Origin: Herminiimonas arsenicoxydans
Lineage (GTDB): Bacteria; Pseudomonadota; Gammaproteobacteria; Burkholderiales; Burkholderiaceae_D
Assembly: GCA_000026125.1 (NCBI GenBank)
Contig: CU207211.1
Span: forward strand, 806,001 to 870,000
Direction of reading: 5' to 3'
DNA length: 64,000 nucleotides
Positions 1 to 64,000 of this stretch are shown in pieces. Numbering within the stretch: position 1 is the stretch's first letter; each line of letters opens with the position of its first letter. The position numbers and the translations under genes were made by a program. The notes beneath the pieces were generated by a model. The model had not been told where the DNA came from and did no database searches. It saw nothing but the letters and a program-made list of their open reading frames with translations.

Positions 1-326
1 GCGAATGCCTGCCACAATACGCCCTTGAGTATGTAGTTATCGATGACCTTGACGCGTTCGTCGCCGAGTTGCGAATCGCGCAGGCGCGATACGGCATCGT
101 ATTCATACAGACCCTGCTGTGCCTTGGTGGTGGATTTGATATGCCATTGCAGCAAGGGCATCCCGAGTGCGGCGGCGACTTCTTCCGCCAGCATGGTTTT
201 TCCGGTGCCCGGTTCACCCTTGATCAATAGCGGGCGTTGCAAGGTCAGGGCCGCGTTGACGGCGAGCTTCAAATCGCTGGTGGTAACGTAAGTGCGGGAA
301 CCTTCAAAGCGTGTGTCTTGTCGCAT
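1..326 (-). CDS. MoxR family AAA ATPase (3' part outside window)
   Basis: Only the first ~108 codons are present; the gene runs off the left edge. The N-terminus contains a Walker A motif GEPGTGKT at residues 37-44, followed by the AEEVAAALG helix and the ST-rich stretch typical of MoxR-type AAA+ ATPases. These proteins act as chaperone-like ATPases that help mature metalloenzymes or partner with VWA-domain proteins. The ATG at 326 is the only plausible start in this frame, and the gene is divergent from the recombinase-like gene. The partner (often a VWA protein) would lie outside the window. The family assignment is firm; the specific client cannot be told. Confidence 0.85.
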   Translation of the reverse strand, partial: MRQDTRFEGSRTYVTTSDLKLAVNAALTLQRPLLIKGEPGTGKTMLAEEVAAALGMPLLQWHIKSTTKAQQGLYEYDAVSRLRDSQLGDERVKVIDNYILKGVLWQAF

Positions 327-478
327 GACGTGTCATTAAGATGAAAAGAAATCGGAGTATAAGCGAGAACAACGCAAGCAGCGCTGTCAGCGAGGCAACA
401 GAAAATACATGCAACAAGACCCGCCTGGAGTAGGTTCGGCAGTCTTTCCTGGAAATATTCCATCATTACAATCAATCA

Positions 479-2626
479 ATGAAAATTTCTTTTCTCCGAA
501 TCTGTGCCGTGTGGCGCAGATTCCGCCGCGGTGCATTGCGGCATCACACGGATCACGCGTCTTACCTGCCGCAAATTGAATCGCTGATGCGTCGCGCCGA
601 TCCTCACGCATCCTGGCATGCGCGGGCCAACTGGATGATCGATCTAGCCGACTGGGTGCGTCGCGAGCCCAAGGTGTCCCTGATGGGGGATGGCGCATGG
701 CGGCGCGTCAAGCATCAGCGTATCCGTTTCATGCTCGACTGGCTGGATGGCAATCGTGATGTGAAGCAAGTCGTGCAGGCAAGCTTGCGGAAGACCTTGC
801 GCGAAGCGACCGGTCCCGAACTTTTTTCAGCTACCGGCCTGCCGCGCGAATCGGCATTCTTTTCCGAGTTGTCGGAACGCATGGTCAAACTGATTTTGCC
901 GCGCCCGGTCGGGCAGCAGGATTTATCGACCTTGTTTACCGCCATGTTTCCGGATGAGTCTGACGCCGAATGGCTGCTGGAACTCGACCACAAAACCTTG
1001 TCGCGGCTGTGGAAACTGGCCGGGGACGATGGTATTGCACACGGCTACCGGCAGCAAATTGATGAAGCCATGCTGTATCTGGTCACGATGGTCATTTCGG
1101 TCGGCATCAGCCCGGCGTTTCGTCAACGACTGGCGCCGCGCATGCCCTTGCTGGCGACACCATTCATGTCGCTGCGCCGCGAGCTGGAAAATTATTTGAT
1201 GAGCAGCGTCAGGGACGACGCAGGCTTGCGCAGCGTGCGCATGCTGATTGCGGTGTGCCAGGCGCAAACCGACAAGATCTATGCGCATCTGGATGAATAC
1301 GGTGTATCGGTCGGACTGGTTTATCACGTCGAACGCATGCGCGCGCACCTGATCCGTATTTCGCGCCTGCTGGATTTGCGGTCCGCACCGCATGTAGATG
1401 GTGGTGCGAGTCAAGTACAGGCGGTGCTGGTCGATTTGATCATCGCCCATCATCGCCGCTCGTCGGTGCGCGAGTTGGTCAATCGCAGTTTTTCTCTGCT
1501 GGCGCGCAAAATGGTGGAGCGCAACGCCAACCATGGCGAGCATTACATTGCGCGGGATCGGACCGAATACCGGGCCATGTTCAGAGCGGCCATGTGGGGC
1601 GGTGTCATTACCGCTTTCACGGCCTTGATCAAGCTCGGTATTACGGGTCTCGGCCTGGCGCATTTTTTCGAGGGCGCCTTCCTGTCGATTAATTTTGCCT
1701 TGAGCTTTCTCCTGATTGCCGCGATCGGCGGTGTGCTGGCGACCAAGCAACCGGCGGTTACCGCACCGGCGCTGGCGGCACAGATGGGAGGCCTGGATAC
1801 AGTCGAAGGTTTGCGTGAACTGCTGGCGCGTATCGCCGCCTTGCTACGTTCGCAGGCGGCGGCGGTGTTCGGCAATCTGCTGGCTGTAGCGCCAGTGGTG
1901 GTGGCGCTGTCACTCGCTGTCGTGCTGATGTTCGACAAGCCGCTCATGAGTGCAGATAAAGCGCACTCCACCATCGCCTCCCTGTCGCTGGTCGGAGTGA
2001 CGCCGCTGTATGCGGCCTTTACCGGCTTGCTGCTTTGGCTGGCCAGCCTGATGGCGGGTTTTGCCGATAACTGGTTTGCGTTGCGTCGCGTGAAGGAATC
2101 GATCGCACACCATAGGCGTCTGGTGCACGCACTGGGCGCACATCGTGCCGAACGCTGGGCCGACTGGCTGGAGCGCAATGTGTCCAGCATCGTCGGCAAT
2201 GTGGCGCTGGCAGTGCTGCTCGGCATGATGCCGGTGATGGCGCAGTTCTTCGGGCTGCCGCTGGATGTGCGCCATGTAACCCTGTCGACGGCGACACTGA
2301 CGGCGGCAGTAAGCACTCTGGGATGGGAAGTATTTGCCATGCCGCAGTTCTGGCTGGCCTGCGCCGGCATCGTGGCGATAGGCGTGCTGAATGTAGGCGT
2401 GGCATTTTCCTGCGCGCTGGCGCTGGCCCTGCGTGCACGCGATGTGCCGGGACGGGTGCGGCGACTGGTCTTTCGTGCCGTATTGCGACGTTTTACGCTG
2501 ACGCCTTATGTATTCTTCTGGCCTGTGCAGACGGAAAATACTGCTGCTGCGCCTGCGGTGGAAGAAGGTGAAGTATTGGAGGAGGCTGCGCCGGCAGAGC
2601 TGCAGAAAAAAACGGGCACAAAATAA
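479..2626 (+). CDS. Site-specific recombinase family membrane protein (Gcr-like)
   Basis: A 715-residue protein resembling the 'site-specific recombinase' family (PF10136, founded on gonococcal Gcr), common in betaproteobacteria. The N-terminal ~370 residues are soluble and helical. The C-terminal half carries several hydrophobic segments (around residues 375-420, 460-490, 510-535, 575-600 and 630-660), which fits an integral membrane protein better than a classical recombinase. I see no tyrosine- or serine-recombinase catalytic motif, so the family name should not be taken as proof of activity. The ATG at 479 has only a weak ribosome-binding site. It is divergent from moxR. Confidence 0.75.
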   Translation: MKISFLRICAVWRRFRRGALRHHTDHASYLPQIESLMRRADPHASWHARANWMIDLADWVRREPKVSLMGDGAWRRVKHQRIRFMLDWLDGNRDVKQVVQASLRKTLREATGPELFSATGLPRESAFFSELSERMVKLILPRPVGQQDLSTLFTAMFPDESDAEWLLELDHKTLSRLWKLAGDDGIAHGYRQQIDEAMLYLVTMVISVGISPAFRQRLAPRMPLLATPFMSLRRELENYLMSSVRDDAGLRSVRMLIAVCQAQTDKIYAHLDEYGVSVGLVYHVERMRAHLIRISRLLDLRSAPHVDGGASQVQAVLVDLIIAHHRRSSVRELVNRSFSLLARKMVERNANHGEHYIARDRTEYRAMFRAAMWGGVITAFTALIKLGITGLGLAHFFEGAFLSINFALSFLLIAAIGGVLATKQPAVTAPALAAQMGGLDTVEGLRELLARIAALLRSQAAAVFGNLLAVAPVVVALSLAVVLMFDKPLMSADKAHSTIASLSLVGVTPLYAAFTGLLLWLASLMAGFADNWFALRRVKESIAHHRRLVHALGAHRAERWADWLERNVSSIVGNVALAVLLGMMPVMAQFFGLPLDVRHVTLSTATLTAAVSTLGWEVFAMPQFWLACAGIVAIGVLNVGVAFSCALALALRARDVPGRVRRLVFRAVLRRFTLTPYVFFWPVQTENTAAAPAVEEGEVLEEAAPAELQKKTGTK

Positions 2627-2837
2627 GTTGCGTGCAGTACGGAGAGAGGGCCGGAGCAGCTGCAGGCAAGGCTGTCGGCTGCCGTACACGCTGTGGTGAT
2701 TTGAACATGGACTGTCTTGCGGTCTTCAGGTAAAATCGAGCGGTTTTGGTGTAGCCAGGCAATTTTCCCACGAGTGGTATGTGGTTTTGCGGCGCTGCAG
2801 CAGCGGGTTTCGTATTCACACTATCCACACAGCTATC

Positions 2838-3158
2838 ATGAAAAAACTATTTGCACTTCTCGCGTTCGCGGGTGTGGCCAACATCGCTGTTGCAGCGGAA
2901 GTAGTTGGCGATGCCAAGGCTGCTGCCAACAAGGTTTCGATGTGTATCGGATGCCACGCCATCCCGGGCTACAAAGCGACCTTTCCGGAAGTTTATCAAG
3001 TCCCCATGATAGGCGGACAGTCGGAAAAATACATTATCAGCGCGCTGCATGCATACAAGAAGGGCGAGCGCAATCATCCGTCCATGCACGGTATTGCTGC
3101 CAGCATGTCGGATCAGGATATTGCCGACGTGGCCGCTTATTACTCGCAACAGAAATAA
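2838..3158 (+). CDS. Small periplasmic c-type cytochrome
   Basis: A 106-residue class I cytochrome c. A signal peptide (MKKLFALLAF then AVAA) precedes one haem-binding CIGCH motif (Cys36, Cys39, His40); a Met in the PMIGG stretch may be the distal haem ligand. The longer open frame from 2781 has no cleavable signal at its own N-terminus, so the ATG at 2838 is chosen. Eleven bases separate it from a second cytochrome, and the two probably form one transcript. Such tandem small cytochromes usually pass electrons to terminal oxidases or reductases in the periplasm. The partner enzyme is not in the window. Confidence 0.85.
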   Translation: MKKLFALLAFAGVANIAVAAEVVGDAKAAANKVSMCIGCHAIPGYKATFPEVYQVPMIGGQSEKYIISALHAYKKGERNHPSMHGIAASMSDQDIADVAAYYSQQK

Positions 3159-3169
3159 GGGGAGCCCAT

Positions 3170-3523
3170 ATGAAAAAAATTCTCGCATTGGCTGTCGTAT
3201 CGCTGTCGGCAGTTGTCTCATTCAACGCTGCAGCTGAAAGCAAGATCGAAGCCGGCAAGGCAGCAGTTGCCAAATACAATTGCGCATCCTGCCACGGTGC
3301 CGATTTCCAAACGCCTATCGATCCCGGTTATCCAAAGCTGGCCGGTCAGCACAAGGATTATCTGAAGCACGCCATGGTTGCCTACAAGCGCGGCAATCAG
3401 GTTTCCAATGGTCGCAGCAATGCCATCATGGGGCCACTGTCCAAGCAATTGTCGGGTCAGGATATCGAAAACATCGCTACCTACCTGCACAGCCTGCCAA
3501 CCACACTGGTTCTGCGCAAATAA
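3170..3523 (+). CDS. Small periplasmic c-type cytochrome, second of a tandem pair
   Basis: A 117-residue cytochrome c of the cytochrome c553/c4-half type. It has a signal peptide ending near FNAAA-ES, a CASCH haem motif (Cys38, Cys41, His42), a YPKLAGQ stretch and a conserved IMGPLSKQLS region holding the likely Met ligand. The ATG at 3170 follows a GGGGAG ribosome-binding site. The open frame extends upstream to 2717, but that part overlaps the first cytochrome in another frame and is not coding. The gene is cotranscribed with the cytochrome before it and followed by a strong hairpin terminator. Confidence 0.87.
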   Translation: MKKILALAVVSLSAVVSFNAAAESKIEAGKAAVAKYNCASCHGADFQTPIDPGYPKLAGQHKDYLKHAMVAYKRGNQVSNGRSNAIMGPLSKQLSGQDIENIATYLHSLPTTLVLRK

Positions 3524-3548
3524 TTATTGGCCGGATGTTGCACCAAAT

Positions 3549-3577
3549 AAAAAGCCACGGTTTTCCGTGGCTTTTTT
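3549..3577. terminator. Rho-independent terminator, bidirectional
   Basis: The stem AAGCCACGG / CCGTGGCTT has a TTTT loop. A T-run follows on the plus strand and an A-run precedes, so it can end both the cytochrome pair and the convergent DUF1841 gene. Confidence 0.85.
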
Positions 3578-3598
3578 ACGTCTGGCTCGCGTCTTTTT

Positions 3599-4021
3599 TC
3601 AGCGTCGCCTGATGCATTCGATGTAGGCCGCGCCATCCGGCGGCAGGCCGTTGCGCTGCGAAGTCCAGATCATCTCGCCCAGGCATTCCATGATGTGATG
3701 ATGCGCTTCGTGCTCAGAGCCCAGTCTATGCGCCAGACCGGTATAGGCGGCGCGAATCCCGGGTGGCTGATCGATGGAAATCTGTTCGGCAATCGACAGG
3801 TGCATGGACAGATGCAGGAAGGGATTGGCCTGGCCTGACTCCACCGAATAATCCTGCGCCAGCGCGGCTTCCACATCCGTCAACGCATCTGCATATTCCG
3901 GGTGCTGGATGATCCAGTCGCGCGCGATCGCTTCCAGCGGCGTGAGGATTTCATTGGCGCGCTGCTTGCGAAATGTTTCGCAGAAAAAGCGGCGTACATC
4001 GTGTTGTGATGGTGTGAACAT
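3599..4021 (-). CDS. DUF1841 family protein
   Basis: A 140-residue protein matching the DUF1841 pattern (PF08897): N-terminal FTPSQHDVRRFF, central NPFLHLSMHLSIAEQ, and an HHIMECLGEMIW-type C-terminal stretch. Family members are small, soluble and found across beta- and gammaproteobacteria, often beside nth and rnfB-type genes as here. Function is unknown. The His-rich segment EHEAHHHIMEC suggests possible metal binding, but that is inference. The start at 4021 is the only ATG that gives the conserved N-terminus. Confidence 0.8.
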   Translation of the reverse strand: MFTPSQHDVRRFFCETFRKQRANEILTPLEAIARDWIIQHPEYADALTDVEAALAQDYSVESGQANPFLHLSMHLSIAEQISIDQPPGIRAAYTGLAHRLGSEHEAHHHIMECLGEMIWTSQRNGLPPDGAAYIECIRRR

Positions 4022-4184
4022 GAAGATAGGGAAAGAGACAGTTCATTGAACGCAGGTTGCCATTGTACGTGGCTTGCTGCCGAACTGCCGGGCCTGTTTC
4101 GGTTAACATATGGGTCTATTGTATTTTTTGCCGCGATTGCCGTCTTGCGGCATGTCTTTTGAAAATCTGAATAAGAAAGTCCCC

Positions 4185-4769
4185 ATGTTGAACCAGGAAG
4201 CGCTTGAAACACTTTTTACCCATGCCCATACCAATACCGTCTGGCTCGACAAGCCGGTCACCAACGGTCAGTTACGCGAGATTTATGAATTGATGAAATG
4301 GGGGCCGACTTCGATGAACTGCATGCCGGCGCGTATTGCCTTCATCAAGTCGCCGCAAGCCAAGGAAAAGCTGGCTGCCTGCGTATCTGCCGGCAATGTG
4401 CAAAAGGTGCTGACTGCGCCTATTACCGCCATTATCGGCATGGACATGGCGTTTCCGCGCAAGCTGCCGCAATTGTTTCCCCACGCGGATGGGCAGGCAA
4501 TCTTTGCCGGCAACGATAAATTGATAGCAGAGACGGCGTTTCGCAATTCCTCGCTGCAAGGCGGTTATTTCATCATGGCAGCGCGTGCCATCGGTCTGGA
4601 TTGCGGCCCGATGTCGGGCTTTGATGCAGAAAAAGTGAACGCCGAATTTTTTGTCGGCACACAGGTGAAAGCGAATTTCCTCTGCAGTATAGGCTATGGC
4701 GATCACGAAAAAATCAAGCCGCGTTTACCGCGTCTGACGTTCGAGGCTTCCTGCGCCATCGTCCTGTAA
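4185..4769 (+). CDS. Nitroreductase family protein, malonic semialdehyde reductase (RutE)-like
   Basis: A 194-residue FMN-dependent oxidoreductase resembling RutE/YcdI, which reduces malonic semialdehyde to 3-hydroxypropionate in pyrimidine breakdown. Visible hallmarks are the KWGPTSMNCMPARI flavin-binding segment (residues ~39-52), an NSSLQGGYFIMAARAIGLDCGPMSGFD segment in two halves, and the family's usual length near 196. The frame is open from 4110, but the ATG at 4185 gives the family N-terminus. No other rut genes are nearby, so its natural substrate may differ; a general NAD(P)H nitroreductase role is the alternative. Confidence 0.78.
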   Translation: MLNQEALETLFTHAHTNTVWLDKPVTNGQLREIYELMKWGPTSMNCMPARIAFIKSPQAKEKLAACVSAGNVQKVLTAPITAIIGMDMAFPRKLPQLFPHADGQAIFAGNDKLIAETAFRNSSLQGGYFIMAARAIGLDCGPMSGFDAEKVNAEFFVGTQVKANFLCSIGYGDHEKIKPRLPRLTFEASCAIVL

Positions 4770-4802
4770 GCATACTGGAGAGACGCCCGGTGTCTGCAGT
4801 CC

Positions 4803-5453
4803 CTAGACGCCTTTGGCGGGCAAGGGCGTCTTCTGCTTGTATTCACATAAATCGGCAATGATGCAATTCCAGCATTTGGGCGTGCGCGCAATGCAGGTAT
4901 AGCGGCCGTGCAGGATCAGCCAGTGATGGGCGTCGTGCCGGAATTCCGGCGCGACAAATTTCATCAGTTTCTGCTCGACGATATCGACGTTCTTGCCCGG
5001 CGCAATGCCGGTGCGATTCGCGACGCGAAAGATGTGCGTATCGACGGCGATGGTCGGTTCGCCGAAGGCTGTATTCATCACCACGTTGGCGGTCTTGCGG
5101 CCGACGCCGGGCAAGGCTTCCAGCGCTGCACGCGTACGCGGCACTTCACCGCCATGTTCGGCGATCAATATCCGGCAAGTTTCAATGACGTTTTTCGCCT
5201 TGGTGCGATACAAGCCTATGGTCTGGATGTAGGGCATCAAGCCTTCCACGCCCAGCGCATAAATTTTCCTTGGCGTACCGGCGTGCGGATACAGTTTGCG
5301 CGTGGCCTTGTTGACGGAAACGTCGGTTGCCTGCGCCGACAGCAAGACCGCGATCAGTAACTGGAATGGCGTCTGGTATTCAAGTTCGGTAGTGGGATGC
5401 GGATTGGCAGCGCGCAGTCGGTTGAAAATTTCACGGCGTTTTTCCGCGTTCAT
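4803..5453 (-). CDS. nth: Endonuclease III (DNA glycosylase/AP lyase)
   Basis: A 216-residue base-excision repair enzyme that removes oxidised pyrimidines and cleaves the abasic site. All key residues sit at the E. coli positions: helix-hairpin-helix LPGVGRKTA with catalytic Lys120, catalytic Asp138 in VDTH, and the [4Fe-4S] ligands Cys187, Cys194, Cys197 and Cys203. Its ATG overlaps the stop of rnfB by four bases (ATGA), so the two are translationally coupled. The rnfB-nth linkage mirrors the end of the rsx operon of E. coli. Confidence 0.97.
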
Positions 5454-6142
5454 TGATCGTCCTTTTCTGCCTGTTCTTTTTTCAGCCGCGCACGTTCGAT
5501 GGCGGCTTGAATAATGGCTTTCTTGCGTGCCTGTTCGTTTTTCTCTTCTTCCGAGAGCGGCGTTTCGGATTGCAAGGCCTGCAGTTTGGCGGCGGCCTTG
5601 GCTGCCAGCCGCGCCTCGTTTTCTTCTTTTTCGCGTTGCAAGCGCAGGGTGCGGAAATCATGCCGCGCGCGTGCTGCATCGGCTTCTGCCTGCGACCATG
5701 CATCCCAGCCGGTTTTACCCGGCGTGTACTCGACCATCGCAATGCAATCGACCGGGCAGGGCGCCACGCACAGGTCGCAGCCGGTGCACAGGTCGGTGAC
5801 GATCGTATGCATTTGCTTGGCAGCACCGACGATCGCATCCACCGGACAGGCCTGTATGCACAAGGTGCAGCCTATGCACAAACTCTCATCGATGACTGCA
5901 ACCGGGCGCGGCCGCTCCACGCCATTGACCGGATTGATGGGAATGACCTTCTTGCCCAATACCCGTGCCAGTCGCGCCACGCCTTCGATGCCGCCGGGCG
6001 GACACTGGTTGTAACTGGCACGGCCGTCGGCCATCGCTTCCGCATAGGGACGGCATGCGGGGTAACCGCATTTCGTGCATTGCGTTTGCGGCAGCAGGTC
6101 TTCAAGCTGATCGGCGAGCGATTTTTCGGTGGGTGATGACAC
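5450..6142 (-). CDS. rnfB: RnfB/RsxB-like iron-sulfur electron transfer protein
   Basis: About 230 residues. An N-terminal four-cysteine cluster domain ([16 protein letters not shown], then NQCPPGG) is followed by two [4Fe-4S] ferredoxin motifs ([15 protein letters not shown] and [15 protein letters not shown]) and a long charged Glu/Lys/Ala-rich helical tail. In the Rnf/Rsx complex this subunit relays electrons at the membrane. Here the other subunits (rnfA, C, D, G, E) are absent and the usual N-terminal membrane anchor is short or missing. No ATG start exists: GTG at 6142 is preferred and TTG at 6169 would add a short hydrophobic leader. It is coupled to nth by an ATGA overlap. Confidence 0.82.
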
Positions 6143-6297
6143 AGCGGAAAATAAAAGGATAAAACACAATTATCGTCTTATACGGGACAATGCGCCAAAC
6201 AGAAAACAGCGGAGATTGCGTTGGACGGATTTTCCCGCGTGCCCAGAGCCCGGAATGCATCGCGCAATGAATGGCTGACAGGCTCCGGCGCAGGGTA

Positions 6298-7533
6298 TCA
6301 GGAATATCGGGTAATAAACTCGCCGATTTTGGGCGCAATGATCTCACGCCATTTGCGGCCCGAGAAAATACCGTAATGTCCGCATTGCGGTGCGGTGAAT
6401 TGCTGCTTGTCCGATTGCGGAAGCGCGGAACACAAATCCTGTGCGGCATGGGTTTGTCCGGCACCGGAAATATCATCTTTCTCGCCTTCGATGGTAAACA
6501 AGGCGACCGACTTGATATCCTGCGGACGCACCAGCTTGCCTTCAATTTCCCAGGTGCCCAGCGGCAGGCGATGTTCCTGAAAAACTGTTTTGATCGTTTC
6601 CAGATAATATTCGGCCGGCATATCCAGTACGGCATTGTATTCATCGTAAAACTTGCGATGCTCTTCTGCCGACTCATTGTCGCCTTCGCGCAGATGCATG
6701 TAAAAATCCCAATGGCTTTGTGCATGACGGCCGGGGTTCATGGCAATGAAACCGGCGTGCTGCAGGAAGCCCGGATACACCTTGCGACCGAAGCCGGGAT
6801 AACTGGGCGGGACGCTGTAAATCACCTGATTCTCAAACCATGCATGCGGTTTTTCAACGGCCAGGTCATTGACCTGTGTCGGCGATTTGCGTGCATCAAT
6901 AGGGCCGCCCATCATCGTCATCGTTTTGGGCAGCCTGGGATCGCGCTCGCTGGCCATCAGTGAAATCGCGGCCAGTACCGGCACGGTAGGCTGACATACC
7001 GAAATCACATGCAGATCCGGCCCCAGCCTGCGGATGAAATCCTGAATGTAATACACGTAATCGTGCAGATGGAAGGGGCCTTCCGCCAGCGGCACCATGC
7101 GCGCATCTGTCCAGTCGGTAATGTAGACATCATGATCCTGCAGCAGACTGCGTACGGTGTCGCGCAGCAAGGTTGAGTGATGGCCGGACAAGGGCGCTAC
7201 CAGCAGGACGACAGGCTGTTTCAAGGCGGCAAATTCCTTCGCCGACAATTTCTTTCTGAAATGAATCAGGGTGCAGAAGGATTTTTTTTCTGTCTCTTCT
7301 TCGACGATGGCGACAGTTTTGCCGTTCACCAATACAGACTCGATATTGAAATTCGGTTTTTCGTATTGTTTGCCGAGGCGGTATAGAAGTTCGTAACCGG
7401 CGGCAATGCGCTGCGCATAGGGTGTATAAGCCAGCGGCGACGCCGGATCGGTAAATAGTCTGGACGAAGCCTCGGCCCAATGCATCAGGGGATTGAGCAG
7501 GCTGCGATTAAATTCATGCAATTGGTAAAGCAT
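6298..7533 (-). CDS. phaZ: Intracellular polyhydroxyalkanoate depolymerase
   Basis: A 411-residue enzyme of the PhaZ1 (Ralstonia-type) family, which mobilises stored poly(3-hydroxybutyrate) in the cytoplasm. The lipase-box position holds cysteine (SVCQP, Cys180), the hallmark of this family's Cys-Asp-His triad; the C-terminal GEKDD and CGHYGIFSG stretches supply the likely Asp and His. The N-terminus MLYQLHEFNR is typical. The ATG at 7533 has an AGAGG ribosome-binding site, so the in-frame extension to 7554 is rejected. A phasin and a PHA-granule-associated protein lie elsewhere in the window, supporting an active PHA cycle. Confidence 0.92.
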   Translation of the reverse strand: MLYQLHEFNRSLLNPLMHWAEASSRLFTDPASPLAYTPYAQRIAAGYELLYRLGKQYEKPNFNIESVLVNGKTVAIVEEETEKKSFCTLIHFRKKLSAKEFAALKQPVVLLVAPLSGHHSTLLRDTVRSLLQDHDVYITDWTDARMVPLAEGPFHLHDYVYYIQDFIRRLGPDLHVISVCQPTVPVLAAISLMASERDPRLPKTMTMMGGPIDARKSPTQVNDLAVEKPHAWFENQVIYSVPPSYPGFGRKVYPGFLQHAGFIAMNPGRHAQSHWDFYMHLREGDNESAEEHRKFYDEYNAVLDMPAEYYLETIKTVFQEHRLPLGTWEIEGKLVRPQDIKSVALFTIEGEKDDISGAGQTHAAQDLCSALPQSDKQQFTAPQCGHYGIFSGRKWREIIAPKIGEFITRYS

Positions 7534-7702
7534 AGCGGCCTCTTTCGATGGCAATCATTAAAAATAATTGTCGCTACAAAACACTTATATTGCAATGCAC
7601 CATTGCCAACTAATTGGAAGATTCGGATCGGGATGCACACTTGTTGCATTAAACGCAATAAATTGGCTGATTATTTCCGCTAAATATGAACATGGCGGCA
7701 AA

Positions 7703-7735
7703 TAAAAAACGCCCCGTGGCGAACCAGGGGGCGTT
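7703..7735 (-). terminator. Rho-independent terminator of fdxA
   Basis: On the minus strand the stem AACGCCCC / GGGGCGTT is followed by a T-run, 18 bases beyond the fdxA stop. Confidence 0.75.
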
Positions 7736-7753
7736 TGCAGGCAGTAAGCTTTT

Positions 7754-8077
7754 TCAGCGTTTCAAGAACTGCAGTTTATCTGTCTTGTCTTTCCATTCCT
7801 CGGCTTCCGGCAAGGGCGCCTTGGTTTTGGTGATGGATGGCCAGTTGCGCGACAGTTCGACGTTGAGCTTGATGTAATGTTGCTGGTCGGCCGGCACATC
7901 TTCTTCTGCATAAATTGCATTTACCGGGCACTCGGCCACGCACACTGCGCAATCGATGCATTCATCGGGATCAATCGACAGGAAATTCGGGCCTTCGCGA
8001 AAACAATCCACCGGGCATACATCGACACAGTCTGTGTAACGGCAAAGTACGCAGGAATCGGTCACTACGTGGGTCAT
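7754..8077 (-). CDS. fdxA: 7Fe ferredoxin FdxA
   Basis: A 107-residue ferredoxin carrying one [3Fe-4S] and one [4Fe-4S] cluster, an electron carrier in the cytoplasm. Cysteines at 9, 12, 17 and 21 (CVLCRYTDCVDVCPVDC) and at 40, 43, 46 and 50 (CIDCAVCVAECP) follow the Azotobacter FdI-type spacing. The C-terminal segment NWPSITKTKAPLPEAEEW is the usual FdxA tail. It is a single-gene unit with its own terminator, separated by 220 bases from phaZ. Confidence 0.95.
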   Translation of the reverse strand: MTHVVTDSCVLCRYTDCVDVCPVDCFREGPNFLSIDPDECIDCAVCVAECPVNAIYAEEDVPADQQHYIKLNVELSRNWPSITKTKAPLPEAEEWKDKTDKLQFLKR

Positions 8078-8356
8078 ACCAGTCCTAACTGAAATATTTG
8101 AAATGGAGCCGGCTAGGCTATGACGTGAGTATGCAATTTCATATACCCGATAGCAGCCGCAAAGCAGTATATTTTAAGGCATATCGCCCTTTCCCACAAA
8201 CCAAGCTTATACCGATTCTGAATAAGTAAATGCATTCAGTGTCTGACGAAGCCGCATCGTCATGCTGAGGGACTGGGCATAAATACGTCGCAGGCATTGC
8301 TGACAAGACATATTTTTTCTGGGATAAAATGGCGGCTACTTATCTCGGAGTCACGC

Positions 8357-9763
8357 ATGCGTGCAAATATCTTCGTCGGCATGCTTGCCCTGACCCCTGC
8401 ACTGTGCGGTGCGGCAGAGTTGAACGGCAGCGGTTTATCCATACTGTGGGGCATTCCGTTTATCGGTTTGTTGCTGTCCATTGCCTTGTGTCCGTTGCTG
8501 ACGCCTGGCTTCTGGCATCACCACTTCGGAAAATTGACGGCAGCATGGTCGCTGGCATTTCTGCTGCCGTGCGCCATCTATTTCGGCGCCGCGACCGCCG
8601 TGCATGGCGCGGTGCATGCATTTGTTGCCGAGTTTTTCCCCTTTCTGATGTTGATTACCTCGTTGTTTGTCGTGGCCGGCGGCATTTGCGTGCGCGGCAA
8701 TCTGCACGGCACACCAGCGCTCAATACAGGTTTGCTGGCAATCGGTACGGTGCTGGCGAGTTTCATGGGCACCACCGGCGCGGCCATGCTGTTGATACGC
8801 CCGCTGATACGGGCCAACGATCATCGCAAGCATGCAGCGCATATCGTCGTGTTTTTCATCTTCCTGGTGGCAAATGCCGGCGGTGCCTTGACGCCGCTCG
8901 GCGATCCGCCACTCTTTCTCGGCTTCCTGAAGGGCGTGGATTTTTTCTGGACGGTGCGTCATCTGTTTGCGCCGACGCTGTTCCTGTGCAGCGTGCTGCT
9001 GATTATTTTTTATCTGCTCGATAGCCACTACTATCACAAGCGCGAAGAGATCAAGCCGCCGGAGCAGGATCCGACGCCGGATTCGGCGCTCCGTTTTGAA
9101 GGCAAAATCAATTTCATCCTGCTCGGCGCAGTGGTTGCGCTGGTATTGATCAGCGGCTTCTGGAAGCCCGGCATTGCCTACTCCTTCTTCGGCAACACGG
9201 TGGAGCTGCAAAATCTGCTGCGGGACGGCTTGCTGATCGTCGTGATTTTCCTGTCCCTGTGGCTGACGCCCGAAGGTGCACGCCGCGGCAATGATTTTTC
9301 CTGGGGGCCGATCCAGGAAGTAGGTAAATTATTTGCCGGTATTTTCATCACCATCATTCCCGTGATCGCCATGTTGCGCGCCGGCGAATCCGGTGCATTT
9401 GCAAGCATCGTACGTGCGGTGACGGATGGCAACGGTGCACCGATCAATGGCATGTATTTCTGGGCGACGGGCATACTTTCATCCTTCCTCGACAATGCGC
9501 CTACTTATCTGGTTTTCTTCAACACGGCAGGCGGCGACGCAGCCACGCTGATGACCACAATGGCGGCAACACTGGCCGCTATTTCATGCGGCGCGGTTTT
9601 CATGGGCGCCAACAGTTATATCGGCAATGCACCGAACATGATGGTGAAAGCGATCGCAGAAGAGCGCGGCATCCGTATGCCTTCGTTTTTCGCTTATATG
9701 GCCTGGTCGTGCGCGATCCTGATACCCTTGTTTGTCTTGATGACCTTTATCTTTTTCGTTTAA
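8357..9763 (+). CDS. Sodium:proton antiporter / citrate-transporter-like membrane protein
   Basis: A 468-residue polytopic protein with roughly 11-12 hydrophobic segments and the ion-transporter-superfamily arrangement of two repeated halves. It resembles the CitMHS_2 family (PF16980), usually annotated as sodium:proton antiporter. Conserved stretches include ANAGGALTPLGDPPLFLGFLKG in the first half and SSFLDNAPTYLVFF and MGANSYIGNAPNMMVKAIAEE in the second, the re-entrant substrate/ion-binding loops of this superfamily. The ATG at 8357 has GGAG six bases upstream and begins a signal-anchor-like segment. It probably shares a transcript with the next gene. Substrate is uncertain. Confidence 0.8.
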   Translation: MRANIFVGMLALTPALCGAAELNGSGLSILWGIPFIGLLLSIALCPLLTPGFWHHHFGKLTAAWSLAFLLPCAIYFGAATAVHGAVHAFVAEFFPFLMLITSLFVVAGGICVRGNLHGTPALNTGLLAIGTVLASFMGTTGAAMLLIRPLIRANDHRKHAAHIVVFFIFLVANAGGALTPLGDPPLFLGFLKGVDFFWTVRHLFAPTLFLCSVLLIIFYLLDSHYYHKREEIKPPEQDPTPDSALRFEGKINFILLGAVVALVLISGFWKPGIAYSFFGNTVELQNLLRDGLLIVVIFLSLWLTPEGARRGNDFSWGPIQEVGKLFAGIFITIIPVIAMLRAGESGAFASIVRAVTDGNGAPINGMYFWATGILSSFLDNAPTYLVFFNTAGGDAATLMTTMAATLAAISCGAVFMGANSYIGNAPNMMVKAIAEERGIRMPSFFAYMAWSCAILIPLFVLMTFIFFV

Positions 9764-9773
9764 GGAAATGCAT

Positions 9774-10757
9774 ATGAAGCAGAAAATACTCGTAGCGCGT
9801 GCAACTTTTCCTGATGTAATCGAGCGTTTGCAACAGCAGTTCGAAGTCGAATCGAATCAGGAAGACAGGATTTTTTCGCCCGCCGAGCTGCATGAAAAGA
9901 TGCAGGGAAAAGATGGGGTGATCATCACCAGCAGTGAAAAACTGTCGGGCGAAGTGATTACTGCCAATCCGCAACTGAAGGCGATCTGCAATGTGGCAGT
10001 CGGCTATAACAATATCGATGTGGCGGCGGCAACCAAGGCTGGCATCATGGTGACCAACACACCCGATGTGTTGAACGAGACGACTGCTGATTATGCGTGG
10101 ACGCTGCTGATGGCGAATGCGCGCCGTACTTCAGAATCTGAACACTATCTACGCGCCGGAAAATGGAAAAACTGGCGTTTCGATCAGTTTCTCGGCGCCG
10201 ATGTTCATGGCGCGACGCTAGGCATACTTGGCATGGGCCGTATCGGGCAGGCAATCGCACGTCGTTCCATGGGTTTCGACATGCAGGTGATTTATCACAA
10301 TCGCAGCCGCCTGACACCGGACCAGGAAGCACATGCCAACAATGCGCGTTATGTCAGCAAGGAAGAATTGCTGCGTACGGCGGATCATCTGATTCTGGTG
10401 TTGCCGTATTCGGAGCAAACGCATCACATCATCGGTGCGGCCGAACTGGCGCTGATGAAACCGACCGCGACGCTGGTGAATATCGCGCGCGGCGGAATCG
10501 TCGATGACGTCGCCTTGATCGCGGCTCTGCGCGAACACCGGATTGCCTCGGCCGGACTGGATGTATATGAAAACGAACCGGCCTTGCATCCGGATTTTCT
10601 GACGCTGTCCAACGTCGTGCTGACGCCGCATATCGGCAGCGCATCGGAAAAAACCCGGCGCGCCATGTCGGATTGTGCCTCTCTCAATATGGTCGCGGCA
10701 TTGAGCGGCCAGCGCCCACCGAATTTACTCAACCCTGAAGTTCAAGCGAAGAAATAA
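9774..10757 (+). CDS. D-isomer 2-hydroxyacid dehydrogenase (glyoxylate/hydroxypyruvate reductase or gluconate 2-dehydrogenase type)
   Basis: A 327-residue NAD(P)-dependent oxidoreductase of the GhrB/TkrA group. The Rossmann motif is GILGMGRIGQA. Catalytic Arg lies in NIARGGIVDD, Glu in DVYENEP and His in LTPHIGSAS. Glyoxylate, hydroxypyruvate and 2-ketogluconate are typical substrates; sequence alone does not choose among them. An AAGGA ribosome-binding site lies seven bases before the ATG at 9774; the earlier in-frame ATG at 9768 is too close to it. It starts ten bases after the transporter and two bases before the PHA-granule gene. Confidence 0.88.
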   Translation: MKQKILVARATFPDVIERLQQQFEVESNQEDRIFSPAELHEKMQGKDGVIITSSEKLSGEVITANPQLKAICNVAVGYNNIDVAAATKAGIMVTNTPDVLNETTADYAWTLLMANARRTSESEHYLRAGKWKNWRFDQFLGADVHGATLGILGMGRIGQAIARRSMGFDMQVIYHNRSRLTPDQEAHANNARYVSKEELLRTADHLILVLPYSEQTHHIIGAAELALMKPTATLVNIARGGIVDDVALIAALREHRIASAGLDVYENEPALHPDFLTLSNVVLTPHIGSASEKTRRAMSDCASLNMVAALSGQRPPNLLNPEVQAKK

Positions 10758-10759
10758 AG

Positions 10760-11044
10760 ATGGCCGATATCAGTATCAAGCAGGAGCACCAACTGCCTTT
10801 GTCCAAGGCAAAAGAGGCAGCACAACAAGTGGCGGACAGAATGGCGACCGAATTCGACATGGCGACGCAGTGGGAGGGCGATGTTTTGTCGTTCAAGCGC
10901 AGTGGCGTAGCCGGCACGCTGGCATTGCGGGAAAAAGAAGCGCAGATCGATATCACGCTGGATTTTCTGTTCAAGGCCTTTGCCGGTACATTGAAAGAGA
11001 AAGTGGAGCGCAACATGAGGAAGTATTTTGCCGAAGCAGCCTGA
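10760..11044 (+). CDS. Polyhydroxyalkanoic acid system (PHA granule-region) family protein
   Basis: A 94-residue protein matching the PHA_gran_rgn family (PF09650): it begins ISIKQEHQLPLSKAKEAAQ, has a central GDVLSFKRSGVAGTL strand pair and a C-terminal FAGTLKEKVERNM helix. Members are linked by genome context to PHA granules; biochemical function is not established. It begins two bases after the dehydrogenase stop, so it is probably cotranscribed with it, and a strong terminator follows. Confidence 0.83.
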   Translation: MADISIKQEHQLPLSKAKEAAQQVADRMATEFDMATQWEGDVLSFKRSGVAGTLALREKEAQIDITLDFLFKAFAGTLKEKVERNMRKYFAEAA

Positions 11045-11066
11045 GTCTGGCGTTCTGTCGTAAAAA

Positions 11067-11094
11067 AAAAGCCCCGTAAAAATACGGGGCTTTT
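11067..11094. terminator. Bidirectional rho-independent terminator
   Basis: AAAAGCCCCGTA pairs with TACGGGGCTTTT across a short A-rich loop. A-run before and T-run after allow it to end both the upstream plus-strand operon and the convergent acyl-CoA-binding gene. Confidence 0.88.
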
Positions 11095-11121
11095 CAATTT
11101 TCCGGCTGTGCAAACCCAAGC

Positions 11122-11376
11122 TCAGCCTTTCAGGTCATTCACCAGATCGACATACTGCTGCATGGCCTCGTCCCTGGAAAGTCCCTTGAGATTATTCCAC
11201 GCATCCCATTTGGCGCGCGCAACAAAATCTGTCATGCCCGGTTGTTCACCGGTCGCATCGCCGCCGCTGGCCTGTTTGAACAAACCATAGATTTTCAATA
11301 AGGTCAGATTATCCGGACGCTCAGGCAAATTCTTGGAATCTGTCACAGCTTGATCAAATTGTTCCTGCAGGCTCAT
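11122..11376 (-). CDS. Acyl-CoA-binding protein
   Basis: An 84-residue four-helix ACBP (PF00887) that binds and buffers medium- and long-chain acyl-CoA esters in the cytoplasm. The family core is clear: QEQFDQAV, NLTLLKIYGLFKQAS, GDATGEQPGM and KWDAWNNLKGLSRDEAMQQY. The ATG at 11376 follows a GGGAG ribosome-binding site. It is convergent with the PHA-granule gene and shares the terminator between them. Confidence 0.93.
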   Translation of the reverse strand: MSLQEQFDQAVTDSKNLPERPDNLTLLKIYGLFKQASGGDATGEQPGMTDFVARAKWDAWNNLKGLSRDEAMQQYVDLVNDLKG

Positions 11377-11441
11377 AGGTGCTCCCGATAAAAGTTGGTC
11401 GAGGCTGATCAGCAGATGTCTGATCTGGCTTCAATCCGGAT

Positions 11442-11798
11442 TTATACGCCCAGCAATTCCACTTCAAAAATCAGGGTTGCATTCGGTGGAATCACACCGC
11501 CTGCGCCGCGCGCACCGTAACCCAGCGAGGCTGGAATGATCAGGGTGCGGGTACCGCCGATTTTCATGCCTTGCACGCCTTCATCCCAGCCCTTGATGAC
11601 ATGGCCTGCACCCAGTGGAAACTGGAATGGGTCATTGCGATCCTTGCTGGAATCGAATTTTGTGCCAGCGCTGCCGTCAGGATTTTGCAGCCAGCCGGTG
11701 TAATGCACGGTGACATGATTGCCTGCGGCTGCTTCTGCGCCGTCGCCGACAACTTTGTCTTCGTATTGCAAACCGGATGAGGTCGAGGTGGTAGCCAT
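11442..11798 (-). CDS. FKBP-type peptidyl-prolyl cis-trans isomerase
   Basis: A 118-residue single FKBP domain with no signal peptide, so cytoplasmic. It contains the full active-site series [38 protein letters not shown] and [14 protein letters not shown]. It catalyses prolyl isomerisation during protein folding. The frame is open to 11915, but the ATG at 11798 has AAAGGAA upstream and gives the family N-terminus. It lies 65 bases upstream of the acyl-CoA-binding gene on the same strand. Confidence 0.93.
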
Positions 11799-11987
11799 GT
11801 TTATTCCTTTGAAAATAAGATCAGAAAGTGCACAGATTGTAGCAGGTGAAGACGCCTTTATCCGCTCGCAGATGGCTGACCGGCGCGGAAGAATCCGGCG
11901 CGGTAAAATGGGCACTCTTCGCGCAGGCTGGCATCCATTGCCAGATTCTCTGGTTGCGAATCTGATTTCTCTAAGGATATTTCCATC

Positions 11988-12839
11988 ATGCGCCCGGTAT
12001 TGAAAGCATTCGGACGAGCCTTGTTATCCCAGTTGCACATCAGGATGCTGTTGTTGAGCGTGCTGCCTTTCGTGCTGTCGATCGCCGTCTGGGGCATCGT
12101 CTTGTGGCTGTATCTGCAAAGCATGATTGATACGCTGCAAAATTATTTTGTCGAAAACGATGGCTTTCGGGTGACCAACGAGATGCTGTTATGGCTGGGC
12201 ATGGGCGCACTGAAGACGGTTGTGGTGCCCTTGATCGCGATGTGGATACTGTTGCCGCTGATGATACTGACGGCATTGATTTTCGTGGGCATGATGGCGA
12301 TGCCAGTGATTGCGAAGCACGTCGGCAGCCGGCAATACCAGGAACTGGAAACGCGCAAAGGCGGCACCTTCTTTGGCAGCTTGTGGATGTCGACCTCATC
12401 GTTCACGATTTTCCTGGTGTTGTGGCTGGTGACTTTGCCGCTCTCGCTGATCCCGCCTCTGACTTTCGTGATCCAGCCTCTGCTGTGGGGCTGGCTGACC
12501 TATCGTGTGATGGCTTACGATGCGCTGGCCGATCATGCCGACCCCGAGGAACGCAAGCTTATTCTGCGCATGCATCGCTGGCAGTTGCTGGCCATTGGTG
12601 CGATTACCGGCGCAATGGGCGCTGCGCCTACTCTGTTATGGCTGGGCGGTGCCTTCTCGGTGATATTTTTTCCGGTACTGGCAGCCGGCGCGATCTGGTT
12701 GTATGTATTGGTATTCATCTTCAGCGGCCTGTGGTTCCAGCATTACTGCATGGACGCCCTGAGACGTCATCGCGCTGCCCATGTGCCGCCAGCCGCTGTC
12801 GAGCCGATACTGATTGAAGATGCAAAGTTGATCGACTAG
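11988..12839 (+). CDS. EI24 domain-containing membrane protein
   Basis: A 283-residue integral membrane protein of the EI24/CysZ-like family (PF07264), with hydrophobic segments near residues 20-46, 68-105, 135-170 and 200-250. The pattern [17 protein letters not shown] followed by a long amphipathic loop is typical. E. coli CysZ transports sulfate, but this protein belongs to the broader EI24 group and its substrate is unknown. AAGGA lies nine bases before the ATG. The cinA-like gene starts 42 bases later on the same strand. Confidence 0.75.
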
Positions 12840-12881
12840 GCTCCTGTTCGTGAGCTGTACACCAGACAAGAAAGAAAAAAC

Positions 12882-13682
12882 ATGGGATTCGGACTCATTA
12901 TCATCGGCGATGAAATTTTGTCAGGCAAACGCGTGGACAAGCATTTCCCCAAGGTTCTGGAGTTGCTCGGCGCGCGCGGACTGGCGCTGGAGTGGGTGGA
13001 AATCCTCGGCGACGATCGCGCACGGATTACCGCGACGCTCAAGCGCACCTTTGCCAGCGATGACATCGTGTTCAGTTGCGGCGGCATAGGCGCCACGCCG
13101 GACGACCATACGCGCCAATGTGCGGCAGCGGCGCTCGATGTGCCTGTCGTTCTGCATCCGGAAGCGAAACAAAAAATCCAGGAGCGCATGCAGGACATGG
13201 CGCGCGAAGCGAACGTGCCCTTCGACTTGAACCGGCCGGAAAATCTGCATCGCCTGAAGATGGGTGAATTCCCGCAAGGGGCCGACATCATCCCCAATCC
13301 GTACAACAAGATTCCCGGTTTTGCGATTCGCCACGGCAATGGCGGCGCGCATTATTTCATGCCGGGTTTTCCGGTGATGGCGTGGCCGATGATGGAATGG
13401 ATACTGGATACGCAGTATGCGCATCTGTTTCACCAACAAGCGAAAGTTGAAAAATCAGTGCTGGTTTTCCAGTCCATGGAATCGGCGCTGACGCCTCTGA
13501 TGGAATCCATCGAGGATGAATATCCGCAGGTGAAAGTATTCAGCCTGCCTAGTGTGGGCGATGCAGAAACGCGGCGTCATATCGAACTGGGCGTCAAGGG
13601 CGAACCCGGGCAGGCTGCGGCTGCATTCGCCAGATTGATCGCTGGATTGGATCTGTTGCAGGTGGAAGTGCAGTATATCTAG
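12882..13682 (+). CDS. CinA-type molybdopterin-binding domain protein (competence/damage-inducible A-like)
   Basis: A 266-residue protein containing the MoCF-binding (MoaB/MogA-like) domain of CinA: GLIIIGDEILSGKRVDKH at the N-terminus, then FSCGGIGATPDDHT and HYFMPGFPVMAWPM. The C-terminal nicotinamide-nucleotide amidase domain of full-length CinA is absent, as in many betaproteobacterial paralogues, so NMN deamidation should not be assumed. In E. coli-type proteins this domain acts as an ADP-ribose pyrophosphatase. Its stop overlaps the convergent ABC ATPase stop by four bases (CTAG). Confidence 0.85.
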   Translation: MGFGLIIIGDEILSGKRVDKHFPKVLELLGARGLALEWVEILGDDRARITATLKRTFASDDIVFSCGGIGATPDDHTRQCAAAALDVPVVLHPEAKQKIQERMQDMAREANVPFDLNRPENLHRLKMGEFPQGADIIPNPYNKIPGFAIRHGNGGAHYFMPGFPVMAWPMMEWILDTQYAHLFHQQAKVEKSVLVFQSMESALTPLMESIEDEYPQVKVFSLPSVGDAETRRHIELGVKGEPGQAAAAFARLIAGLDLLQVEVQYI

Positions 13683-14809
13683 CCGGACATGCCGGGCGCT
13701 TCATTTTCCTTGGTAAATGTCACCACATGATCGGCTTCCAGTCGTATGCCTATGCGTTCTCCCAGCGCATGATCGTGATGCGAGGGCACCAGCGCCAGCA
13801 GCAGCTGGCCGCTAGGCAGCTTCAGCGTGTACAGGAAATCTGCACCGCGAAAGGCCTTGCGCACGACTTCCGCCTGCAGCGGGCTGGTATCGTCATGCAC
13901 GACGTCATCGGCGCGCAGCAAGACATCCACCTGCTGCCCATCCGGTGCGTTCGGATCGCATGTTTCCATACCGTGACACAGCGGTAGCGAACCTAGTTCG
14001 ATGTTTACGTTCTGTGTCTGCTGATCGATGATGCCGGGGGTGAACACACCGAGGCCGATAAAGTCGGCGACAAAACGATTGGCGGGGCGGTGATACAGAT
14101 TGTAGGCAGAGTCCCATTGGACGATGACGCCGTCCTGCATCACGCCGATCTGATCTGCAATCGCAAATGCTTCATGCTGATCGTGCGTGACCAGCACGGC
14201 AGTGGTGCCGACTTCTTTCAGAATGTCGCGTACTTCGCTGGCCAGTCGTTCGCGCAAATCCACATCGAGGTTGGAAAATGGTTCATCCAGCAACAGCAGA
14301 TCCGGTTGTGGCGCCAGCGCCCGCGCGAGGGCGACGCGCTGCTGCTGTCCGCCGGATAATTCATGCGGAAATTTTTTCCCTTGCGATGCCAGTCCGACCA
14401 GCGTCAGCAATGCGGCGATGCGCGCCTGCCGTTCCGGGGCCGCTAGTTTGCGCAGTCCGAAACCGACATTGTCTGCGACCGACAAATGCGGAAACAGCGC
14501 GTAATCTTGGAAGACGACGCCGATCTGACGGGTTTCCGGTGTCGCGGTGAAATGCGCATTGCTGATCTCCTTGCCACCCAGAGTAATGCTGCCTTCTGTC
14601 AGGGGTTCAAAACCGGCAATGGCGCGCAACACGGTGGTTTTGCCGCAACCGGATTGCCCCAGCAGGCAGCCGATCTGCCCGCGCTGCAATGCAAATGACA
14701 GGCTGTGCACAATCTCATGCATCTGCTGACCAAGCCGGTAACCGACCCGGATCGATTCCAGTGACAGATGTGGTGCCAGATGTGACGGCAAAGCGTGTAT
14801 TGCTGACAT
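13679..14809 (-). CDS. fbpC: Iron(III)-type ABC transporter ATP-binding protein
   Basis: A 376-residue ATPase of the FbpC/PotA group. Walker A is GQSGCGKT, the signature is LSGGQQQRVALARAL, Walker B is DLLLLDEPFSNLD, and the H-loop is VTHDQHEA; a C-terminal ~120-residue TOBE-like regulatory region follows. It would energise import through the divergent permease. The ATG at 14809 gives MSAIHALP; an extension to 14872 is open but would run into the operator region. The Fur-box-like sequence before the permease lies 44 bases upstream. No periplasmic iron-binding gene is adjacent. Confidence 0.85.
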   Translation of the reverse strand: MSAIHALPSHLAPHLSLESIRVGYRLGQQMHEIVHSLSFALQRGQIGCLLGQSGCGKTTVLRAIAGFEPLTEGSITLGGKEISNAHFTATPETRQIGVVFQDYALFPHLSVADNVGFGLRKLAAPERQARIAALLTLVGLASQGKKFPHELSGGQQQRVALARALAPQPDLLLLDEPFSNLDVDLRERLASEVRDILKEVGTTAVLVTHDQHEAFAIADQIGVMQDGVIVQWDSAYNLYHRPANRFVADFIGLGVFTPGIIDQQTQNVNIELGSLPLCHGMETCDPNAPDGQQVDVLLRADDVVHDDTSPLQAEVVRKAFRGADFLYTLKLPSGQLLLALVPSHHDHALGERIGIRLEADHVVTFTKENEAPGMSG

Positions 14810-14852
14810 GATTTCCTGTTTCAAAAGTAAATGCAGAGATGAAATGAGGGAT

Positions 14853-14867
14853 TGATTATAATTCTCA
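14853..14867. promoter_or_regulatory. Fur-box-like operator between iron ABC genes
   Basis: TGATTATAATTCTCA matches the 7-1-7 Fur motif TGATAATNATTATCA at 12 of 14 defined positions. It lies between the divergent ATPase (start 14809) and permease (start 14883), where Fur repression under iron sufficiency would be expected. Prediction from pattern only. Confidence 0.6.
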
Positions 14868-14882
14868 TCCACTCAATCAAGA

Positions 14883-16559
14883 ATGAATTCATGTTTTTTC
14901 ATGTCCAGAATGCTCTCCGCGCCTGACGCACGGTATCAAGGCGGCGGCCTGCATCCGTTGCTGCTTGCCTCGCTCGCCATCGCTTTGCTGGTGGGTGTTC
15001 CGATTGCCGGTGTGCTGTCGAATCTGTTTTCGCATGCCGAATTGAATGCCAGCGCCAGCACCTTTTCGCATTTGTGGGCAACGGTACTGCCCGAATACAT
15101 CGTCAACAGCGCGATCATCGCAGTCATCGTTGCCGTACTGACGGCGACGATAGGCATCGGCTGCGCATGGCTGGTGGCGGTCTTCGATTTCCCCGGCAAG
15201 AAATTTTTCGAGTGGGCACTGATTCTGCCGCTGGCGATGCCGGCCTATGTGGTGGCTTACGCCTATACCGATTTTCTGCAGTTCACCGGCCCGCTGCAAA
15301 CCGGCTTGCGGACGCAGTTCGGCTGGCAGGGAGGAGATTACTGGTTTCCGCAGATTCGTTCGGTAGGCGGTGCCGGTTTGCTGTTTGCGCTGGTGTTGTA
15401 TCCGTATGTGTATCTATTGGTGCGCAATGCATTTATCGAACGCAGCCCGCGCATGTGGGATGCGGCGCGCACTCTGGGCGCCGGCCCATGGCAGGCCTTC
15501 CTGCAAGTGAGTTTGCCGCTGGCGCGTCCGGCTGCTGCTGCCGGTATCGCGCTGGCCTTGATGGAAACGCTGGCCGATTACGGTGCGGTGGCTTATTTCG
15601 GCGTGCCGACATTGACGACCGGTATTTATAAATCCTGGTATATCTTTTCCGACCGCACGGCGGCTGCGCAAATTGCTGCGGTGCTGTTGATGGTTGTCAT
15701 GGGATTGATGCTGCTGGAGCAGAAGAGCCGTGGTCGTGCACGTTATTACGCAGTGGGTGGGCGCAGCACTGCGCAAGCGGCAACCGTACTCACAGGGCGG
15801 CATGCGTGGGGCGCAAGCCTGTTCTGCGCATTGCCGGTACTGTTTGGCTTCTTTGTGCCCCTGATTATCTTGCTGCGCCTGCTGCTCAATGAAGATGCGC
15901 TCTCGTTTGGCACACGTTATATAGGCTGGCTGGAAAACACGATTGTGCTCGGCGGCATCACGGCCCTGATCGCGGTCGTGATATGCGTATTGATGGCGTA
16001 CGCGGCGCGCGTAACGAAGAGCAGGGCGCAGGCCATCTGCAATCGCATCGTCAGCATGGGGTACGCGATTCCGGGCGCGGTGATTGCAGTCGGCATCCTG
16101 ATACCGCTATCGTATATCGATGCGTGGAATAGCGAACACGGAATAGCGCTGGTATTGAGCGGTAGCGTGGTTGCGCTGGTTTATGCTTATCTGGTGCGTT
16201 TTCTCGCCGTGTCATTCCAGAGCGTGCAGGCCGGTTTGACCAAGATTACGCCGGCGATGGATGCCAGTGCGCGCAGTCTGGGGCATGGCATCGGTTCGAT
16301 GCTGAGGCATATCCATGTACCGCTGTTATGGCGCAGCGTGCTGACGGCCGGCCTGCTGGTGTTTGTCGATGTGGTCAAGGAGCTTCCGGCGACCTTGACG
16401 ATACGTCCGTTCAATTTCGATACGCTGGCGGTGATTACACATCAGCTGGCGTCCGACGAACGACTCGGCGAAGCGGCATTGCCGGCCTTGACGATCGTGC
16501 TGATCGCCATTGTGCCGGTAGTCATTCTGGCGCGTGCGATCGCCAGGACCAGACCTTGA
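14883..16559 (+). CDS. fbpB: Iron(III)-type ABC transporter permease (fused two-domain)
   Basis: A 558-residue polytopic permease with two homologous BPD_transp_1 halves, the FbpB/SfuB architecture. Each half has the EAA loop that contacts the ATPase: ERSPRMWDAARTLGAGPWQAFLQV in two parts near residues 180-205 and MDASARSLGHGIGSMLRHIHVPLL near 455-480. About twelve membrane segments are visible. It would import Fe(III) from a periplasmic carrier together with the divergent ATPase. The ATG at 14883 is closest to the operator; ATG 14901 is an alternative. The absence of a linked binding protein means a carrier elsewhere must serve it. Confidence 0.85.
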   Translation: MNSCFFMSRMLSAPDARYQGGGLHPLLLASLAIALLVGVPIAGVLSNLFSHAELNASASTFSHLWATVLPEYIVNSAIIAVIVAVLTATIGIGCAWLVAVFDFPGKKFFEWALILPLAMPAYVVAYAYTDFLQFTGPLQTGLRTQFGWQGGDYWFPQIRSVGGAGLLFALVLYPYVYLLVRNAFIERSPRMWDAARTLGAGPWQAFLQVSLPLARPAAAAGIALALMETLADYGAVAYFGVPTLTTGIYKSWYIFSDRTAAAQIAAVLLMVVMGLMLLEQKSRGRARYYAVGGRSTAQAATVLTGRHAWGASLFCALPVLFGFFVPLIILLRLLLNEDALSFGTRYIGWLENTIVLGGITALIAVVICVLMAYAARVTKSRAQAICNRIVSMGYAIPGAVIAVGILIPLSYIDAWNSEHGIALVLSGSVVALVYAYLVRFLAVSFQSVQAGLTKITPAMDASARSLGHGIGSMLRHIHVPLLWRSVLTAGLLVFVDVVKELPATLTIRPFNFDTLAVITHQLASDERLGEAALPALTIVLIAIVPVVILARAIARTRP

Positions 16560-16574
16560 ATAAAAGCGACAGCT

Positions 16575-16607
16575 AAAAAAATACCCCGCATAGTGCGGGG
16601 TATTTTT
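16575..16607. terminator. Bidirectional rho-independent terminator
   Basis: AAAATACCCCGCA and TGCGGGGTATTTT form a perfect stem with a TAG loop. It sits between the convergent permease and phasin genes and serves both. Confidence 0.88.
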
Positions 16608-16650
16608 CGTTTCCCGTCATTTTTTCAAACGATGGGAAGACCGTCTTTTC

Positions 16651-17220
16651 TTAAGCAGCCTTACGCGCGCGTGCGGTGGTTTTTTCTGCGGCACTGGCAA
16701 ACTGGCTGGCGGCAGCGTTCAAATTGCCTTCCAGCGTTTCCACGGCATGCTTGGTGGTTTTGGACAGTTGTTCGTAACCTGCATTGGCATTGCCGATGGC
16801 GGATTTGATGAGCGCAATGGCATTTTCCGAGCCGGCCGGTGCATTCTTGCTCAACTCTTCGACCAGTGACAGCACCTTGCGATTGGTTTCGGCGATTTGC
16901 GTTTCTGCCGCCTTGGCAAATTCTGCCTGCGTGCTGGTGGTGATGCCGACCAGATGACGGCTGTAGGCCAGGGCTTTTTCTGCAGTTGGCTGTGCTTGCG
17001 CAGCGCTCAGGGAAAAGAATTCCTGCGGATCTTTTGCGCTGATCAACTGCTGTGCAGCGGCGCTTGATTCCTGCAGCGAGGATTTGACGACATTCAGATT
17101 CAGGTCGACGATTTTTTGCACACTGTCGAACGCGGTGCTGGCGAAGGAATTCAGGATGGCGAGTTGCGCTTCAAACTGATTTTTGGTGGCGGTTGAAAAT
17201 TGTTCTGGAATGGCAAACAT
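16651..17220 (-). CDS. phaP: Phasin family protein
   Basis: A 189-residue amphipathic helical protein of the Phasin_2/PhaP1 type, which coats polyhydroxyalkanoate granules and controls their size. It begins MFAIPEQFSTATKNQFEAQL and shows the long heptad-like Ala/Glu/Gln-rich core and a Lys/Arg/Ala-rich C-terminus typical of Burkholderiales phasins. The ATG at 17220 has AGGAG upstream; the frame to 17262 is open but lacks a ribosome-binding site. A good sigma-70 promoter lies about 75 bases upstream. It ends at the shared terminator. Confidence 0.93.
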   Translation of the reverse strand: MFAIPEQFSTATKNQFEAQLAILNSFASTAFDSVQKIVDLNLNVVKSSLQESSAAAQQLISAKDPQEFFSLSAAQAQPTAEKALAYSRHLVGITTSTQAEFAKAAETQIAETNRKVLSLVEELSKNAPAGSENAIALIKSAIGNANAGYEQLSKTTKHAVETLEGNLNAAASQFASAAEKTTARARKAA

Positions 17221-17546
17221 GGGTTTTCTCCTAGTCGGATGATGCATGAGAACACAGGGCAAAGCCGTAATTGATGCGATGCAGCATTTAGGATTTTATG
17301 CTCCTTACGGCGCATGTCAAGATAAATTTGCTGCGATGCACAATGGAAATATTTATAGCCGAAACGGATACATCCATATCCGGGCCAGAATTCCGGAGCG
17401 TGAGCTGTTTTTGCGACCGGCTAATGCAGCGATCTTGCATAAACCATGGGTGTGCGCTGCAAAAAATTCAACACGCGTTGATGGTTTGCGCCGCACACTA
17501 GCTGCTTCCATGCAAGATTCTATTAGCGGCATCTTTTCGCAGCGTC
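17221..17546. other. Intergenic region between phaP and the EamA gene
   Basis: 326 bases between divergent genes. The phaP promoter lies in its left part. The rest has no convincing open frame with a ribosome-binding site; short open frames here overlap the promoter and look like chance. Confidence 0.6.
17293..17320 (-). promoter_or_regulatory. Predicted sigma-70 promoter of phaP
   Basis: On the minus strand TTGACA (perfect -35, 17315-17320) and TAAAAT (-10, 17293-17298, 5 of 6 to TATAAT) are 16 bases apart, 73 bases before the phaP start. A strong promoter suits an abundant granule protein. Confidence 0.65.
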
Positions 17547-18467
17547 ATGCCAACGATCAATAACGATTCCATGAGTTCTTTCAAAAACACCGCCGCTTCC
17601 TGGCTGGCCACCATGCCTTTGGTGCCTTTTTTCTTCGTGCTGATCTGGAGCACGGGCTTTATCGTCGCAAAATTCGGTTTGCCGTATGCACCGCCATTGA
17701 CGTTTCTATTGTTGCGCTTCCTCGGTGTACTGGTTGTCCTGTTGCCGCTGGTCTTGCTGCTGCGTGCACCGTGGCCCTTGGGCAGCATGCGTCATATCGC
17801 GGTGGCGGGAATATTGGTGCAGGCCGGTTATCTGGCGGGTGTGTGGTGCGCCATCAAATTGGGAATGCCGGCCGGTTTGTCGGCCCTGATCGTCGGTATG
17901 CAGCCAGTGCTGACGGCATTTGCCGCTCCTCTGATAGGTGAAAAAGTGCGCGGGCGGCAATGGATAGGCCTGGTGTGTGGTCTATGCGGCGTGGCCTTGG
18001 TGGTGGCCAATAAAATCACATTAACCGGCTTGAGCTGGCAAAGCATAGCCTTGTGCATGATGGCTTTGCTGTCGATTACGATAGGCACGATGTATCAAAA
18101 ACGCTATTGCCCGCATTTTGATTTACGTACCGGAACTATCATCCAGTTTGCTGCATCCAGCGTTGTCGTGTTGCCGCTGGCAATCTGGCTGGAAGATTTT
18201 TCGCCTGCATTGCAGACAGTGCAATGGACGCCCAATTTCATAATCGCCTTGCTGTGGGCAATCCTGGCCTTGTCGATAGGTTCGATCTTTTTACTTTTCA
18301 CATTGATACGCAAGAGCGCTGCCACGCAAGTCACGAGCCTGCTCTATCTGACGCCGCCGACAACAGCCTTGATGGCGTGGGTGGCGTTCGGTGAGGTTTT
18401 CAGTCTGATCGGGGCAGCCGGCATGCTGCTTGCCGTAATAGGCGTTGTATTCGTGGTCAAAAAATAG
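17547..18467 (+). CDS. EamA/DMT family transporter
   Basis: A 306-residue inner-membrane protein with ten predicted membrane segments in two EamA repeats (PF00892), the drug/metabolite exporter fold. Typical features are FFFVLIWSTGFIVAKFGL at the start, GLSALIVGMQPVLTAFAAP at the end of the first repeat, and SLLYLTPPTTALMAWVAFGE in the second. Substrate cannot be predicted. The ATG at 17547 is used; ATG 17571 (MSSFKNTAAS) is an equally possible start since neither has a clear ribosome-binding site. Confidence 0.85.
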   Translation: MPTINNDSMSSFKNTAASWLATMPLVPFFFVLIWSTGFIVAKFGLPYAPPLTFLLLRFLGVLVVLLPLVLLLRAPWPLGSMRHIAVAGILVQAGYLAGVWCAIKLGMPAGLSALIVGMQPVLTAFAAPLIGEKVRGRQWIGLVCGLCGVALVVANKITLTGLSWQSIALCMMALLSITIGTMYQKRYCPHFDLRTGTIIQFAASSVVVLPLAIWLEDFSPALQTVQWTPNFIIALLWAILALSIGSIFLLFTLIRKSAATQVTSLLYLTPPTTALMAWVAFGEVFSLIGAAGMLLAVIGVVFVVKK

Positions 18468-18583
18468 CTGAAATGTAGATATCCGAATCGTGAGCTGGCA
18501 ATAAAACGCTCGCAATTTTGTGATCAAAAAAACATCTTCAGTTAGAAAGTAGATTAATGAATTCTGCTAACTATCTAATTCTC

Positions 18584-18611
18584 TTGCACATTTGACGATA
18601 TTTGCTACACT
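18584..18611 (+). promoter_or_regulatory. Possible sigma-70 promoter of the PBP7-type gene
   Basis: TTGCAC and TACACT are 16 bases apart, about 37 bases before the start codon at 18649. The match is moderate, and an overlapping TTGACG sequence is spaced too closely to serve. Confidence 0.35.
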
Positions 18612-18648
18612 GCAATCCATCATTTCTGTACCAATTGGAGACTCGCAG

Positions 18649-19851
18649 ATGCTTAAGTCCGCGTTAGGGGTATTTTTTTCTTTATTAGTGATCGCTCACG
18701 CCCCCGTTGCGCAGGCTAAAGAGCCAGCCACCAGTTCGGCGAAAAAAACTACCGCAGCAAAAGCTGCGCCAGCGGCAAAGCGTAAAACAGCATCGAAAAA
18801 TACTGCTGCGAACAAAGCCATCGGTAAATCATCTGCATCATCCAAGCGCACATCTTCCAAGCCGGCTAAACGCAGCAATGCAAAGGCTGCATCCGGCAAA
18901 GCATCCCGCACACGCAGCGCTTCATTGAATTCGGATGAGAAGCTTGTCAAAAAAGTGGTGACGGTCAATGGCAAGAAGCGGGTTATTTACCAACGTGTTG
19001 CGCAGCCGGTGATTCCAACGGTGCCGCCTGTCATGACAGCCGGCGATATAGCCGGTTTAAGCATGACGCGTGATGCATTGGCGCTGGCATCCAGCGTGGC
19101 GCTGGTAATAGATCAATCCACTTCCGAAGTTTTGTTCGAGAAAAATGCAAATGTCACGCTGCCGATCGCTTCGATTACCAAACTGATGACCGGTCTGGTA
19201 GTGGTGGAAGCGCAGCAGGACATGAATGAAATGCTGGAAGTGACCGCAGAAGATATCGATCGCGAGAAAAACAGTTCATCCCGCCTGCGTGTGGGCTCGC
19301 AGCTATCGCGTGCCAACATGCTGCATATTGCGTTGATGAGTTCGGAAAACCGCGCTGCCTCGGCGTTGGGCCGTCACTATCCGGGTGGCCTGCGTGCCTT
19401 TGTCGCCACGATGAACGCCAAGGCAAAATCGCTGGGCATGAGAGGTACGCACTATGTGGATTCGACCGGCTTGTCGAGCAACAATGTAGCAAGCGCGCGC
19501 GATCTTGCGAAGTTGGTCGTAGAGGCATACAACCATCCGATTCTTCGCCAGTACTCAACTGACTCAAAATATGTAGTGGAACCGGGCGGACGCGCACTGC
19601 AATATGCGAATTCGAATCGTCTGGTTACCAATCCTGATTGGGAAATCGGCATCCAGAAAACCGGCTATATTTCCGAAGCAGGCCGCTGCCTGGTGATGCA
19701 GACGAATATCAAGGAACGGCCTATCGTCATGATCTTCCTCGACTCCAAGGGCAAGTTTTCGCGTCTGGGTGATGCGGCGCGGATACGTAAATGGCTGGAA
19801 ACGATGGAACCGCAGAACGTTGCGCGCAGCAACCGCAGGATAGAGGGTTGA
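18649..19851 (+). CDS. pbpG: D-alanyl-D-alanine endopeptidase (PBP7-type, peptidase S11)
   Basis: A 400-residue periplasmic peptidoglycan hydrolase that cuts D-Ala-meso-DAP cross-links. A signal peptide (residues 1-23) is followed by a ~75-residue Lys/Ala/Ser-rich basic segment, unusually long for PbpG and perhaps able to bind the cell wall. The catalytic domain then carries SITK (Ser175, Lys178), SSEN and KTG motifs of penicillin-binding proteins. The ATG at 18649 has TTGGAG upstream; an extension to 18592 lacks the signal peptide. It is followed by a palindrome and a terminator. Confidence 0.9.
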   Translation: MLKSALGVFFSLLVIAHAPVAQAKEPATSSAKKTTAAKAAPAAKRKTASKNTAANKAIGKSSASSKRTSSKPAKRSNAKAASGKASRTRSASLNSDEKLVKKVVTVNGKKRVIYQRVAQPVIPTVPPVMTAGDIAGLSMTRDALALASSVALVIDQSTSEVLFEKNANVTLPIASITKLMTGLVVVEAQQDMNEMLEVTAEDIDREKNSSSRLRVGSQLSRANMLHIALMSSENRAASALGRHYPGGLRAFVATMNAKAKSLGMRGTHYVDSTGLSSNNVASARDLAKLVVEAYNHPILRQYSTDSKYVVEPGGRALQYANSNRLVTNPDWEIGIQKTGYISEAGRCLVMQTNIKERPIVMIFLDSKGKFSRLGDAARIRKWLETMEPQNVARSNRRIEG

Positions 19852-19860
19852 GATAGATCG

Positions 19861-19880
19861 ATGATCAATATATTGATCAT
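19861..19880. repeat. Perfect 20-bp palindrome
   Basis: ATGATCAATATATTGATCAT is its own reverse complement. It directly abuts the terminator of the gene before it, nine bases after the stop codon. It contains two TGATCA sites. Role unknown; see findings. Confidence 0.7.
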
Positions 19881-19910
19881 AAAAAAGGCGAACCGAGGTT
19901 CGCCTTTTTT
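19881..19910. terminator. Bidirectional rho-independent terminator
   Basis: AAAAAAGGCGAACC pairs with GGTTCGCCTTTTTT. It lies between convergent pbpG and the IclR-type gene and can serve both. Confidence 0.87.
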
Positions 19911-19931
19911 ATTGCAGGTACGCGGTATCAA

Positions 19932-20726
19932 TTACCCGGCGTTTGTTTCATTCCCGCTATAGCCGAGCGCCACCGATATTTCGCGCGCAGTGCGCATCAA
20001 ATCCTCCAGCCATTCTTCCTGCAGGCGGTCGGCAGGCGCGGAAATCGACAGGCCGGCAATCAGCTTGCCGGTATCGTCATGAATGCCGGCTGCCATGCAG
20101 CGCACTCCCAGTTCCAGTTCCTCATTGTCGCGCGCATAGCCATGCGCACGCACCAGGCTTAATTCGTTTTCCAGCCTGTTCAAATCCGTAATTGAATTCT
20201 TGTTGTGACCGACCAGATGTGTGCGGATGGCGTAAGCCTGCACCATTTTCGGTTCGTCTATAGATAGAAACAGTTTGCCGGTCGAGGTTAGGTGCAGCGG
20301 TGCACGACCGCCGATGGCGCGCACGACCTGCATGCCGGAACGCTCGGAAAAGGCGCGATCGATGTAGATGATTTCATCGTTTTGCCGCACCGATAAATTG
20401 ACAGTTTGATTGGTTTTTCGATGCAGGTGACGCATCAGATCCAGTGCTGCTTCCCGCACGCTCAAGCGGCTTTTGACGATATTGCCCAGTTCCAGCAAGC
20501 GCATGCCGAGCCGGTACGCGCCGGGTTCCGACCTGTCGACAAAACGTTTGAGGACGAGATCGTTCAGGATGCGATGCGCAGTGGACGGGTGCAGGCCGGT
20601 GACGCGGGAAAGCTCTTTCAGGCTGACCGGATCGGGATAGGTTGCGAGTGCATCCAGTAGCGACACCATGCGCTCTATGACTTGTATGGAGGTTTTGTCC
20701 GTCTCTGCAGGAGGATGTGTTTTCAT
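19932..20726 (-). CDS. IclR family transcriptional regulator
   Basis: A 264-residue regulator. The N-terminal winged helix (residues ~12-75) includes LKELSRVTGLHPSTAHRILNDL, the IclR DNA-binding signature. The C-terminal effector domain (PF01614) has IYIDRAFSERSGMQVV, RAPLHLTSTGKLFL, GYARDNEELELGVRCMAAGI and LSISAPADRL. Effector and targets are unknown, since the flanking genes are not an obvious catabolic operon. The ATG at 20726 follows a weak GGA. The 208-base region upstream, shared with dgkA, likely carries its own operator. Confidence 0.9.
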   Translation of the reverse strand: MKTHPPAETDKTSIQVIERMVSLLDALATYPDPVSLKELSRVTGLHPSTAHRILNDLVLKRFVDRSEPGAYRLGMRLLELGNIVKSRLSVREAALDLMRHLHRKTNQTVNLSVRQNDEIIYIDRAFSERSGMQVVRAIGGRAPLHLTSTGKLFLSIDEPKMVQAYAIRTHLVGHNKNSITDLNRLENELSLVRAHGYARDNEELELGVRCMAAGIHDDTGKLIAGLSISAPADRLQEEWLEDLMRTAREISVALGYSGNETNAG

Positions 20727-20934
20727 GTTTGACTTAGGCGATACAGTCCAGTCTTTATATCACATTGTGAAAGATGAAAAAAGTTTGCGGCGTTTTATCC
20801 ATGCAATTTTTGCATTTTTCAATATGCTGTTTAACGTGATATTCACGAAGTGAATGGCATTGTGCTCATACACTTGTGCCTATGCACTGTTGCACCGATA
20901 ATCGCGCCACATCCATTCACTAATATCAAATCGC

Positions 20935-21336
20935 ATGATCGATCCAGAACCAGCAGTGAGCGAATTCAAAAGCAAGAGCGGCCTGAAGCGCATTTTTTCT
21001 GCCTTCGGTTATTCCATGGCAGGTTTTAAATCTGCATGGCGCAGCGAACATGCTTTTCGCCAGGAATTATTTGTCGTCGTGATTGCAACCATTGCGGCCT
21101 TGCTGCTGCCCGTGGCTGCATGGGAGAAGCTGCTGCTGATAGGCGTGTTTGTGCTGGTGCTGATTGTGGAACTGATCAACTCGGCGATAGAAGCGGTAGT
21201 GGATCGCGTTTCGCTGGAACGCAATCCATTGTCGAAGAATGCCAAGGACTTTGGCAGTGCTGCGGTGTTGCTGACACTGACGCTGGCTGCAGCAACCTGG
21301 CTGGTTATTTTATGGCCCTTGTTCGCAGGAAAATGA
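20935..21336 (+). CDS. dgkA: Diacylglycerol kinase (prokaryotic, DgkA type)
   Basis: A 133-residue inner-membrane enzyme that phosphorylates diacylglycerol in membrane-derived oligosaccharide turnover. It has three membrane segments and the catalytic signature ELINSAIEAVVDRVS (residues ~82-96). The N-terminal segment KRIFSAFGYSMAGFKSAWRSEHAFRQE is also conserved. A hairpin terminator follows. Length fits the family (about 120-130). Confidence 0.95.
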   Translation: MIDPEPAVSEFKSKSGLKRIFSAFGYSMAGFKSAWRSEHAFRQELFVVVIATIAALLLPVAAWEKLLLIGVFVLVLIVELINSAIEAVVDRVSLERNPLSKNAKDFGSAAVLLTLTLAAATWLVILWPLFAGK

Positions 21337-21403
21337 ATATCTCTGGTGTGAACGAAGAGGTTCGTGCACTGATGATGGATAAGCTAATAACAAATGTTTA
21401 TAC

Positions 21404-21442
21404 AGGCTGCCACAAGCATCTTTGCTTATGGCAGCCTTTTTA
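21404..21442 (+). terminator. Rho-independent terminator of dgkA
   Basis: AGGCTGCCA and AAGCA pair with TTGCTT and TGGCAGCCT in an interrupted long stem followed by TTTTTATTT. Confidence 0.85.
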
Positions 21443-21588
21443 TTTCAGTGTTCCATGCATGAATTTTATCCGGCGAGGTGCATGCATGATGGGGCTGTTC
21501 ACCACTCTGCGCATGCACTGATGCAGAGACATGCATCGAACGGTTTTGGCATGCAGAACCACATCTTCTGACGAGCGATAAAAAATCT

Positions 21589-21607
21589 TTATGCGTAAAA
21601 CGCATAA
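21589..21607. promoter_or_regulatory. Candidate operator upstream of sbp
   Basis: TTATGCG and CGCATAA form a perfect 7-bp inverted repeat with a 5-base spacer, 86 bases before the sbp start. Its position suits a regulator site (for example the CysB-type protein in this window), but no match to a defined consensus is claimed. Confidence 0.35.
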
Positions 21608-21692
21608 GGATGGATGAAACAATTCGTGTCGTTTTTTTTTGCAGCAATTTAATCTTCAATCCTCAGAAACGAAATGCCCAAGGGGAAAGAAA

Positions 21693-22697
21693 ATGTTGCT
21701 CAAAAAATTGATAGCCACCGCCTTCACCATTGCACTGATTGCACCAGCAGTACATGCAGCAGAAGTCTCGTTGTTGAATGTCTCTTACGACCCAACGCGC
21801 GAGCTGTATCAGGATTTCAACAAGGCCTTCGCCAAGGAATGGAAAACAAAAACCGGCGACGACGTCAAGGCGAAAGCATCGCATGGCGGCTCGGGAAAAC
21901 AGGGGCGTGCAGTCATCGACGGCCTGGAAGCAGACGTGGTGACGCTGGCGCTAGCGTATGACATCGACGCCATTGCAGAACGCGGATTGCTCAACAAGGA
22001 TTGGCAAAAACGTCTGCCGCACAACAGCTCGCCTTACACCTCGACCATCGTGTTCCTGGTACGCAAGGGTAATCCGAAAGGCATCAAGGACTGGAGCGAT
22101 CTGGTCAAGCCGGGTGTAGCCGTCATCACACCGAATCCAAAAACATCGGGCGGTGCGCGCTGGAATCATCTGGCAGCCTGGCTGTATGCGCTGAAGCAAC
22201 CGGGTGGCAGCGAAGCCACGGCAACCGAGTTCGTCAGCAAACTGTACAAGAACGTCCCGGTGCTGGATTCCGGCGCACGCGGATCCACCACCACTTTTGT
22301 TGAGCGCGGTATCGGCGACGTTTTGCTTGCATGGGAAAACGAAGCCATCCTGGCGATCAAGGAACTCGGCCCGGACAAGGTTGAAATCGTCGCACCTTCC
22401 GTCAGCATCCTGGCTGAACCGCCAGTGGCTGTAGTGGACAAGGTGGTCGATCGTCGCGGCACACGCAAGGTGGCTGAAGCCTATCTGCAATATCTGTACT
22501 CGACAGAAGGCCAGGAAATTGCAGCGCAAAATTACTATCGTCCCATCGATGAAAAAGTGGCGAAAAAATACGCCGGACAATTTCCGAAATTGAAGCTGTA
22601 CACGATTGTCGATGTAGGTGGCTGGAGCAAGGCGCAGAAAGAGCATTTCTCTGACGGCGGTGTATTCGATAAAATCTATCAGCCAGGCAAGAAATAA
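21693..22697 (+). CDS. sbp: Sulfate ABC transporter periplasmic binding protein
   Basis: A 334-residue periplasmic sulfate (thiosulfate) receptor. A signal peptide ends at [19 protein letters not shown]; the [10 protein letters not shown] and [22 protein letters not shown] region (read in two parts) lines the sulfate site. The C-terminal half has [11 protein letters not shown] and [17 protein letters not shown]. The ATG at 21693 has AAGGGGAAAG upstream. In most relatives this gene directly precedes cysTWA; here cysT is 10.7 kb downstream in the same orientation. Confidence 0.95.
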
Positions 22698-22729
22698 TTG
22701 TCCGGATACCGGATACCGGATGCCTGGCT
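22681..22729. repeat. Inverted repeat spanning the sbp stop, with 7-base tandem copies
   Basis: AGCCAGGCA (22681-22689) is perfectly repeated in inverse at 22721-22729. Between the arms CCGGATA occurs twice and CCGGATG once, so a nested hairpin TCCGG-ATA-CCGGA is possible. It may be a transcription-end structure, though the T-run is poor. Confidence 0.45.
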
Positions 22730-22788
22730 TGACGTTTTAAAAGCCGGTGAACGTAAATGCTCTGCGTTGAGACGAATGCTTCAATTGC

Positions 22789-23157
22789 TTATTTGTACTG
22801 GCTTAAGTAAGCGAGCAGATCATCAATCTGCCTGTCATTCCCGATGCCAAAAAAGCGCATTTTATTTTCCGGCACCACATCGTTCGGCGACTTGAGAAAG
22901 GCACGCAATGATGCTTCTGACCAGACGATGCGCGAATTCATCATCGCTGCTGAATATTTGAAATCCTTTGTGGCACCAGCAGGCCTGCCGACGATGCCAT
23001 TCAATTGCGGGCCAAAGACGCCGCGTGCAGATCGTCCGACCTGATGGCAGCTTGCGCATTTTGCAAAGGCCGCCTTGCCGGCGATCACGTCACCTGCCGC
23101 ATGAGCCTGGTATCCAGCGCAACTCAATGCGAGCGCCAGTAATAGTTTCTTCTGCAT
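22789..23157 (-). CDS. Class I cytochrome c (c550/c2-like)
   Basis: A 122-residue periplasmic monohaem cytochrome: signal peptide ending YQAHA-AGDV, haem motif CASCH (Cys34, Cys37, His38), GPQLNGIVGRPAG, and the Met ligand in NKMRFFG. It resembles mitochondrial-type cytochrome c. It lies 49 bases downstream of the second permease of the putative selenium transporter, on the same strand, so it may be part of that transcript. A redox role with selenium oxyanions is conceivable but is inference only. Confidence 0.87.
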   Translation of the reverse strand: MQKKLLLALALSCAGYQAHAAGDVIAGKAAFAKCASCHQVGRSARGVFGPQLNGIVGRPAGATKDFKYSAAMMNSRIVWSEASLRAFLKSPNDVVPENKMRFFGIGNDRQIDDLLAYLSQYK

Positions 23158-23206
23158 TTCCTGTCCATGTAAAACGCTCTTTTCCCAGCGGTAGAGAACT
23201 TCCAGC

Positions 23207-24019
23207 TTACCGGGTCATCATCCGTCTGAGCAGATAGCTGAGGGCGTCGACTACGCCTACCATCAGCAGCATGGCGACGATGACGCTGGCAGCTTGCTGC
23301 ATCTGGAATAGCGATAGATGGTATTTCAGCATCTGGCCAAGGCCGCCCGCGCCCACCACACCAAGAATCGCTGCGGCGCGGATATTGTTTTCCCAGCGAT
23401 ACAGCGTGTAAGACATCATTTGCGGGCTGCATTGCGGCAGGGTTGAATAGAGAAAGGCAGCGACCGGATGAGCGCCATTCGTGCGCAAGGTTTCTTCCGG
23501 CAGGGATGGGCAGTTTTCAAATGCTTCGGCAAACAGGCGTCCCAGCACGCCGATGGTATGCAGGGCCAGGGCCAGTGTTCCTGCAAAAGGGCCCAGGCCG
23601 GCAGCAATCAGTAAAACGGAAGCCCAGACCAGTTCGGGAATGGAGCGCAGCACGTTCAATATGGATCGCGTAAGCAGTCGTGCGGCAACACCGAAACGTC
23701 CGCTGGCCGGCAAACCAAGCAGGATTCCGAAGCATGCGGCGATGAGTGTGCCGATTGCAGACATGGCCAGCGTCTCGAACGTTGCGCCGGCGATTTTCTG
23801 CAGAAAAGCGGGCGCCAGTTCGGGCGGTGCAAAGCCACGCAGGAATTCAATACTGGTACGCACAGCGTCGGCACCGAAAAATTCATGCAGCTTCAATGGC
23901 AGCGAAGCAAAGCTGGCAAACACCAGCAGCACAATGCCGGCCAGCAGTGTCAAGGTGGACCAGTGCATGGAAGGGCGTTGCGGCAAGTCCCGCCGCATCG
24001 CTTGCTGTGCCGACTTCAT
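23207..24019 (-). CDS. PhnE-like ABC transporter permease, second copy (probable selenium-oxyanion transporter)
   Basis: A 270-residue inner-membrane permease of the phosphonate/phosphite type (BPD_transp_1). Membrane segments lie near residues 20-45, 90-125, 140-165 and 235-260. The EAA-type loop includes EAFENCPSLPEETLRTNGA and the C-terminal GVVGAGGLGQMLKYHL is a PhnE signature. The ATG at 24019 overlaps the stop of the upstream permease (ATGA). The frame is open upstream to 24811, but that part is out-of-frame shadow of the first permease. With selD and mnmH nearby it is read as part of a selenium uptake system. Confidence 0.85.
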   Translation of the reverse strand: MKSAQQAMRRDLPQRPSMHWSTLTLLAGIVLLVFASFASLPLKLHEFFGADAVRTSIEFLRGFAPPELAPAFLQKIAGATFETLAMSAIGTLIAACFGILLGLPASGRFGVAARLLTRSILNVLRSIPELVWASVLLIAAGLGPFAGTLALALHTIGVLGRLFAEAFENCPSLPEETLRTNGAHPVAAFLYSTLPQCSPQMMSYTLYRWENNIRAAAILGVVGAGGLGQMLKYHLSLFQMQQAASVIVAMLLMVGVVDALSYLLRRMMTR

Positions 24020-24855
24020 GAGAGCCTCCTGCGCAGCATGGCCGATACGCCGTCCGCTGCCGCCACCAGCAGAATGAATACGATCAGCATGGTTGCCAGT
24101 TCGTCGCCCGCCATCATCTTGATGGATTCGTCCATGCGCTGGCCAAGTCCGCCTGCGCCGACAAAACCCATCACCACCGAGCCGCGTATCGCACACTCCC
24201 AGCGATAGACCGTATAGGACACCAGTTCCGAAGCAGACTCCGGCAATGCGCCGTATAAAAAGGCGCCGAGACGACCGCTGCCATTTTGCAACAGCGTATT
24301 GCATGCGCTGGCATCGGATGACTCGAGAATGTCGGCATACACTTTTCCCAGCATGCCGCAATAAGTCAGCGCGATGGCGATCACGCCGGCTGTCGGGCCA
24401 AGGCCGACAATACGCACCAGCAGCAATGCCCAGACCAGCTCGGGCACGCTGCGCAACAGGATCAGCAGCCAGCGTATGGCGTTGCGCAATATCGATGCGA
24501 GCGCCGAGACACGTCCGCTGCCCAGGCGCGAGATCGATAAACGGTCGGTCGCCAGCAGCGTCAGCGGAATCGCGCCGAGCAGCGCCAGCGTCATGCCGGC
24601 AGTCGCCATTGCCACGGTTTCCCAGCTTGCGCGCAAAACCATTTGCAGGAATTCTGCCGAATGCGCAGGCGGGAAAAAACCGGACACGAAATTCCATGTG
24701 GCCTGCAGGCTTTGGGCGTCGAACAGGATCCAGGGTTTGAACTCGGCCTGTATCAGCATCGGCCATAGAATCAGGATGAGTACTGCGCAGCCCAGGACGC
24801 GCCCACGCCATGCAGGATCGCGCCCGGCTTTGCTGACGAGTGGGGTGGTCGGCAT
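24016..24855 (-). CDS. PhnE-like ABC transporter permease, first copy (probable selenium-oxyanion transporter)
   Basis: A 279-residue permease homologous to the adjacent second copy; together they probably form the heterodimeric channel. Membrane segments occur near residues 18-36, 70-100, 125-160 and 245-265. PhnE signatures are RSVPELVWALLLVRIVGLGP and GFVGAGGLGQRMDESIK. It begins 36 bases after the ATPase gene and overlaps the next permease by four bases. Two separate permease genes rather than one is a common arrangement in this transporter family. Confidence 0.85.
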   Translation of the reverse strand: MPTTPLVSKAGRDPAWRGRVLGCAVLILILWPMLIQAEFKPWILFDAQSLQATWNFVSGFFPPAHSAEFLQMVLRASWETVAMATAGMTLALLGAIPLTLLATDRLSISRLGSGRVSALASILRNAIRWLLILLRSVPELVWALLLVRIVGLGPTAGVIAIALTYCGMLGKVYADILESSDASACNTLLQNGSGRLGAFLYGALPESASELVSYTVYRWECAIRGSVVMGFVGAGGLGQRMDESIKMMAGDELATMLIVFILLVAAADGVSAMLRRRLS

Positions 24856-24891
24856 GGTGTCTAGACTAAAAACATGAAGTGAAATGCCGCA

Positions 24892-25704
24892 TCAGCAACG
24901 TGGCATGGGATCGATGGCAGCGCTCTCTGCTGCGATACTCCCGGCACTATCGTCATTACTGTTCTGGTACAGCGCGGCGATCATCGCGTCGCTTATATCG
25001 GCGCTTGCTGCATCGAACACGATGCGGCCGTCACGCAAGCCGATAATACGCGGGAAATTTGCGCGTGCCAGCTCCACCTGATGCAGGCTGCATACCAGCG
25101 TCGCATGACGCTGTTGCGCTTCCTGCTGCAAGACTTTCAGGGTTTGCAATGCGAGGGTCGGGTCGAGCGCGGAAAGCGGTTCATCGACCAGAAAGGCTTC
25201 CGCACTGGAGATGAGTGCGCGCGCCATGCCGCAGCGCTGGCGCTCGCCGCCGGACAGGCGATCCACCCGTGCATACAGCTTGTCTTGCAGATTGAAAGGC
25301 ATCAATGCCCGATAGGCAGCGTCAGCCGCGACCGGCTTGATCAGCGAACGTATCGCCTGCCATACGCTCCATTGCGGCAGCGCACCGGCCAGGACCGCAT
25401 TCACGACGCGCTGGCGCGGCGGCAGCGGCGGTGTTTGTGGTGCGAGGAACAGACGCGCACGCATCCGGTGCCGCTCGGCACTGTCGAGCTGCCAGGGATT
25501 GTTGCCGAACATCTGCATCTCGCCTTGCACCGGTTTCAACGCACAGGCGAGCGTATGCAGCAGGCTGGTTTTACCCGCTCCCGATGGGCCGATCAATGCG
25601 ATCTGTTCGCCTTGCGCGATCGACAGCGTCAGATCGCGCAGGGCAAAGGATGACTTGGCCGCGCCACTGTGGTGTGCGCTGATTGAGTTGAGAAGAAATG
25701 TCAT
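24892..25704 (-). CDS. PhnC-like ABC transporter ATP-binding protein (probable selenium-oxyanion transporter)
   Basis: A 270-residue ATPase: Walker A GPSGAGKT (residues ~39-46), signature LSGGERQRCGMARAL, Walker B AFLVDEPLSALDP, H-loop CSLHQVELA. It differs from classical PhnC in a proline-rich Q-loop region LAPQTPPLPPRQRV and a Ser/Ala-rich C-terminal tail. It sits between the binding protein (64 bases upstream) and the two permeases. No C-P lyase genes are present, arguing against phosphonate use. Confidence 0.87.
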   Translation of the reverse strand: MTFLLNSISAHHSGAAKSSFALRDLTLSIAQGEQIALIGPSGAGKTSLLHTLACALKPVQGEMQMFGNNPWQLDSAERHRMRARLFLAPQTPPLPPRQRVVNAVLAGALPQWSVWQAIRSLIKPVAADAAYRALMPFNLQDKLYARVDRLSGGERQRCGMARALISSAEAFLVDEPLSALDPTLALQTLKVLQQEAQQRHATLVCSLHQVELARANFPRIIGLRDGRIVFDAASADISDAMIAALYQNSNDDSAGSIAAESAAIDPMPRC

Positions 25705-25768
25705 CCGTAAGAGTCGGCAGTGCTTGCAGGCGCCGCCACATTCATTGCGGCGGCGCGTATCAAGTGTG

Positions 25769-26638
25769 TTATTTCAGCAGGCCGGCGTTGCGTGCAGCAG
25801 TTTCGATGGCAGCGTAATTTTCGGCTTTGGTTGGAATGAAACGTGTGGCACGTTGCAGTTCCAGAATTTCCTTGTCCTGCGGATTGTTGGCGTCCAGTGC
25901 CAGGAACGCATCGCTCAATTTCTTGCGCACCACAGGATTCATGTCCGAGCGCACGCTCCAGTTGTAATCGTAATAGCCGGGCGTCGTATAGAACACGCGT
26001 ACCTGCTGCGGGTTGACCTTGCCGGCAGCGACCAGCTTTTCCCATACCGAAATATTCAGGACGCCTGCATCAACCTTGCCACCGGAAACTGCGGCGACCG
26101 TGGCATCGTGTGCGCCAGAGAACGCAACGCGCTTCATGTCGGTATCAGGATTGATTTTTGCAGCCAGCAAATAGGAGCGTGGCATCAAGTGGCCGGAGGT
26201 GGACGATTCCGAACCGAAGCTGAAATTCTTGCCTTTCAGGTCGCCCAGCTTGGTGATGGATTTATCGGTGGTGATAAATACCGATTTGAATTTTTCATCT
26301 TCTTCACGCTGCACCAAGGGAATGATCTTGCCGCCGCTGCGTACATTTGCCTGCACAAAGGTAAAGCCGCCGAACCAGACCATGTCGAGCTTGTTGTTGA
26401 TCAAGCCTTCGACTGAAGCGGCATAGTCCGTCACTGGCGTAAATTCAACCTTCATGCCGAGCTTTTGCTCAAGATAGTTACCAAGCGGTTTGAACTTGCG
26501 CTGCAATTCGGTTGGTGCTTCATCGGGAATGGCGGATACGCGCAATACTTGCTGCGCATGAACAGGGCTGCTCATCGCCAGTGTTGCCAGGGCGGCTGCC
26601 ATCAAGGCGCGGAATTGCGAAACGGAGTAGCGAATCAT
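25769..26638 (-). CDS. PhnD-like periplasmic binding protein, putative selenate/selenite ABC transporter receptor
   Basis: A 289-residue periplasmic binding protein: signal peptide ending SSPVHA-QQVLRVSAIPDEAPTEL, then FKPLGNYLEQKLGMKVEF, DMVWFGGFTFVQAN and SFGSESSTSGHLMPRSYLL. It belongs to the phosphonate-binding superfamily. The subgroup beginning AIPDEAPTEL is, from family knowledge, the one catalogued as a putative selenate receptor (TIGR04553) that co-occurs with selD. Here selD lies 78 bases upstream on the same strand. Ligand is inferred from context; phosphonate or phosphite remain alternatives. Confidence 0.8.
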   Translation of the reverse strand: MIRYSVSQFRALMAAALATLAMSSPVHAQQVLRVSAIPDEAPTELQRKFKPLGNYLEQKLGMKVEFTPVTDYAASVEGLINNKLDMVWFGGFTFVQANVRSGGKIIPLVQREEDEKFKSVFITTDKSITKLGDLKGKNFSFGSESSTSGHLMPRSYLLAAKINPDTDMKRVAFSGAHDATVAAVSGGKVDAGVLNISVWEKLVAAGKVNPQQVRVFYTTPGYYDYNWSVRSDMNPVVRKKLSDAFLALDANNPQDKEILELQRATRFIPTKAENYAAIETAARNAGLLK

Positions 26639-26716
26639 GGATGAACCTTTTGTAGTGAAGGAAACTGCTTGAATAATGTTAAAAATGAAGCAGGGCAGGT
26701 GGCGCCCCAGTATTTG

Positions 26717-27772
26717 CTATCTCACCTCAACGCCGGGTTTCCCCGCGCGCATTTCACCGATCACGGCGGCCTCGGCAAAGCCGTCTTTTCTGAATAATTG
26801 CAATACCTGTTCGACGGCGTCCGGTGCGCATGACACCAGCAGTCCGCCGGCAGTTTGCGGATCGGTCAGCAGCGCCTGCTGTAGCGGGCTGATGGAAGGC
26901 GCCAATGTCACTTCGTGACCGTAACCCTGCCAGTTTCTTCCGGACGCGCCGGTGATGCATCCCAGTTCGGCCAATTGCCGCACTTGCGGCAAGAGCGGAA
27001 TCAGGGACATATCCAGTTGGGCAGATAGCCCGGCGCCACGCGCCAGTTCCAGCAAATGTCCGAGTACGCCAAAACCGGTGACATCGGTCAGCGCATGCAC
27101 GCCAGCGAGTTGCGCCAGCGCCTTGCCGGGCGTATTGAGTTTGGTCGTGTTGGCGATCATGGATGCGTAACCGGCTGCATCCAGCAGGTTTTTCTTCAAT
27201 GCCGCTGACAGTACGCCGACTCCTATCGGTTTACCCAGGATCAGTTGGTCGCCGGCACGCGCACTGGCATTGCGCTTGATATGCGACGGGTGCACAAGCC
27301 CCATCACAACCAGGCCGTAAATCGGTTCGACGGAATCGATCGTATGGCCGCCGGCAATCGGAATCCCTGCCTCTGCACAGATAGCTTCGCCGCCTTTCAG
27401 TATCAGGCCTATCGTTTCCAGCGGTAATTTTCCGACCGGCATGCCGACCAGTGCGAGCGCCATGATCGGGGTGCCGCCCATCGCATACACGTCTGAAATG
27501 GCATTGGTGGCGGCAATCCGGCCGAAGTCGTAAGGATCATCGACGATGGGCATGAAAAAGTCTGTGGTGGCAATCAGCGCCTGTTCGTCGTTGAGCCGGT
27601 AGACGGCCGCATCATCGGAGGTTTCTATGCCGACCAATAATTCTTTCGGCAGGGGAAAGCCGCCTGTACTTTTCAGTATCTGCGAGAGCACGCCAGGCGC
27701 AATTTTGCAGCCGCAGCCGCCGCCGTGCGAGAATTCGGTCAGTCTGATGATGGGTGGTGTTTCTGTCGTCAT
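26717..27772 (-). CDS. selD: Selenophosphate synthase (selenide, water dikinase)
   Basis: A 351-residue enzyme that makes selenophosphate from selenide and ATP, the selenium donor for tRNA and protein. The active-site loop HGGGCGCK has Cys20 and Lys23 at the positions of E. coli Cys17 and Lys20, so it is the cysteine, not selenocysteine, form. AIRS-type motifs follow: TTDFFMPIVDDPYDFGRIAA in outline, GGHTIDS, LTDVTGFGVLGHLLE and DPQTAGGLLVSC. The ATG at 27772 is preferred over an in-frame TTG at 27778. It starts 30 bases after mnmH in the same direction. Confidence 0.96.
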   Translation of the reverse strand: MTTETPPIIRLTEFSHGGGCGCKIAPGVLSQILKSTGGFPLPKELLVGIETSDDAAVYRLNDEQALIATTDFFMPIVDDPYDFGRIAATNAISDVYAMGGTPIMALALVGMPVGKLPLETIGLILKGGEAICAEAGIPIAGGHTIDSVEPIYGLVVMGLVHPSHIKRNASARAGDQLILGKPIGVGVLSAALKKNLLDAAGYASMIANTTKLNTPGKALAQLAGVHALTDVTGFGVLGHLLELARGAGLSAQLDMSLIPLLPQVRQLAELGCITGASGRNWQGYGHEVTLAPSISPLQQALLTDPQTAGGLLVSCAPDAVEQVLQLFRKDGFAEAAVIGEMRAGKPGVEVR

Positions 27773-27802
27773 GTACAACCTGTCTTTTAAATTAGCGCCG
27801 GC

Positions 27803-28882
27803 TCAGGCGGCTGGGAAATTGTCTGCGGATTGACGCAACTGCCGGGCCGCCTGCTGGAAGCTCGCCTCGGAGATATCTGCCAGCGTGAGGGTTTGTGCCT
27901 GTTGCAATTGAATGAAATTACGCTTGATCGATTGCAGATAGCCCGGATCGTAATGCGTGCGCAGCAACTCGTCCACCAGCTCGGATGTCTGATTCGACAG
28001 CGCGAGTTGATGCCATTGTGCGATTCTTTCGCGGCCATGCAAGGGGATCAGGAAATCGAGTTGCGTATTGAGCTGCGCCGGATACGCAATAAAGTGCGCA
28101 TACTCTTCCATCAGCAAGGCAACCCGATGCGGAGTGGAAAGATGCACCGTGGTACAGGGTGAGGCACGCATTTTTTCCATCAACTGATCCGGCACCCGCA
28201 ACTTGCCTACTTTCTTGCTCTCCGCCTCGACGAAAATCGGCCGCACCGGATCGAAACCGCTTAACAATTCCCACAGCAGACTTTCAAACCGCTTCTGCGA
28301 TGGTTGCGGCGCGGCAGGCAAATCGCCCAGTACCGAGCCGCGATGCGCTGCCAGCTTTTCCAGATCCAGTACCTGCGCGCCCTGGCTTGCCAAGACTCGC
28401 AGCAGGCGACTTTTGCCGCTTCCAGTCGGGCCGCATAACACATTGAAGTGCAAGGCCTGCGGCAAAACGGCCAGTTCGGCATTCACATGGCTGCGATAGG
28501 CTTTGTACCCGCCGTCCAGTTGTGCGACCGGCCACCCGATGCGCGCCAAGATGTGCGCCATGGCGCCGCTGCGATTGCCGCCGCGCCAGCAATAAATCAG
28601 GGGTTTCCAGTTTTGCGGCTGATCGAGAAACTGGCTTTCGATATGCTGAGCGATATTTTTTGCCACCAGCACTGCCCCCAGCTTCTTCGCCTCGAATGCA
28701 CCGACCGTCTTGTACATGGTGCCAACCTGTACACGCTGTTCATTGTCGAGAACAGGGCAATTGATGGCGCCGGGAATATGGTCTTCGAGAAACTCTGCCG
28801 GACTGCGCACGTCAATGATGGCATCGAACTGCGCGAGTTGCGGTCGAAGCTCACTGAAGGAGAGTACGGCTGGGTACTTCAT
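27803..28882 (-). CDS. mnmH: tRNA 2-selenouridine synthase
   Basis: A 359-residue enzyme (SelU/YbbB) that converts 2-thiouridine at the tRNA wobble position 34 to 2-selenouridine through a geranylated intermediate, using selenophosphate from SelD. The N-terminal rhodanese domain contains the catalytic loop YCWRGGNRSG (Cys98); the C-terminal P-loop domain has GPTGSGKS (residues 151-158). It heads the minus-strand run mnmH-selD-receptor-ATPase-permeases, the most direct evidence that the transporter handles selenium. The ATG at 28882 has only a weak ribosome-binding site. Confidence 0.95.
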   Translation of the reverse strand: MKYPAVLSFSELRPQLAQFDAIIDVRSPAEFLEDHIPGAINCPVLDNEQRVQVGTMYKTVGAFEAKKLGAVLVAKNIAQHIESQFLDQPQNWKPLIYCWRGGNRSGAMAHILARIGWPVAQLDGGYKAYRSHVNAELAVLPQALHFNVLCGPTGSGKSRLLRVLASQGAQVLDLEKLAAHRGSVLGDLPAAPQPSQKRFESLLWELLSGFDPVRPIFVEAESKKVGKLRVPDQLMEKMRASPCTTVHLSTPHRVALLMEEYAHFIAYPAQLNTQLDFLIPLHGRERIAQWHQLALSNQTSELVDELLRTHYDPGYLQSIKRNFIQLQQAQTLTLADISEASFQQAARQLRQSADNFPAA

Positions 28883-29045
28883 TGTGGAGTTAGTTGGCGA
28901 ATGGAATGGCGACCATTATCGCTGATAAAGCGAAAACGCTGATTTCCATTGCGGGAAATTATCCACTGAGCAAGAACTTCCTTGTATGAAGGAACGGTAC
29001 ACTACGGGCGCTTTCATTTTTATCGCCGGATTTATTGCTCGAATC

Positions 29046-29861
29046 ATGATCATTACTATCAACGAAGACCTGCGCGCCTATATCGACCCATTAACCGAAG
29101 ATGAATACGCTGCGCTGGAACGCAGTCTGCTGTCGGAAGGCTGTCGTGATGCATTGGTATTGTGGGGCGACCTTTTGGTCGACGGTCACAATCGCTATGG
29201 CATCTGCCAGAAACATGGCTTGCCTTTCAATACTGTACAGAACCAGGCTTTTCAATCGATGGACGATGTGCATCTGTGGATGATAGACAATCATCTCGGG
29301 CGGCGCAGCGTATCGGATTTCCAGAGAGGCGTGCTCGCCTTGCGCAAGAAAGAAATTGTCTCCGCTCGTGTGGCGCAGCAGTCGCCCGCAGCATCTGCCG
29401 GTGACGCTGTGTATGCACAGGCAGAGCAAGAGTCAGTCAAAGAATCGCCCTTGAGCCGTGAAGCCGTTGCGCGCGCCGCGCGCATGAGTAGCGCGACACT
29501 GGGACAAATCGAAAAAATCCAGAAAACCGCCGCCCCGGAGCTGGTCACCGCGATCAAGTCCGGCGCCATTTCCATTAACGCCGCTGCCGCGGTCGCTTCC
29601 TTGCCGAGCGAAAAGCAGGTCGCAGCCGTAGCCGGGGGCAAGAAGGAGTTACGCCAGGTCGCAAGGCAGGTACGTGAAGCCAGATTGCCGCAGAAGCCTA
29701 AAGTTGAATTGGCGACCCCACCGGATGGCGCTTCGGCAGAGCAAGTCGAAATTTATCGCCTGAACGTCTTGCTCGCGGCAGTCACAGAAGAGCGCGATCT
29801 GTTGAAAAAGAAAGTGCAGAATCTGACGATCGCACTGGCAGAGGTACGCAGCGAACAGTAA
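29046..29861 (+). CDS. ParB N-terminal-like domain protein
   Basis: A 271-residue protein. Residues ~10-75 match the ParB/Srx-type nuclease-or-partition fold (IDPLTEDEYAALERSLLSEG, then LVDGHNRYGICQKHG), followed by DNHLGRRSVSDFQRG, a helix-turn-helix-like middle (SREAVARAARMSSATLGQIEKI) and a C-terminal coiled coil (RLNVLLAAVTEERDLLKKKV). Such stand-alone proteins are common on plasmids, prophages and integrative elements. ATG 29046 (MIITINEDLR) fits better than ATG 28986. It is divergent from mnmH. Target and function unknown. Confidence 0.75.
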   Translation: MIITINEDLRAYIDPLTEDEYAALERSLLSEGCRDALVLWGDLLVDGHNRYGICQKHGLPFNTVQNQAFQSMDDVHLWMIDNHLGRRSVSDFQRGVLALRKKEIVSARVAQQSPAASAGDAVYAQAEQESVKESPLSREAVARAARMSSATLGQIEKIQKTAAPELVTAIKSGAISINAAAAVASLPSEKQVAAVAGGKKELRQVARQVREARLPQKPKVELATPPDGASAEQVEIYRLNVLLAAVTEERDLLKKKVQNLTIALAEVRSEQ

Positions 29862-29893
29862 TGCACCACCGTGCTTCTGCGCGGCACACCATG

Positions 29894-29929
29894 TATGCAC
29901 TTTACTGCATATGTCTTTTAAGGCATAAT
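29894..29929 (+). promoter_or_regulatory. Predicted promoter with overlapping inverted repeat before the XRE gene
   Basis: TTTACT (29901-29906) and CATAAT (29924-29929) are 17 bases apart. TATGCA-CTTTAC-TGCATA (29894-29911) is a perfect 6-bp inverted repeat overlapping the -35, a layout expected of autoregulation by the downstream helix-turn-helix protein. Prediction only. Confidence 0.4.
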
Positions 29930-29960
29930 TAGCAGTTGAATCCAGATGGGGATTGGTAAT

Positions 29961-30317
29961 ATGGTGGCGAAAAAACAGGGCGCACTCGTGCCTGTGCATA
30001 CTATTGCTCGTAACAAGCCGTTAGCGTCTGATGCTATGGCGCTGGCCACCCTGAAAGACCTGCGCAAGCGCGCCGGACAGACTCAGGAAGAAATGGCTGC
30101 CGCTCTGGGCGTCGGCCAGGAAACAATCTCCCGACTGGAAAAACGCAGCGATATGCTGCTTTCGACTTTGCATCACTACGTCGAAAGCATAGGTGGCCAG
30201 CTTGCTTTAGTGGCGACCTTTCCCGATCAGCCGCCCGTGATCATCGATCACCGCGGTGACAAAAAACGCGCGCCGAAGAAACGCAGCCGGTCTGCGTCCG
30301 ATCACGGCGAGCCCTAG
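29961..30317 (+). CDS. XRE-type helix-turn-helix regulator (HigA-antitoxin-like)
   Basis: A 118-residue protein with a Cro/C1-type domain: LATLKDLRKRAGQTQEEMAAALGVGQETISRLEKRSD, read in parts, followed by LSTLHHYVESIGGQLALVATFPD, a C-terminal pattern shared with HigA-like antitoxins. The tail is strongly basic (KKRAPKKRSRS). No toxin gene is adjacent, so it is an orphan regulator. ATG 29961 has GGGGA eight bases upstream; ATG 29946 is in frame and also possible. It lies 18 bases before nspC and may regulate the polyamine genes. Confidence 0.8.
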   Translation: MVAKKQGALVPVHTIARNKPLASDAMALATLKDLRKRAGQTQEEMAAALGVGQETISRLEKRSDMLLSTLHHYVESIGGQLALVATFPDQPPVIIDHRGDKKRAPKKRSRSASDHGEP

Positions 30318-30335
30318 CTTCCCTGAATATTCCAC

Positions 30336-31433
30336 ATGATTTCTACTCCCTACTATCTGATAGACAAATCAGCCCTGCTACGCAATCTGCAAGTGATCGA
30401 TCAGGTTCGAGAACGATCTGGTGCCAAGGTTCTGCTGGCCTTGAAGTGTTTTGCCACCTGGTCGGTGTTCGATCTGATGCAGCAGTATATGGATGGCACC
30501 ACTTCTTCGTCGCTCTACGAAGTCAAGCTGGGACATCAGAAATTCGGCGGTGAAACACATGCGTACAGCGTGGCGTTTGCCGACCATGAAATTGACGAGG
30601 TCGTCGCGCACTGCGACAAGATCATCTTCAATTCGATTAGCCAGTTTCAGCGCTTTTCTTCCCACGCCGGAAATAAACCAAAAGGTTTGCGCCTGAACCC
30701 TGGCGTCAGCTGTGCCAGCTTCGATCTGGCTGATCCGGCCCGTCCGTTCAGCCGCCTGGGAGAATCGGATCCCGCACGGATTCTGTCCATCATCGATCAG
30801 CTGGATGGCGTGATGATCCACAACAATTGCGAGAACAGAGATTTCGAACGTTTCGATGCCTTGCTCACCGAGGTTGAGCAACGTTACGGAGAGATCCTGC
30901 ATAGACTGAGTTGGGTCAGTCTTGGCGGCGGCATCAGCTTCACGACGCCTGGTTATTCAATAGACGCTTTTTGCGAGCGTCTACGCCGTTTTGCGCAGAC
31001 CTACGACGTACAGGTCTACCTTGAACCCGGCGAAGCGACCGTGCGCGATACCACTACGCTGGAAGTCAGCGTAGTGGACATCGGTTTCAATGGCAAGAAT
31101 CTGGCAGTGGTGGACAGCTCCACAGAAGCGCACATGCTCGATCTCTTGATCTATCGTGAAACTGCGCCGATAAAGAATGCGCAAGGCGATCACGCGTATC
31201 AGATTTGCGGAAAAACCTGTCTGGCTGGCGACATTTTTGGCGAGGCGCGGTTTGAACAACCTCTGCAAATAGGCGATCGCATCTCAATTGGCGATGCCGG
31301 CGGCTACACCATGGTCAAGAAAAACTGGTTCAACGGGGTGCACATGCCGGCCATTGCCATCAAGGAGGCCGATGGCAGCGTACGTGCGGTACGCGAGTTT
31401 TCATTTGATGACTATGTCAGTAGCTTGTCCTGA
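30336..31433 (+). CDS. nspC: Carboxynorspermidine/carboxyspermidine decarboxylase
   Basis: A 365-residue PLP-dependent decarboxylase of the alanine-racemase fold that makes norspermidine or spermidine from the carboxy precursor. PLP Lys37 lies in LLALKCFATWSVF; conserved stretches include SVSFAD-like YSVAFADHEID, HNNCEN, LGGGISF, LEPGEA and GKTCLAGDIFG. It pairs with the dehydrogenase 39 bases downstream, giving the two-step route from aspartate semialdehyde and a diamine that bypasses S-adenosylmethionine decarboxylase and spermidine synthase. Whether the product is spermidine or norspermidine cannot be told. Confidence 0.93.
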   Translation: MISTPYYLIDKSALLRNLQVIDQVRERSGAKVLLALKCFATWSVFDLMQQYMDGTTSSSLYEVKLGHQKFGGETHAYSVAFADHEIDEVVAHCDKIIFNSISQFQRFSSHAGNKPKGLRLNPGVSCASFDLADPARPFSRLGESDPARILSIIDQLDGVMIHNNCENRDFERFDALLTEVEQRYGEILHRLSWVSLGGGISFTTPGYSIDAFCERLRRFAQTYDVQVYLEPGEATVRDTTTLEVSVVDIGFNGKNLAVVDSSTEAHMLDLLIYRETAPIKNAQGDHAYQICGKTCLAGDIFGEARFEQPLQIGDRISIGDAGGYTMVKKNWFNGVHMPAIAIKEADGSVRAVREFSFDDYVSSLS

Positions 31434-31472
31434 CGACAGAAATACAAATTTACGTGAAGGGGAGGTAATTCA

Positions 31473-32762
31473 ATGAAGCGCAATGTCCTCATTATCGGCG
31501 CGGGCGGGGTAGCGCACGTTGTGGCGCATAAATGTGCCCAGAACAATGCCGTGCTCGGTGATATTCATATCGCATCGCGCACCTTGTCCAAGTGTCGCGC
31601 CATCATCGATTCCGTCCATGAAAAAGGCAGTATGCAGCAGGATAGACACTTGCAGGCACATGCGCTTGATGCGCTGGATATCGATGCTACCAAGTTCCTG
31701 ATCCGTGCCACGCATAGCCGGATTGTCATCAATGCAGGCTCGCCGTTCCTGAACATGTCAGTGTTGCAGGCATGCATCGAGACGGGCGCAGCCTATTTGG
31801 ACACCGCCATTCACGAAGACCCCAGCAAAGTGTGCGAAACGCCCCCCTGGTATGCCAATTACGAATGGAAACGACGTCAGGCTTGCAAGGACGCCAGAGT
31901 CACCGCCGTGCTGGGTGTGGGCTTTGACCCGGGCGTGGTCAACGCCTATGCACGCTATGCGCTGGACACCTGTTTCGATAGTGTGGATTCGATCGACATC
32001 ATTGACATCAATGCGGGTAATCACGGCCGTTACTTTGCGACTAACTTCGATCCGGAAATCAATTTCCGCGAGTTCACCTCGACAGTCTGGTCCTGGGAGA
32101 ACAATGCATGGAAGGCGAATGCCATGTTCGAGCGTTCGCAAGAATGGGATATGCCGGTGACGGGCAAGAGCACCACCTACCTGACCGGGCACGATGAACT
32201 GCATTCCATGTCGCAGAATCTAGGTGTGCCGAACATTCGTTTCTGGATGAGTTTTGGCGAACACTACATCAATGTTTTCACGGTCCTCAAGAATCTGGGT
32301 TTGTTGTCCGAGCAGCCGGTGCGCACGGCACGAGGTTTGGAAGTAGTACCGCTGGAAGTCGTCAAAGCCGTACTACCCGATCCTGCCTCATTGGCAGCCG
32401 GTTACACCGGCAAGACCTGTATCGGCGATCTGATCAAGGGCGTCAAGAATGGCATTCCGCAGGAAGTGTTGATCTACAACGTCTGTGATCACAAAGTGTG
32501 TTTTGAGGAAGTGGGTAGTCAGGCCATTTCCTACACTGCCGGCGTGCCTGCCGTGGCGGCGGCCATGCTGATCGCTAATGGGACGTGGGATGTCGGCGAG
32601 ATGGTCAATGTGGAAGAGCTTGATCCGATGCCATTCATCGCCTTGATGAACCGGATGGGGCTAGTGACGCGCATCCGCGATGCACAAGGGGATAGGGTGG
32701 TCGATCCAGAGCTGGACATGGATCAGAAAGCCGTCGCAGGCAGACGCGTCAGCTATGGATGA
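31473..32762 (+). CDS. Carboxynorspermidine/carboxyspermidine dehydrogenase (saccharopine dehydrogenase family)
   Basis: A 429-residue NADPH-dependent enzyme that condenses aspartate semialdehyde with diaminopropane or putrescine. The N-terminal Rossmann motif is VLIIGAGGVAHVVAHKCAQN; conserved family stretches include VINAGSPFLNMSVLQACIETG in outline, LGVGFDPGVVNAYARYA, DINAGNHGRYFATNFDPE and AVAAAMLIANG. A very strong ribosome-binding site (GGGGAGG) precedes ATG 31473. It follows nspC as the second gene of a polyamine operon and is the last gene before the scarred intergenic region. Confidence 0.92.
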   Translation: MKRNVLIIGAGGVAHVVAHKCAQNNAVLGDIHIASRTLSKCRAIIDSVHEKGSMQQDRHLQAHALDALDIDATKFLIRATHSRIVINAGSPFLNMSVLQACIETGAAYLDTAIHEDPSKVCETPPWYANYEWKRRQACKDARVTAVLGVGFDPGVVNAYARYALDTCFDSVDSIDIIDINAGNHGRYFATNFDPEINFREFTSTVWSWENNAWKANAMFERSQEWDMPVTGKSTTYLTGHDELHSMSQNLGVPNIRFWMSFGEHYINVFTVLKNLGLLSEQPVRTARGLEVVPLEVVKAVLPDPASLAAGYTGKTCIGDLIKGVKNGIPQEVLIYNVCDHKVCFEEVGSQAISYTAGVPAVAAAMLIANGTWDVGEMVNVEELDPMPFIALMNRMGLVTRIRDAQGDRVVDPELDMDQKAVAGRRVSYG

Positions 32763-32846
32763 GTTGCTACTCGGTGGGATGAGAGGCGCGGCGCTATCCG
32801 CTGAACGGGGTGTCTTGCGATTTAGAGATTGAGCCTAACCTTAATT

Positions 32847-33145
32847 TCAGGCTAAGGCCAGCGAGCGCCGGAGGAGTGTATCCAGCTCCGGCGCTCGCTG
32901 GCGAGTTGCTATTTGAACTTGCCAGTCTTGGTTGTTAGCTAAGCAATGGCGAATACCAATCCGGATTGTATAGAGCAGTTCCTTGCGCAACTGTTCCAGG
33001 CTCTTGGGCTATAACAGGGCGCGGGCAATGTCCAGCACACTGAGCGCGCCGTGTTTGCCTTTAGGCCAATGGGTGAATGGCGGTCTGGCGTCGGTAAGCA
33101 AGGTGAACTCGCCGCGTTCTTGGAGCAAGTGGAAGAGCTTCTGGT
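32847..33145 (-). pseudogene. Decayed C-terminal gene fragment, family not recognised
   Basis: On the minus strand one frame reads protein-like for about 99 codons to a natural TGA: LLQERGEFTLLTDARPPF, HWPKGKHGALSVLDIARALL, then an internal TAG at 33009-33011, then PKSLEQLRKELLYTIRIGIR and NNQDWQVQIATRQRAPELD. Another stop closes the frame upstream at 33146. No start codon with a ribosome-binding site exists. It looks like the tail of a broken gene; I do not recognise its family. Confidence 0.4.
32857..32902. repeat. Perfect 17-bp inverted repeat
   Basis: GCCAGCGAGCGCCGGAG (32857-32873) and CTCCGGCGCTCGCTGGC (32886-32902) are exact inverse copies with a 12-base loop. There is no T-run, so it is not a standard terminator; it is far more G+C-rich than its surroundings. 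Confidence 0.8.
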
Positions 33146-33264
33146 CTCAAGTGATAAGTAATGAGGAAAAGTAAAAGGACGAATTTATTTATAAATTAAT
33201 CAATCTACTGTCGCCGCATCTGAAGTGGTTGGGGGGTAGAGAGAAATTCTGCAACTAAATCCAT

Positions 33265-33323
33265 AATCTCAACTATTGAGGCAAAAATCTCACCTTCTGC
33301 GGCAACAATCTCAACTTCCGTGT
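33265..33323 (-). mobile_element. IS21-family-like terminal end remnant
   Basis: Three copies of AATCTCA(A/C)CT occur at 33265, 33286 and 33307, exactly 21 bases apart, and end in GTGTCA. Read on the minus strand this is a TGACAC tip followed by repeats of GTTGAGATT, the multiple-terminal-repeat style of IS21-family ends. No istA or istB gene remains, so this is a relic. Family assignment is from pattern recall. Confidence 0.5.
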
Positions 33324-33446
33324 CACTTTACGAAAGAAATTCTATATACGTTTTTCTTCTAACAAAATGCAAAAAGATTCGTTCTACTTATAACGACTAA
33401 ATGTGATTATTGCGTCCTGTTAGTCATATTCGTAATAAGAGAACTT

Positions 33447-34316
33447 ATGTCCGTTGCCATTGCCGCTGCTGTTCCTGTCGGAAAACAAAGGGTATTCCGG
33501 GTGCTTCCCGGCTTCCATTTGTCGCTTGGCTTCACGATTTTCTATCTGAGCCTGATAGTACTGATCCCCTTGTCGGCAGTCTTTTTGAAGACTTTCACAA
33601 TGAGCTGGGATGCATTTATTACAGCCGTGACTTCCGATCGCGTGGTCGCTTCGTACAAATTGACGTTTGGTGCATCGCTATTGGCTGCCGTTTTTAATGC
33701 GATTTTTGGCGGCATCGTGGCGTGGGTGCTGGTGCGCTATACCTTCCCCGGCAAGAAAATGATCGATGCGATGGTCGATTTGCCTTTTGCCCTGCCAACC
33801 GCAGTGGCCGGCATTGCGCTGACGGCCCTGTATGCGCCCAATGGCTGGATAGGCCGCTATCTGGAAATGGTCGGCATCAAGGTCGCTTTCACCCCGCTCG
33901 GCGTGATCGTCGCCTTGACGTTCATCGGCTTGCCTTTCGTCGTGCGCACCATACAGCCGGTGCTGGAAGATGCCGAGCGCGAGCTGGAAGAGGCGGCAGT
34001 CAGTCTGGGTGCCAGTCATTGGCAAACTTTTACCAAGGTTATTTTTCCTACGGTGCTGCCGGCATTGCTGACAGGTTTTGCGCTGGCCTTTGCGCGTGCA
34101 ACCGGAGAATACGGTTCCGTCATTTTCATTGCCGGCAATATGCCGATGGTGTCGGAAATCACGCCGCTGTTCATTGTGACCAAGCTGGAGCAATACGATT
34201 ATGCCGGCGCCACCGCGATTGCCGTGGTGATGCTGCTGGCTTCGTTCCTGATGTTGCTGACGATTAATGTATTGCAGGCCTGGACGCGCAAACGCGGACA
34301 AGCGGAGAAAGTCTGA
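33447..34316 (+). CDS. cysT: Sulfate ABC transporter permease CysT (CysU)
   Basis: A 289-residue inner-membrane permease with six main hydrophobic segments. CysT hallmarks are [23 protein letters not shown] in outline, [22 protein letters not shown] (EAA loop contacting CysA) and [19 protein letters not shown]. It forms the channel with CysW. ATG 33447 is the only start that preserves the family N-terminus; the promoter must lie in the 123 bases between the IS relic and this codon. First gene of cysTWA; CysW begins two bases after its stop codon region. Confidence 0.95.
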
Positions 34317-34317
34317 T

Positions 34318-35232
34318 ATGGCCGCCATTGCCCCTCCATCTACATCTAATAACGCGTTTGTCGCCAGCGTGCCGCGCGCAGCACATGTGCCGGCCGCAAC
34401 GCTGGAGCCGGTCTGGGTGCGCAGCCTGCTGATCGGTGTTGCGCTGGCTTTTCTTGCGCTGTTTCTGTTTGTGCCGCTGATGGCGGTGTTTGCCGAAGCC
34501 CTGAAAAAAGGCTGGGATGCCTACATCGCGGCGATCCTTGAAGAAGATGCATTGTCGGCGATCAAGCTGACGCTGATTACCGCCGCGATTGCCGTACCCT
34601 TGAATCTGATATTCGGCGTGGCCGCTTCGTGGTGTATCGCCAAATTCGATTTTCGCGGAAAAAGTTTTTTGCTGACCCTGATCGATTTGCCGTTTTCGGT
34701 TTCGCCGGTGATTTCCGGTCTGATTTACGTGCTGCTGTTCGGTGCGCAAGGCTGGTTCGGCGGCTGGCTGATTGAACACAATATCAAGATCCTGTTTGCG
34801 GTACCGGGTATCGTGCTGGCCACCATCTTCGTCACTTTTCCATTCGTGGCGCGTGAATTGATCCCGCTGATGCAATCGCAGGGTAGCGAAGAGGAAGAAG
34901 CGGCGCTGGTACTGGGCGCCTCGGGCTGGAAAACCTTCTGGCATGTGACGCTGCCGAATATCAAATGGGGTTTGCTGTACGGCGTCATTCTGTGCAATGC
35001 GCGGGCGATGGGCGAATTTGGCGCAGTTTCGGTAGTTTCCGGGCACATACGCGGACAAACGAATACCATTCCGCTACAGGTTGAGATTCTGTATAACGAA
35101 TACCAGTTTTCCGCAGCATTCGCAGTCGCTTCGTTGCTGGCATTGCTGGCACTGGTTACACTGGCGCTCAAATCATTTATCGAATGGCGTTTGCGGGACA
35201 CACACGAACAGTTTCAGGAGCAGGGATCATGA
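34318..35232 (+). CDS. cysW: Sulfate ABC transporter permease CysW
   Basis: A 304-residue permease with six hydrophobic segments, partner of CysT. Typical are [21 protein letters not shown] in parts, [22 protein letters not shown] (EAA loop) and [24 protein letters not shown] 34318 is two bases beyond the cysT stop, giving tight coupling; the frame is open to 34267 but that lies inside cysT. A ~35-residue Ala/Pro-rich N-terminal extension precedes the first membrane segment. Confidence 0.95.
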
Positions 35233-36296
35233 GTATCGAAGTTAAAAACATCAACAAGAAATTCGGCAATTTTGTCGCCCTCAACGATGTATCGCTGGAA
35301 TTTCCAGCCGGTGAATTGACGGCATTGCTCGGGCCTTCCGGCTGTGGCAAGACAACCTTGTTGCGCATCATCGCGGGTCTGGAGCAGCCGGATCACGGCC
35401 AGGTGCTGCTGGACGGCGAAGATGCATCGGCGCGCCATGTGCGTGAGCGTCAGGTCGGCTTTGTGTTCCAGCATTACGCCTTGTTCAAGCACATGACGGT
35501 GTTTGAAAACATCGCCTTTGGCTTGCGCGTGCGTCCCGCAGCAACGCGTCCTTCCGAATCGGTGATCAAGGAAAAGGTCACCAAGCTGCTCGAACTGGTG
35601 CAGCTCGACTGGCTGGCCGATCGCTATCCGCCGCAATTGTCCGGCGGTCAGCGTCAGCGGATTGCACTGGCGCGCGCATTGGCAGTCGAGCCGCGCGTGC
35701 TGTTGCTGGACGAACCGTTCGGTGCGCTGGATGCAAAAGTACGCAAGGAATTGCGCCGCTGGTTGCGCCGTCTGCATGACGAATTGCATGTCACCAGCAT
35801 TTTCGTCACCCACGATCAGGAAGAGGCGCTGGAAGTCGCGGATCAAATCGTGCTGATGAACAAGGGTCATGTCGAGCAGATCGGTGCGCCCAAGGATGTC
35901 TACAACAATCCGGCTTCGCCATTTGTCTATGGTTTCCTCGGTAACGTGAATCTGTTTCGCGGTCGCGTGCATGAAGGCGTGCTGCAATCATCGGGCATTG
36001 CGTTCGATGCGCCGGATCATGCAAAAACGCAGGATGCCCGGGGCATCGGCTATGTGCGTCCGCACGATCTGGAAGTCGATCGCTACACTTCCGGCGCGGA
36101 AGGCATCGTGGTGCAGTTGCGCCGCGCGCATGCCATCGGCCCGCTGGCGCAACTCGAACTGGAACGCGACGACAACGGCGAGTTGATCGAAGCAGTGATT
36201 TCAAATGAACGCTTTGGTTTGTTGAAACTGAAGGAAGGCGAAACGCTGGTGGTACGTCCCAAACGTCTGCAGGTATTTGTCGACGATTCGATCTGA
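35229..36296 (+). CDS. cysA: Sulfate/thiosulfate ABC transporter ATP-binding protein CysA
   Basis: A 355-residue ATPase that powers sulfate import. Walker A GPSGCGKT, signature [15 protein letters not shown], Walker [14 protein letters not shown]-loop [10 protein letters not shown]; the C-terminal TOBE region includes [13 protein letters not shown]. Its ATG overlaps the cysW stop (ATGA). It completes the transporter together with the distant sbp gene. The CysB-type regulator follows after 81 bases. Confidence 0.96.
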
Positions 36297-36377
36297 TACA
36301 TACCGCTGCACCGTCGCTGCAGGAGTACGCGACCAGCATGTTGTGAGGGCGGTGCATTTAGGTAAAGGTTTTGAGGT

Positions 36378-37304
36378 ATGAATTTTCAGCAATTACGATC
36401 GATACGCGAAACCGCGCGTTGCGGCTTTAATCTGACCGAGGTGGCGAACGTGCTGTTTACGTCCCAGCCCGGCGTGAGTCGTCAAATACGCGAGCTGGAG
36501 GAAGAGCTGGGCGTCGATATTTTCGAGCGCAACGGCAAGCGCCTGACAGGTCTGACCGATCCCGGTCGCGGCATTCTGACGATCATCGATCGCTTGTTGC
36601 TGGAAGCGGAAAACCTGCAGCGCGCCAGCCAGGAATATGCCGGACAGGAAATCGGTACGCTGGCTGTGGCCACCACCCATACGCAGGCGCGCTACATGCT
36701 GCCGGAAGTCGTGCAGGCATTTCGCGCCGAGTTCCCGAAAGTACGCATCGCCTTGCAGCAGAGTTCGCCGGAACATATTGCCGAATGGGTATTGTCGGGC
36801 AAGGCGGATATCGGGATTGCCACCGAGGGTTTGAGCCAGTTTGAAGATCTGGTTTCCTTTCCCTGCTATCGCTGGCACCATGCGATTGTAGTGCCGCAAG
36901 GGCATGCCTTGTTGTCGCATGCGCCGGTCACGCTGGAAGCGCTGGCAAAATATCCATTGATTACCTACGATCTCGGTTTTACCGGTCGCGGACATATCGA
37001 TGATGCATTTAAAAGTGCCGATATCGCCCCCGACATCGTATTGACGGCCATGGACTCGGACGTGATTCAGCAATATGTGTCGCTGGGTCTGGGCGTGGGC
37101 ATAGTCGCCTCGATGGCAGTGCAGCACAACGGCAGCCACGGCCTGGCAGTCATCGATGGATCGCATCTTTTTGCGCAGAATGTGACGCGTCTGGCAGTAC
37201 GTCGCGGCGCCTATCTGCGGCAATATACCTATAGCTTCATTCAACAGTTTGCACCGGAATTGACGCGTGCCGATATCGACAGGGCGCTGAAACCGGCTGC
37301 GTAA
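36378..37304 (+). CDS. cysB: CysB/Cbl-type LysR family regulator of sulfur assimilation
   Basis: A 308-residue LysR-type activator. The N-terminal helix-turn-helix (NFQQLRSIRETARCGFNLTE, then VLFTSQPGVSRQIRELEEELG) is the CysB form, and the effector domain has LAVATTHTQARYMLPEVV, the N-acetylserine/sulfate-binding segment. It most likely activates cysTWA and sbp under sulfur limitation. Distinguishing CysB from its close paralogue Cbl is not possible here. It lies directly downstream of cysA on the same strand, and a hairpin terminator follows. Confidence 0.92.
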   Translation: MNFQQLRSIRETARCGFNLTEVANVLFTSQPGVSRQIRELEEELGVDIFERNGKRLTGLTDPGRGILTIIDRLLLEAENLQRASQEYAGQEIGTLAVATTHTQARYMLPEVVQAFRAEFPKVRIALQQSSPEHIAEWVLSGKADIGIATEGLSQFEDLVSFPCYRWHHAIVVPQGHALLSHAPVTLEALAKYPLITYDLGFTGRGHIDDAFKSADIAPDIVLTAMDSDVIQQYVSLGLGVGIVASMAVQHNGSHGLAVIDGSHLFAQNVTRLAVRRGAYLRQYTYSFIQQFAPELTRADIDRALKPAA

Positions 37305-37329
37305 TGCCAAATATGGATGGATATTTTCC

Positions 37330-37367
37330 ATGCCGTTCAGTGTTCCACTGAGCGGCATTTTTGTTTT
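37330..37367 (+). terminator. Rho-independent terminator of the cys regulator
   Basis: ATGCCGTTCAGTG pairs imperfectly with CACTGAGCGGCAT around a TTC loop, followed by TTTTTG. The stem word recurs at the terminator after sodC. Confidence 0.75.
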
Positions 37368-37624
37368 TGCGACGGTTTGGGCTGGCGTCCGCATTTTTCC
37401 GGCAGATACCGGATAGAACTTCGATAAGGAAACAATGTCTCAGTAGCACCATGTCCTGGTGCAACATATCAATCTTGATCGAGAAATACCTGGAATCAGG
37501 TACTTCTTGCGTCCGGGGCGGAAGACTTGCCGATGTGAGCTGCGCACATGGAATTGTTCGATGGCAATAGATTTTGGCGTTGCATCTATTTACCCGATAT
37601 TCATTTAAAAATGAGGTCACCAAC

Positions 37625-38155
37625 ATGAAAACCGTCACAGCATCTGCGTTATTGAGCGCCATTGTTCTCGTTGCCGGTTGCGCCGGCTATCACGCTACAG
37701 GCCCGAGTGCTGAAGCCAGACTGAAGCCGACACAGGGAAACAGGACCAGCGGCTTCGTGCACTTTCAGCAAAACGGTGATCGCGTGACTGTGCGCGCCAG
37801 CATAGAGGGTTTGACGCCCGGCCTGCACGGATTTCATGTTCATGAAAAAGGTGATTGCAGCGCGCCGGATGCCATGAGCGCCGGCGGGCATTTTAATCCT
37901 GGTGCGAAACATCATGGCGCACCGACGAGTGCCGATCATCATGGCGGCGACTTTGGTAATCTGACTGCGGATGCCAACGGCAGAGCATCGCTGACTCTGG
38001 TTGTTACCAAGGGCGAGATTACGCTGGATAGGGATGCCGCCAACAGCATCATCGGCAAAGGCTTGATCGTGCATGCCGATCCCGATGATTACAAAACCCA
38101 GCCTACCGGCAATTCCGGCAAGCGCCTGGCTTGTGGAGTGATTGTGCGAAACTAG
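37625..38155 (+). CDS. sodC: Cu/Zn superoxide dismutase, lipoprotein
   Basis: A 176-residue periplasmic superoxide dismutase. A lipoprotein signal ends in LVAGC, so it is probably membrane-tethered. Metal ligands are visible in HGFHVHEKGDC, GGHFNP, HHGGDFGN and VHADPDDY, and the disulfide pair in GDC and RLACGVI. ATG 37625 gives the signal sequence; a TTG-initiated extension to 37574 has none. It stands alone between two terminators that share a stem sequence. Confidence 0.95.
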   Translation: MKTVTASALLSAIVLVAGCAGYHATGPSAEARLKPTQGNRTSGFVHFQQNGDRVTVRASIEGLTPGLHGFHVHEKGDCSAPDAMSAGGHFNPGAKHHGAPTSADHHGGDFGNLTADANGRASLTLVVTKGEITLDRDAANSIIGKGLIVHADPDDYKTQPTGNSGKRLACGVIVRN

Positions 38156-38172
38156 TATTCAGGATTTGAAGT

Positions 38173-38210
38173 AAAAATGCCGTTCAGTTTCAAACTGAAC
38201 GGCATTTTTT
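38173..38210 (+). terminator. Rho-independent terminator of sodC
   Basis: ATGCCGTTCAGTTT pairs perfectly with AAACTGAACGGCAT around one C, with an A-run before and T-run after. Confidence 0.88.
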
Positions 38211-38256
38211 TACGCCTGTCTGCAAGTAAAAGCCAGGCGGATGCGGCAGGTTTTAA

Positions 38257-39333
38257 TCAAGGCAGCAGCGATCTTTTTGCTGCCAGCTTGCCCTTGATTT
38301 CCGCACTGGTTTTTTCGATGGCGGCAAGACGGTAAGAAGTAGCAGGATGGATCGCAGTGTAGGCGTTCAGTACGGTCGCCGGATACTGGGTGGCCAGTCG
38401 CTGCCAGAAAGCGGCGGCGCCATCGATGTTGTAGCCGGCGCGTACCAGCATATAGAGTGCCAGCGTATCGGCCGCGGCATCGAGCTCCTGCGGTGTTGCA
38501 AGCATGCCGCCGGAACCGCCCAGCGTACTGGTGTCCGGTGCGATGCGAATCAGATTGTCGATGATACCGCCTGCGGTGGCATTCATTCTTTGTCGGGTTG
38601 GATGGCCGAGCGCGTTATGCGCGAGTTCTTTCGCCAGCACATAGGCCAGCTCGGTATCGTTCCTGACGAAGTTCAGCATGCCGCGCGTGAGCAGCACGCG
38701 CCGGCCGTCTGCGTAGGCATTCACATTGTCGACATTGCCGAGTTCGATGCCGAAGCCGCAAGCCAGCGTCAACGGTACGGTGGCGCTTGTATTGGTGCCG
38801 TTGCGCAGCAAGCTCAGTTTGACGGAAGAACGTTTGCTGACCAGCGGGCCGAGCATGGCCGCTGCCTGACGCTCGGCGTTCGGACCTTGCGGAATCGCAG
38901 TGCCTTCTACTGTCATCAGCATATCGCCGCGCTTGATGCCGGAACGTGCAGCGCCGCTGTTGTTCAGCACGCCCATGACTTGCAGGCGTTCGTCGAAACC
39001 CAGCGATTGCGCAGCGTCGACATAATCTTCAGAAAACGAATACTTGTTCTTGGCGCTGAAGCCGATCAGATTGCGGGCATGACCTTTGCACAAAGGCGCA
39101 TTACTGACCAGCAGCGGTGCGGCAACGCGGTACAGGCGATCCTGCTGGCTGGTGATTGCGCGCAGGGTTTGCAACTGCGACGATTCGCTGGTCGTGATGC
39201 CGACGCGCGGTGCGGGAGTCTCGAGCGACACCGTGCTGCAACCGGCCAGCAACAAGGCGACAGGAAACAACGCTGTCTTGAGGGAAGGCGCGCGCCGGAG
39301 CGGGTATCGTAAAGCTTGTAGCAGGCCTGACAT
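38257..39333 (-). CDS. Lipoprotein with PDZ and degenerate M48-type peptidase domain
   Basis: A 358-residue lipoprotein (lipobox LLAGC, Cys32). Residues ~115-185 form a PDZ-like module (GVLNNSGAARSGIKRGDMLM, then LSLLRNG); the C-terminal part aligns by pattern with M48 metallopeptidases. The zinc motif HExxH reads KELAH (235-239): the first His is Lys, and the downstream ExxxD motif reads DAAAD. Catalysis is therefore doubtful. ATG 39333 has AGGAG upstream; the TTG at 39336 is rejected. It lies 20 bases downstream of dut on the same strand. Confidence 0.78.
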   Translation of the reverse strand: MSGLLQALRYPLRRAPSLKTALFPVALLLAGCSTVSLETPAPRVGITTSESSQLQTLRAITSQQDRLYRVAAPLLVSNAPLCKGHARNLIGFSAKNKYSFSEDYVDAAQSLGFDERLQVMGVLNNSGAARSGIKRGDMLMTVEGTAIPQGPNAERQAAAMLGPLVSKRSSVKLSLLRNGTNTSATVPLTLACGFGIELGNVDNVNAYADGRRVLLTRGMLNFVRNDTELAYVLAKELAHNALGHPTRQRMNATAGGIIDNLIRIAPDTSTLGGSGGMLATPQELDAAADTLALYMLVRAGYNIDGAAAFWQRLATQYPATVLNAYTAIHPATSYRLAAIEKTSAEIKGKLAAKRSLLP

Positions 39334-39352
39334 CAATCATTCTCCTGAGAAT

Positions 39353-39802
39353 TTAGTGTTTGCCGGTACTGCCGAAGCCGCCGGCACCGCGCTCGCTGCT
39401 GTCGAAATCATCGACGATATTGAAACCCACCTGCAGCACCGGAACGATGACCAGTTGCGCCAGACGCTCCATCGGATTAAGGACAAACTCGGCTTGACCG
39501 CGGTTCCATGTGGAAACCATCAATTGGCCCTGATAATCGGAGTCGATCAGGCCGACCAAGTTCCCCAGTACGATGCCATGTTTGTGGCCCATGCCGCTGC
39601 GTGGCAGGATGACGGCAGCATACGCCGGATTGCCGATATGTATCGCCAGCCCGGTCGGAATCAAGTGCGTTTCGCCCGGTTTGATGGTAATCGGTGCTTC
39701 GATGCAGGCACGCAGATCGAGCCCGGCGCTACCGGATGTGGCATAAGCCGGCATTTGTTCCTGCATGCGGGGATCGAGAATTTTTACGTCTATTGTTTTC
39801 AT
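39353..39802 (-). CDS. dut: dUTP diphosphatase (dUTPase)
   Basis: A 149-residue trimeric enzyme that hydrolyses dUTP to dUMP, keeping uracil out of DNA and feeding dTMP synthesis. All five motifs are present: [42 protein letters not shown] and the C-terminal [10 protein letters not shown]. It lies 60 bases downstream of coaBC on the same strand, the usual betaproteobacterial and enterobacterial order. Confidence 0.97.
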
Positions 39803-39862
39803 GTGAACGATGGTTGAATGAAATGAATGGCAGACGCTGTCAGCGACAAGTATGCGGTCCTG

Positions 39863-41053
39863 TTACAGACGACGGGCGATTTCGCCTACCAGCTGACGCG
39901 CCAGTTTTTGCTTGTCGGCCAATGGGAACAGCGTATGGCCCTGATCGTCGAACAGCATCAGTTCGTTCTGATCCTGGCCAAAAGTTTGATGGCCGATATT
40001 ACCGACCAGCAGCGGAATGTTCTTTTTCTTGCGTTTGGCTTCGCCGTACTCCTGCAGATTTTCCGACTCTGCGGCAAAGCCCACGCAATACGGACGTTTC
40101 TCCAGTGCGGCGACGGCGGCCAGAATATCGGTGTTTTGCTCGAATTCCAGTGCCGGCGCATGTCCGGCTGCGTCTTTCTTCAATTTCTGCGCGCTCTGAT
40201 TTTTGACGCGCCAGTCGGCGACTGCCGCCACTGCAATGAATACATGCTGCGAACTGATGCGCGACATCACGGCATCGTGCATTTGTGCAGCAGTTTGCAC
40301 GTTGATGCAATGCACACCGTACGGTGCAGCCAATGCAGTCGGGCCGGAAATCAGCGTGACCTCGGCGCCGGCTTCGCGTGCGGCGCGTGCAATCGCATAG
40401 CCCATTTTTCCGGATGAAAGGTTGGTAATGCCGCGCACCGGATCGATAGGCTCGAAGGTCGGGCCGGCGGTCACCATCACGCTTTTGCCGACCAGCAGAT
40501 TCGGCTGGAAGCTGGCGATGATTTCTTCCAGCAACTGTTCCGGCTCCAGCATGCGGCCCATACCGGTTTCACCGCAGGCCTGTTCGCCGGCATCCGGGCC
40601 GAACACGGCAATGCGGTCTGCCCGCACTTGTGCGACGTTGCGTTTGGTGGCCGGGTTTTGCCACATCTCTACATTCATGGCTGGCGCGATCATCAGCGGC
40701 AAGGTGTCGGGCCGTGCCACGCACAGGGTGGACAGCAGATCGTCGCAAGCGCCGTGCGCAAGCTTGAAAATGAAATCGGCGGAGCAGGGTGCGATCACGA
40801 TGGCATCGGCATCGCGCGTCAGATCGATGTGCGGCATATTGTTGGCAACACGCGCATCCCATTGATCGGTGACGACCGGATTGCCCGACAAGGCCTGCAT
40901 GGTGACCGGCGTGATGAAGTGCGTAGCTGCATCCGTCATCACGATCTGTACCGTGGCGCCTGCCTTGCTCAGGGCGCGCGTCAATTCCGCTGCCTTGTAG
41001 CAGGCGACGCCGCCGGTCAATCCCAGTATGATTTTTTTACCAGCAAGATCCAT
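39863..41053 (-). CDS. coaBC: Phosphopantothenoylcysteine decarboxylase / phosphopantothenate-cysteine ligase
   Basis: A 396-residue bifunctional enzyme of coenzyme A synthesis. The N-terminal flavodoxin-like decarboxylase (CoaC) has ILGLTGGVACYKAAEL, the AMNVEMW active-site segment and a catalytic Cys in GEQACGETGMGRM. The C-terminal CoaB ligase begins VTAGPTFEPIDPVRGITNLSSGKMG, read in parts, and contains the KxKK stretch KRKKKNIPLLVGN. It sits between lspA and dut. Confidence 0.96.
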   Translation of the reverse strand: MDLAGKKIILGLTGGVACYKAAELTRALSKAGATVQIVMTDAATHFITPVTMQALSGNPVVTDQWDARVANNMPHIDLTRDADAIVIAPCSADFIFKLAHGACDDLLSTLCVARPDTLPLMIAPAMNVEMWQNPATKRNVAQVRADRIAVFGPDAGEQACGETGMGRMLEPEQLLEEIIASFQPNLLVGKSVMVTAGPTFEPIDPVRGITNLSSGKMGYAIARAAREAGAEVTLISGPTALAAPYGVHCINVQTAAQMHDAVMSRISSQHVFIAVAAVADWRVKNQSAQKLKKDAAGHAPALEFEQNTDILAAVAALEKRPYCVGFAAESENLQEYGEAKRKKKNIPLLVGNIGHQTFGQDQNELMLFDDQGHTLFPLADKQKLARQLVGEIARRL

Positions 41054-41091
41054 GAGGACTCCTGAAAGATGTCGCGGGCTAGTTTAACAGT

Positions 41092-41592
41092 TCAAGTGCC
41101 GGAAGCCGGTTTTTTGCTGCGCTTCAGTTCATCGTAGACGAACAGCACTGCGCCGATGCAAATCGCACTGTCGGCAATATTGAATGCCGGCCAATGCCAG
41201 TTACCGATATAGACATCCAGAAAGTCGATCACGTGGCCGTACAGAATACGGTCGATCACATTGCCGATCGCGCCGCCGAGTATCAATGTCAGCGCCCAGC
41301 TCAACAAACGCTGGCCCTGATTCTTTTTCAGCAGATAGATGATGAAGGCTGATGCACCGATACCGATCACGGTGAAGAAATGCCGCTGCCAGCCGGTTTC
41401 CGATGCCAGGAAGCTGAAAGCAGCGCCCTTGTTATAGACCAGCACCAGATTGAAGAACGGCGTAACTGGCATAGCCTCGCCGTACACGAAGGTGCTGGTA
41501 ATCGCGATCTTGGTAATCTGATCGAGAATGATCAGAATCGCAGCGATACCCAGCCAGCGGGCGATACCGGTATTTGTAGAAACGTTGCTCAT
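41092..41592 (-). CDS. lspA: Lipoprotein signal peptidase (signal peptidase II)
   Basis: A 166-residue inner-membrane aspartyl protease with four membrane segments that cleaves prolipoprotein signal peptides. Catalytic aspartates lie in [15 protein letters not shown] and [11 protein letters not shown]. Several predicted lipoproteins in this window (SodC, the M48-like and DUF3455 proteins) would be substrates. It follows ileS by 30 bases on the same strand. Confidence 0.97.
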
Positions 41593-41622
41593 CAGTTCTT
41601 TCGCTATCAGTTCAGACTATCG

Positions 41623-44502
41623 TTATGCAAAGTGTCGTGCTTCGCCTTTGCCGAACAGGTTGGCGACGCAGCGACCGCACAGCCCTTCGTGCTCCGCATG
41701 TGAGCCCACATCGGCGCGATAGTGCCAGCAGCGTTCACATTTTTGATAAGTGGATGGTGTGACCAGGACAGATTCTTCTTCTGTGCCGGCGACTTTTTTC
41801 ACGCTGGCTTGCGATGTGATCAGGACGAATTTCAAATCGTCGTCCAGGCTTTCCAGCGCTGCAAACTTGTCGCCGCTGGCTTGTAATGCAACTTCAGCCT
41901 GCAGCGATGAACCGATGCCGCCGGCGACGCGTACTTCTTCCAGTTGCTTGGTGACGTCGTTGCGCACTTCGCGCAGCAAGGTGTACTTGCCCAGCAAGGC
42001 ATCGCCGTCAGCAACTTCGGGCAAGGCGTAATACGTTTGCGTGAAGATCGTGTCGCCGGCATCCTTGCCGGCAAAAATCACCCACGCTTCTTCTGCGGTA
42101 AACGACAGCACCGGTGCCATCAGGCGCAGCAGCGATTGCGTCAAATGCCAGATAGCGCTTTGCGCCGAACGACGTGCATGCGAAGTGACGCCGCTGGTGT
42201 ACAGGCGATCTTTCAGGATATCCAGATAGAAGCCGCCCAGATCTTCGGTGCAATATCCTTGCAGCTTGGAGATGACAGGATGGAATTCGTAGGCGCGGTA
42301 ATGTGCGACGATTTCATTTTGCATCGCGTTCATTTGCGCGATCGCATAACGGTCGATTTCCAGCATGTCGGCAACCGCGACCAGATCCTTGCCGGCGTCG
42401 AAATCGGACGTATTCGACAGCAGGAAGCGCAAGGTATTGCGAATGCGGCGATAGCTTTCAGTCACGCGTTTCAGGATTTCATCCGAGATCGACAGCTCGC
42501 CCGAATAATCGGTAGCCGCCACCCACAGGCGCAGAATGTCGGCGCCCAGCGAATCGGATACCTTTTGTGGTGCCACCACGTTACCTTTGGACTTGGACAT
42601 TTTCTTGCCCTCGCCATCGACCACGAAGCCGTGCGTCAGCAACGCCTTGTATGGCGCGTGACCGTTCAGCATGGACGAGGTCAGCAAGGAAGAATGGAAC
42701 CAGCCGCGATGCTGATCCGATCCTTCCAGATACAAGTCAGCCGGGAAGGCCAGTTGCTCCTTGTGGGAGCCGCGCAATACCGTCTGGTGCGTGGTGCCGG
42801 AATCGAACCAGACGTCCAGCGTGTCCTTGTTCTTCAGGTACATGTCGGCGTCGTCGCCGAGCAATTCTTTAGGGTCTAGCTTCAGCCAGGCTTCGATGCC
42901 GTTTTTCTCTACGCGCTGTGCAATCTGTTCCAGCAGTTCCGGTGTGCGCGGATGCAGATCGCCGCTTTCCTTGTGCACGAAGAAGGCCATCGGCACGCCC
43001 CATTGACGCTGACGCGACAGCGTCCAGTCGGGACGGTTGGCGATCATGCCGTGCAAACGCGCCTTGCCCCAGCCCGGGAAAAATTCGGTTTGTTCGATTG
43101 CCGCCAGCGCCGTTTCGCGCAGGGTCGTGCCCTGATTTTTCGGCATGACATCCATGCCGGCAAACCATTGCGATGTGGCGCGATAGATGATCGGCGTTTT
43201 ATGGCGCCAGCAATGCATATAGCTGTGATCGAACATGACCAGCTTGAACAAGGAGCCGACTTCATCGAGTTTGGCGCAGATCGGTTTGGATGCTTCCCAG
43301 ATGGTCAGGCCGCCAAACAGCGGTAGCCACGATGCGTATTTGCCGTCGGCCATGACAGGGGCGACGATCTCGTCGTCTTTCAGACCATGCGATTTGCAGG
43401 AAATGAAATCCTCGATACCGTAGGCAGGTGCCGAGTGCACGATGCCGGTGCCGCTATCGGCGGTCACGTAAGTGCCCGGATAGATAGGCGACAAGCGGTT
43501 GTAGCCGGGATCGACATCGGCGAACGGATGTTTGAATTTGATCATGGCCAGCGCTTCGCCGACGCAGGTGGCGATGGTTTTGCCTTCCAGGCCGTAGCGC
43601 TGCAGCGTGGCTTCGACCAGATCGGCGGCGAGGATCAGCAACACCGTTTCGCCCTTGCGTTCGGTTTGCACCAGCGCGTAGGTAAATTCCGGATGCACGT
43701 TCAGCGCCTGGTTGGCGGGGATGGTCCAGGGCGTTGTGGTCCAGATGACGGCGTAACCTTTATTGGTCGGCAGTTTGGCCAGGCCAAATGCCTTCGCGAC
43801 TTTTTCCGGTTCGGCAAACGGGAAGCCGACGTCGATGGCCGGATCGCGCTTGTCCTGGTATTCGACTTCTGCTTCTGCCAATGCCGAGCCGCAATCGAAA
43901 CACCAGTTGACCGGTTTCAGGCCGCGATAGACATAGCCTTTTTCCAGCAGGGTGCCGAGCGCACGAATTTCATCGGCTTCGTTGCCGAAGTCCATGGTTT
44001 TGTATGGATTGTCCCATTCGCCGAGTACACCGAGGCGGATGAAGTCTTTCTTCTGGCGTTCGATTTGTTCGGTAGCGTAGGCGCGCGATTTTTCCAGCAC
44101 CTCCGCGGTCGGCAGGCTCTTGCCGTACAGTTTTTCGATCTGGATTTCGATCGGCATGCCGTGACAATCCCAGCCCGGCACGTAAGGTGCGTCGTAGCCG
44201 TCGAACTGGCGCGTCTTGACGATCATGTCTTTCAGGATCTTGTTGACTGCATGACCGATATGGATGTCGCCATTCGCGTACGGCGGGCCGTCGTGCAGAA
44301 TGAATTTCGGCCGGCCTTTGGATGCTTCGCGGATTTTTTCGTAAATCTTTTTATCCTGCCATTGCTTGACCCATTGCGGCTCGCGCTTGGCGAGATCGCC
44401 GCGCATGGGGAAAGACGTATCGGTCATGTTGACCGGATATTTGCTGGCTTGCTTGGCTTCTGGCTTGTTCGGCTTGCCGGGTTTGTTTTGATTGTCGGAC
44501 AT
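41623..44502 (-). CDS. ileS: Isoleucyl-tRNA synthetase
   Basis: A 959-residue class I synthetase that charges tRNA-Ile. The HIGH motif occurs in [20 protein letters not shown], read in parts (residues ~75-90), KMSKS in [11 protein letters not shown] (~610), and the C-terminal zinc site in [12 protein letters not shown] and [12 protein letters not shown]. Length is normal for a bacterial IleRS with editing domain. It is downstream of ribF and upstream of lspA, the conserved order. Confidence 0.98.
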
Positions 44503-44581
44503 GGTCTGCTTTTATAAAGTATTCAGTTGGATCAAACGAACGGTCGTGATGATCTGGATTTCAAAATGCGACGTTCGATCG

Positions 44582-45559
44582 TCAAATTCGGTCGGTGGCG
44601 GAGGTCGCCGAGTCGGCTATCTGCTTGAAGTAAGTACGTGCCTGCACTGCATCGCGTTCGATCGCTTGCGTCAGTGTCGGCAAGTCGATGTACTTTTCCT
44701 CATCGCGCAATTTTTTCAGAAATTCGACACGTATCAATTTGCCGTAGCATTGTTGCGAGTAGTCGAACAGATGTGTCTCCAGTAGTACGCGGCCGCTATC
44801 GTCCACCGTCGGACGTATACCTATGCTGGCCACGCCGGGTAGAGCGTCATCTGCCAAGCCATGCACCTGCACTATATAAATACCGGACAGCGCAGGATGC
44901 TTGTGGCCGACGCGCAGATTCAAGGTCGGGAAGCCGATAGTGCGGCCCAGCTTTTTACCGTGGATGACGTGGCCGGACATTGCATACGGGTGCCCGAGTA
45001 AAACTTCCGCTTCCGCAAAGTCGCCTTGCGCCAAGGCCTTGCGTATCGCCGATGATGAAATGCGAGCACCGCTGCTGGTCACGGTCGCTTGTGATTCCAC
45101 ATGAAAACCATATTGCTTGCCCGCTTCGATCAGCGAGGCGACATTGCCGGCACGTTTGGCGCCGTAGCAAAAATCTTCACCGACGATCAGCCATTTGACG
45201 TGCAAGCCCTGCACCAGGATTTTCTCGACAAATTCCTGCGGCGACAAGGAGGCAAAGTGTTCGTTAAAGTGCTCGACGATGACGCGATCCACACCTGCCG
45301 TGGCCAGCGATTGCAGCTTGTCGCGCAAACTGGCGATACGCGTCGGTGCCTTCGATGGATCGCCGGCACGTGCGGCAAAGAATTCGCGCGGGTGCGGCTC
45401 GAAAGTCATGACCGCCGATTCCAGCCCCATTTTCGACGCGACTTCGCGCAGCCGTGCCAGCAAGGCCTGATGGCCGCGATGCACACCGTCGAAGTTGCCG
45501 ATCGCCAGCGCGCAGGGCGCGCGCGATGCAGCATTGGGAAGTCCGCGAAATACCTTCAT
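44582..45559 (-). CDS. ribF: Bifunctional riboflavin kinase / FAD synthetase
   Basis: A 325-residue enzyme converting riboflavin to FMN and then FAD. The N-terminal adenylyltransferase domain has IGNFDGVHRGHQALL and a later SSSAIRKAL stretch; the C-terminal kinase domain starts at GRTIGFPTLNL. It precedes ileS by 79 bases on the same strand. No riboflavin riboswitch is seen upstream. Confidence 0.97.
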   Translation of the reverse strand: MKVFRGLPNAASRAPCALAIGNFDGVHRGHQALLARLREVASKMGLESAVMTFEPHPREFFAARAGDPSKAPTRIASLRDKLQSLATAGVDRVIVEHFNEHFASLSPQEFVEKILVQGLHVKWLIVGEDFCYGAKRAGNVASLIEAGKQYGFHVESQATVTSSGARISSSAIRKALAQGDFAEAEVLLGHPYAMSGHVIHGKKLGRTIGFPTLNLRVGHKHPALSGIYIVQVHGLADDALPGVASIGIRPTVDDSGRVLLETHLFDYSQQCYGKLIRVEFLKKLRDEEKYIDLPTLTQAIERDAVQARTYFKQIADSATSATDRI

Positions 45560-45743
45560 TGATTGAGTAAGTAAAACCGTCGCAAAACCTTGAATTATAA
45601 ATGCTTTCGGAGGCTTCCCCCGCGCTCGGAGTGAGCGGATTACGTGAATTGGAGCCCTGGCAAGCGCTTTTGCCCCGGTCCGGCATGCAGGCCGATGCCA
45701 AATTGCAGCGCTTTATTGCCTCGATTGATCCATGCGACTACTT

Positions 45744-46469
45744 TTACATCGCACCCCAAACCGCATTCAAAGCCGCGATCGCAGCCATGCCAGCCGTTTC
45801 CGTGCGCAATACCCGCGGTCCCATGGACAGCATCAGCGCTCCGTTGGCAATCGCCTGAGTTTCTTCTTTTTCTGTAAACCCGCCTTCCGGTCCTATCATC
45901 AGCGCGACCGATTGCGGCGGATGATGGCGCGCCCAGTCTGACAAGGATTGCTCCGCGCGCGGACTGAGCATGATGCGCACATGCAAATCCTGTTGCGTCG
46001 CCCACTGATTGAAATCGGCCGGCTCGGCCAGTGTCGTCAGCCTGTTGCGCCCGCTTTGCTCGGAGGCGGCGATGATGATGCCTTGCCAATGCTGCATCTT
46101 TTTTGCTGCGCGTTCAGCCGACAGGCGCACCACGCAACGTTGCGAGGCCAGTGGTTGAAGTGCGTGTGCGCCGAGCTCGACCGCTTTTTCGATGATCCAG
46201 TCCATCTTCGATGCTTCCGGCAAGGCCTGCGCCAGCGTGATGGCATAGGGAAGCTCGACTTCGCGCGGCTCGAAAATCTTGATTTCAGCCGTGACGCGTT
46301 TCTTTTCAATCGTACTGATGGTGGCAGTGTATTCGCCGCCTTCACCGTTAAACAGGGTAATGGCGTCGCCGGCGCTCAGGCGTATCACCTGAATATGATG
46401 TGCGACATGTTCGGGCAACGTGACAACTGCGCCTATGACTAGCGCTTGAGGACAATAAAAACGAGGCAT
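45744..46469 (-). CDS. rsmE: 16S rRNA (uracil-1498-N3)-methyltransferase
   Basis: A 241-residue SPOUT-class enzyme. It begins MPRFYCPQAL and shows LAQALPEASKMDWIIEKAVELG, read in parts, QRCVVRLSAERAAKK and the knot segment LMIGPEGGFTEKEE, then LGMGPRVLR-type LSMGPRVLRTETA, which binds S-adenosylmethionine. The 184 bases between its stop and ribF hold no supported gene. Confidence 0.95.
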   Translation of the reverse strand: MPRFYCPQALVIGAVVTLPEHVAHHIQVIRLSAGDAITLFNGEGGEYTATISTIEKKRVTAEIKIFEPREVELPYAITLAQALPEASKMDWIIEKAVELGAHALQPLASQRCVVRLSAERAAKKMQHWQGIIIAASEQSGRNRLTTLAEPADFNQWATQQDLHVRIMLSPRAEQSLSDWARHHPPQSVALMIGPEGGFTEKEETQAIANGALMLSMGPRVLRTETAGMAAIAALNAVWGAM

Positions 46470-46687
46470 GGAGATCCGTTGGTTGTCGATTCGGCAAGGA
46501 GTTTGCGGCGTATCGGGTACTGCGTGTATTAATTATCAGGAAACGCAGGAATTCGATTTTAGCCTGAGGGCCCCACTCTGGTAAAATATGCGGCTTCGCA
46601 GCAAAGTGTTTTTTTGTCCGCATGCGCGTCTGTATTTTATTCCGCATCTGATTCTATTTCATTCGACTTGCCATCACCATATATCAC

Positions 46688-48694
46688 ATGACTTTCACGC
46701 TCCCGACTACCAAAATGGCCAACGCAATCCGTGCGCTGGCAATGGATGCAGTACAAAAGGCCAATTCCGGACACCCCGGCGCGCCAATGGGGATGGCAGA
46801 TATTGCCGTCGCTTTGTGGTCGAATCACTATTCGCACAATCCGGCCAATCCTAAATGGATTAACCGCGACCGCTTTGTCTTGTCGAACGGTCACGGTTCG
46901 ATGCTGCATTACGCGCTCCTGCATCTGACCGGTTACGACCTGTCGATGGACGAGATCCGCAACTTCCGTCAAATGCACTCTAAGACGCCCGGTCATCCGG
47001 AAGTCGATATCACCCCAGGCATAGAAACCACGACCGGTCCTCTGGGCCAGGGCATTACCAATGCGGTCGGCATGGCGCTGGCTGAAAAGCTGCTCGCGGC
47101 CGAATTCAATCGCCCGAATTTCAACGTTGTCGATCATCACACTTACGTCTTCCTCGGTGACGGCTGCCTGATGGAAGGCATTTCGCACGAAGCCTGTTCG
47201 CTGGCCGGCACGCTGCGCCTGCCCAAGCTAATCGCGTTTTACGACGATAACGGCATTTCGATCGACGGTCATGTTGAAGGCTGGTTCCAGGACGATACGC
47301 CGAAGCGTTTTGAAGCTTACGGCTGGAACGTGGTACGCGCCATCGACGGCCACGATGTCAATGCAGTCGATGCAGCGATCAAGCAGGCGAAAGCATCCGA
47401 CAAGCCAACCCTGATCTGCTGCAAAACCGTGATCGGCAAAGGTTCACCGAATATGGCCGGCACGCACAATGTGCACGGCGCCGCTCTGGGTGACAAGGAA
47501 ATCGCGGCCACCCGCGCCGCTATCGGCTGGGGATATGCGCCGTTTGAAGTGCCTGCCGATGTGTATGCCGCATGGGATGCCAAGGCCAAAGGTGCAGCGC
47601 AAGAATCCGCATGGAACACATTGCAGCAGGCTTACGCAGCGCAATACCCGGAACTGGCAAGCGAATTGACACGCCGCATGAGCGGTGAATTGCCGGCGAA
47701 TCTGGAGCAGACTGTCGCTGCTTATATCGCGACTTGCGTAGAGAAAAAGGAAACCATCGCTACGCGCAAAGCCAGCCAGAACGCGATTCAGGCCCTGGCG
47801 CCGGTGTTGCCGGAATTCCTGGGCGGTTCGGCCGACCTGACCGGCTCCAACCTGACCAACTGGAAAGAGTGCGTCGCCGTGCGCGCCGACCAGTGGGGCA
47901 ACCACATCAACTACGGTGTGCGCGAATTCGGCATGAGCGCGATCATGAACGGTATCGCCCTGCATGGCGGCCACATCCCGTTCGGCGCCACCTTCCTGAC
48001 GTTCTCCGATTACAGCCGTAATGCCTTGCGCATGGCGGCGCTGATGAAGCTGCGTTCGATTTTTGTATTCACCCACGATTCGATCGGCCTCGGCGAAGAC
48101 GGTCCTACCCATCAATCGGTGGAACATGTTTCGAGCCTGCGCCTGATTCCGAATCTGGATAACTGGCGTCCGTGCGATACCGTTGAATCGGCAGTGGCGT
48201 GGGAACAGGCGGTCAAACGTCACAATGGCCCGACGACGCTGATCTTCTCGCGTCAGAACCTGCCGTTCCAGGAACGAAGCGCAGAACAGATAGCCAACAT
48301 CAAACGCGGCGGCTACGTATTGCGCGATGCGCCTAACGCTCAAGTCATCCTGATCGCCACCGGTTCGGAAATCGAACTGGCTGTCAAATCCGCCGACGAG
48401 CTGGCGCAACACGGTATGGCGGTGCGTATCGTCTCGATGCCATCGACCGACGTATTCGATCGTCAGGACGCCGCTTACAAGGCTGCCGTGCTGACCAAAG
48501 GCGTGCCGCGCGTGGCGATAGAAGCTGGTGTGACCGACTTCTGGCACAAGTATGTCGGTCTGGAAGGCGCCGTCATCGGTATTGACACCTTCGGCGAATC
48601 GGCGCCGGCCGGCGTGTTGTTCAAGCATTTCGGCTTCACGGTCGAGAACGTCGTTGCCGCTGCCAAAAACGTCGTTCAAAGCGCGCAGGCGTGA
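46688..48694 (+). CDS. tkt: Transketolase
   Basis: A 668-residue thiamine-diphosphate enzyme of the pentose phosphate pathway. The thiamine motif is [14 protein letters not shown] through DDNGISIDG. Substrate-site stretches include [23 protein letters not shown]-like [30 protein letters not shown] and RQNLPFQ. The next gene's GTG overlaps its stop (GTGA). A sulfur- or iron-type operator is not seen; gapA is the third gene in the same direction. Confidence 0.97.
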
Positions 48695-49233
48695 CCGAAA
48701 TCACTTTTCGGCCGGCGACGGCGGATGATGCCGCAGCGATTGCCGCCTTGCGGGTAGACAGCTGGCGCGCGACTTATCGTGGCGTCATGCCGGATGCGTA
48801 TCTGGATGGCATGCGCGCGGAAGAGAGTGCGACCATGTGGTCGCAGGTGTTGCTGGCCAATGTGCCGACAATTTCGATTTTCGTGGCGGTAGCGGGCGAT
48901 GAAATCGTCGGCTTTGCCGCCGGCATGTTGCTGATGCCGGCAAAGTTCGAGTTGAATGCAGAGCTGACGGCGATCTACCTGAAGCCGATTGCACAACGCG
49001 GCGGTGTCGGGCGTCGTTTGCTGGCGCTGGTTGCCGGCGCATTGCAGCAGCAGGGCGCCAGCGGTTTGCTGGTGTGGGTAATTGCCGACAATCAGGCGGC
49101 GCGCCAGTTTTACGAACAGCTCGGTGCTGAACTTTTGATCGAGCAGCCATTCACATGGGATGGCCTGAATTTGATGGAAGCCGGATATGGCTGGCGTGAC
49201 ATGGCTGCATTGCAGCAGGCATGCACTGAATGA
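48691..49233 (+). CDS. GNAT family N-acetyltransferase
   Basis: A 180-residue acetyltransferase-fold protein (PF00583). It begins [18 protein letters not shown], has the acetyl-CoA-binding motif [21 protein letters not shown], and a motif B around [15 protein letters not shown]. The start is GTG at 48691, overlapping the tkt stop by four bases, so expression is coupled to tkt. Its acceptor substrate is unknown. Confidence 0.87.
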
Positions 49234-49272
49234 TTTTCTATACCTTGTAGTTGAATTTTTCTGGAGAAAAAG

Positions 49273-50283
49273 ATGACCATCCGCGTCGCAATTAACGGCT
49301 ACGGCCGCATCGGCCGCAACATTCTTCGTGCTCACTACGAAGGCGGCAAAAAAAATGATATTCAAATCGTGGCGATCAACGATCTTGGCGATGCCAAATC
49401 GAATGCGCATTTGACCCGTTACGACACTGCGCATGGAAAATTCCCGGGGACAGTGGAAGTCGATGGCGATTACATGATCGTCAATGGCGACAAGATACGC
49501 GTGTTCGCGCAACGCGATCCGGCGCAAATCGGCTGGGGCGAATTGAATGTCGACGTGGTGCTGGAATGCACAGGCTTCTTCACGACCAAGGAAAAAGCAT
49601 CGGCACACATCAGGGGCGGCGCGAAGAAAGTCATCATCTCCGCACCCGGCGGCAAGGATGTCGATGCAACCATCGTCTTCGGCGTGAACAACAATGTGTT
49701 GAAAGCAACCGATACGGTTATTTCAAATGCGTCGTGCACCACCAACTGCCTGGCACCATTGGTCAAGCCTTTGAATGACAAGATCGGCCTGGTCAACGGC
49801 TTGATGACGACGGTTCATGCTTACACCAACGATCAAGTACTGACAGACGTGATGCACGAAGATTTGCGTCGCGCGCGCTCGGCTACGCAATCGATGATTC
49901 CGACCAAAACCGGTGCTGCCGTTGCGGTTGGCCTGGTACTGCCGGAACTGAACGGCAAGCTGGATGGTTACGCGATTCGCGTGCCGACCATTAACGTGTC
50001 TATCGTCGATCTGTCTTTCATCGCTGCGCGTGACACGACCGTGGAAGAAATCAATGCGATCATGAAGGAAGCATCCGAAGGCGCGTTGAAAGGCATACTG
50101 ACCTACCAAACCGAACCTTTGGTATCGGTTGACTTCAACCACAATCCTGCCTCGAGCAACTTCGACTCTACGCTGACCAAGGTATCCGGTCGTCTGGTCA
50201 AGGTCTCGTCGTGGTACGACAATGAATGGGGTTTCTCGAACCGCATGCTGGACACTACAGTGGCATTGATGACAGCCAAGTAA
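49273..50283 (+). CDS. gapA: Glyceraldehyde-3-phosphate dehydrogenase
   Basis: A 336-residue NAD-dependent enzyme of glycolysis/gluconeogenesis. The Rossmann motif is [10 protein letters not shown], the catalytic cysteine lies in SNASCTTNC (Cys155) and the catalytic His in [14 protein letters not shown] precedes ATG 49273. It follows tkt and the GNAT gene in the same direction, 39 bases after the latter, and a hairpin terminator ends the unit. Confidence 0.97.
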
Positions 50284-50315
50284 GCAATCGCTGTCATGCA
50301 GTTTTCTGCTGCATG

Positions 50316-50374
50316 AAAAAGCCCCGGGTTTGAATCGCCAGTAAATCAGGCAAGTTCAGCACCGGGGCTTTTTT
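50316..50374 (+). terminator. Rho-independent terminator of gapA
   Basis: AAAAAGCCCCGG pairs with CCGGGGCTTTTTT across a loop of about 35 bases; the T-run follows on the plus strand. Confidence 0.7.
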
Positions 50375-50486
50375 ACGTCTTGTTTTTGCAGCGCTGCTTT
50401 CCATCCTGAATGCAGGAATTACCGCCGCCGGATGAAGTGCAGGCATTTTTTAAAACAGAATTTATATTTTCCGAAGGGGGTTTTCA

Positions 50487-51212
50487 ATGGGTAGCGAAAA
50501 ATTGGCAACTGAAGATCAAGCTATGAATCAGGCTTACGTTATACAACCACAAAGCATTCCTATCTTGCCTGTACGGGGAACGGACAAGCTGTTCCCTGTG
50601 CATCGTATTTATTGCATAGGTCGTAACTACGCTGCGCACACGATCGAGATGGGTCACGATCCTGATAAAGAGCCGCCATTTTTCTTTCAGAAGAATCCGG
50701 ATAACATTATTGTCGATAAAGATTTTCCCTATCCGCCGGAAACATCGGATGTGCATTTTGAATTTGAGCTGGTCGTGGCGCTAGCCAAAGGTGGCAAGAA
50801 CATCACGGTTGAAAAGGCGCTGGATCACATCTTCGGTTACGGTGTCGGGCTCGATATGACCAGACGCGATCTGCAGGGCGTGGCAAAAAAAATGGGGCGT
50901 CCGTGGGAGGTGGGCAAGGCGTTTGAACATTCGGCACCTTGTTCGGCATTGATTCCGGTTGCTGACGTAGGCCATCCGCACAAAGGCGGTATCTGGTTCA
51001 AGGTCAACGGCGAGGTAAGGCAAAAGGGCGATCTGGATCAAATGATCTGGAAGGTTGCGGAGCAGATTTCCATACTTTCGACTTTTTTTGAACTCAAACC
51101 GGGCGATCTCATCATGACGGGCACGCCAGCGGGCGTCGGTGCGATCAACAAGGGCGATCAGCTCGAAGGCATGATTGAAGGCGTCTGCGGTATGAAGCTG
51201 GCCGTTATTTGA
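50487..51212 (+). CDS. Fumarylacetoacetate hydrolase (FAH) family protein
   Basis: A 241-residue protein of the FAH/fumarylpyruvate hydrolase group. Conserved stretches are IYCIGRNYAAHTIEMG, PPFFFQKNPDNII, VHFEFELVVAL (metal-binding EFE), VGLDMTRRDLQ and LIMTGTPAGVG. Family members cleave or hydrate 2-keto-4-enoate-type acids from aromatic catabolism. ATG 50487 follows a strong GGGGG ribosome-binding site; ATG 50523 is in frame too. No aromatic catabolic operon flanks it, so substrate is open. Confidence 0.9.
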   Translation: MGSEKLATEDQAMNQAYVIQPQSIPILPVRGTDKLFPVHRIYCIGRNYAAHTIEMGHDPDKEPPFFFQKNPDNIIVDKDFPYPPETSDVHFEFELVVALAKGGKNITVEKALDHIFGYGVGLDMTRRDLQGVAKKMGRPWEVGKAFEHSAPCSALIPVADVGHPHKGGIWFKVNGEVRQKGDLDQMIWKVAEQISILSTFFELKPGDLIMTGTPAGVGAINKGDQLEGMIEGVCGMKLAVI

Positions 51213-51549
51213 GCGCAGGAGCGGTAAGGCGTTGGCAGCAACAGCGCAGCTGATGCTGCCCCGCTGGGTCGAAGCGACTGCATTGCGGAGTCGGCATGAT
51301 GAGGGTTGACTCCGTACATTCATCGCAGGCATGCACTTTGTATTGATCCACGATGTTCATTGAATCCGTGGAATCAATCTGGTTTGGATGGATTGAAGGT
51401 GTGAATATGCGCAATTTGTGCAGTGGATGATTTCTCTTTTGAAACAAGGACATAGCAAGATTCCATGTGCCTTATCCACAGGGCTGTGCACAAAAAAAGT
51501 GGATAACTATTGCAGAGTTGCTTTTGTGTTTTGCTGCTTCTGCGATGCT
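51213..51549. other. Intergenic region with DnaA-box cluster
   Basis: 337 bases. A 51-codon cysteine-rich minus-strand frame (start 51360, stop 51205; CDEC and CCC motifs) is possible but has no ribosome-binding site. The right third holds the DnaA-box cluster at 51471-51506. Confidence 0.55.
51471..51506. promoter_or_regulatory. DnaA-box cluster, copy 1
   Basis: TTATCCACA (51472-51480, perfect DnaA box), GGGC, then TGTGCACAA (inverse, near-consensus) and, after an A-run, GTGGATAA (51499-51506, inverse). The first 25 bases recur exactly at 55117. It lies in an intergenic region away from dnaA. Confidence 0.6.
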
Positions 51550-51957
51550 TTACATATCGCCAAACAAATCGTGTGCATCCAGAATTGCATAGACAATTTC
51601 CGGATTTCTATCCAGGCATTTGCGTATCGCGGCGGGAATCGTTTGCCGGATTTTCTTGCACAGGCCGGGACGCTCCAGCAGTTCTATCGTCAAGCCGCGT
51701 ACAGTACGCACTTCGCGCGCACCTGGGGCAATCCTCACTACGATGCCCAACTGCGCCTGCATGCGTTCTGCCATATGCTGCAAATCGGCATAACTGGAAA
51801 TGCTTTCTATGCGCGCGATCAGTTTTTTTTCTTCCATCCTGGTCAGTAGCAGGATGCGCATATCGCCGGCTGGATCGTTCAACAAACTTTCGCGCTCGCA
51901 AACGCAAGTGCCGGGAGGGCACTCGGTACGTATAGGGAGGGGCGATGTGGACAGCAT
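51550..51957 (-). CDS. Conserved hypothetical protein with N-terminal Cys motif
   Basis: A 135-residue soluble protein I cannot assign. Near the N-terminus it has ECPPGTCVCERE, a compact three-cysteine motif that could bind metal, then a helical region LLLTRMEEKKLIARIESISS and a C-terminal PAAIRKCLDRNPEIVYAILDAHDLFG. It reads as a real protein (even composition, no low complexity) and I believe relatives occur in the Oxalobacteraceae. ATG 51957 is used, with a weak ribosome-binding site. DnaA-box copy 1 lies just past its stop. Confidence 0.65.
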   Translation of the reverse strand: MLSTSPLPIRTECPPGTCVCERESLLNDPAGDMRILLLTRMEEKKLIARIESISSYADLQHMAERMQAQLGIVVRIAPGAREVRTVRGLTIELLERPGLCKKIRQTIPAAIRKCLDRNPEIVYAILDAHDLFGDM

Positions 51958-52017
51958 GGAATTACGCGACAGGAAAGCTGTCGTGATGCGGTGCAGGCCT
52001 GATTCGTCCGTACACGG

Positions 52018-52365
52018 TCATACCTTTTTGACGAATTCCGTTTTCAGACTCATGGCGCCGAAACCGTCGATCTTGCAGTCGATGTCGTGGTCGCTATCGA
52101 CCAGACGGATATTCTTGACCTTGGTGCCGACCTTGATGGTGCCGGCAGATCCTTTCAATTTCAAATCCTTGATCACCGTGACGGTATCGCCATCCTGCAA
52201 TACGTTGCCAGCCGAGTCGCGGTAAACCTTGCCGCCTTCTTCGGCAGACTCTGCCGCTGCCTGCTGAACCGGCCATTCGTGCGCGCACTCCGGGCAGATG
52301 TACATGCCATTATCTTCATAGGTATATTCGGAATTGCATTTGGAGCATGCAGGTAAAGTGCTCAT
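52018..52365 (-). CDS. yjdM: Zinc-ribbon protein YjdM (PhnA family)
   Basis: A 115-residue protein. The N-terminal zinc ribbon [21 protein letters not shown], read in parts, is followed by a linker and the PhnA C-terminal domain ([20 protein letters not shown], then [20 protein letters not shown]). Although first named PhnA for linkage to phosphonate genes, E. coli YjdM is not needed for phosphonate use and its role is unknown. It is an isolated gene here, 26 kb from the PhnCDE-like transporter. Confidence 0.93.
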
Positions 52366-52602
52366 AAGACATCCTTCAAAGGTAGGCGATAGCCGTAAAA
52401 GTACAAAGTATACTGCGTGCCTGCCTTAAGTTGGCACTTTCCCATTTTGCGTCTGGAAAGTCCGATTGCATCCGGAGCAAAAATTTATTTTCTATCGACC
52501 GCATCCAAATCGGCATCTGGCGGGTAGTACCAGTATCAGCGCATAAATATCCGGTGTCCGGGTATGCCGGCTGATTACTTTTCAACTACCAAGGAAACTA
52601 TC

Positions 52603-53154
52603 ATGCACACATCCATTTCTGCCGTTGCGTTCGCTTCCGCTGCTGTTTTGTTGACAGCATGTTCCACCACACCTACGACCACATCCATGTATTCGCAAGA
52701 TGCACTGCCACCGACGGTGCAAGTGCCAGCCGGTCATCGCATTGCGATGCAAACTGTTGGTGCAGGCGATATCACTTATGAATGCCGTGTTAAAAAGGAT
52801 ATGGCCGGTCAGTTTGAATGGGTTTTCGTCGGCCCTGACGCCGTGTTGTCTGATCGCAGCGGCAAGGCCGTAGGCAAATATTTTGGCCCGCCCGCAACCT
52901 GGGCAAGCAATGACGGTTCGAAAGTAACGGCTACTCAGCTTGCAGTCGCTCCGGCCGGCGCAGGCAATATTCCATTCCAGTTGGTCAAAGCCAATCCGGC
53001 CATGGGCAGCGGCGCAATGACAGGCGTGACTTACATCCAGCGCGTAGCGACCAAAGGCGGTGTAGCTCCAGCCTCGACTTGCAGTGCAGGCAATGCAGGC
53101 AGCAAGGAAGTCGTGAAATACCAGGCTGACTATATCTTCTGGAAAGCAGCTTGA
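52603..53154 (+). CDS. DUF3455 domain lipoprotein
   Basis: A 183-residue protein with a lipoprotein signal (VLLTAC, Cys ~20) and a DUF3455 domain: PTVQVPAGHRIAMQTVGAGDITYEC, in parts, FEWVFVGPDAVLSDRSGKAVGKYF, and a C-terminal KYQADYIFWK. Function unknown. ATG 52603 has AAGGAAA upstream. It lies 104 bases before an ECF sigma/anti-sigma pair in the same orientation, a linkage that suggests it may be a member of that regulon. Confidence 0.83.
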   Translation: MHTSISAVAFASAAVLLTACSTTPTTTSMYSQDALPPTVQVPAGHRIAMQTVGAGDITYECRVKKDMAGQFEWVFVGPDAVLSDRSGKAVGKYFGPPATWASNDGSKVTATQLAVAPAGAGNIPFQLVKANPAMGSGAMTGVTYIQRVATKGGVAPASTCSAGNAGSKEVVKYQADYIFWKAA

Positions 53155-53258
53155 TTCGGATGAAGCCTGCACAGAAGTCGGCTGGCAGATTGCGTCCTAT
53201 ATAATCAATTGGAAATAAATCGGCAATACTCATTCCAATTCCTTAAAGACAGCCTATC

Positions 53259-53813
53259 TTGCCTGCTGACTCAGCTTTCTTCGATTACGATGCCGCTCTG
53301 CATGCTTGCGCCCTTGGCGACGAGCATGCATTGCAGCGCATCTATATACATGACAGCAAGCGTTTGCTTGGTGTGGCCCTGCGTATCGTGCGCCAACGGC
53401 ATCTGGCAGAAGATGTCGTACATGACGCCTTCGTCAGTATCTGGAACAAGGCTGCCAGCTTTGATGCGAAGCGTGGCGAGGGTCGTGGCTGGATATACAG
53501 CGTCGTGCGGCATCATGCATTGAACATGTTGCGTGATCGTGATCGCGAAGTGTATGCGGACGAAGACGCCATCGACAACATGCAGCACCAGAATCAGGAA
53601 TTGATCATCGATCAATTTGAATTGAATGACAGCCTGGGACAGTTGCAGGATTGTCTGTCCCATCTCGATAGCGCAAAGCGCAACAGCATCTTGTGTGCCT
53701 ATGTGGATGGTTGCAGTCACAGCGAAATTGCGCAACGTTTGAATGCGCCGCTGGGGTCTGTCAAGGCATGGGTCAAACGTGGTTTGGCCGCATTGCGGGA
53801 GTGCATGGGATGA
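53259..53813 (+). CDS. ECF-type RNA polymerase sigma factor
   Basis: A 184-residue extracytoplasmic-function sigma factor. Region 2 includes HLAEDVVHDAFVSIWNKAASF and region 4 includes HSEIAQRLNAPLGSVKAWVKRG, the helix-turn-helix that reads the -35. An in-frame stop at 53244 and the lack of an early ATG leave TTG 53259 as the only start that keeps region 2 whole. The anti-sigma gene overlaps its stop (ATGA). Group resembles SigK/RskA-controlled factors. Confidence 0.88.
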   Translation: MPADSAFFDYDAALHACALGDEHALQRIYIHDSKRLLGVALRIVRQRHLAEDVVHDAFVSIWNKAASFDAKRGEGRGWIYSVVRHHALNMLRDRDREVYADEDAIDNMQHQNQELIIDQFELNDSLGQLQDCLSHLDSAKRNSILCAYVDGCSHSEIAQRLNAPLGSVKAWVKRGLAALRECMG

Positions 53814-54508
53814 ACGAATCATTTGACGAATTGCAGGAGCTGGCTGGCGAATATGTGCTCGGCACCTTGAGTTCCGCCAAGCGGAAGGAAGTTGAGCGGC
53901 GCCTGCAAAACGAAGCCGGATTGCGTAACGCCGTCGACGAATGGGAGCATCGCCTGTTGCCATTGACCTCCCTTGCAGAAGAGCAGGAGCCGTCAGCGCA
54001 ATTGTGGCCGCGTATTGCGCAGGATGTACGACGCAATGCGCATGGCGGCCAAGACGGTCTACGGAGCTGGTTGAACGATTTGCGCGTCTGGCGCGGTCTG
54101 GCGGCCAGCGGTTTTGCCGCCGCCGCAGTCCTGTTCGCGGTGATCCTGATGCGTCCGGCTGTGCAGACGCCAGCTTACATGGTGGTCCTGGTAGAGCCGC
54201 AGGAGCGTACTCCGGGATGGATAGTACAGGCCAATCTGGATCGCCAGATCACACTCACGCCATTGCGCCCAGTCGCTGTGCCAAATCAAAAATCACTGCA
54301 ATTCTGGACCAAAGGCGAGGGCTGGTCGAAACCGGTTTCGCTCGGTTTGGTCCAGCCGGGAAAATCTCTCACACTGACGCTGGAGAAATTGCCGCCGTTG
54401 CAGGCAAACCAGTTGTTTGAAATTACCCTGGAACCGGAAAACGGCTCACCCACCGACAGACCGACCGGGCCTATCCTCTTCATAGGCAGAGCAGTCAAGA
54501 TGACCTAG
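53810..54508 (+). CDS. RskA-type anti-sigma factor
   Basis: A 232-residue single-pass membrane protein. The cytoplasmic N-terminal ~90 residues (FDELQELAGEYVLGTLSSAK) form the anti-sigma domain, one membrane segment lies at ~96-114, and the periplasmic C-terminal part is the RskA domain (AYMVVLVEPQER, LQFWTKGEG, FEITLEPENGSP). It would hold the upstream sigma factor at the membrane until an extracytoplasmic signal. ATG 53810 overlaps the sigma stop by four bases. Confidence 0.9.
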   Translation: MNESFDELQELAGEYVLGTLSSAKRKEVERRLQNEAGLRNAVDEWEHRLLPLTSLAEEQEPSAQLWPRIAQDVRRNAHGGQDGLRSWLNDLRVWRGLAASGFAAAAVLFAVILMRPAVQTPAYMVVLVEPQERTPGWIVQANLDRQITLTPLRPVAVPNQKSLQFWTKGEGWSKPVSLGLVQPGKSLTLTLEKLPPLQANQLFEITLEPENGSPTDRPTGPILFIGRAVKMT

Positions 54509-54583
54509 CACCTTGGGTGCCAGGCGCATTCAAGACATGATTGTAAAAGTGGCGAGTGTGCGGATAAAGCGCGGCGCGAAAAT

Positions 54584-54781
54584 TCATTCCCTTTTGGAAT
54601 AGGATTTCAGCTTCAAGTATTGTTCGACGTCTTTGGTGTTGGCGCCCACTCTGATGACGGCATTCTCGAGTTCTCGCGGCGTACGCTCAAATCGATCTGC
54701 CCAGTAACGCAGTTCATCCTGATCATTGACTTTGATATGGCTAAGATCCGCTGGTGCGCGATTGCTGGCCGTTATTGACAT
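54584..54781 (-). CDS. DUF3606 domain protein
   Basis: A 65-residue protein matching DUF3606 (PF12244): IKVNDQDELRYWADRFERTP, then ELENAVIRVGANTKDVEQYLK. The family is small, soluble and of unknown function, sometimes stress-linked. ATG 54781 has AAAGGAG upstream; the open extension to 54841 has none. It is convergent with the anti-sigma gene; no terminator is obvious in the 75 bases between. Confidence 0.82.
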   Translation of the reverse strand: MSITASNRAPADLSHIKVNDQDELRYWADRFERTPRELENAVIRVGANTKDVEQYLKLKSYSKRE

Positions 54782-55178
54782 ATGTTTCTCCTTTTGTCCC
54801 GGCTGCAAGTAGTTGTCTATCGCTGATGCCTCTTCGGGCATGCATGCGGATCTAGTGTTGCGCGAAGCTCTTTAAAATTCAAGAGATATTTGTTTGATTG
54901 CGACATCGAAAATATTTTTTCCATTCGCTCTACGGATGGAATTTTTTATTCCAATAACAGAATGGCAAGAGCAATCCCGCCTAACTGCCTTGCGGATTTT
55001 TAGCGCGGCGGAAGAGGGTATGTCGGTGCAAACGGGATATTTGCAGCGCTTCCTGCACATATTGTGCAGGAAGATTTTTCCCTTATGGAACAAGGGTGTA
55101 TGTCGCTTGCCCGCAGCTTATCCACAGGGCTGTGCACAAAATGTGGGGATAACTTGTGTGCCTGTTGATATCGGATAT
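54782..55178. other. Intergenic region between glnE and the DUF3606 gene
   Basis: 397 bases. A hairpin-forming TTCCTGCACATATTGTGCAGGAA at 55050-55072 (listed here by position) and the second DnaA-box cluster at 55117-55152 are its notable contents. No convincing gene; plus-strand open frames here run into the antisense of glnE. Confidence 0.55.
55117..55152. promoter_or_regulatory. DnaA-box cluster, copy 2
   Basis: TTATCCACA (55118-55126), GGGC and TGTGCACAA (55131-55139) repeat copy 1 exactly over 25 bases; TGTGGGGATAA follows at 55142-55152. It lies 27 bases beyond the glnE stop. Confidence 0.6.
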
Positions 55179-57899
55179 TCAGGAAAACAGGGTGGCCCAC
55201 AGCGCCACGACTGCCGCCACTTCAGTGGCTACCCGTTCCTGTTCGACCCTGGCCCGTTCCGCGCCTTGCAGCCGGATGTTGTGCTGCAACTTGCGGAAGG
55301 TGCGATAGGCGTCGGCCACTGTGACGGATAAAGCGGTATCGATCAGGCCCAATTCTCCGCATAATTTCAGCAGCGCGATATTGCCGATATCGCCGGTCAG
55401 GCGCGGATGGTGTACGGCGTTGCGCAGCACCAGGAATTGCACCATGAATTCGATATCGATCATGCCGCCGGTATCGTGCTTGAGATCGAACAGCTCGGTG
55501 CGATTCGGATGCGCATCGTGCAGTTTCTTGCGCATTTCCAGCACTTCCTTTTTCAATTCGACCGGATCGCGTGTCTGGCGCAGAACCTTTTCACGTATTG
55601 CTTCAAAGCGTGCGCCGATTTCCGCATCACCGGCGCAGAAGCGTGCGCGGGTTAATGCCTGGTGCTCCCACAGCCAGGCAGACGTGGTTTGGTATTTCTC
55701 GAACGACGATATGCTGGAAACCAGCAAGCCGCTGGCGCCGTCAGGTCGCAGGGCGATGTCGATATCGAACAATATTCCGGCCGGCGTATGTGCCGTCATC
55801 CAGGTAATGAAACGTTGTGCCAGCTTGGCGTACAGTGCCGGGGCCTCCTGATCGTCGTCGTCGTACAGGAAAATGACATCCAGGTCGGAGGCGTAACCGA
55901 GTTCCTTGCCGCCCAGCTTGCCGTAGGCGATGACGGAAAATTTGGGTTCTTCGCGATGGCGATTCGGGAATCCTTTCCAGATTGTCTGTATCGTGGCGGC
56001 AACCAGCCGGTCTGCCAGTTCCGATAAATGATCGGCCAGACGCTCCACACTGAGGTCGCCCAACAGATCCTGCGCCAGCAGACGGATCAGTTGCGCGTGA
56101 TGCATCTCGCGCAGCACATCCATTTGCCGTTCGGTATCGCCGGGCGTTTCATCCAGACGCTGACGACAGTCGCGCGCAAACGCGTTCCAGTCGGGGGCGG
56201 CTTTCAGGGTTCTGTCATCCAGCAATTCGTCCAGCAACAATGGGTGGCGCGTCAGATATTTTGCTGCCCAGTCGCTGGCGGCGATCATGCGGATCACGCG
56301 TTCCAGTGCATGCGGATATTCAGTCAGCAGGGCAAGATAGGCAGCGCGGCGCGCGATGGTTTCCAGAAAATCCAGCAGACGGCCCAGCGTGGTCGAGCGC
56401 GCCTCGCTTACCTTGACTATCAAGGGCAGCGAGGCATTCACCAGTGCGACCAGTTTGTTGCGGCTGGCTTCCGGCAAGGATTGCAGGCGCGGCGAATGCC
56501 AGGTGGCGAGCAGGCGTTTGGCGGCATCGGCGGCATGGTCAAAGGACAGGTCGAGCAAATAGGCTTCGATGACCCGTTCGCTATCGGAGTCTGTCAGCAC
56601 TGCGCTCAGTTCCGCATGGGCGCGATCGTCCGCTGCATGGTCGTTTTTCTTGTCGCTGAAAATTTCATCGAATTGCGTGGCGACCAGAGTGCGCTGTTCT
56701 TCCAGCGCCGCCAGTAAAGCCGGTACATCGTGGTAACCCATCATCTGTGCGACGATCAGCTGATCGGCTGCATTCGGCGGCAGCGTATGCGTTTGCGCAT
56801 CGTCCAGATATTGCAGTCGATGTTCGAGATTGCGCAGGAAGGTATAGGCGTGTAGCAGCTGTTCGACCACTTCCGGCTTGAACAGCTCCTTTTCGGCGAG
56901 CGTACGCAGGATGTTGCGCGTTGAGCGGTCGCGCAATGCGGCGTCGCGGCCGCCGCGTATCAATTGAAATACCTGGGCCAGAAATTCAATTTCGCGTATG
57001 CCGCCGCGGCCCAGCTTGACGTTGTTGCTGCGATCCGGATGGCGTGCTTCCTGGCGCGTGACTTCGGCGCGTATCTGCGCATGCATATTGCGGATGGCGT
57101 CGATAGAGCCGTAATCCAGATAGCGGCGATAGACAAAGGGTCGGATGATTTTTTCCAGCGCATCGATATCCGATGGTTTGCCGGTCAGTGCGCGCGCCTT
57201 GACCCATGCATAGCGTTCCCATTCGCGGCCCTGCACGATCAGGTATTCCTCGACCATATTGAAGCTGGCGACCAGCGGGCCGGAGGCGCCGTTCGGGCGC
57301 AAGGCCATATCGACGCGGAAGGTGAAGCCGTCTTCGGTGATTTCCGACAGTGCGGCAATCAGCTTTTTGCCGACGCGCGTAAAAAATTCGTGGTTCGATA
57401 GCGTGCGTTGTTCCGGCGCGGTGGCGACGGTTTCGCCATCTTCTGCATAGACGAAGATCAGGTCGATATCGGACGATACATTCAACTCGCCGCCACCCAG
57501 CTTGCCCATGCCCAGCACGATCATTTCCTGCGACTCGCCTGATTCGTGACCTGTCGGTGTGCCGTGTATCGCCATCAGTTCGGTGCTCACCGCAGCCAGA
57601 TGCGTCTGCACTGCGAAATCGCCAAAGGTCGTCATCGTATCGACTACCTCGGCCAGATCGGCCAGACCGCCGAGATCGCGCTGGATCAGGGTGGCAATGA
57701 CCAGATTGCGCACGCGGCGCATGGCAGCTGGCAAACTGGCGCCGGCATCTGTTTCGTTTTGTAAGAGTTCACCGAAAATGACCGAGTTCAGCGATAATTT
57801 GCCGACTTCGGCTACCCTTTGCGCACGGCTTGCATCTGCATTGAGCCATCGGGTATAAAAGCGGGAGGCGGTAATTGGGGTAGAAGACAGGTTTGTCAC
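55179..57899 (-). CDS. glnE: Bifunctional glutamine synthetase adenylyltransferase/adenylyl-removing enzyme
   Basis: A 906-residue enzyme that adds AMP to glutamine synthetase (inactivating it) and removes it, under PII control. Two nucleotidyltransferase domains are clear: GMGKLGGGELNVSSDIDLIF in the N-terminal half and AYGKLGGKELGYASDLDVIF in the C-terminal half, each followed by the helical GlnE/PII-UT region. Length is slightly below E. coli's 946. The start is GTG at 57899. It is divergent from yhdP. Confidence 0.96.
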   Translation of the reverse strand: MTNLSSTPITASRFYTRWLNADASRAQRVAEVGKLSLNSVIFGELLQNETDAGASLPAAMRRVRNLVIATLIQRDLGGLADLAEVVDTMTTFGDFAVQTHLAAVSTELMAIHGTPTGHESGESQEMIVLGMGKLGGGELNVSSDIDLIFVYAEDGETVATAPEQRTLSNHEFFTRVGKKLIAALSEITEDGFTFRVDMALRPNGASGPLVASFNMVEEYLIVQGREWERYAWVKARALTGKPSDIDALEKIIRPFVYRRYLDYGSIDAIRNMHAQIRAEVTRQEARHPDRSNNVKLGRGGIREIEFLAQVFQLIRGGRDAALRDRSTRNILRTLAEKELFKPEVVEQLLHAYTFLRNLEHRLQYLDDAQTHTLPPNAADQLIVAQMMGYHDVPALLAALEEQRTLVATQFDEIFSDKKNDHAADDRAHAELSAVLTDSDSERVIEAYLLDLSFDHAADAAKRLLATWHSPRLQSLPEASRNKLVALVNASLPLIVKVSEARSTTLGRLLDFLETIARRAAYLALLTEYPHALERVIRMIAASDWAAKYLTRHPLLLDELLDDRTLKAAPDWNAFARDCRQRLDETPGDTERQMDVLREMHHAQLIRLLAQDLLGDLSVERLADHLSELADRLVAATIQTIWKGFPNRHREEPKFSVIAYGKLGGKELGYASDLDVIFLYDDDDQEAPALYAKLAQRFITWMTAHTPAGILFDIDIALRPDGASGLLVSSISSFEKYQTTSAWLWEHQALTRARFCAGDAEIGARFEAIREKVLRQTRDPVELKKEVLEMRKKLHDAHPNRTELFDLKHDTGGMIDIEFMVQFLVLRNAVHHPRLTGDIGNIALLKLCGELGLIDTALSVTVADAYRTFRKLQHNIRLQGAERARVEQERVATEVAAVVALWATLFS

Positions 57900-58020
57900 G
57901 GTGTGAAAGAGTATCCTAGAGTTCTTGAGATGTAAGATTTGTTTTATACAGTGTGCGAGCCGATTTGCCTGTCAGCTTGTTTTATTCTACGCGAAGTCGC
58001 TTTACCGACCTTTTTGATTG

Positions 58021-61000
58021 ATGCCGACAGATCCACGCCTTCCCAACCAGACCCTGACTGCCGATCGGCTGCGGCTATGCTGGCGTACGCTGCAACTATC
58101 GTTTCGTACCGCCAATAAAGCCAGTCACCATGCACTGGGCTGGCTGCTGAAATTGCTGGTGCTGGCGTATTTCATTTTCTGCGCGCTGTTCCTCACCTTG
58201 CGTTATGCCGTTCTGCCGCAGATATCCGCCTACCGCGTCGACGTGGAAAAAGTCGCGACCAAAGCGATAGGACGGCCGGTATCGATAGAAACCATAGCTG
58301 CCTCCTGGGATGGTTTGCGCCCGCATTTGGCGCTAGGCAATGTTGTGGTCTACGACAAGGACGGCGACAAGGCCTTGCAATTGCCGGCAGTGTCGGCCAC
58401 GGTGTCGTGGTTATCGGTACTGATCGCCGACTTGCGTCTGCACAGTCTGGAAATCGACAAGCCGGATATGGATATCCAGCGCGATGCAAATGGCAATTTT
58501 TATGTTGCCGGGCTGCTGGTCGATTTGCAAAAAAGCGGTGATGGCAAGGCTGCCGACTGGATACTGTCGCAACGCGAAATCACGATCAGGGATGGACGCC
58601 TGCGCTGGCAGGATCAGTTGCGTCAGGCGCCTGAACTATTGCTCGGCAATGTCAATATGGTCTTGCGTAACAACGGGCGGCACCACAAATTTGCTTTGCA
58701 GGCGACGCCGCCGGCTGCCATTGCTGCGCCGTTGGATGTGCGCGCAGCTTTTGATCATCCGCTCTTCGCACAAAAAATTTCCGATGCGACGCGCTGGACC
58801 GGCGAACTGTACACCGACTTGCGCGACACCAATCTCGCAGCCTGGAAAACCTATCTCGATTTTCCTTTTGATCTGCAGCAGGCCAGCGGTTCGATGCGCG
58901 CCTGGCTGGCATTCGATCACGCACGGGTGGCCGATTTTACTGCCGATCTGAGCCTGTCGAATGTGTCGGCCCAGTTGCGCAAGGATATGCCGCTCTTGTC
59001 GCTGGCGCGCGCGAACGGGCGGATTTCAGTGCGCGAATCTCTGGAAGGCAACGCACGTGATGGCGTGCCGACTTTCGGTATGCGCGGGCACACGATTTCG
59101 GTGCGCGATTTTTCGCTGCAAACCGATGACGGACTGGTGTTGCCCAAGACCACGATGAGCGAACATTACATCGCTGCGCAAAATGGCAAGCCCGAGAGTA
59201 TCGAGATACAAGCCGCATCGCTCGATCTGCAGGCGTGGGCCAATTTTGCCGGCCGTCTGCCTTTGCCGGCGACGCAGTTGCGCTTGCTGGAAGATTTTGC
59301 GCCGCGCGGAAAGTTGAAGAATTTTTCGGCGCAATTGCAAGGTACTTATCCGAATATAGAAGCGTACAAGATCAAGGGCGATTTCATGGGGCTGGCGCTG
59401 AAGGCGCAGCCAGCGCGTCCGGCTCGCGCGGCAAGCGCCAAGGCCGCTGCGCAAGCGGCAGTGCCGGCGATTCCGGGTTTTGAAAATTTGACCGGCCATG
59501 TCGATGCGAATAATCAGGGCGGCACCTTCGTGCTGGCATCGGAGCAGCTCACCCTGGCCTTGCCGGCTTATTTTTCCGAACCCGAGGTCACGTTCGATGA
59601 ATTGAAAATGGACGCCAAATGGGCGTTCCAGAAAAACAATCAATTGTTGCTGGATGTGCGCAAAATGAGTTTGGCGAAACAGGGTCTGGTCGCTTCATTT
59701 TCCGGTACGCATCTGATGCCGCTGGACAAAAAACCGGAGCATGCGCTGGGCACTATCGATATGACGGGCAGCCTGTCCGGCCTTGAGCTGAACAAGATCG
59801 GCAACTATCTGCCGCTGGGCATGAATGCGCAATTCCGCACATGGCTCAGCGACGCACTTATTGCGGGTACGCTGAATGACGGCTATATCCGGTTAAAAGG
59901 CGATTTGAACCAGTTTCCCTTCCATACGCAAAAAGCCGCTGAAAAGTCGAAAGGCGAATTTATTTTCGGCGGCAAGATCGATAACGGCGGCTTGAATTAT
60001 GCGCCGGACATGTTCGGCAGAGATGGCAAGGCGCCATTGTGGCCGCTGCTGGAAAATGTCAAAGGCACCATCCTGTTCGATCGTACGCGGATGGAAATAA
60101 AGGGTGAAAGCGGCAGTACGCACGGCGCCCAGGTATCGAATGTGAAGGCGGTGGTTGCCGACTTGCTGGCGAATGAGCCGGTACTGGAAATCGATGGCCG
60201 TGCAGCCGGCAGTTTGCAAGATATGGTGCAATACACGGTGGACAGCCCGGTCGCCACCTGGATAGGCCATTTCACCGATGAAACGAAAGCCAGCGGCAAT
60301 GCCACGCTGGCGCTTAATCTGACGCTGCCCTTGCATCAGATGACAGAAGCCAAGGTGCGCGGCGTAGTGAAATTTGCCAATAACAATGTAATTTTGCAGA
60401 ATGCCATTCCGCCGATTACCCAGACGGGCGGCGAACTCGAATTCGATGAAAAAGGCTTGACGCTGAAAAACATCAAGGCGAATTTTCTCGGCGGTCCGTT
60501 GACGGTAACAGGCGGCACGCAAAAAGACGGCACTATCCTGATCAAGGCGGGCGGCACCATGTCGGCTGCCGGCTTGCGCAAAAACTATCCTGCGCCGGCG
60601 ATGCAAAAACTGATAGACCGGATAAGCGGCAGCACGAGCTTCGGCACCACTATCAGCGTCAAGAACAAGCGCGTCGAGATAGTGGTGGACTCCAATCTGC
60701 GCGGCCTGGGCCTGGCTTTCCCGGCACCTCTGCGCAAGGCCGCCAAGGATGCCTTGCCGCTCAGGATAGAACAGGCTAGTCTGCCTTCCGAAAATACCGC
60801 GCTTATGCGTGATGGCATCAGGCTTGCACTGGGTCCGTCGATAGTTGGCAGCTACCTGCGTGAAAAAAGTGCGACGGACACAGCTGCTGCGTGGCGGGTA
60901 GTGCGTGGCGGCATAGGCGTCAATACACCGGCACCGGAACCTGATGGCGGTCTGATGGTGAACGTCAACTTGCGCTCGCTGAATATCGATGACTGGATCA

Positions 61001-62232
61001 GTGTCGCATCGTCGATTACTGCGGCCGGCAAGGAGACGCAGAAAAAAATCGCAGACCCATCGGATGCGCTCAATATGGCGCAGTATGTCGAGCCGAACAT
61101 ACTCGCCGCGCGCGCCAACGAACTGTTTTTGATGGGCAAAAAATTCGACGAGGTGGTGGTCGGCGTATCGCACGACACCAACGTCTGGCAGGCCAATATC
61201 GATTCGGCGCAGGCCTCGGGCTACCTGACCTGGATTGAGTCTTCGTCGGGGCGCGGATTGGGCAAGGTCACCGCGCGTCTGGCCTCGATGGTAGTGCCGA
61301 AAACAGCGGGTGCAGACGTCAATAATTTGCTCGAAGGCGTAGACAGTGCAACAGAAATGCCGGCACTGGATGTGGTTGCCGAAAATTTTGAATTGTTCGG
61401 CAAGAAGCTCGGTCGTCTTGAGCTGCTGGCGCATTATGTGCGTGCAAGCGAAGGGCGCGAATGGCGCATCAGAAATCTGTCGCTCGCCAATCCGGACGCC
61501 ACCCTGACAGCCAAGGGAAGCTGGCTGGCGAAAAATGGCAGCAACGTTTCCAGTCTCGATTACAACTTGAATATTGCCAACGCGGGCAATCTGCTCAACC
61601 GCTTCGGCTTTGCCGATGTGCTGCGCGGCGGCAAGGGCAAGATGGAGGGCGACATCAGCTGGAAAGGTCTGCCGTTCTCGTTTGACGTGCCGAGTCTGTC
61701 GGGAAAAATCAATCTGGATATCGCTTCCGGCCAGTTTCTGAAGGTCGAGCCGGGTGCCGCCAAATTGCTCGGCGTGTTGAGCCTGCAATCGATACCGCGC
61801 CGCCTGACGCTAGATTTCCGTGATGTGTTTTCCGAAGGGTTTGCATTCGACGGCATCAACGGCAGTGCGCGTATTTCAAGTGGCGTGGCAACGACTGATA
61901 ATCTCAAGATGCGTGGCGTCAGCGCCACCGTGCTGATAGATGGCTCGGCCGATATCGCCAGGGAATCGCAGAATCTGCGCGCAGTCGTGATCCCGGAAAT
62001 CAATGCCGGCGCCGCATCCGTGGCCTATGCGCTGGCCATCAATCCGGTCATCGGCGCGGGCACTTTTCTGGCGCAACTATTCCTGCGCGAACCACTGGCG
62101 CGTGCGTTTACGTATGAATATACAATTACCGGACCATGGAGCGATCCGAACGTGGCCAAGGTCGATCGCAAGACGGAACCGGTTCCGGTTGCGCCGAAAT
62201 CGGGCATTGCAGAACCTGGTACAGAAGGCTGA
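58021..62232 (+). CDS. yhdP: YhdP family protein (large envelope protein, AsmA-like)
   Basis: A 1403-residue protein of the TIGR02099/YhdP group. One N-terminal membrane anchor (residues ~44-66, LLKLLVLAYFIFCALFLTL) is followed by a very long periplasmic repeat region and a C-terminal AsmA-like/DUF3971 part (SGKINLDIASGQFLKVEPGA, then LRAVVIPEINAGAAS). E. coli YhdP is one of three proteins that carry phospholipids to the outer membrane. ATG 58021 is used though its ribosome-binding site is weak. It ends four bases before the amidase start. Confidence 0.93.
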   Translation: MPTDPRLPNQTLTADRLRLCWRTLQLSFRTANKASHHALGWLLKLLVLAYFIFCALFLTLRYAVLPQISAYRVDVEKVATKAIGRPVSIETIAASWDGLRPHLALGNVVVYDKDGDKALQLPAVSATVSWLSVLIADLRLHSLEIDKPDMDIQRDANGNFYVAGLLVDLQKSGDGKAADWILSQREITIRDGRLRWQDQLRQAPELLLGNVNMVLRNNGRHHKFALQATPPAAIAAPLDVRAAFDHPLFAQKISDATRWTGELYTDLRDTNLAAWKTYLDFPFDLQQASGSMRAWLAFDHARVADFTADLSLSNVSAQLRKDMPLLSLARANGRISVRESLEGNARDGVPTFGMRGHTISVRDFSLQTDDGLVLPKTTMSEHYIAAQNGKPESIEIQAASLDLQAWANFAGRLPLPATQLRLLEDFAPRGKLKNFSAQLQGTYPNIEAYKIKGDFMGLALKAQPARPARAASAKAAAQAAVPAIPGFENLTGHVDANNQGGTFVLASEQLTLALPAYFSEPEVTFDELKMDAKWAFQKNNQLLLDVRKMSLAKQGLVASFSGTHLMPLDKKPEHALGTIDMTGSLSGLELNKIGNYLPLGMNAQFRTWLSDALIAGTLNDGYIRLKGDLNQFPFHTQKAAEKSKGEFIFGGKIDNGGLNYAPDMFGRDGKAPLWPLLENVKGTILFDRTRMEIKGESGSTHGAQVSNVKAVVADLLANEPVLEIDGRAAGSLQDMVQYTVDSPVATWIGHFTDETKASGNATLALNLTLPLHQMTEAKVRGVVKFANNNVILQNAIPPITQTGGELEFDEKGLTLKNIKANFLGGPLTVTGGTQKDGTILIKAGGTMSAAGLRKNYPAPAMQKLIDRISGSTSFGTTISVKNKRVEIVVDSNLRGLGLAFPAPLRKAAKDALPLRIEQASLPSENTALMRDGIRLALGPSIVGSYLREKSATDTAAAWRVVRGGIGVNTPAPEPDGGLMVNVNLRSLNIDDWISVASSITAAGKETQKKIADPSDALNMAQYVEPNILAARANELFLMGKKFDEVVVGVSHDTNVWQANIDSAQASGYLTWIESSSGRGLGKVTARLASMVVPKTAGADVNNLLEGVDSATEMPALDVVAENFELFGKKLGRLELLAHYVRASEGREWRIRNLSLANPDATLTAKGSWLAKNGSNVSSLDYNLNIANAGNLLNRFGFADVLRGGKGKMEGDISWKGLPFSFDVPSLSGKINLDIASGQFLKVEPGAAKLLGVLSLQSIPRRLTLDFRDVFSEGFAFDGINGSARISSGVATTDNLKMRGVSATVLIDGSADIARESQNLRAVVIPEINAGAASVAYALAINPVIGAGTFLAQLFLREPLARAFTYEYTITGPWSDPNVAKVDRKTEPVPVAPKSGIAEPGTEG

Positions 62233-62235
62233 ATC

Positions 62236-63045
62236 ATGACAAATTCCCTGGCGCGCGTAGCAGCCATACAAATGGTGTCCACACCCTCGGTTGAAGAAAA
62301 TATCGTCACTGCACGCCGCCTGATTGCAGACGCGGCAAGCCAGGGCGCGAGCCTTATTCTGCTGCCTGAATATTGGGCGGCAATGGGCATGCATGAAAAT
62401 GACAAGCTCGGCCTGGCGGAACAAATCGATGCCGGTCCGATCCAGTCCTTCATGGCCGCTGCGGCGCGTGAGCATAGCGTGTGGCTGATAGGCGGCACGC
62501 TGCCGATGGCGGCATCGGCAGCCGACAAGGTGCTGAATACCACGATGGTCTACAACCCGGCTGGCGAACGGGTCAAACGCTACGACAAGATTCATCTGTT
62601 CAGCTTTACCAGGGGCACGGAATCGTATGATGAAGCGCGCACGATTGCGCACGGCACCGAGGTCACGACTTTCGACGCGCCGTTCGGCAAGGTGGGTTTG
62701 TCGGTTTGCTATGACCTGCGTTTCCCCGAGCTGTATCGGGCGATGGGTGATTGCATGCTGATCGTGGTGCCGGCTGCATTTACCTATACAACCGGCAAGG
62801 CGCATTGGGAAATTCTGCTGCGCGCGCGCGCCATTGAAAACCAGTGCTACGTGCTGGCAGCGGCACAGGGCGGGCGGCATCGGAATGGCCGCACAACATG
62901 GGGACACAGCATGCTGATCGACCCCTGGGGTGAAATCAAGGATGTGCTGGCAGAGGGCGAAGGCCTTGTAATCGGCGATATCGAACCCCATCATTTAACA
63001 GGTATCCGTGAAAATCTTCCGGCCTTGAAACATCGCAAGTTATAA
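62236..63045 (+). CDS. Carbon-nitrogen hydrolase (nitrilase/Nit1-type amidase)
   Basis: A 269-residue cytoplasmic nitrilase-superfamily amidase. The catalytic triad is visible: Glu45 in LLPEYW, Lys118 in YDKIHLF and Cys158 in SVCYDLRFPELYR. It resembles Nit1/NitA proteins that deaminate damaged glutathione (deaminated glutathione amidase). It starts four bases after yhdP and is followed by tldD, a common trio in betaproteobacteria. Confidence 0.92.
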   Translation: MTNSLARVAAIQMVSTPSVEENIVTARRLIADAASQGASLILLPEYWAAMGMHENDKLGLAEQIDAGPIQSFMAAAAREHSVWLIGGTLPMAASAADKVLNTTMVYNPAGERVKRYDKIHLFSFTRGTESYDEARTIAHGTEVTTFDAPFGKVGLSVCYDLRFPELYRAMGDCMLIVVPAAFTYTTGKAHWEILLRARAIENQCYVLAAAQGGRHRNGRTTWGHSMLIDPWGEIKDVLAEGEGLVIGDIEPHHLTGIRENLPALKHRKL

Positions 63046-63145
63046 ACAAGTTGCGGCGCTGGCGGGGCGGAAGCGCCAGATGCTCTACAATTCGTTATCC
63101 GAATCAATTTTGTTTGCGCTTCAACGCGCGAATGGCAAATAAACA

Positions 63146-64000
63146 ATGACTCCATTTGAACCAAATCTCCAGACTCTGGCCGTCGCGCGCGATGTCTTGC
63201 TGACGCCTTTCGGTCTTGATGAATCCGTGCTGATCAAGACCCTGGGCACGATGTTTACGCATCGTGTCGATTATGCAGATTTATATTTTCAATTTACCAA
63301 AAGCGAAGGCTGGAGCCTGGAAGAGGGCATCGTCAAAACCGGCAGTTTCTCCATCGACCAGGGCGTCGGTGTGCGCGCCGTATCGGGCGATAAAACCGCC
63401 TTTTCCTATTCGGATGAAATTTCCGAACGTGCATTGATGGAAGCGGCGATTGCAACGCGCACGATTGCACGGCAGGGCGCAGGCAAGATCAAGGTTGCTT
63501 CAGCCATTCAACAGGTGGGCGGTCGTGATTTGTATTTGCCCAACGATCCGCTGACTTCACTGGATGCGACTGAAAAAGTAAAGCTGCTGGAAAAGATAGA
63601 ACGCATTGCGCGCGCGAAAGATCCGCGTGTGGTGCAGGTAATGGCCGGTCTGGCCGGCGAATACGATGTGGTGCTGGTAGTGCGCAGCGACGGCGTGCTG
63701 GCAGCCGATATTCGTCCTTTGGTGCGCGTCTCGATCACGGTCATTGCAGAACAGAATGGCCGTCGTGAAATGGGTTCCAGCGGCGGCGGCGGTCGTTACA
63801 GCTATGCCTATTTCAGCGATGAGTTGCTGGAGAAATACGCCAGCGAAGCAGTCGCTTCCGCATTGGTGAATCTGGAAGCGCGTCCGGCGCCGGCCGGCCC
63901 GATGACGGTGGTGCTCGGACCTGGCTGGCCGGGCGTGCTGCTGCATGAAGCGATCGGTCACGGACTGGAAGGCGATTTCAATCGCAAGGGTTCGAGCGCA
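63146..64000 (+). CDS. tldD: Metalloprotease TldD (3' part outside window)
   Basis: The first 285 codons are present; the gene continues past the right edge. TldD and TldE form a zinc protease that processes ribosomally made peptides and degrades unfolded peptides. The zinc motif HEAIGH (His267, His271), in a GVLLHEAIGHGLEGDFNRKG stretch, lies near the end of the visible part; upstream stretches YADLYFQFTKSEGWSLEEG and GVGVRAVSGDKTAFSYSDE are typical. It starts 100 bases after the amidase. Confidence 0.95.
   Translation, partial: MTPFEPNLQTLAVARDVLLTPFGLDESVLIKTLGTMFTHRVDYADLYFQFTKSEGWSLEEGIVKTGSFSIDQGVGVRAVSGDKTAFSYSDEISERALMEAAIATRTIARQGAGKIKVASAIQQVGGRDLYLPNDPLTSLDATEKVKLLEKIERIARAKDPRVVQVMAGLAGEYDVVLVVRSDGVLAADIRPLVRVSITVIAEQNGRREMGSSGGGGRYSYAYFSDELLEKYASEAVASALVNLEARPAPAGPMTVVLGPGWPGVLLHEAIGHGLEGDFNRKGSSA

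Follow-up and report, generated by a model that had tools for sequence, protein, structure and literature searches.

The window, a stretch of 64,000 nucleotides from Herminiimonas arsenicoxydans, carries on its minus strand a set of six genes (23207-28882) in the order mnmH-selD-receptor-ATPase-permease-permease, with all six reading frames open. Gene order, strand and gaps (30, 78, 64, 36 and -4 bases) agree exactly with what an earlier note on this DNA had described. The first gene, mnmH (27803..28882), encodes a tRNA 2-selenouridine(34) synthase of 359 aa that scored 518 bits against NF008752 (cut-off 266) and 366 bits against TIGR03167 (cut-off 219.75) and contains a Pfam rhodanese domain. 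It is followed by selD (26717..27772), encoding selenide, water dikinase (351 aa; 433.8 bits against TIGR00476, cut-off 125), for which the mechanical ORF start is an in-frame TTG at 27778 and the ATG start lies at 27772; its product has the cysteine of the GGGCGCK motif, which presumably plays a role in SelD. The remaining four minus-strand genes encode a transporter, namely a periplasmic receptor (25769..26638; 289 aa), a PhnC-like ABC transporter ATPase with a Pfam ABC_tran domain (24892..25704; 270 aa) and two PhnE-like permeases (24016..24855, 279 aa, and 23207..24019, 270 aa), the start of the second overlapping the first by 4 bases. Directly past the selD stop there is a terminator-like hairpin with a T run (26691..26709, minus strand), a putative partial terminator or attenuator. 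Since such hairpins were no commoner in the region than in shuffled sequence (nine observed versus a mean of 7.8), a single transcript is likely, and the six genes are likely co-transcribed. An Rfam search of 21000-31000 returned nothing at the gathering threshold, neither a selenium riboswitch nor another known RNA, and 22000-30000 was free of tandem repeats.

The receptor scored 402.7 bits against TIGR04553 (cut-off 250), a family named 'putative selenate' receptor, over the full length of the profile, and 167.7 bits against PhnD (TIGR03431), below the cut-off of 261.1. What the earlier note had read from the start of the protein, a likeness to the putative selenate-receptor subgroup, is thereby borne out, and the comparison of the two profiles it proposed places the receptor far above the one cut-off and below the other. 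As NCBI already has the TIGR04553 label, the unit adds a further case to a catalogued, unproven kind, and as a family TIGR04553 is itself a prediction. The E. coli-type PhnCDE system belongs to the same transporter class, and one window permease passes the PhnE profile (TIGR01097, cut-off 216.7), namely the second, at 240 bits when scanned from a start at 24013 instead of 24019, while the first reached 191.3. In contrast to that system, however, not only the receptor but also the ATPase (TIGR02315, 180.5 bits, cut-off 266.1) stays below the respective Phn cut-off, and the C-P lyase PhnJ (PF06007), which the note had reported missing, had no match anywhere in the genome in a search with a positive E. 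coli control.

On the other hand, the selenouridine (SeU) trait is present in this genome, with SelD and MnmH both over cut-off and adjacent. The selenocysteine (Sec) trait is absent as judged by SelA and tRNA-Sec: a profile search of the genome gave no match to SelA, and the best genome hit to RF01852 reached 44.1 bits, under the threshold of 47. As SenB likewise had no match over cut-off, MnmH remains the sole SelD client identified among those searched.

The proposed check of whether the transporter co-occurs with selD came out clearly positive. In a sample of 369 genomes at class level, SelD was called, by score cut-off, in 15/15 receptor genomes versus 72/354 others (Fisher 1.4e-10, a test that disregards phylogeny, as do all those below). 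At order level, the receptor went along with both SelD (31/32 versus 84/123 genomes; Fisher 3e-4) and SenB (20/32 versus 26/123; Fisher 1.4e-5), and in the one receptor genome of this sample without SelD (G370), senB is interrupted by a contig end. Receptor and SelD lie less than 13 kb apart in nine of the 15 class-level genomes, one of these nine (G209) representing a SelD fragment across two contigs. As a control, among 24 genomes with a best relative of 121-240 bits, only 7 had SelD. Genomes with only sub-cut-off relatives nevertheless showed a mild enrichment of SelD (39/139 versus 33/215; p 0.0045), which means that some of the signal may be general rather than specific to the family. Besides, the TIGR04553 cut-off was possibly set from selenium context, which may render the co-occurrence evidence partly circular.

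We observed a related pattern in the neighbourhoods of 80 named relatives. Both mnmH and selD adjoin the transporter in 14 of them, and selD, senB, egtB/senA and egtD lie near it in 13; SenA over cut-off was found within 7 kb of the receptor at five loci (L131, L132, L135, L137 and L144). The gene order around the transporter varies (mnmH-ATPase-permease-receptor-selD in Sphaerotilus, senB-selD-transporter at L145, and receptor, selD and mnmH together at L147), yet the selenium gene content stays. A further 22 loci are limited to genes of the egtB/egtD type, whose presence is not specific to selenium, and 21 have no selenium gene in the flank examined; SelD is encoded elsewhere in all 13 genomes tested of these 21. 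No annotated selenium gene lies within 8 kb at any of four Rhodobacterales plasmid loci. For a cytochrome c gene downstream of the unit (22789-23157), a role as selenite reductase was weighed and rejected, as tblastn placed no such gene close to the transporter at any of the 80 named loci.

Relatives of the transporter thus also sit inside or near selenoneine (senABC) clusters, from which the present unit differs in that H. arsenicoxydans lacks a SenB over cut-off and pairs its SelD with MnmH. The adjacency of selenoneine genes in many relatives would fit an importer of organic selenium, e.g. of a selenosugar, a selenoneine breakdown product or a methylated selenium acid. However, the receptor's pocket is small and capped by a tyrosine, and related PhnD1 proteins bound methylphosphonate 6 to >2,000 times more weakly than phosphite where both were measured (PMC10284923), which together make bulky ligands unlikely. 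We therefore regard an organic cargo as very improbable. SelD, moreover, requires inorganic selenide.

The pocket was mapped onto the nearest solved relatives, 7s6g and 5lq5, and comprises D39, Y72, T93, S145-S148, H177, N195, D224 and Y225. All residues reported in 7S6G for ligand, cap and water contact are identical in the window receptor. The receptor has the phosphite-coordinating residues and tyrosine cap (Y72, S146, T147, S148, H177 and Y225) and the acceptor D224, an aspartate equivalent to D203 of 7S6G; 5LQ5 differs at two water-binding positions, with Ser at T93 and Asn at S145. Besides, the receptor has a family signature (I37, V69, W88 and Q110) that recurred in 101/101 sequences of clade A, clade B and PhnD1, whereas among 17 outgroup sequences V69 occurred in none and the other three residues in one each. 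At position 226, where the window receptor has Asn, family members carry Asn, Gln or His, and the outgroup sequences Val or Pro. The marine picocyanobacterial PhnD1/PhnDCE proteins (PDB 7S6G, 5LQ5, 5LQ8) share the four signature residues, and PhnD1 crystal structures scored 338 and 302 bits, which makes them TIGR04553 members; indeed, the CC9311 PhnD1 is named 'putative selenate' by NCBI. In a FastTree phylogeny, PhnD1 grouped with clade B (support 0.998) within a well-supported family (0.943), while the order of the deepest splits between the clade of the window receptor, Sphaerotilus, and clade B with PhnD1 had a low support of 0.206. One locus with a one-residue translation (L025) is contained in the tree, where its branch is meaningless, and was left out of the pocket and signature alignments. 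The question of whether the receptor is 'PhnD or a selenium receptor', as the earlier note had framed it, hence stands only in part: the receptor does lie outside the PhnD cut-off, but phosphite-binding, structurally solved PhnD1 proteins belong to the same TIGR04553 family, so that, judged by sequence, the two options are a false choice.

This kinship gives weight to the view that the transporter imports phosphite or phosphate and lies beside selD-mnmH through chance or shared regulation. The PhnD1 systems were characterised as phosphorus transporters and neighbour tesA rather than selenium genes, and the pocket is conserved. PhnD1 proteins bound phosphite at 0.05-4.3 uM and preferred it over phosphate 6- to about 3,600-fold (PMC10284923 Table 1), and in a thermal-shift screen four of them were stabilised by phosphorus-containing mixtures only, in a panel known by its classes (C, N, S and P sources and trace metals; PMC10284923). 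Furthermore, in Burkholderia vietnamiensis G4 a sub-cut-off relative (221 bits) adjoins a gene annotated as phosphonate dehydrogenase. On the other hand, selenium genes are associated with two receptor clades in several arrangements. Synechococcus WH8102 and MITS9220, which bear characterised PhnD1 proteins, are reported to be unable to grow on phosphite, and the growth of Prochlorococcus MIT9301 on phosphite was credited to ptxD beside a second transporter. The PtxABC phosphite importer (PtxB, PDB 5O2J, 5JVB) belongs to the same superfamily and shares the STS-H motif and capping tyrosine, but PtxB scored 163 and 150 bits, below the TIGR04553 cut-off, has Gln at position 224, where the window receptor and PhnD1 have Asp, and is linked to ptxD. 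At another locus, the present genome carries what appears to be a phosphite operon, with PtxB and PtxD, which renders a second phosphite importer unlikely, and no dehydrogenase was found in the six-gene unit. Taken together, we consider a phosphorus cargo improbable. The pocket alone is no proof of selenium either, as its core residues are also common to sub-cut-off relatives that do not strongly track SelD.

An arsenic oxyanion, arsenite or arsenate, might be suspected as another cargo, given that the receptor is distantly related to the solved proteins AioX and ArrX and that its nearest named relatives come from Herminiimonas, known for an arsenic-tolerant lifestyle. Yet ArrX and AioX scored 43-66 bits versus 201 for PhnD1, the operon contains no arsenic gene and the family tracks SelD instead, so that we give this option hardly any credence.

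Selenium import thus is well supported by context, with the ligand as such predicted, and we hold selenium to be the cargo with considerable confidence. As to its form, phosphite resembles selenite, and the preference of PhnD1-type pockets for phosphite makes selenite the likelier ligand than selenate. The pocket hence suggests selenite rather than the catalogued selenate, and if the cargo is selenium, we lean towards this assignment. Import of selenate, followed by its reduction through sulfate-assimilation enzymes, would agree with the NCBI family name, with selenate being a common oxidised form of selenium, and with the crystallisation of 7S6G with four-oxygen phosphate. However, PhnD1-type pockets appear to disfavour a fourth oxygen, given that phosphite was bound at least 6 times better than phosphate by all PhnD1 proteins in PMC10284923 Table 1. 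The acceptor D224 would favour a protonated ligand, although some picocyanobacterial PhnD1 proteins have Asn at the equivalent position. Selenate, by contrast, is fully ionised at neutral pH. Besides, genes for a sulfate importer that could carry selenate (Sbp, CysT, CysW and CysA) lie within the same window. Selenate therefore seems unlikely, if less so than phosphorus.

Our favoured explanation is that the six genes probably constitute a selenium uptake-to-tRNA operon with selenite as the most likely cargo. In the periplasm, the receptor would capture an oxyanion of selenium, with selenite (HSeO3-/SeO3 2-) as the most likely one, and pass it to an importer of two permeases and one ATPase, the presence of a receptor arguing for import as the direction. 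In the cytoplasm, selenite would be reduced to selenide by thiols, as selenite generally is; the operon contains no dedicated reductase. In keeping with the roles of their families, SelD would then convert selenide to selenophosphate, and MnmH would swap the sulfur of 2-thiouridine for selenium at the tRNA wobble position 34. The earlier note had proposed this same route of oxyanion import, SelD activation and use by MnmH, and both the family score and the co-occurrence with SelD support it as a putative pathway.

According to reviews from 2022 and 2026, a high-affinity system for selenium transport has yet to be identified (in prokaryotes, as the 2026 review specifies), and a 2024 study states that no organism is known to have a selenium transporter that is dedicated and specific. 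In the literature searched, which left most subscription journals outside, we found, among the matches listed, no selenium binding or transport result for any TIGR04553 member, nor the term 'TIGR04553' itself; passages of papers using 'selenate ABC transporter' held no test of such a protein. The unit is hence a concrete candidate selenium importer for which selenite is predicted as the ligand in preference to selenate and which has solved relatives. It also joins two separate bodies of work, the NCBI naming of selenate receptors and the structure papers on family members as phosphate/phosphite proteins, two of which do not contain 'selen' in their main text.

The PhnDCE transporter occurs in all 97 picocyanobacterial genomes of the Cyanorak set, where its purpose has been called paradoxical. 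We tentatively raise the possibility, which we rate below even chances, that it is a selenite importer in all of them rather than a phosphorus importer; the strong phosphite binding by PhnD1 would then be a by-product of a pocket for a pyramidal XO3 anion. If true, this would explain why PhnDCE is kept in picocyanobacteria, most of which have no known pathway for phosphite or phosphonates, and the family would supply many bacteria, highly abundant phototrophs of the sea among them, with the dedicated route for selenium uptake that has long been missing. No relative turned up when viral contigs were scanned with a PhnD1 pattern. Finally, a palindrome, GCTAT(G/C)ATAGC, absent from the inspected sequence upstream of the window receptor and mnmH, was observed upstream of the receptor at 15 of the 80 named loci, where it looks like an extended -10 promoter.

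The six genes described in the earlier note (mnmH, selD, receptor, ATPase and two permeases; window 23207-28882, minus strand) are real and lie exactly where it placed them, in a genome that forms a single contig of 3,424,307 bases. Its likening of the receptor to the putative selenate subgroup held as well, given a score of 167.7 against the PhnD model (cut-off 261.1) and one of 402.7 bits against the NCBIfam 'putative selenate' receptor family TIGR04553 (cut-off 250 bits). In the family scan, the ATPase fell below the PhnC cut-off and the PhnE model was passed by one permease only, the other remaining below the cut-off. Selenium is already predicted by the name of TIGR04553, and the unit joins a catalogued, unproven kind; published statements have it that a selenium transporter, whether dedicated or of high affinity, has yet to be identified. 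As far as our literature searches show, the identity of PhnD1 with TIGR04553, the argument for selenite and the selenoneine context are new.

Co-occurrence of the transporter with SelD, suggested in the earlier note as a check, was borne out in two samples, one class-wide (369 genomes) and one order-wide (155), which have at least four genomes in common. The receptor exceeded the cut-off in 15 of the 369 class-sample genomes, scoring at least 347 bits in each, while the next relative reached 239.7. In tests that ignore phylogeny and employ a TIGR04553 cut-off possibly chosen with selenium context in mind, SelD was present in 15/15 receptor genomes versus 72/354 others of the class sample, MnmH in 9/15 versus 53/354 and SelA in 4/15 versus 12/354; in the order sample, SelD was found in 31/32 versus 84/123 and SenB in 20/32 versus 26/123. 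In the single receptor genome without SelD (G370), senB is cut short by a contig end, making a missed neighbour plausible. As a control, just seven of 24 genomes whose best relative scored 121-240 bits encoded SelD, and genomes whose relatives were all below the cut-off still showed a mild excess of SelD over those without any relative (39/139 versus 33/215; p 0.0045).

Gene neighbourhoods were counted within the fetched flank for 80 named relatives, the nearest to the window genome being Herminiimonas and other Oxalobacteraceae. A selenium-specific gene was nearby in 37: mnmH and selD adjoin the transporter in 14, selD, senB, egtB/senA and egtD are found near it in 13, and selD plus egtB-/egtD-type genes in ten. 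Another 21 have egtB-/egtD-type genes only and one has egtD only, with no such gene inside the fetched flank of the remaining 21. Among these last 21 relatives, all 13 tested encode SelD elsewhere in the genome, as part of a check that was positive in 17/17 genomes. In distant members (∼36% identical), the receptor sits within true selenoneine clusters, with SenA over its cut-off at loci L131, L132 and L135, together with SenB and a fusion of the NADH-dehydrogenase-SelD type, whose fusion domain was scanned at L131 and L133. Of the closer members, L137 (∼6 kb off) and L144 have a SenA that exceeds the cut-off, unlike the homologues in L086 and L146, which are EgtB by NCBI cut-offs. Gene order varies, being mnmH-ATPase-fused permease-receptor-selD in Sphaerotilus and senB-selD-receptor-ATPase-permeases in L145, while in L147 the receptor is divergent from selD, with mnmH past selD. 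Content retained in a shuffled order speaks in favour of function and against frozen synteny.

Two observations count against a universal link to selenium. None of the four Rhodobacterales plasmid loci has an annotated selenium gene within 8 kb. Besides, on Burkholderia vietnamiensis G4 plasmid pBVIE02 (L128, 5926-10040), a receptor 41% identical to that of the window and just under the TIGR04553 cut-off (221 bits) is accompanied by an ATPase, a permease and an annotated phosphonate dehydrogenase. Transposases lie next to this set, which may be a mobile unit for phosphite that stands near the selenium family. Separately, 15 of the 80 named loci have a conserved motif, GCTAT(G/C)ATAGC, ahead of the receptor gene (e.g. 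at ∼-67 in L077). It probably represents an extended -10 promoter, and no copy was noted in front of the genes of the window. In three Duganella/Pseudoduganella loci (L087, L089, L096), ∼4 kb of other DNA parts the ATPase gene from the permease genes.

In the PDB, the window receptor is matched best by two PhnD1 proteins of marine picocyanobacteria, 7S6G (201 bits) and 5LQ5 (167 bits). Both themselves score as members of TIGR04553 (338 and 302 bits, respectively), but two PtxB proteins, at 163 and 150 bits, fall outside it. In our tree, PhnD1 groups with the clade of selenoneine-linked receptors (clade B; support 0.998), inside the family (0.943). Four signature residues, I37, V69, W88 and Q110 in window receptor numbering, are present in 101/101 sequences of the two clades plus PhnD1; of 17 outgroup sequences, none has V69 and each of the other three residues is found in one. 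The ligand, cap and water residues described for 7S6G are all identical in the window receptor, whereas 5LQ5 and many clade B members differ at the two water-binding positions. Since sub-cut-off relatives share the core pocket residues, the pocket is a sign of a small oxyanion, not of selenium as such.

At neutral pH, selenite, a pyramidal ion with an apical lone pair, exists mainly as HSeO3-; selenate, with its four oxygens, is completely ionised. Tabulated PhnD1 affinities are 0.05-4.3 µM for phosphite, 7-182 µM for phosphate and, where binding was seen, 17-109 µM for methylphosphonate, with phosphite favoured over phosphate 6- to about 3,600-fold (PMC10284923 Table 1). The pocket thus prefers a ligand with a small apex and three oxygens, even if the 7S6G structure itself contains phosphate. 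A pocket Asp is described as taking a hydrogen bond from the protonated ligand (D205 in 5LQ5, D203 in 7S6G); its counterpart here is D224, which by analogy would point to selenite likewise. In some picocyanobacteria, Asn is reported in its place. Together with the three-oxygen pocket and D224, a commentary naming selenite as the selenium source of the selenoneine pathway and a Pseudomonas thiosulfate receptor reported not to bind selenite lead us to prefer selenite over the catalogued selenate as the predicted ligand. The string 'selen' is absent from the main text of both PhnD1 structure papers, and a broad thermal-shift screen described in the second, in which PhnD1 was stabilised by none but phosphorus-containing mixtures, could either weigh against selenium or have no bearing on it.

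If the PhnD1 system were a selenite importer, the paradox stated for it would dissolve. By the account of the second PhnD1 structure paper, phnD1 is kept by 97/97 picocyanobacterial genomes, phosphite is unusable by WH8102, MITS9220, MED4 and MIT9313, and its use by MIT9301 is credited to ptxD beside a second transporter; studies it cites describe the PhnD1 system as uninduced by phosphorus starvation. A 2005 survey reports SelD with an NADH-dehydrogenase-like extension in Prochlorococcus and Synechococcus, the same kind of fusion as beside clade B receptors, and names cyanobacteria among the bearers of ybbB (mnmH). A 2016 survey records three Prochlorococcus genomes with SelD yet no known selenium trait. 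The published neighbour of phnD1 is tesA, not a selenium gene.

Within the present genome, a profile search gave no match to SelA, the best tRNA-Sec score (44.1) was under the Rfam threshold of 47 and the best SenB score (45.9 bits) under the cut-off of 300. MnmH is thus the sole SelD client found by these searches, and the operon seems to cover by itself every stage between uptake and product. PhnJ was not found in the genome, in agreement with the earlier note, which had reported no C-P lyase. An apparent phosphite operon is located elsewhere (L149:5117-9472; genome ∼3,172,100-3,176,500), comprising ATPase-like, PtxB, permease-like and PtxD genes and a LysR-sized gene, with the ATPase-like and permease-like genes assigned solely by similarity to those of the window. 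The receptor of this operon shares 63% identity with the PtxB-type receptor encoded on a Pseudomonas plasmid. Its dehydrogenase shares 56% with PtxD of the same plasmid and has solved phosphite dehydrogenases as best structural relatives.

A small c-type cytochrome gene (window 22789-23157, minus strand) follows the last permease gene by 49 bases on the same strand, but no such gene was detected by tblastn close to the transporter of any named relative. A sulfate receptor gene (21639-22697, plus strand) is separated by 10.7 kb from cysT-cysW-cysA (33447-36296, plus strand), after which comes a cysB-like regulator gene (36378-37304). The intervening DNA holds the selenium operon, small regulator-like genes and two carboxynorspermidine genes (30336-32762, plus strand), one decarboxylase-like and one synthase-like, with NCBI scores just under (407 versus 409) and well under (449 versus 800) the cut-offs. 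The selenium operon and its neighbours look as if inserted into a sulfate uptake locus.
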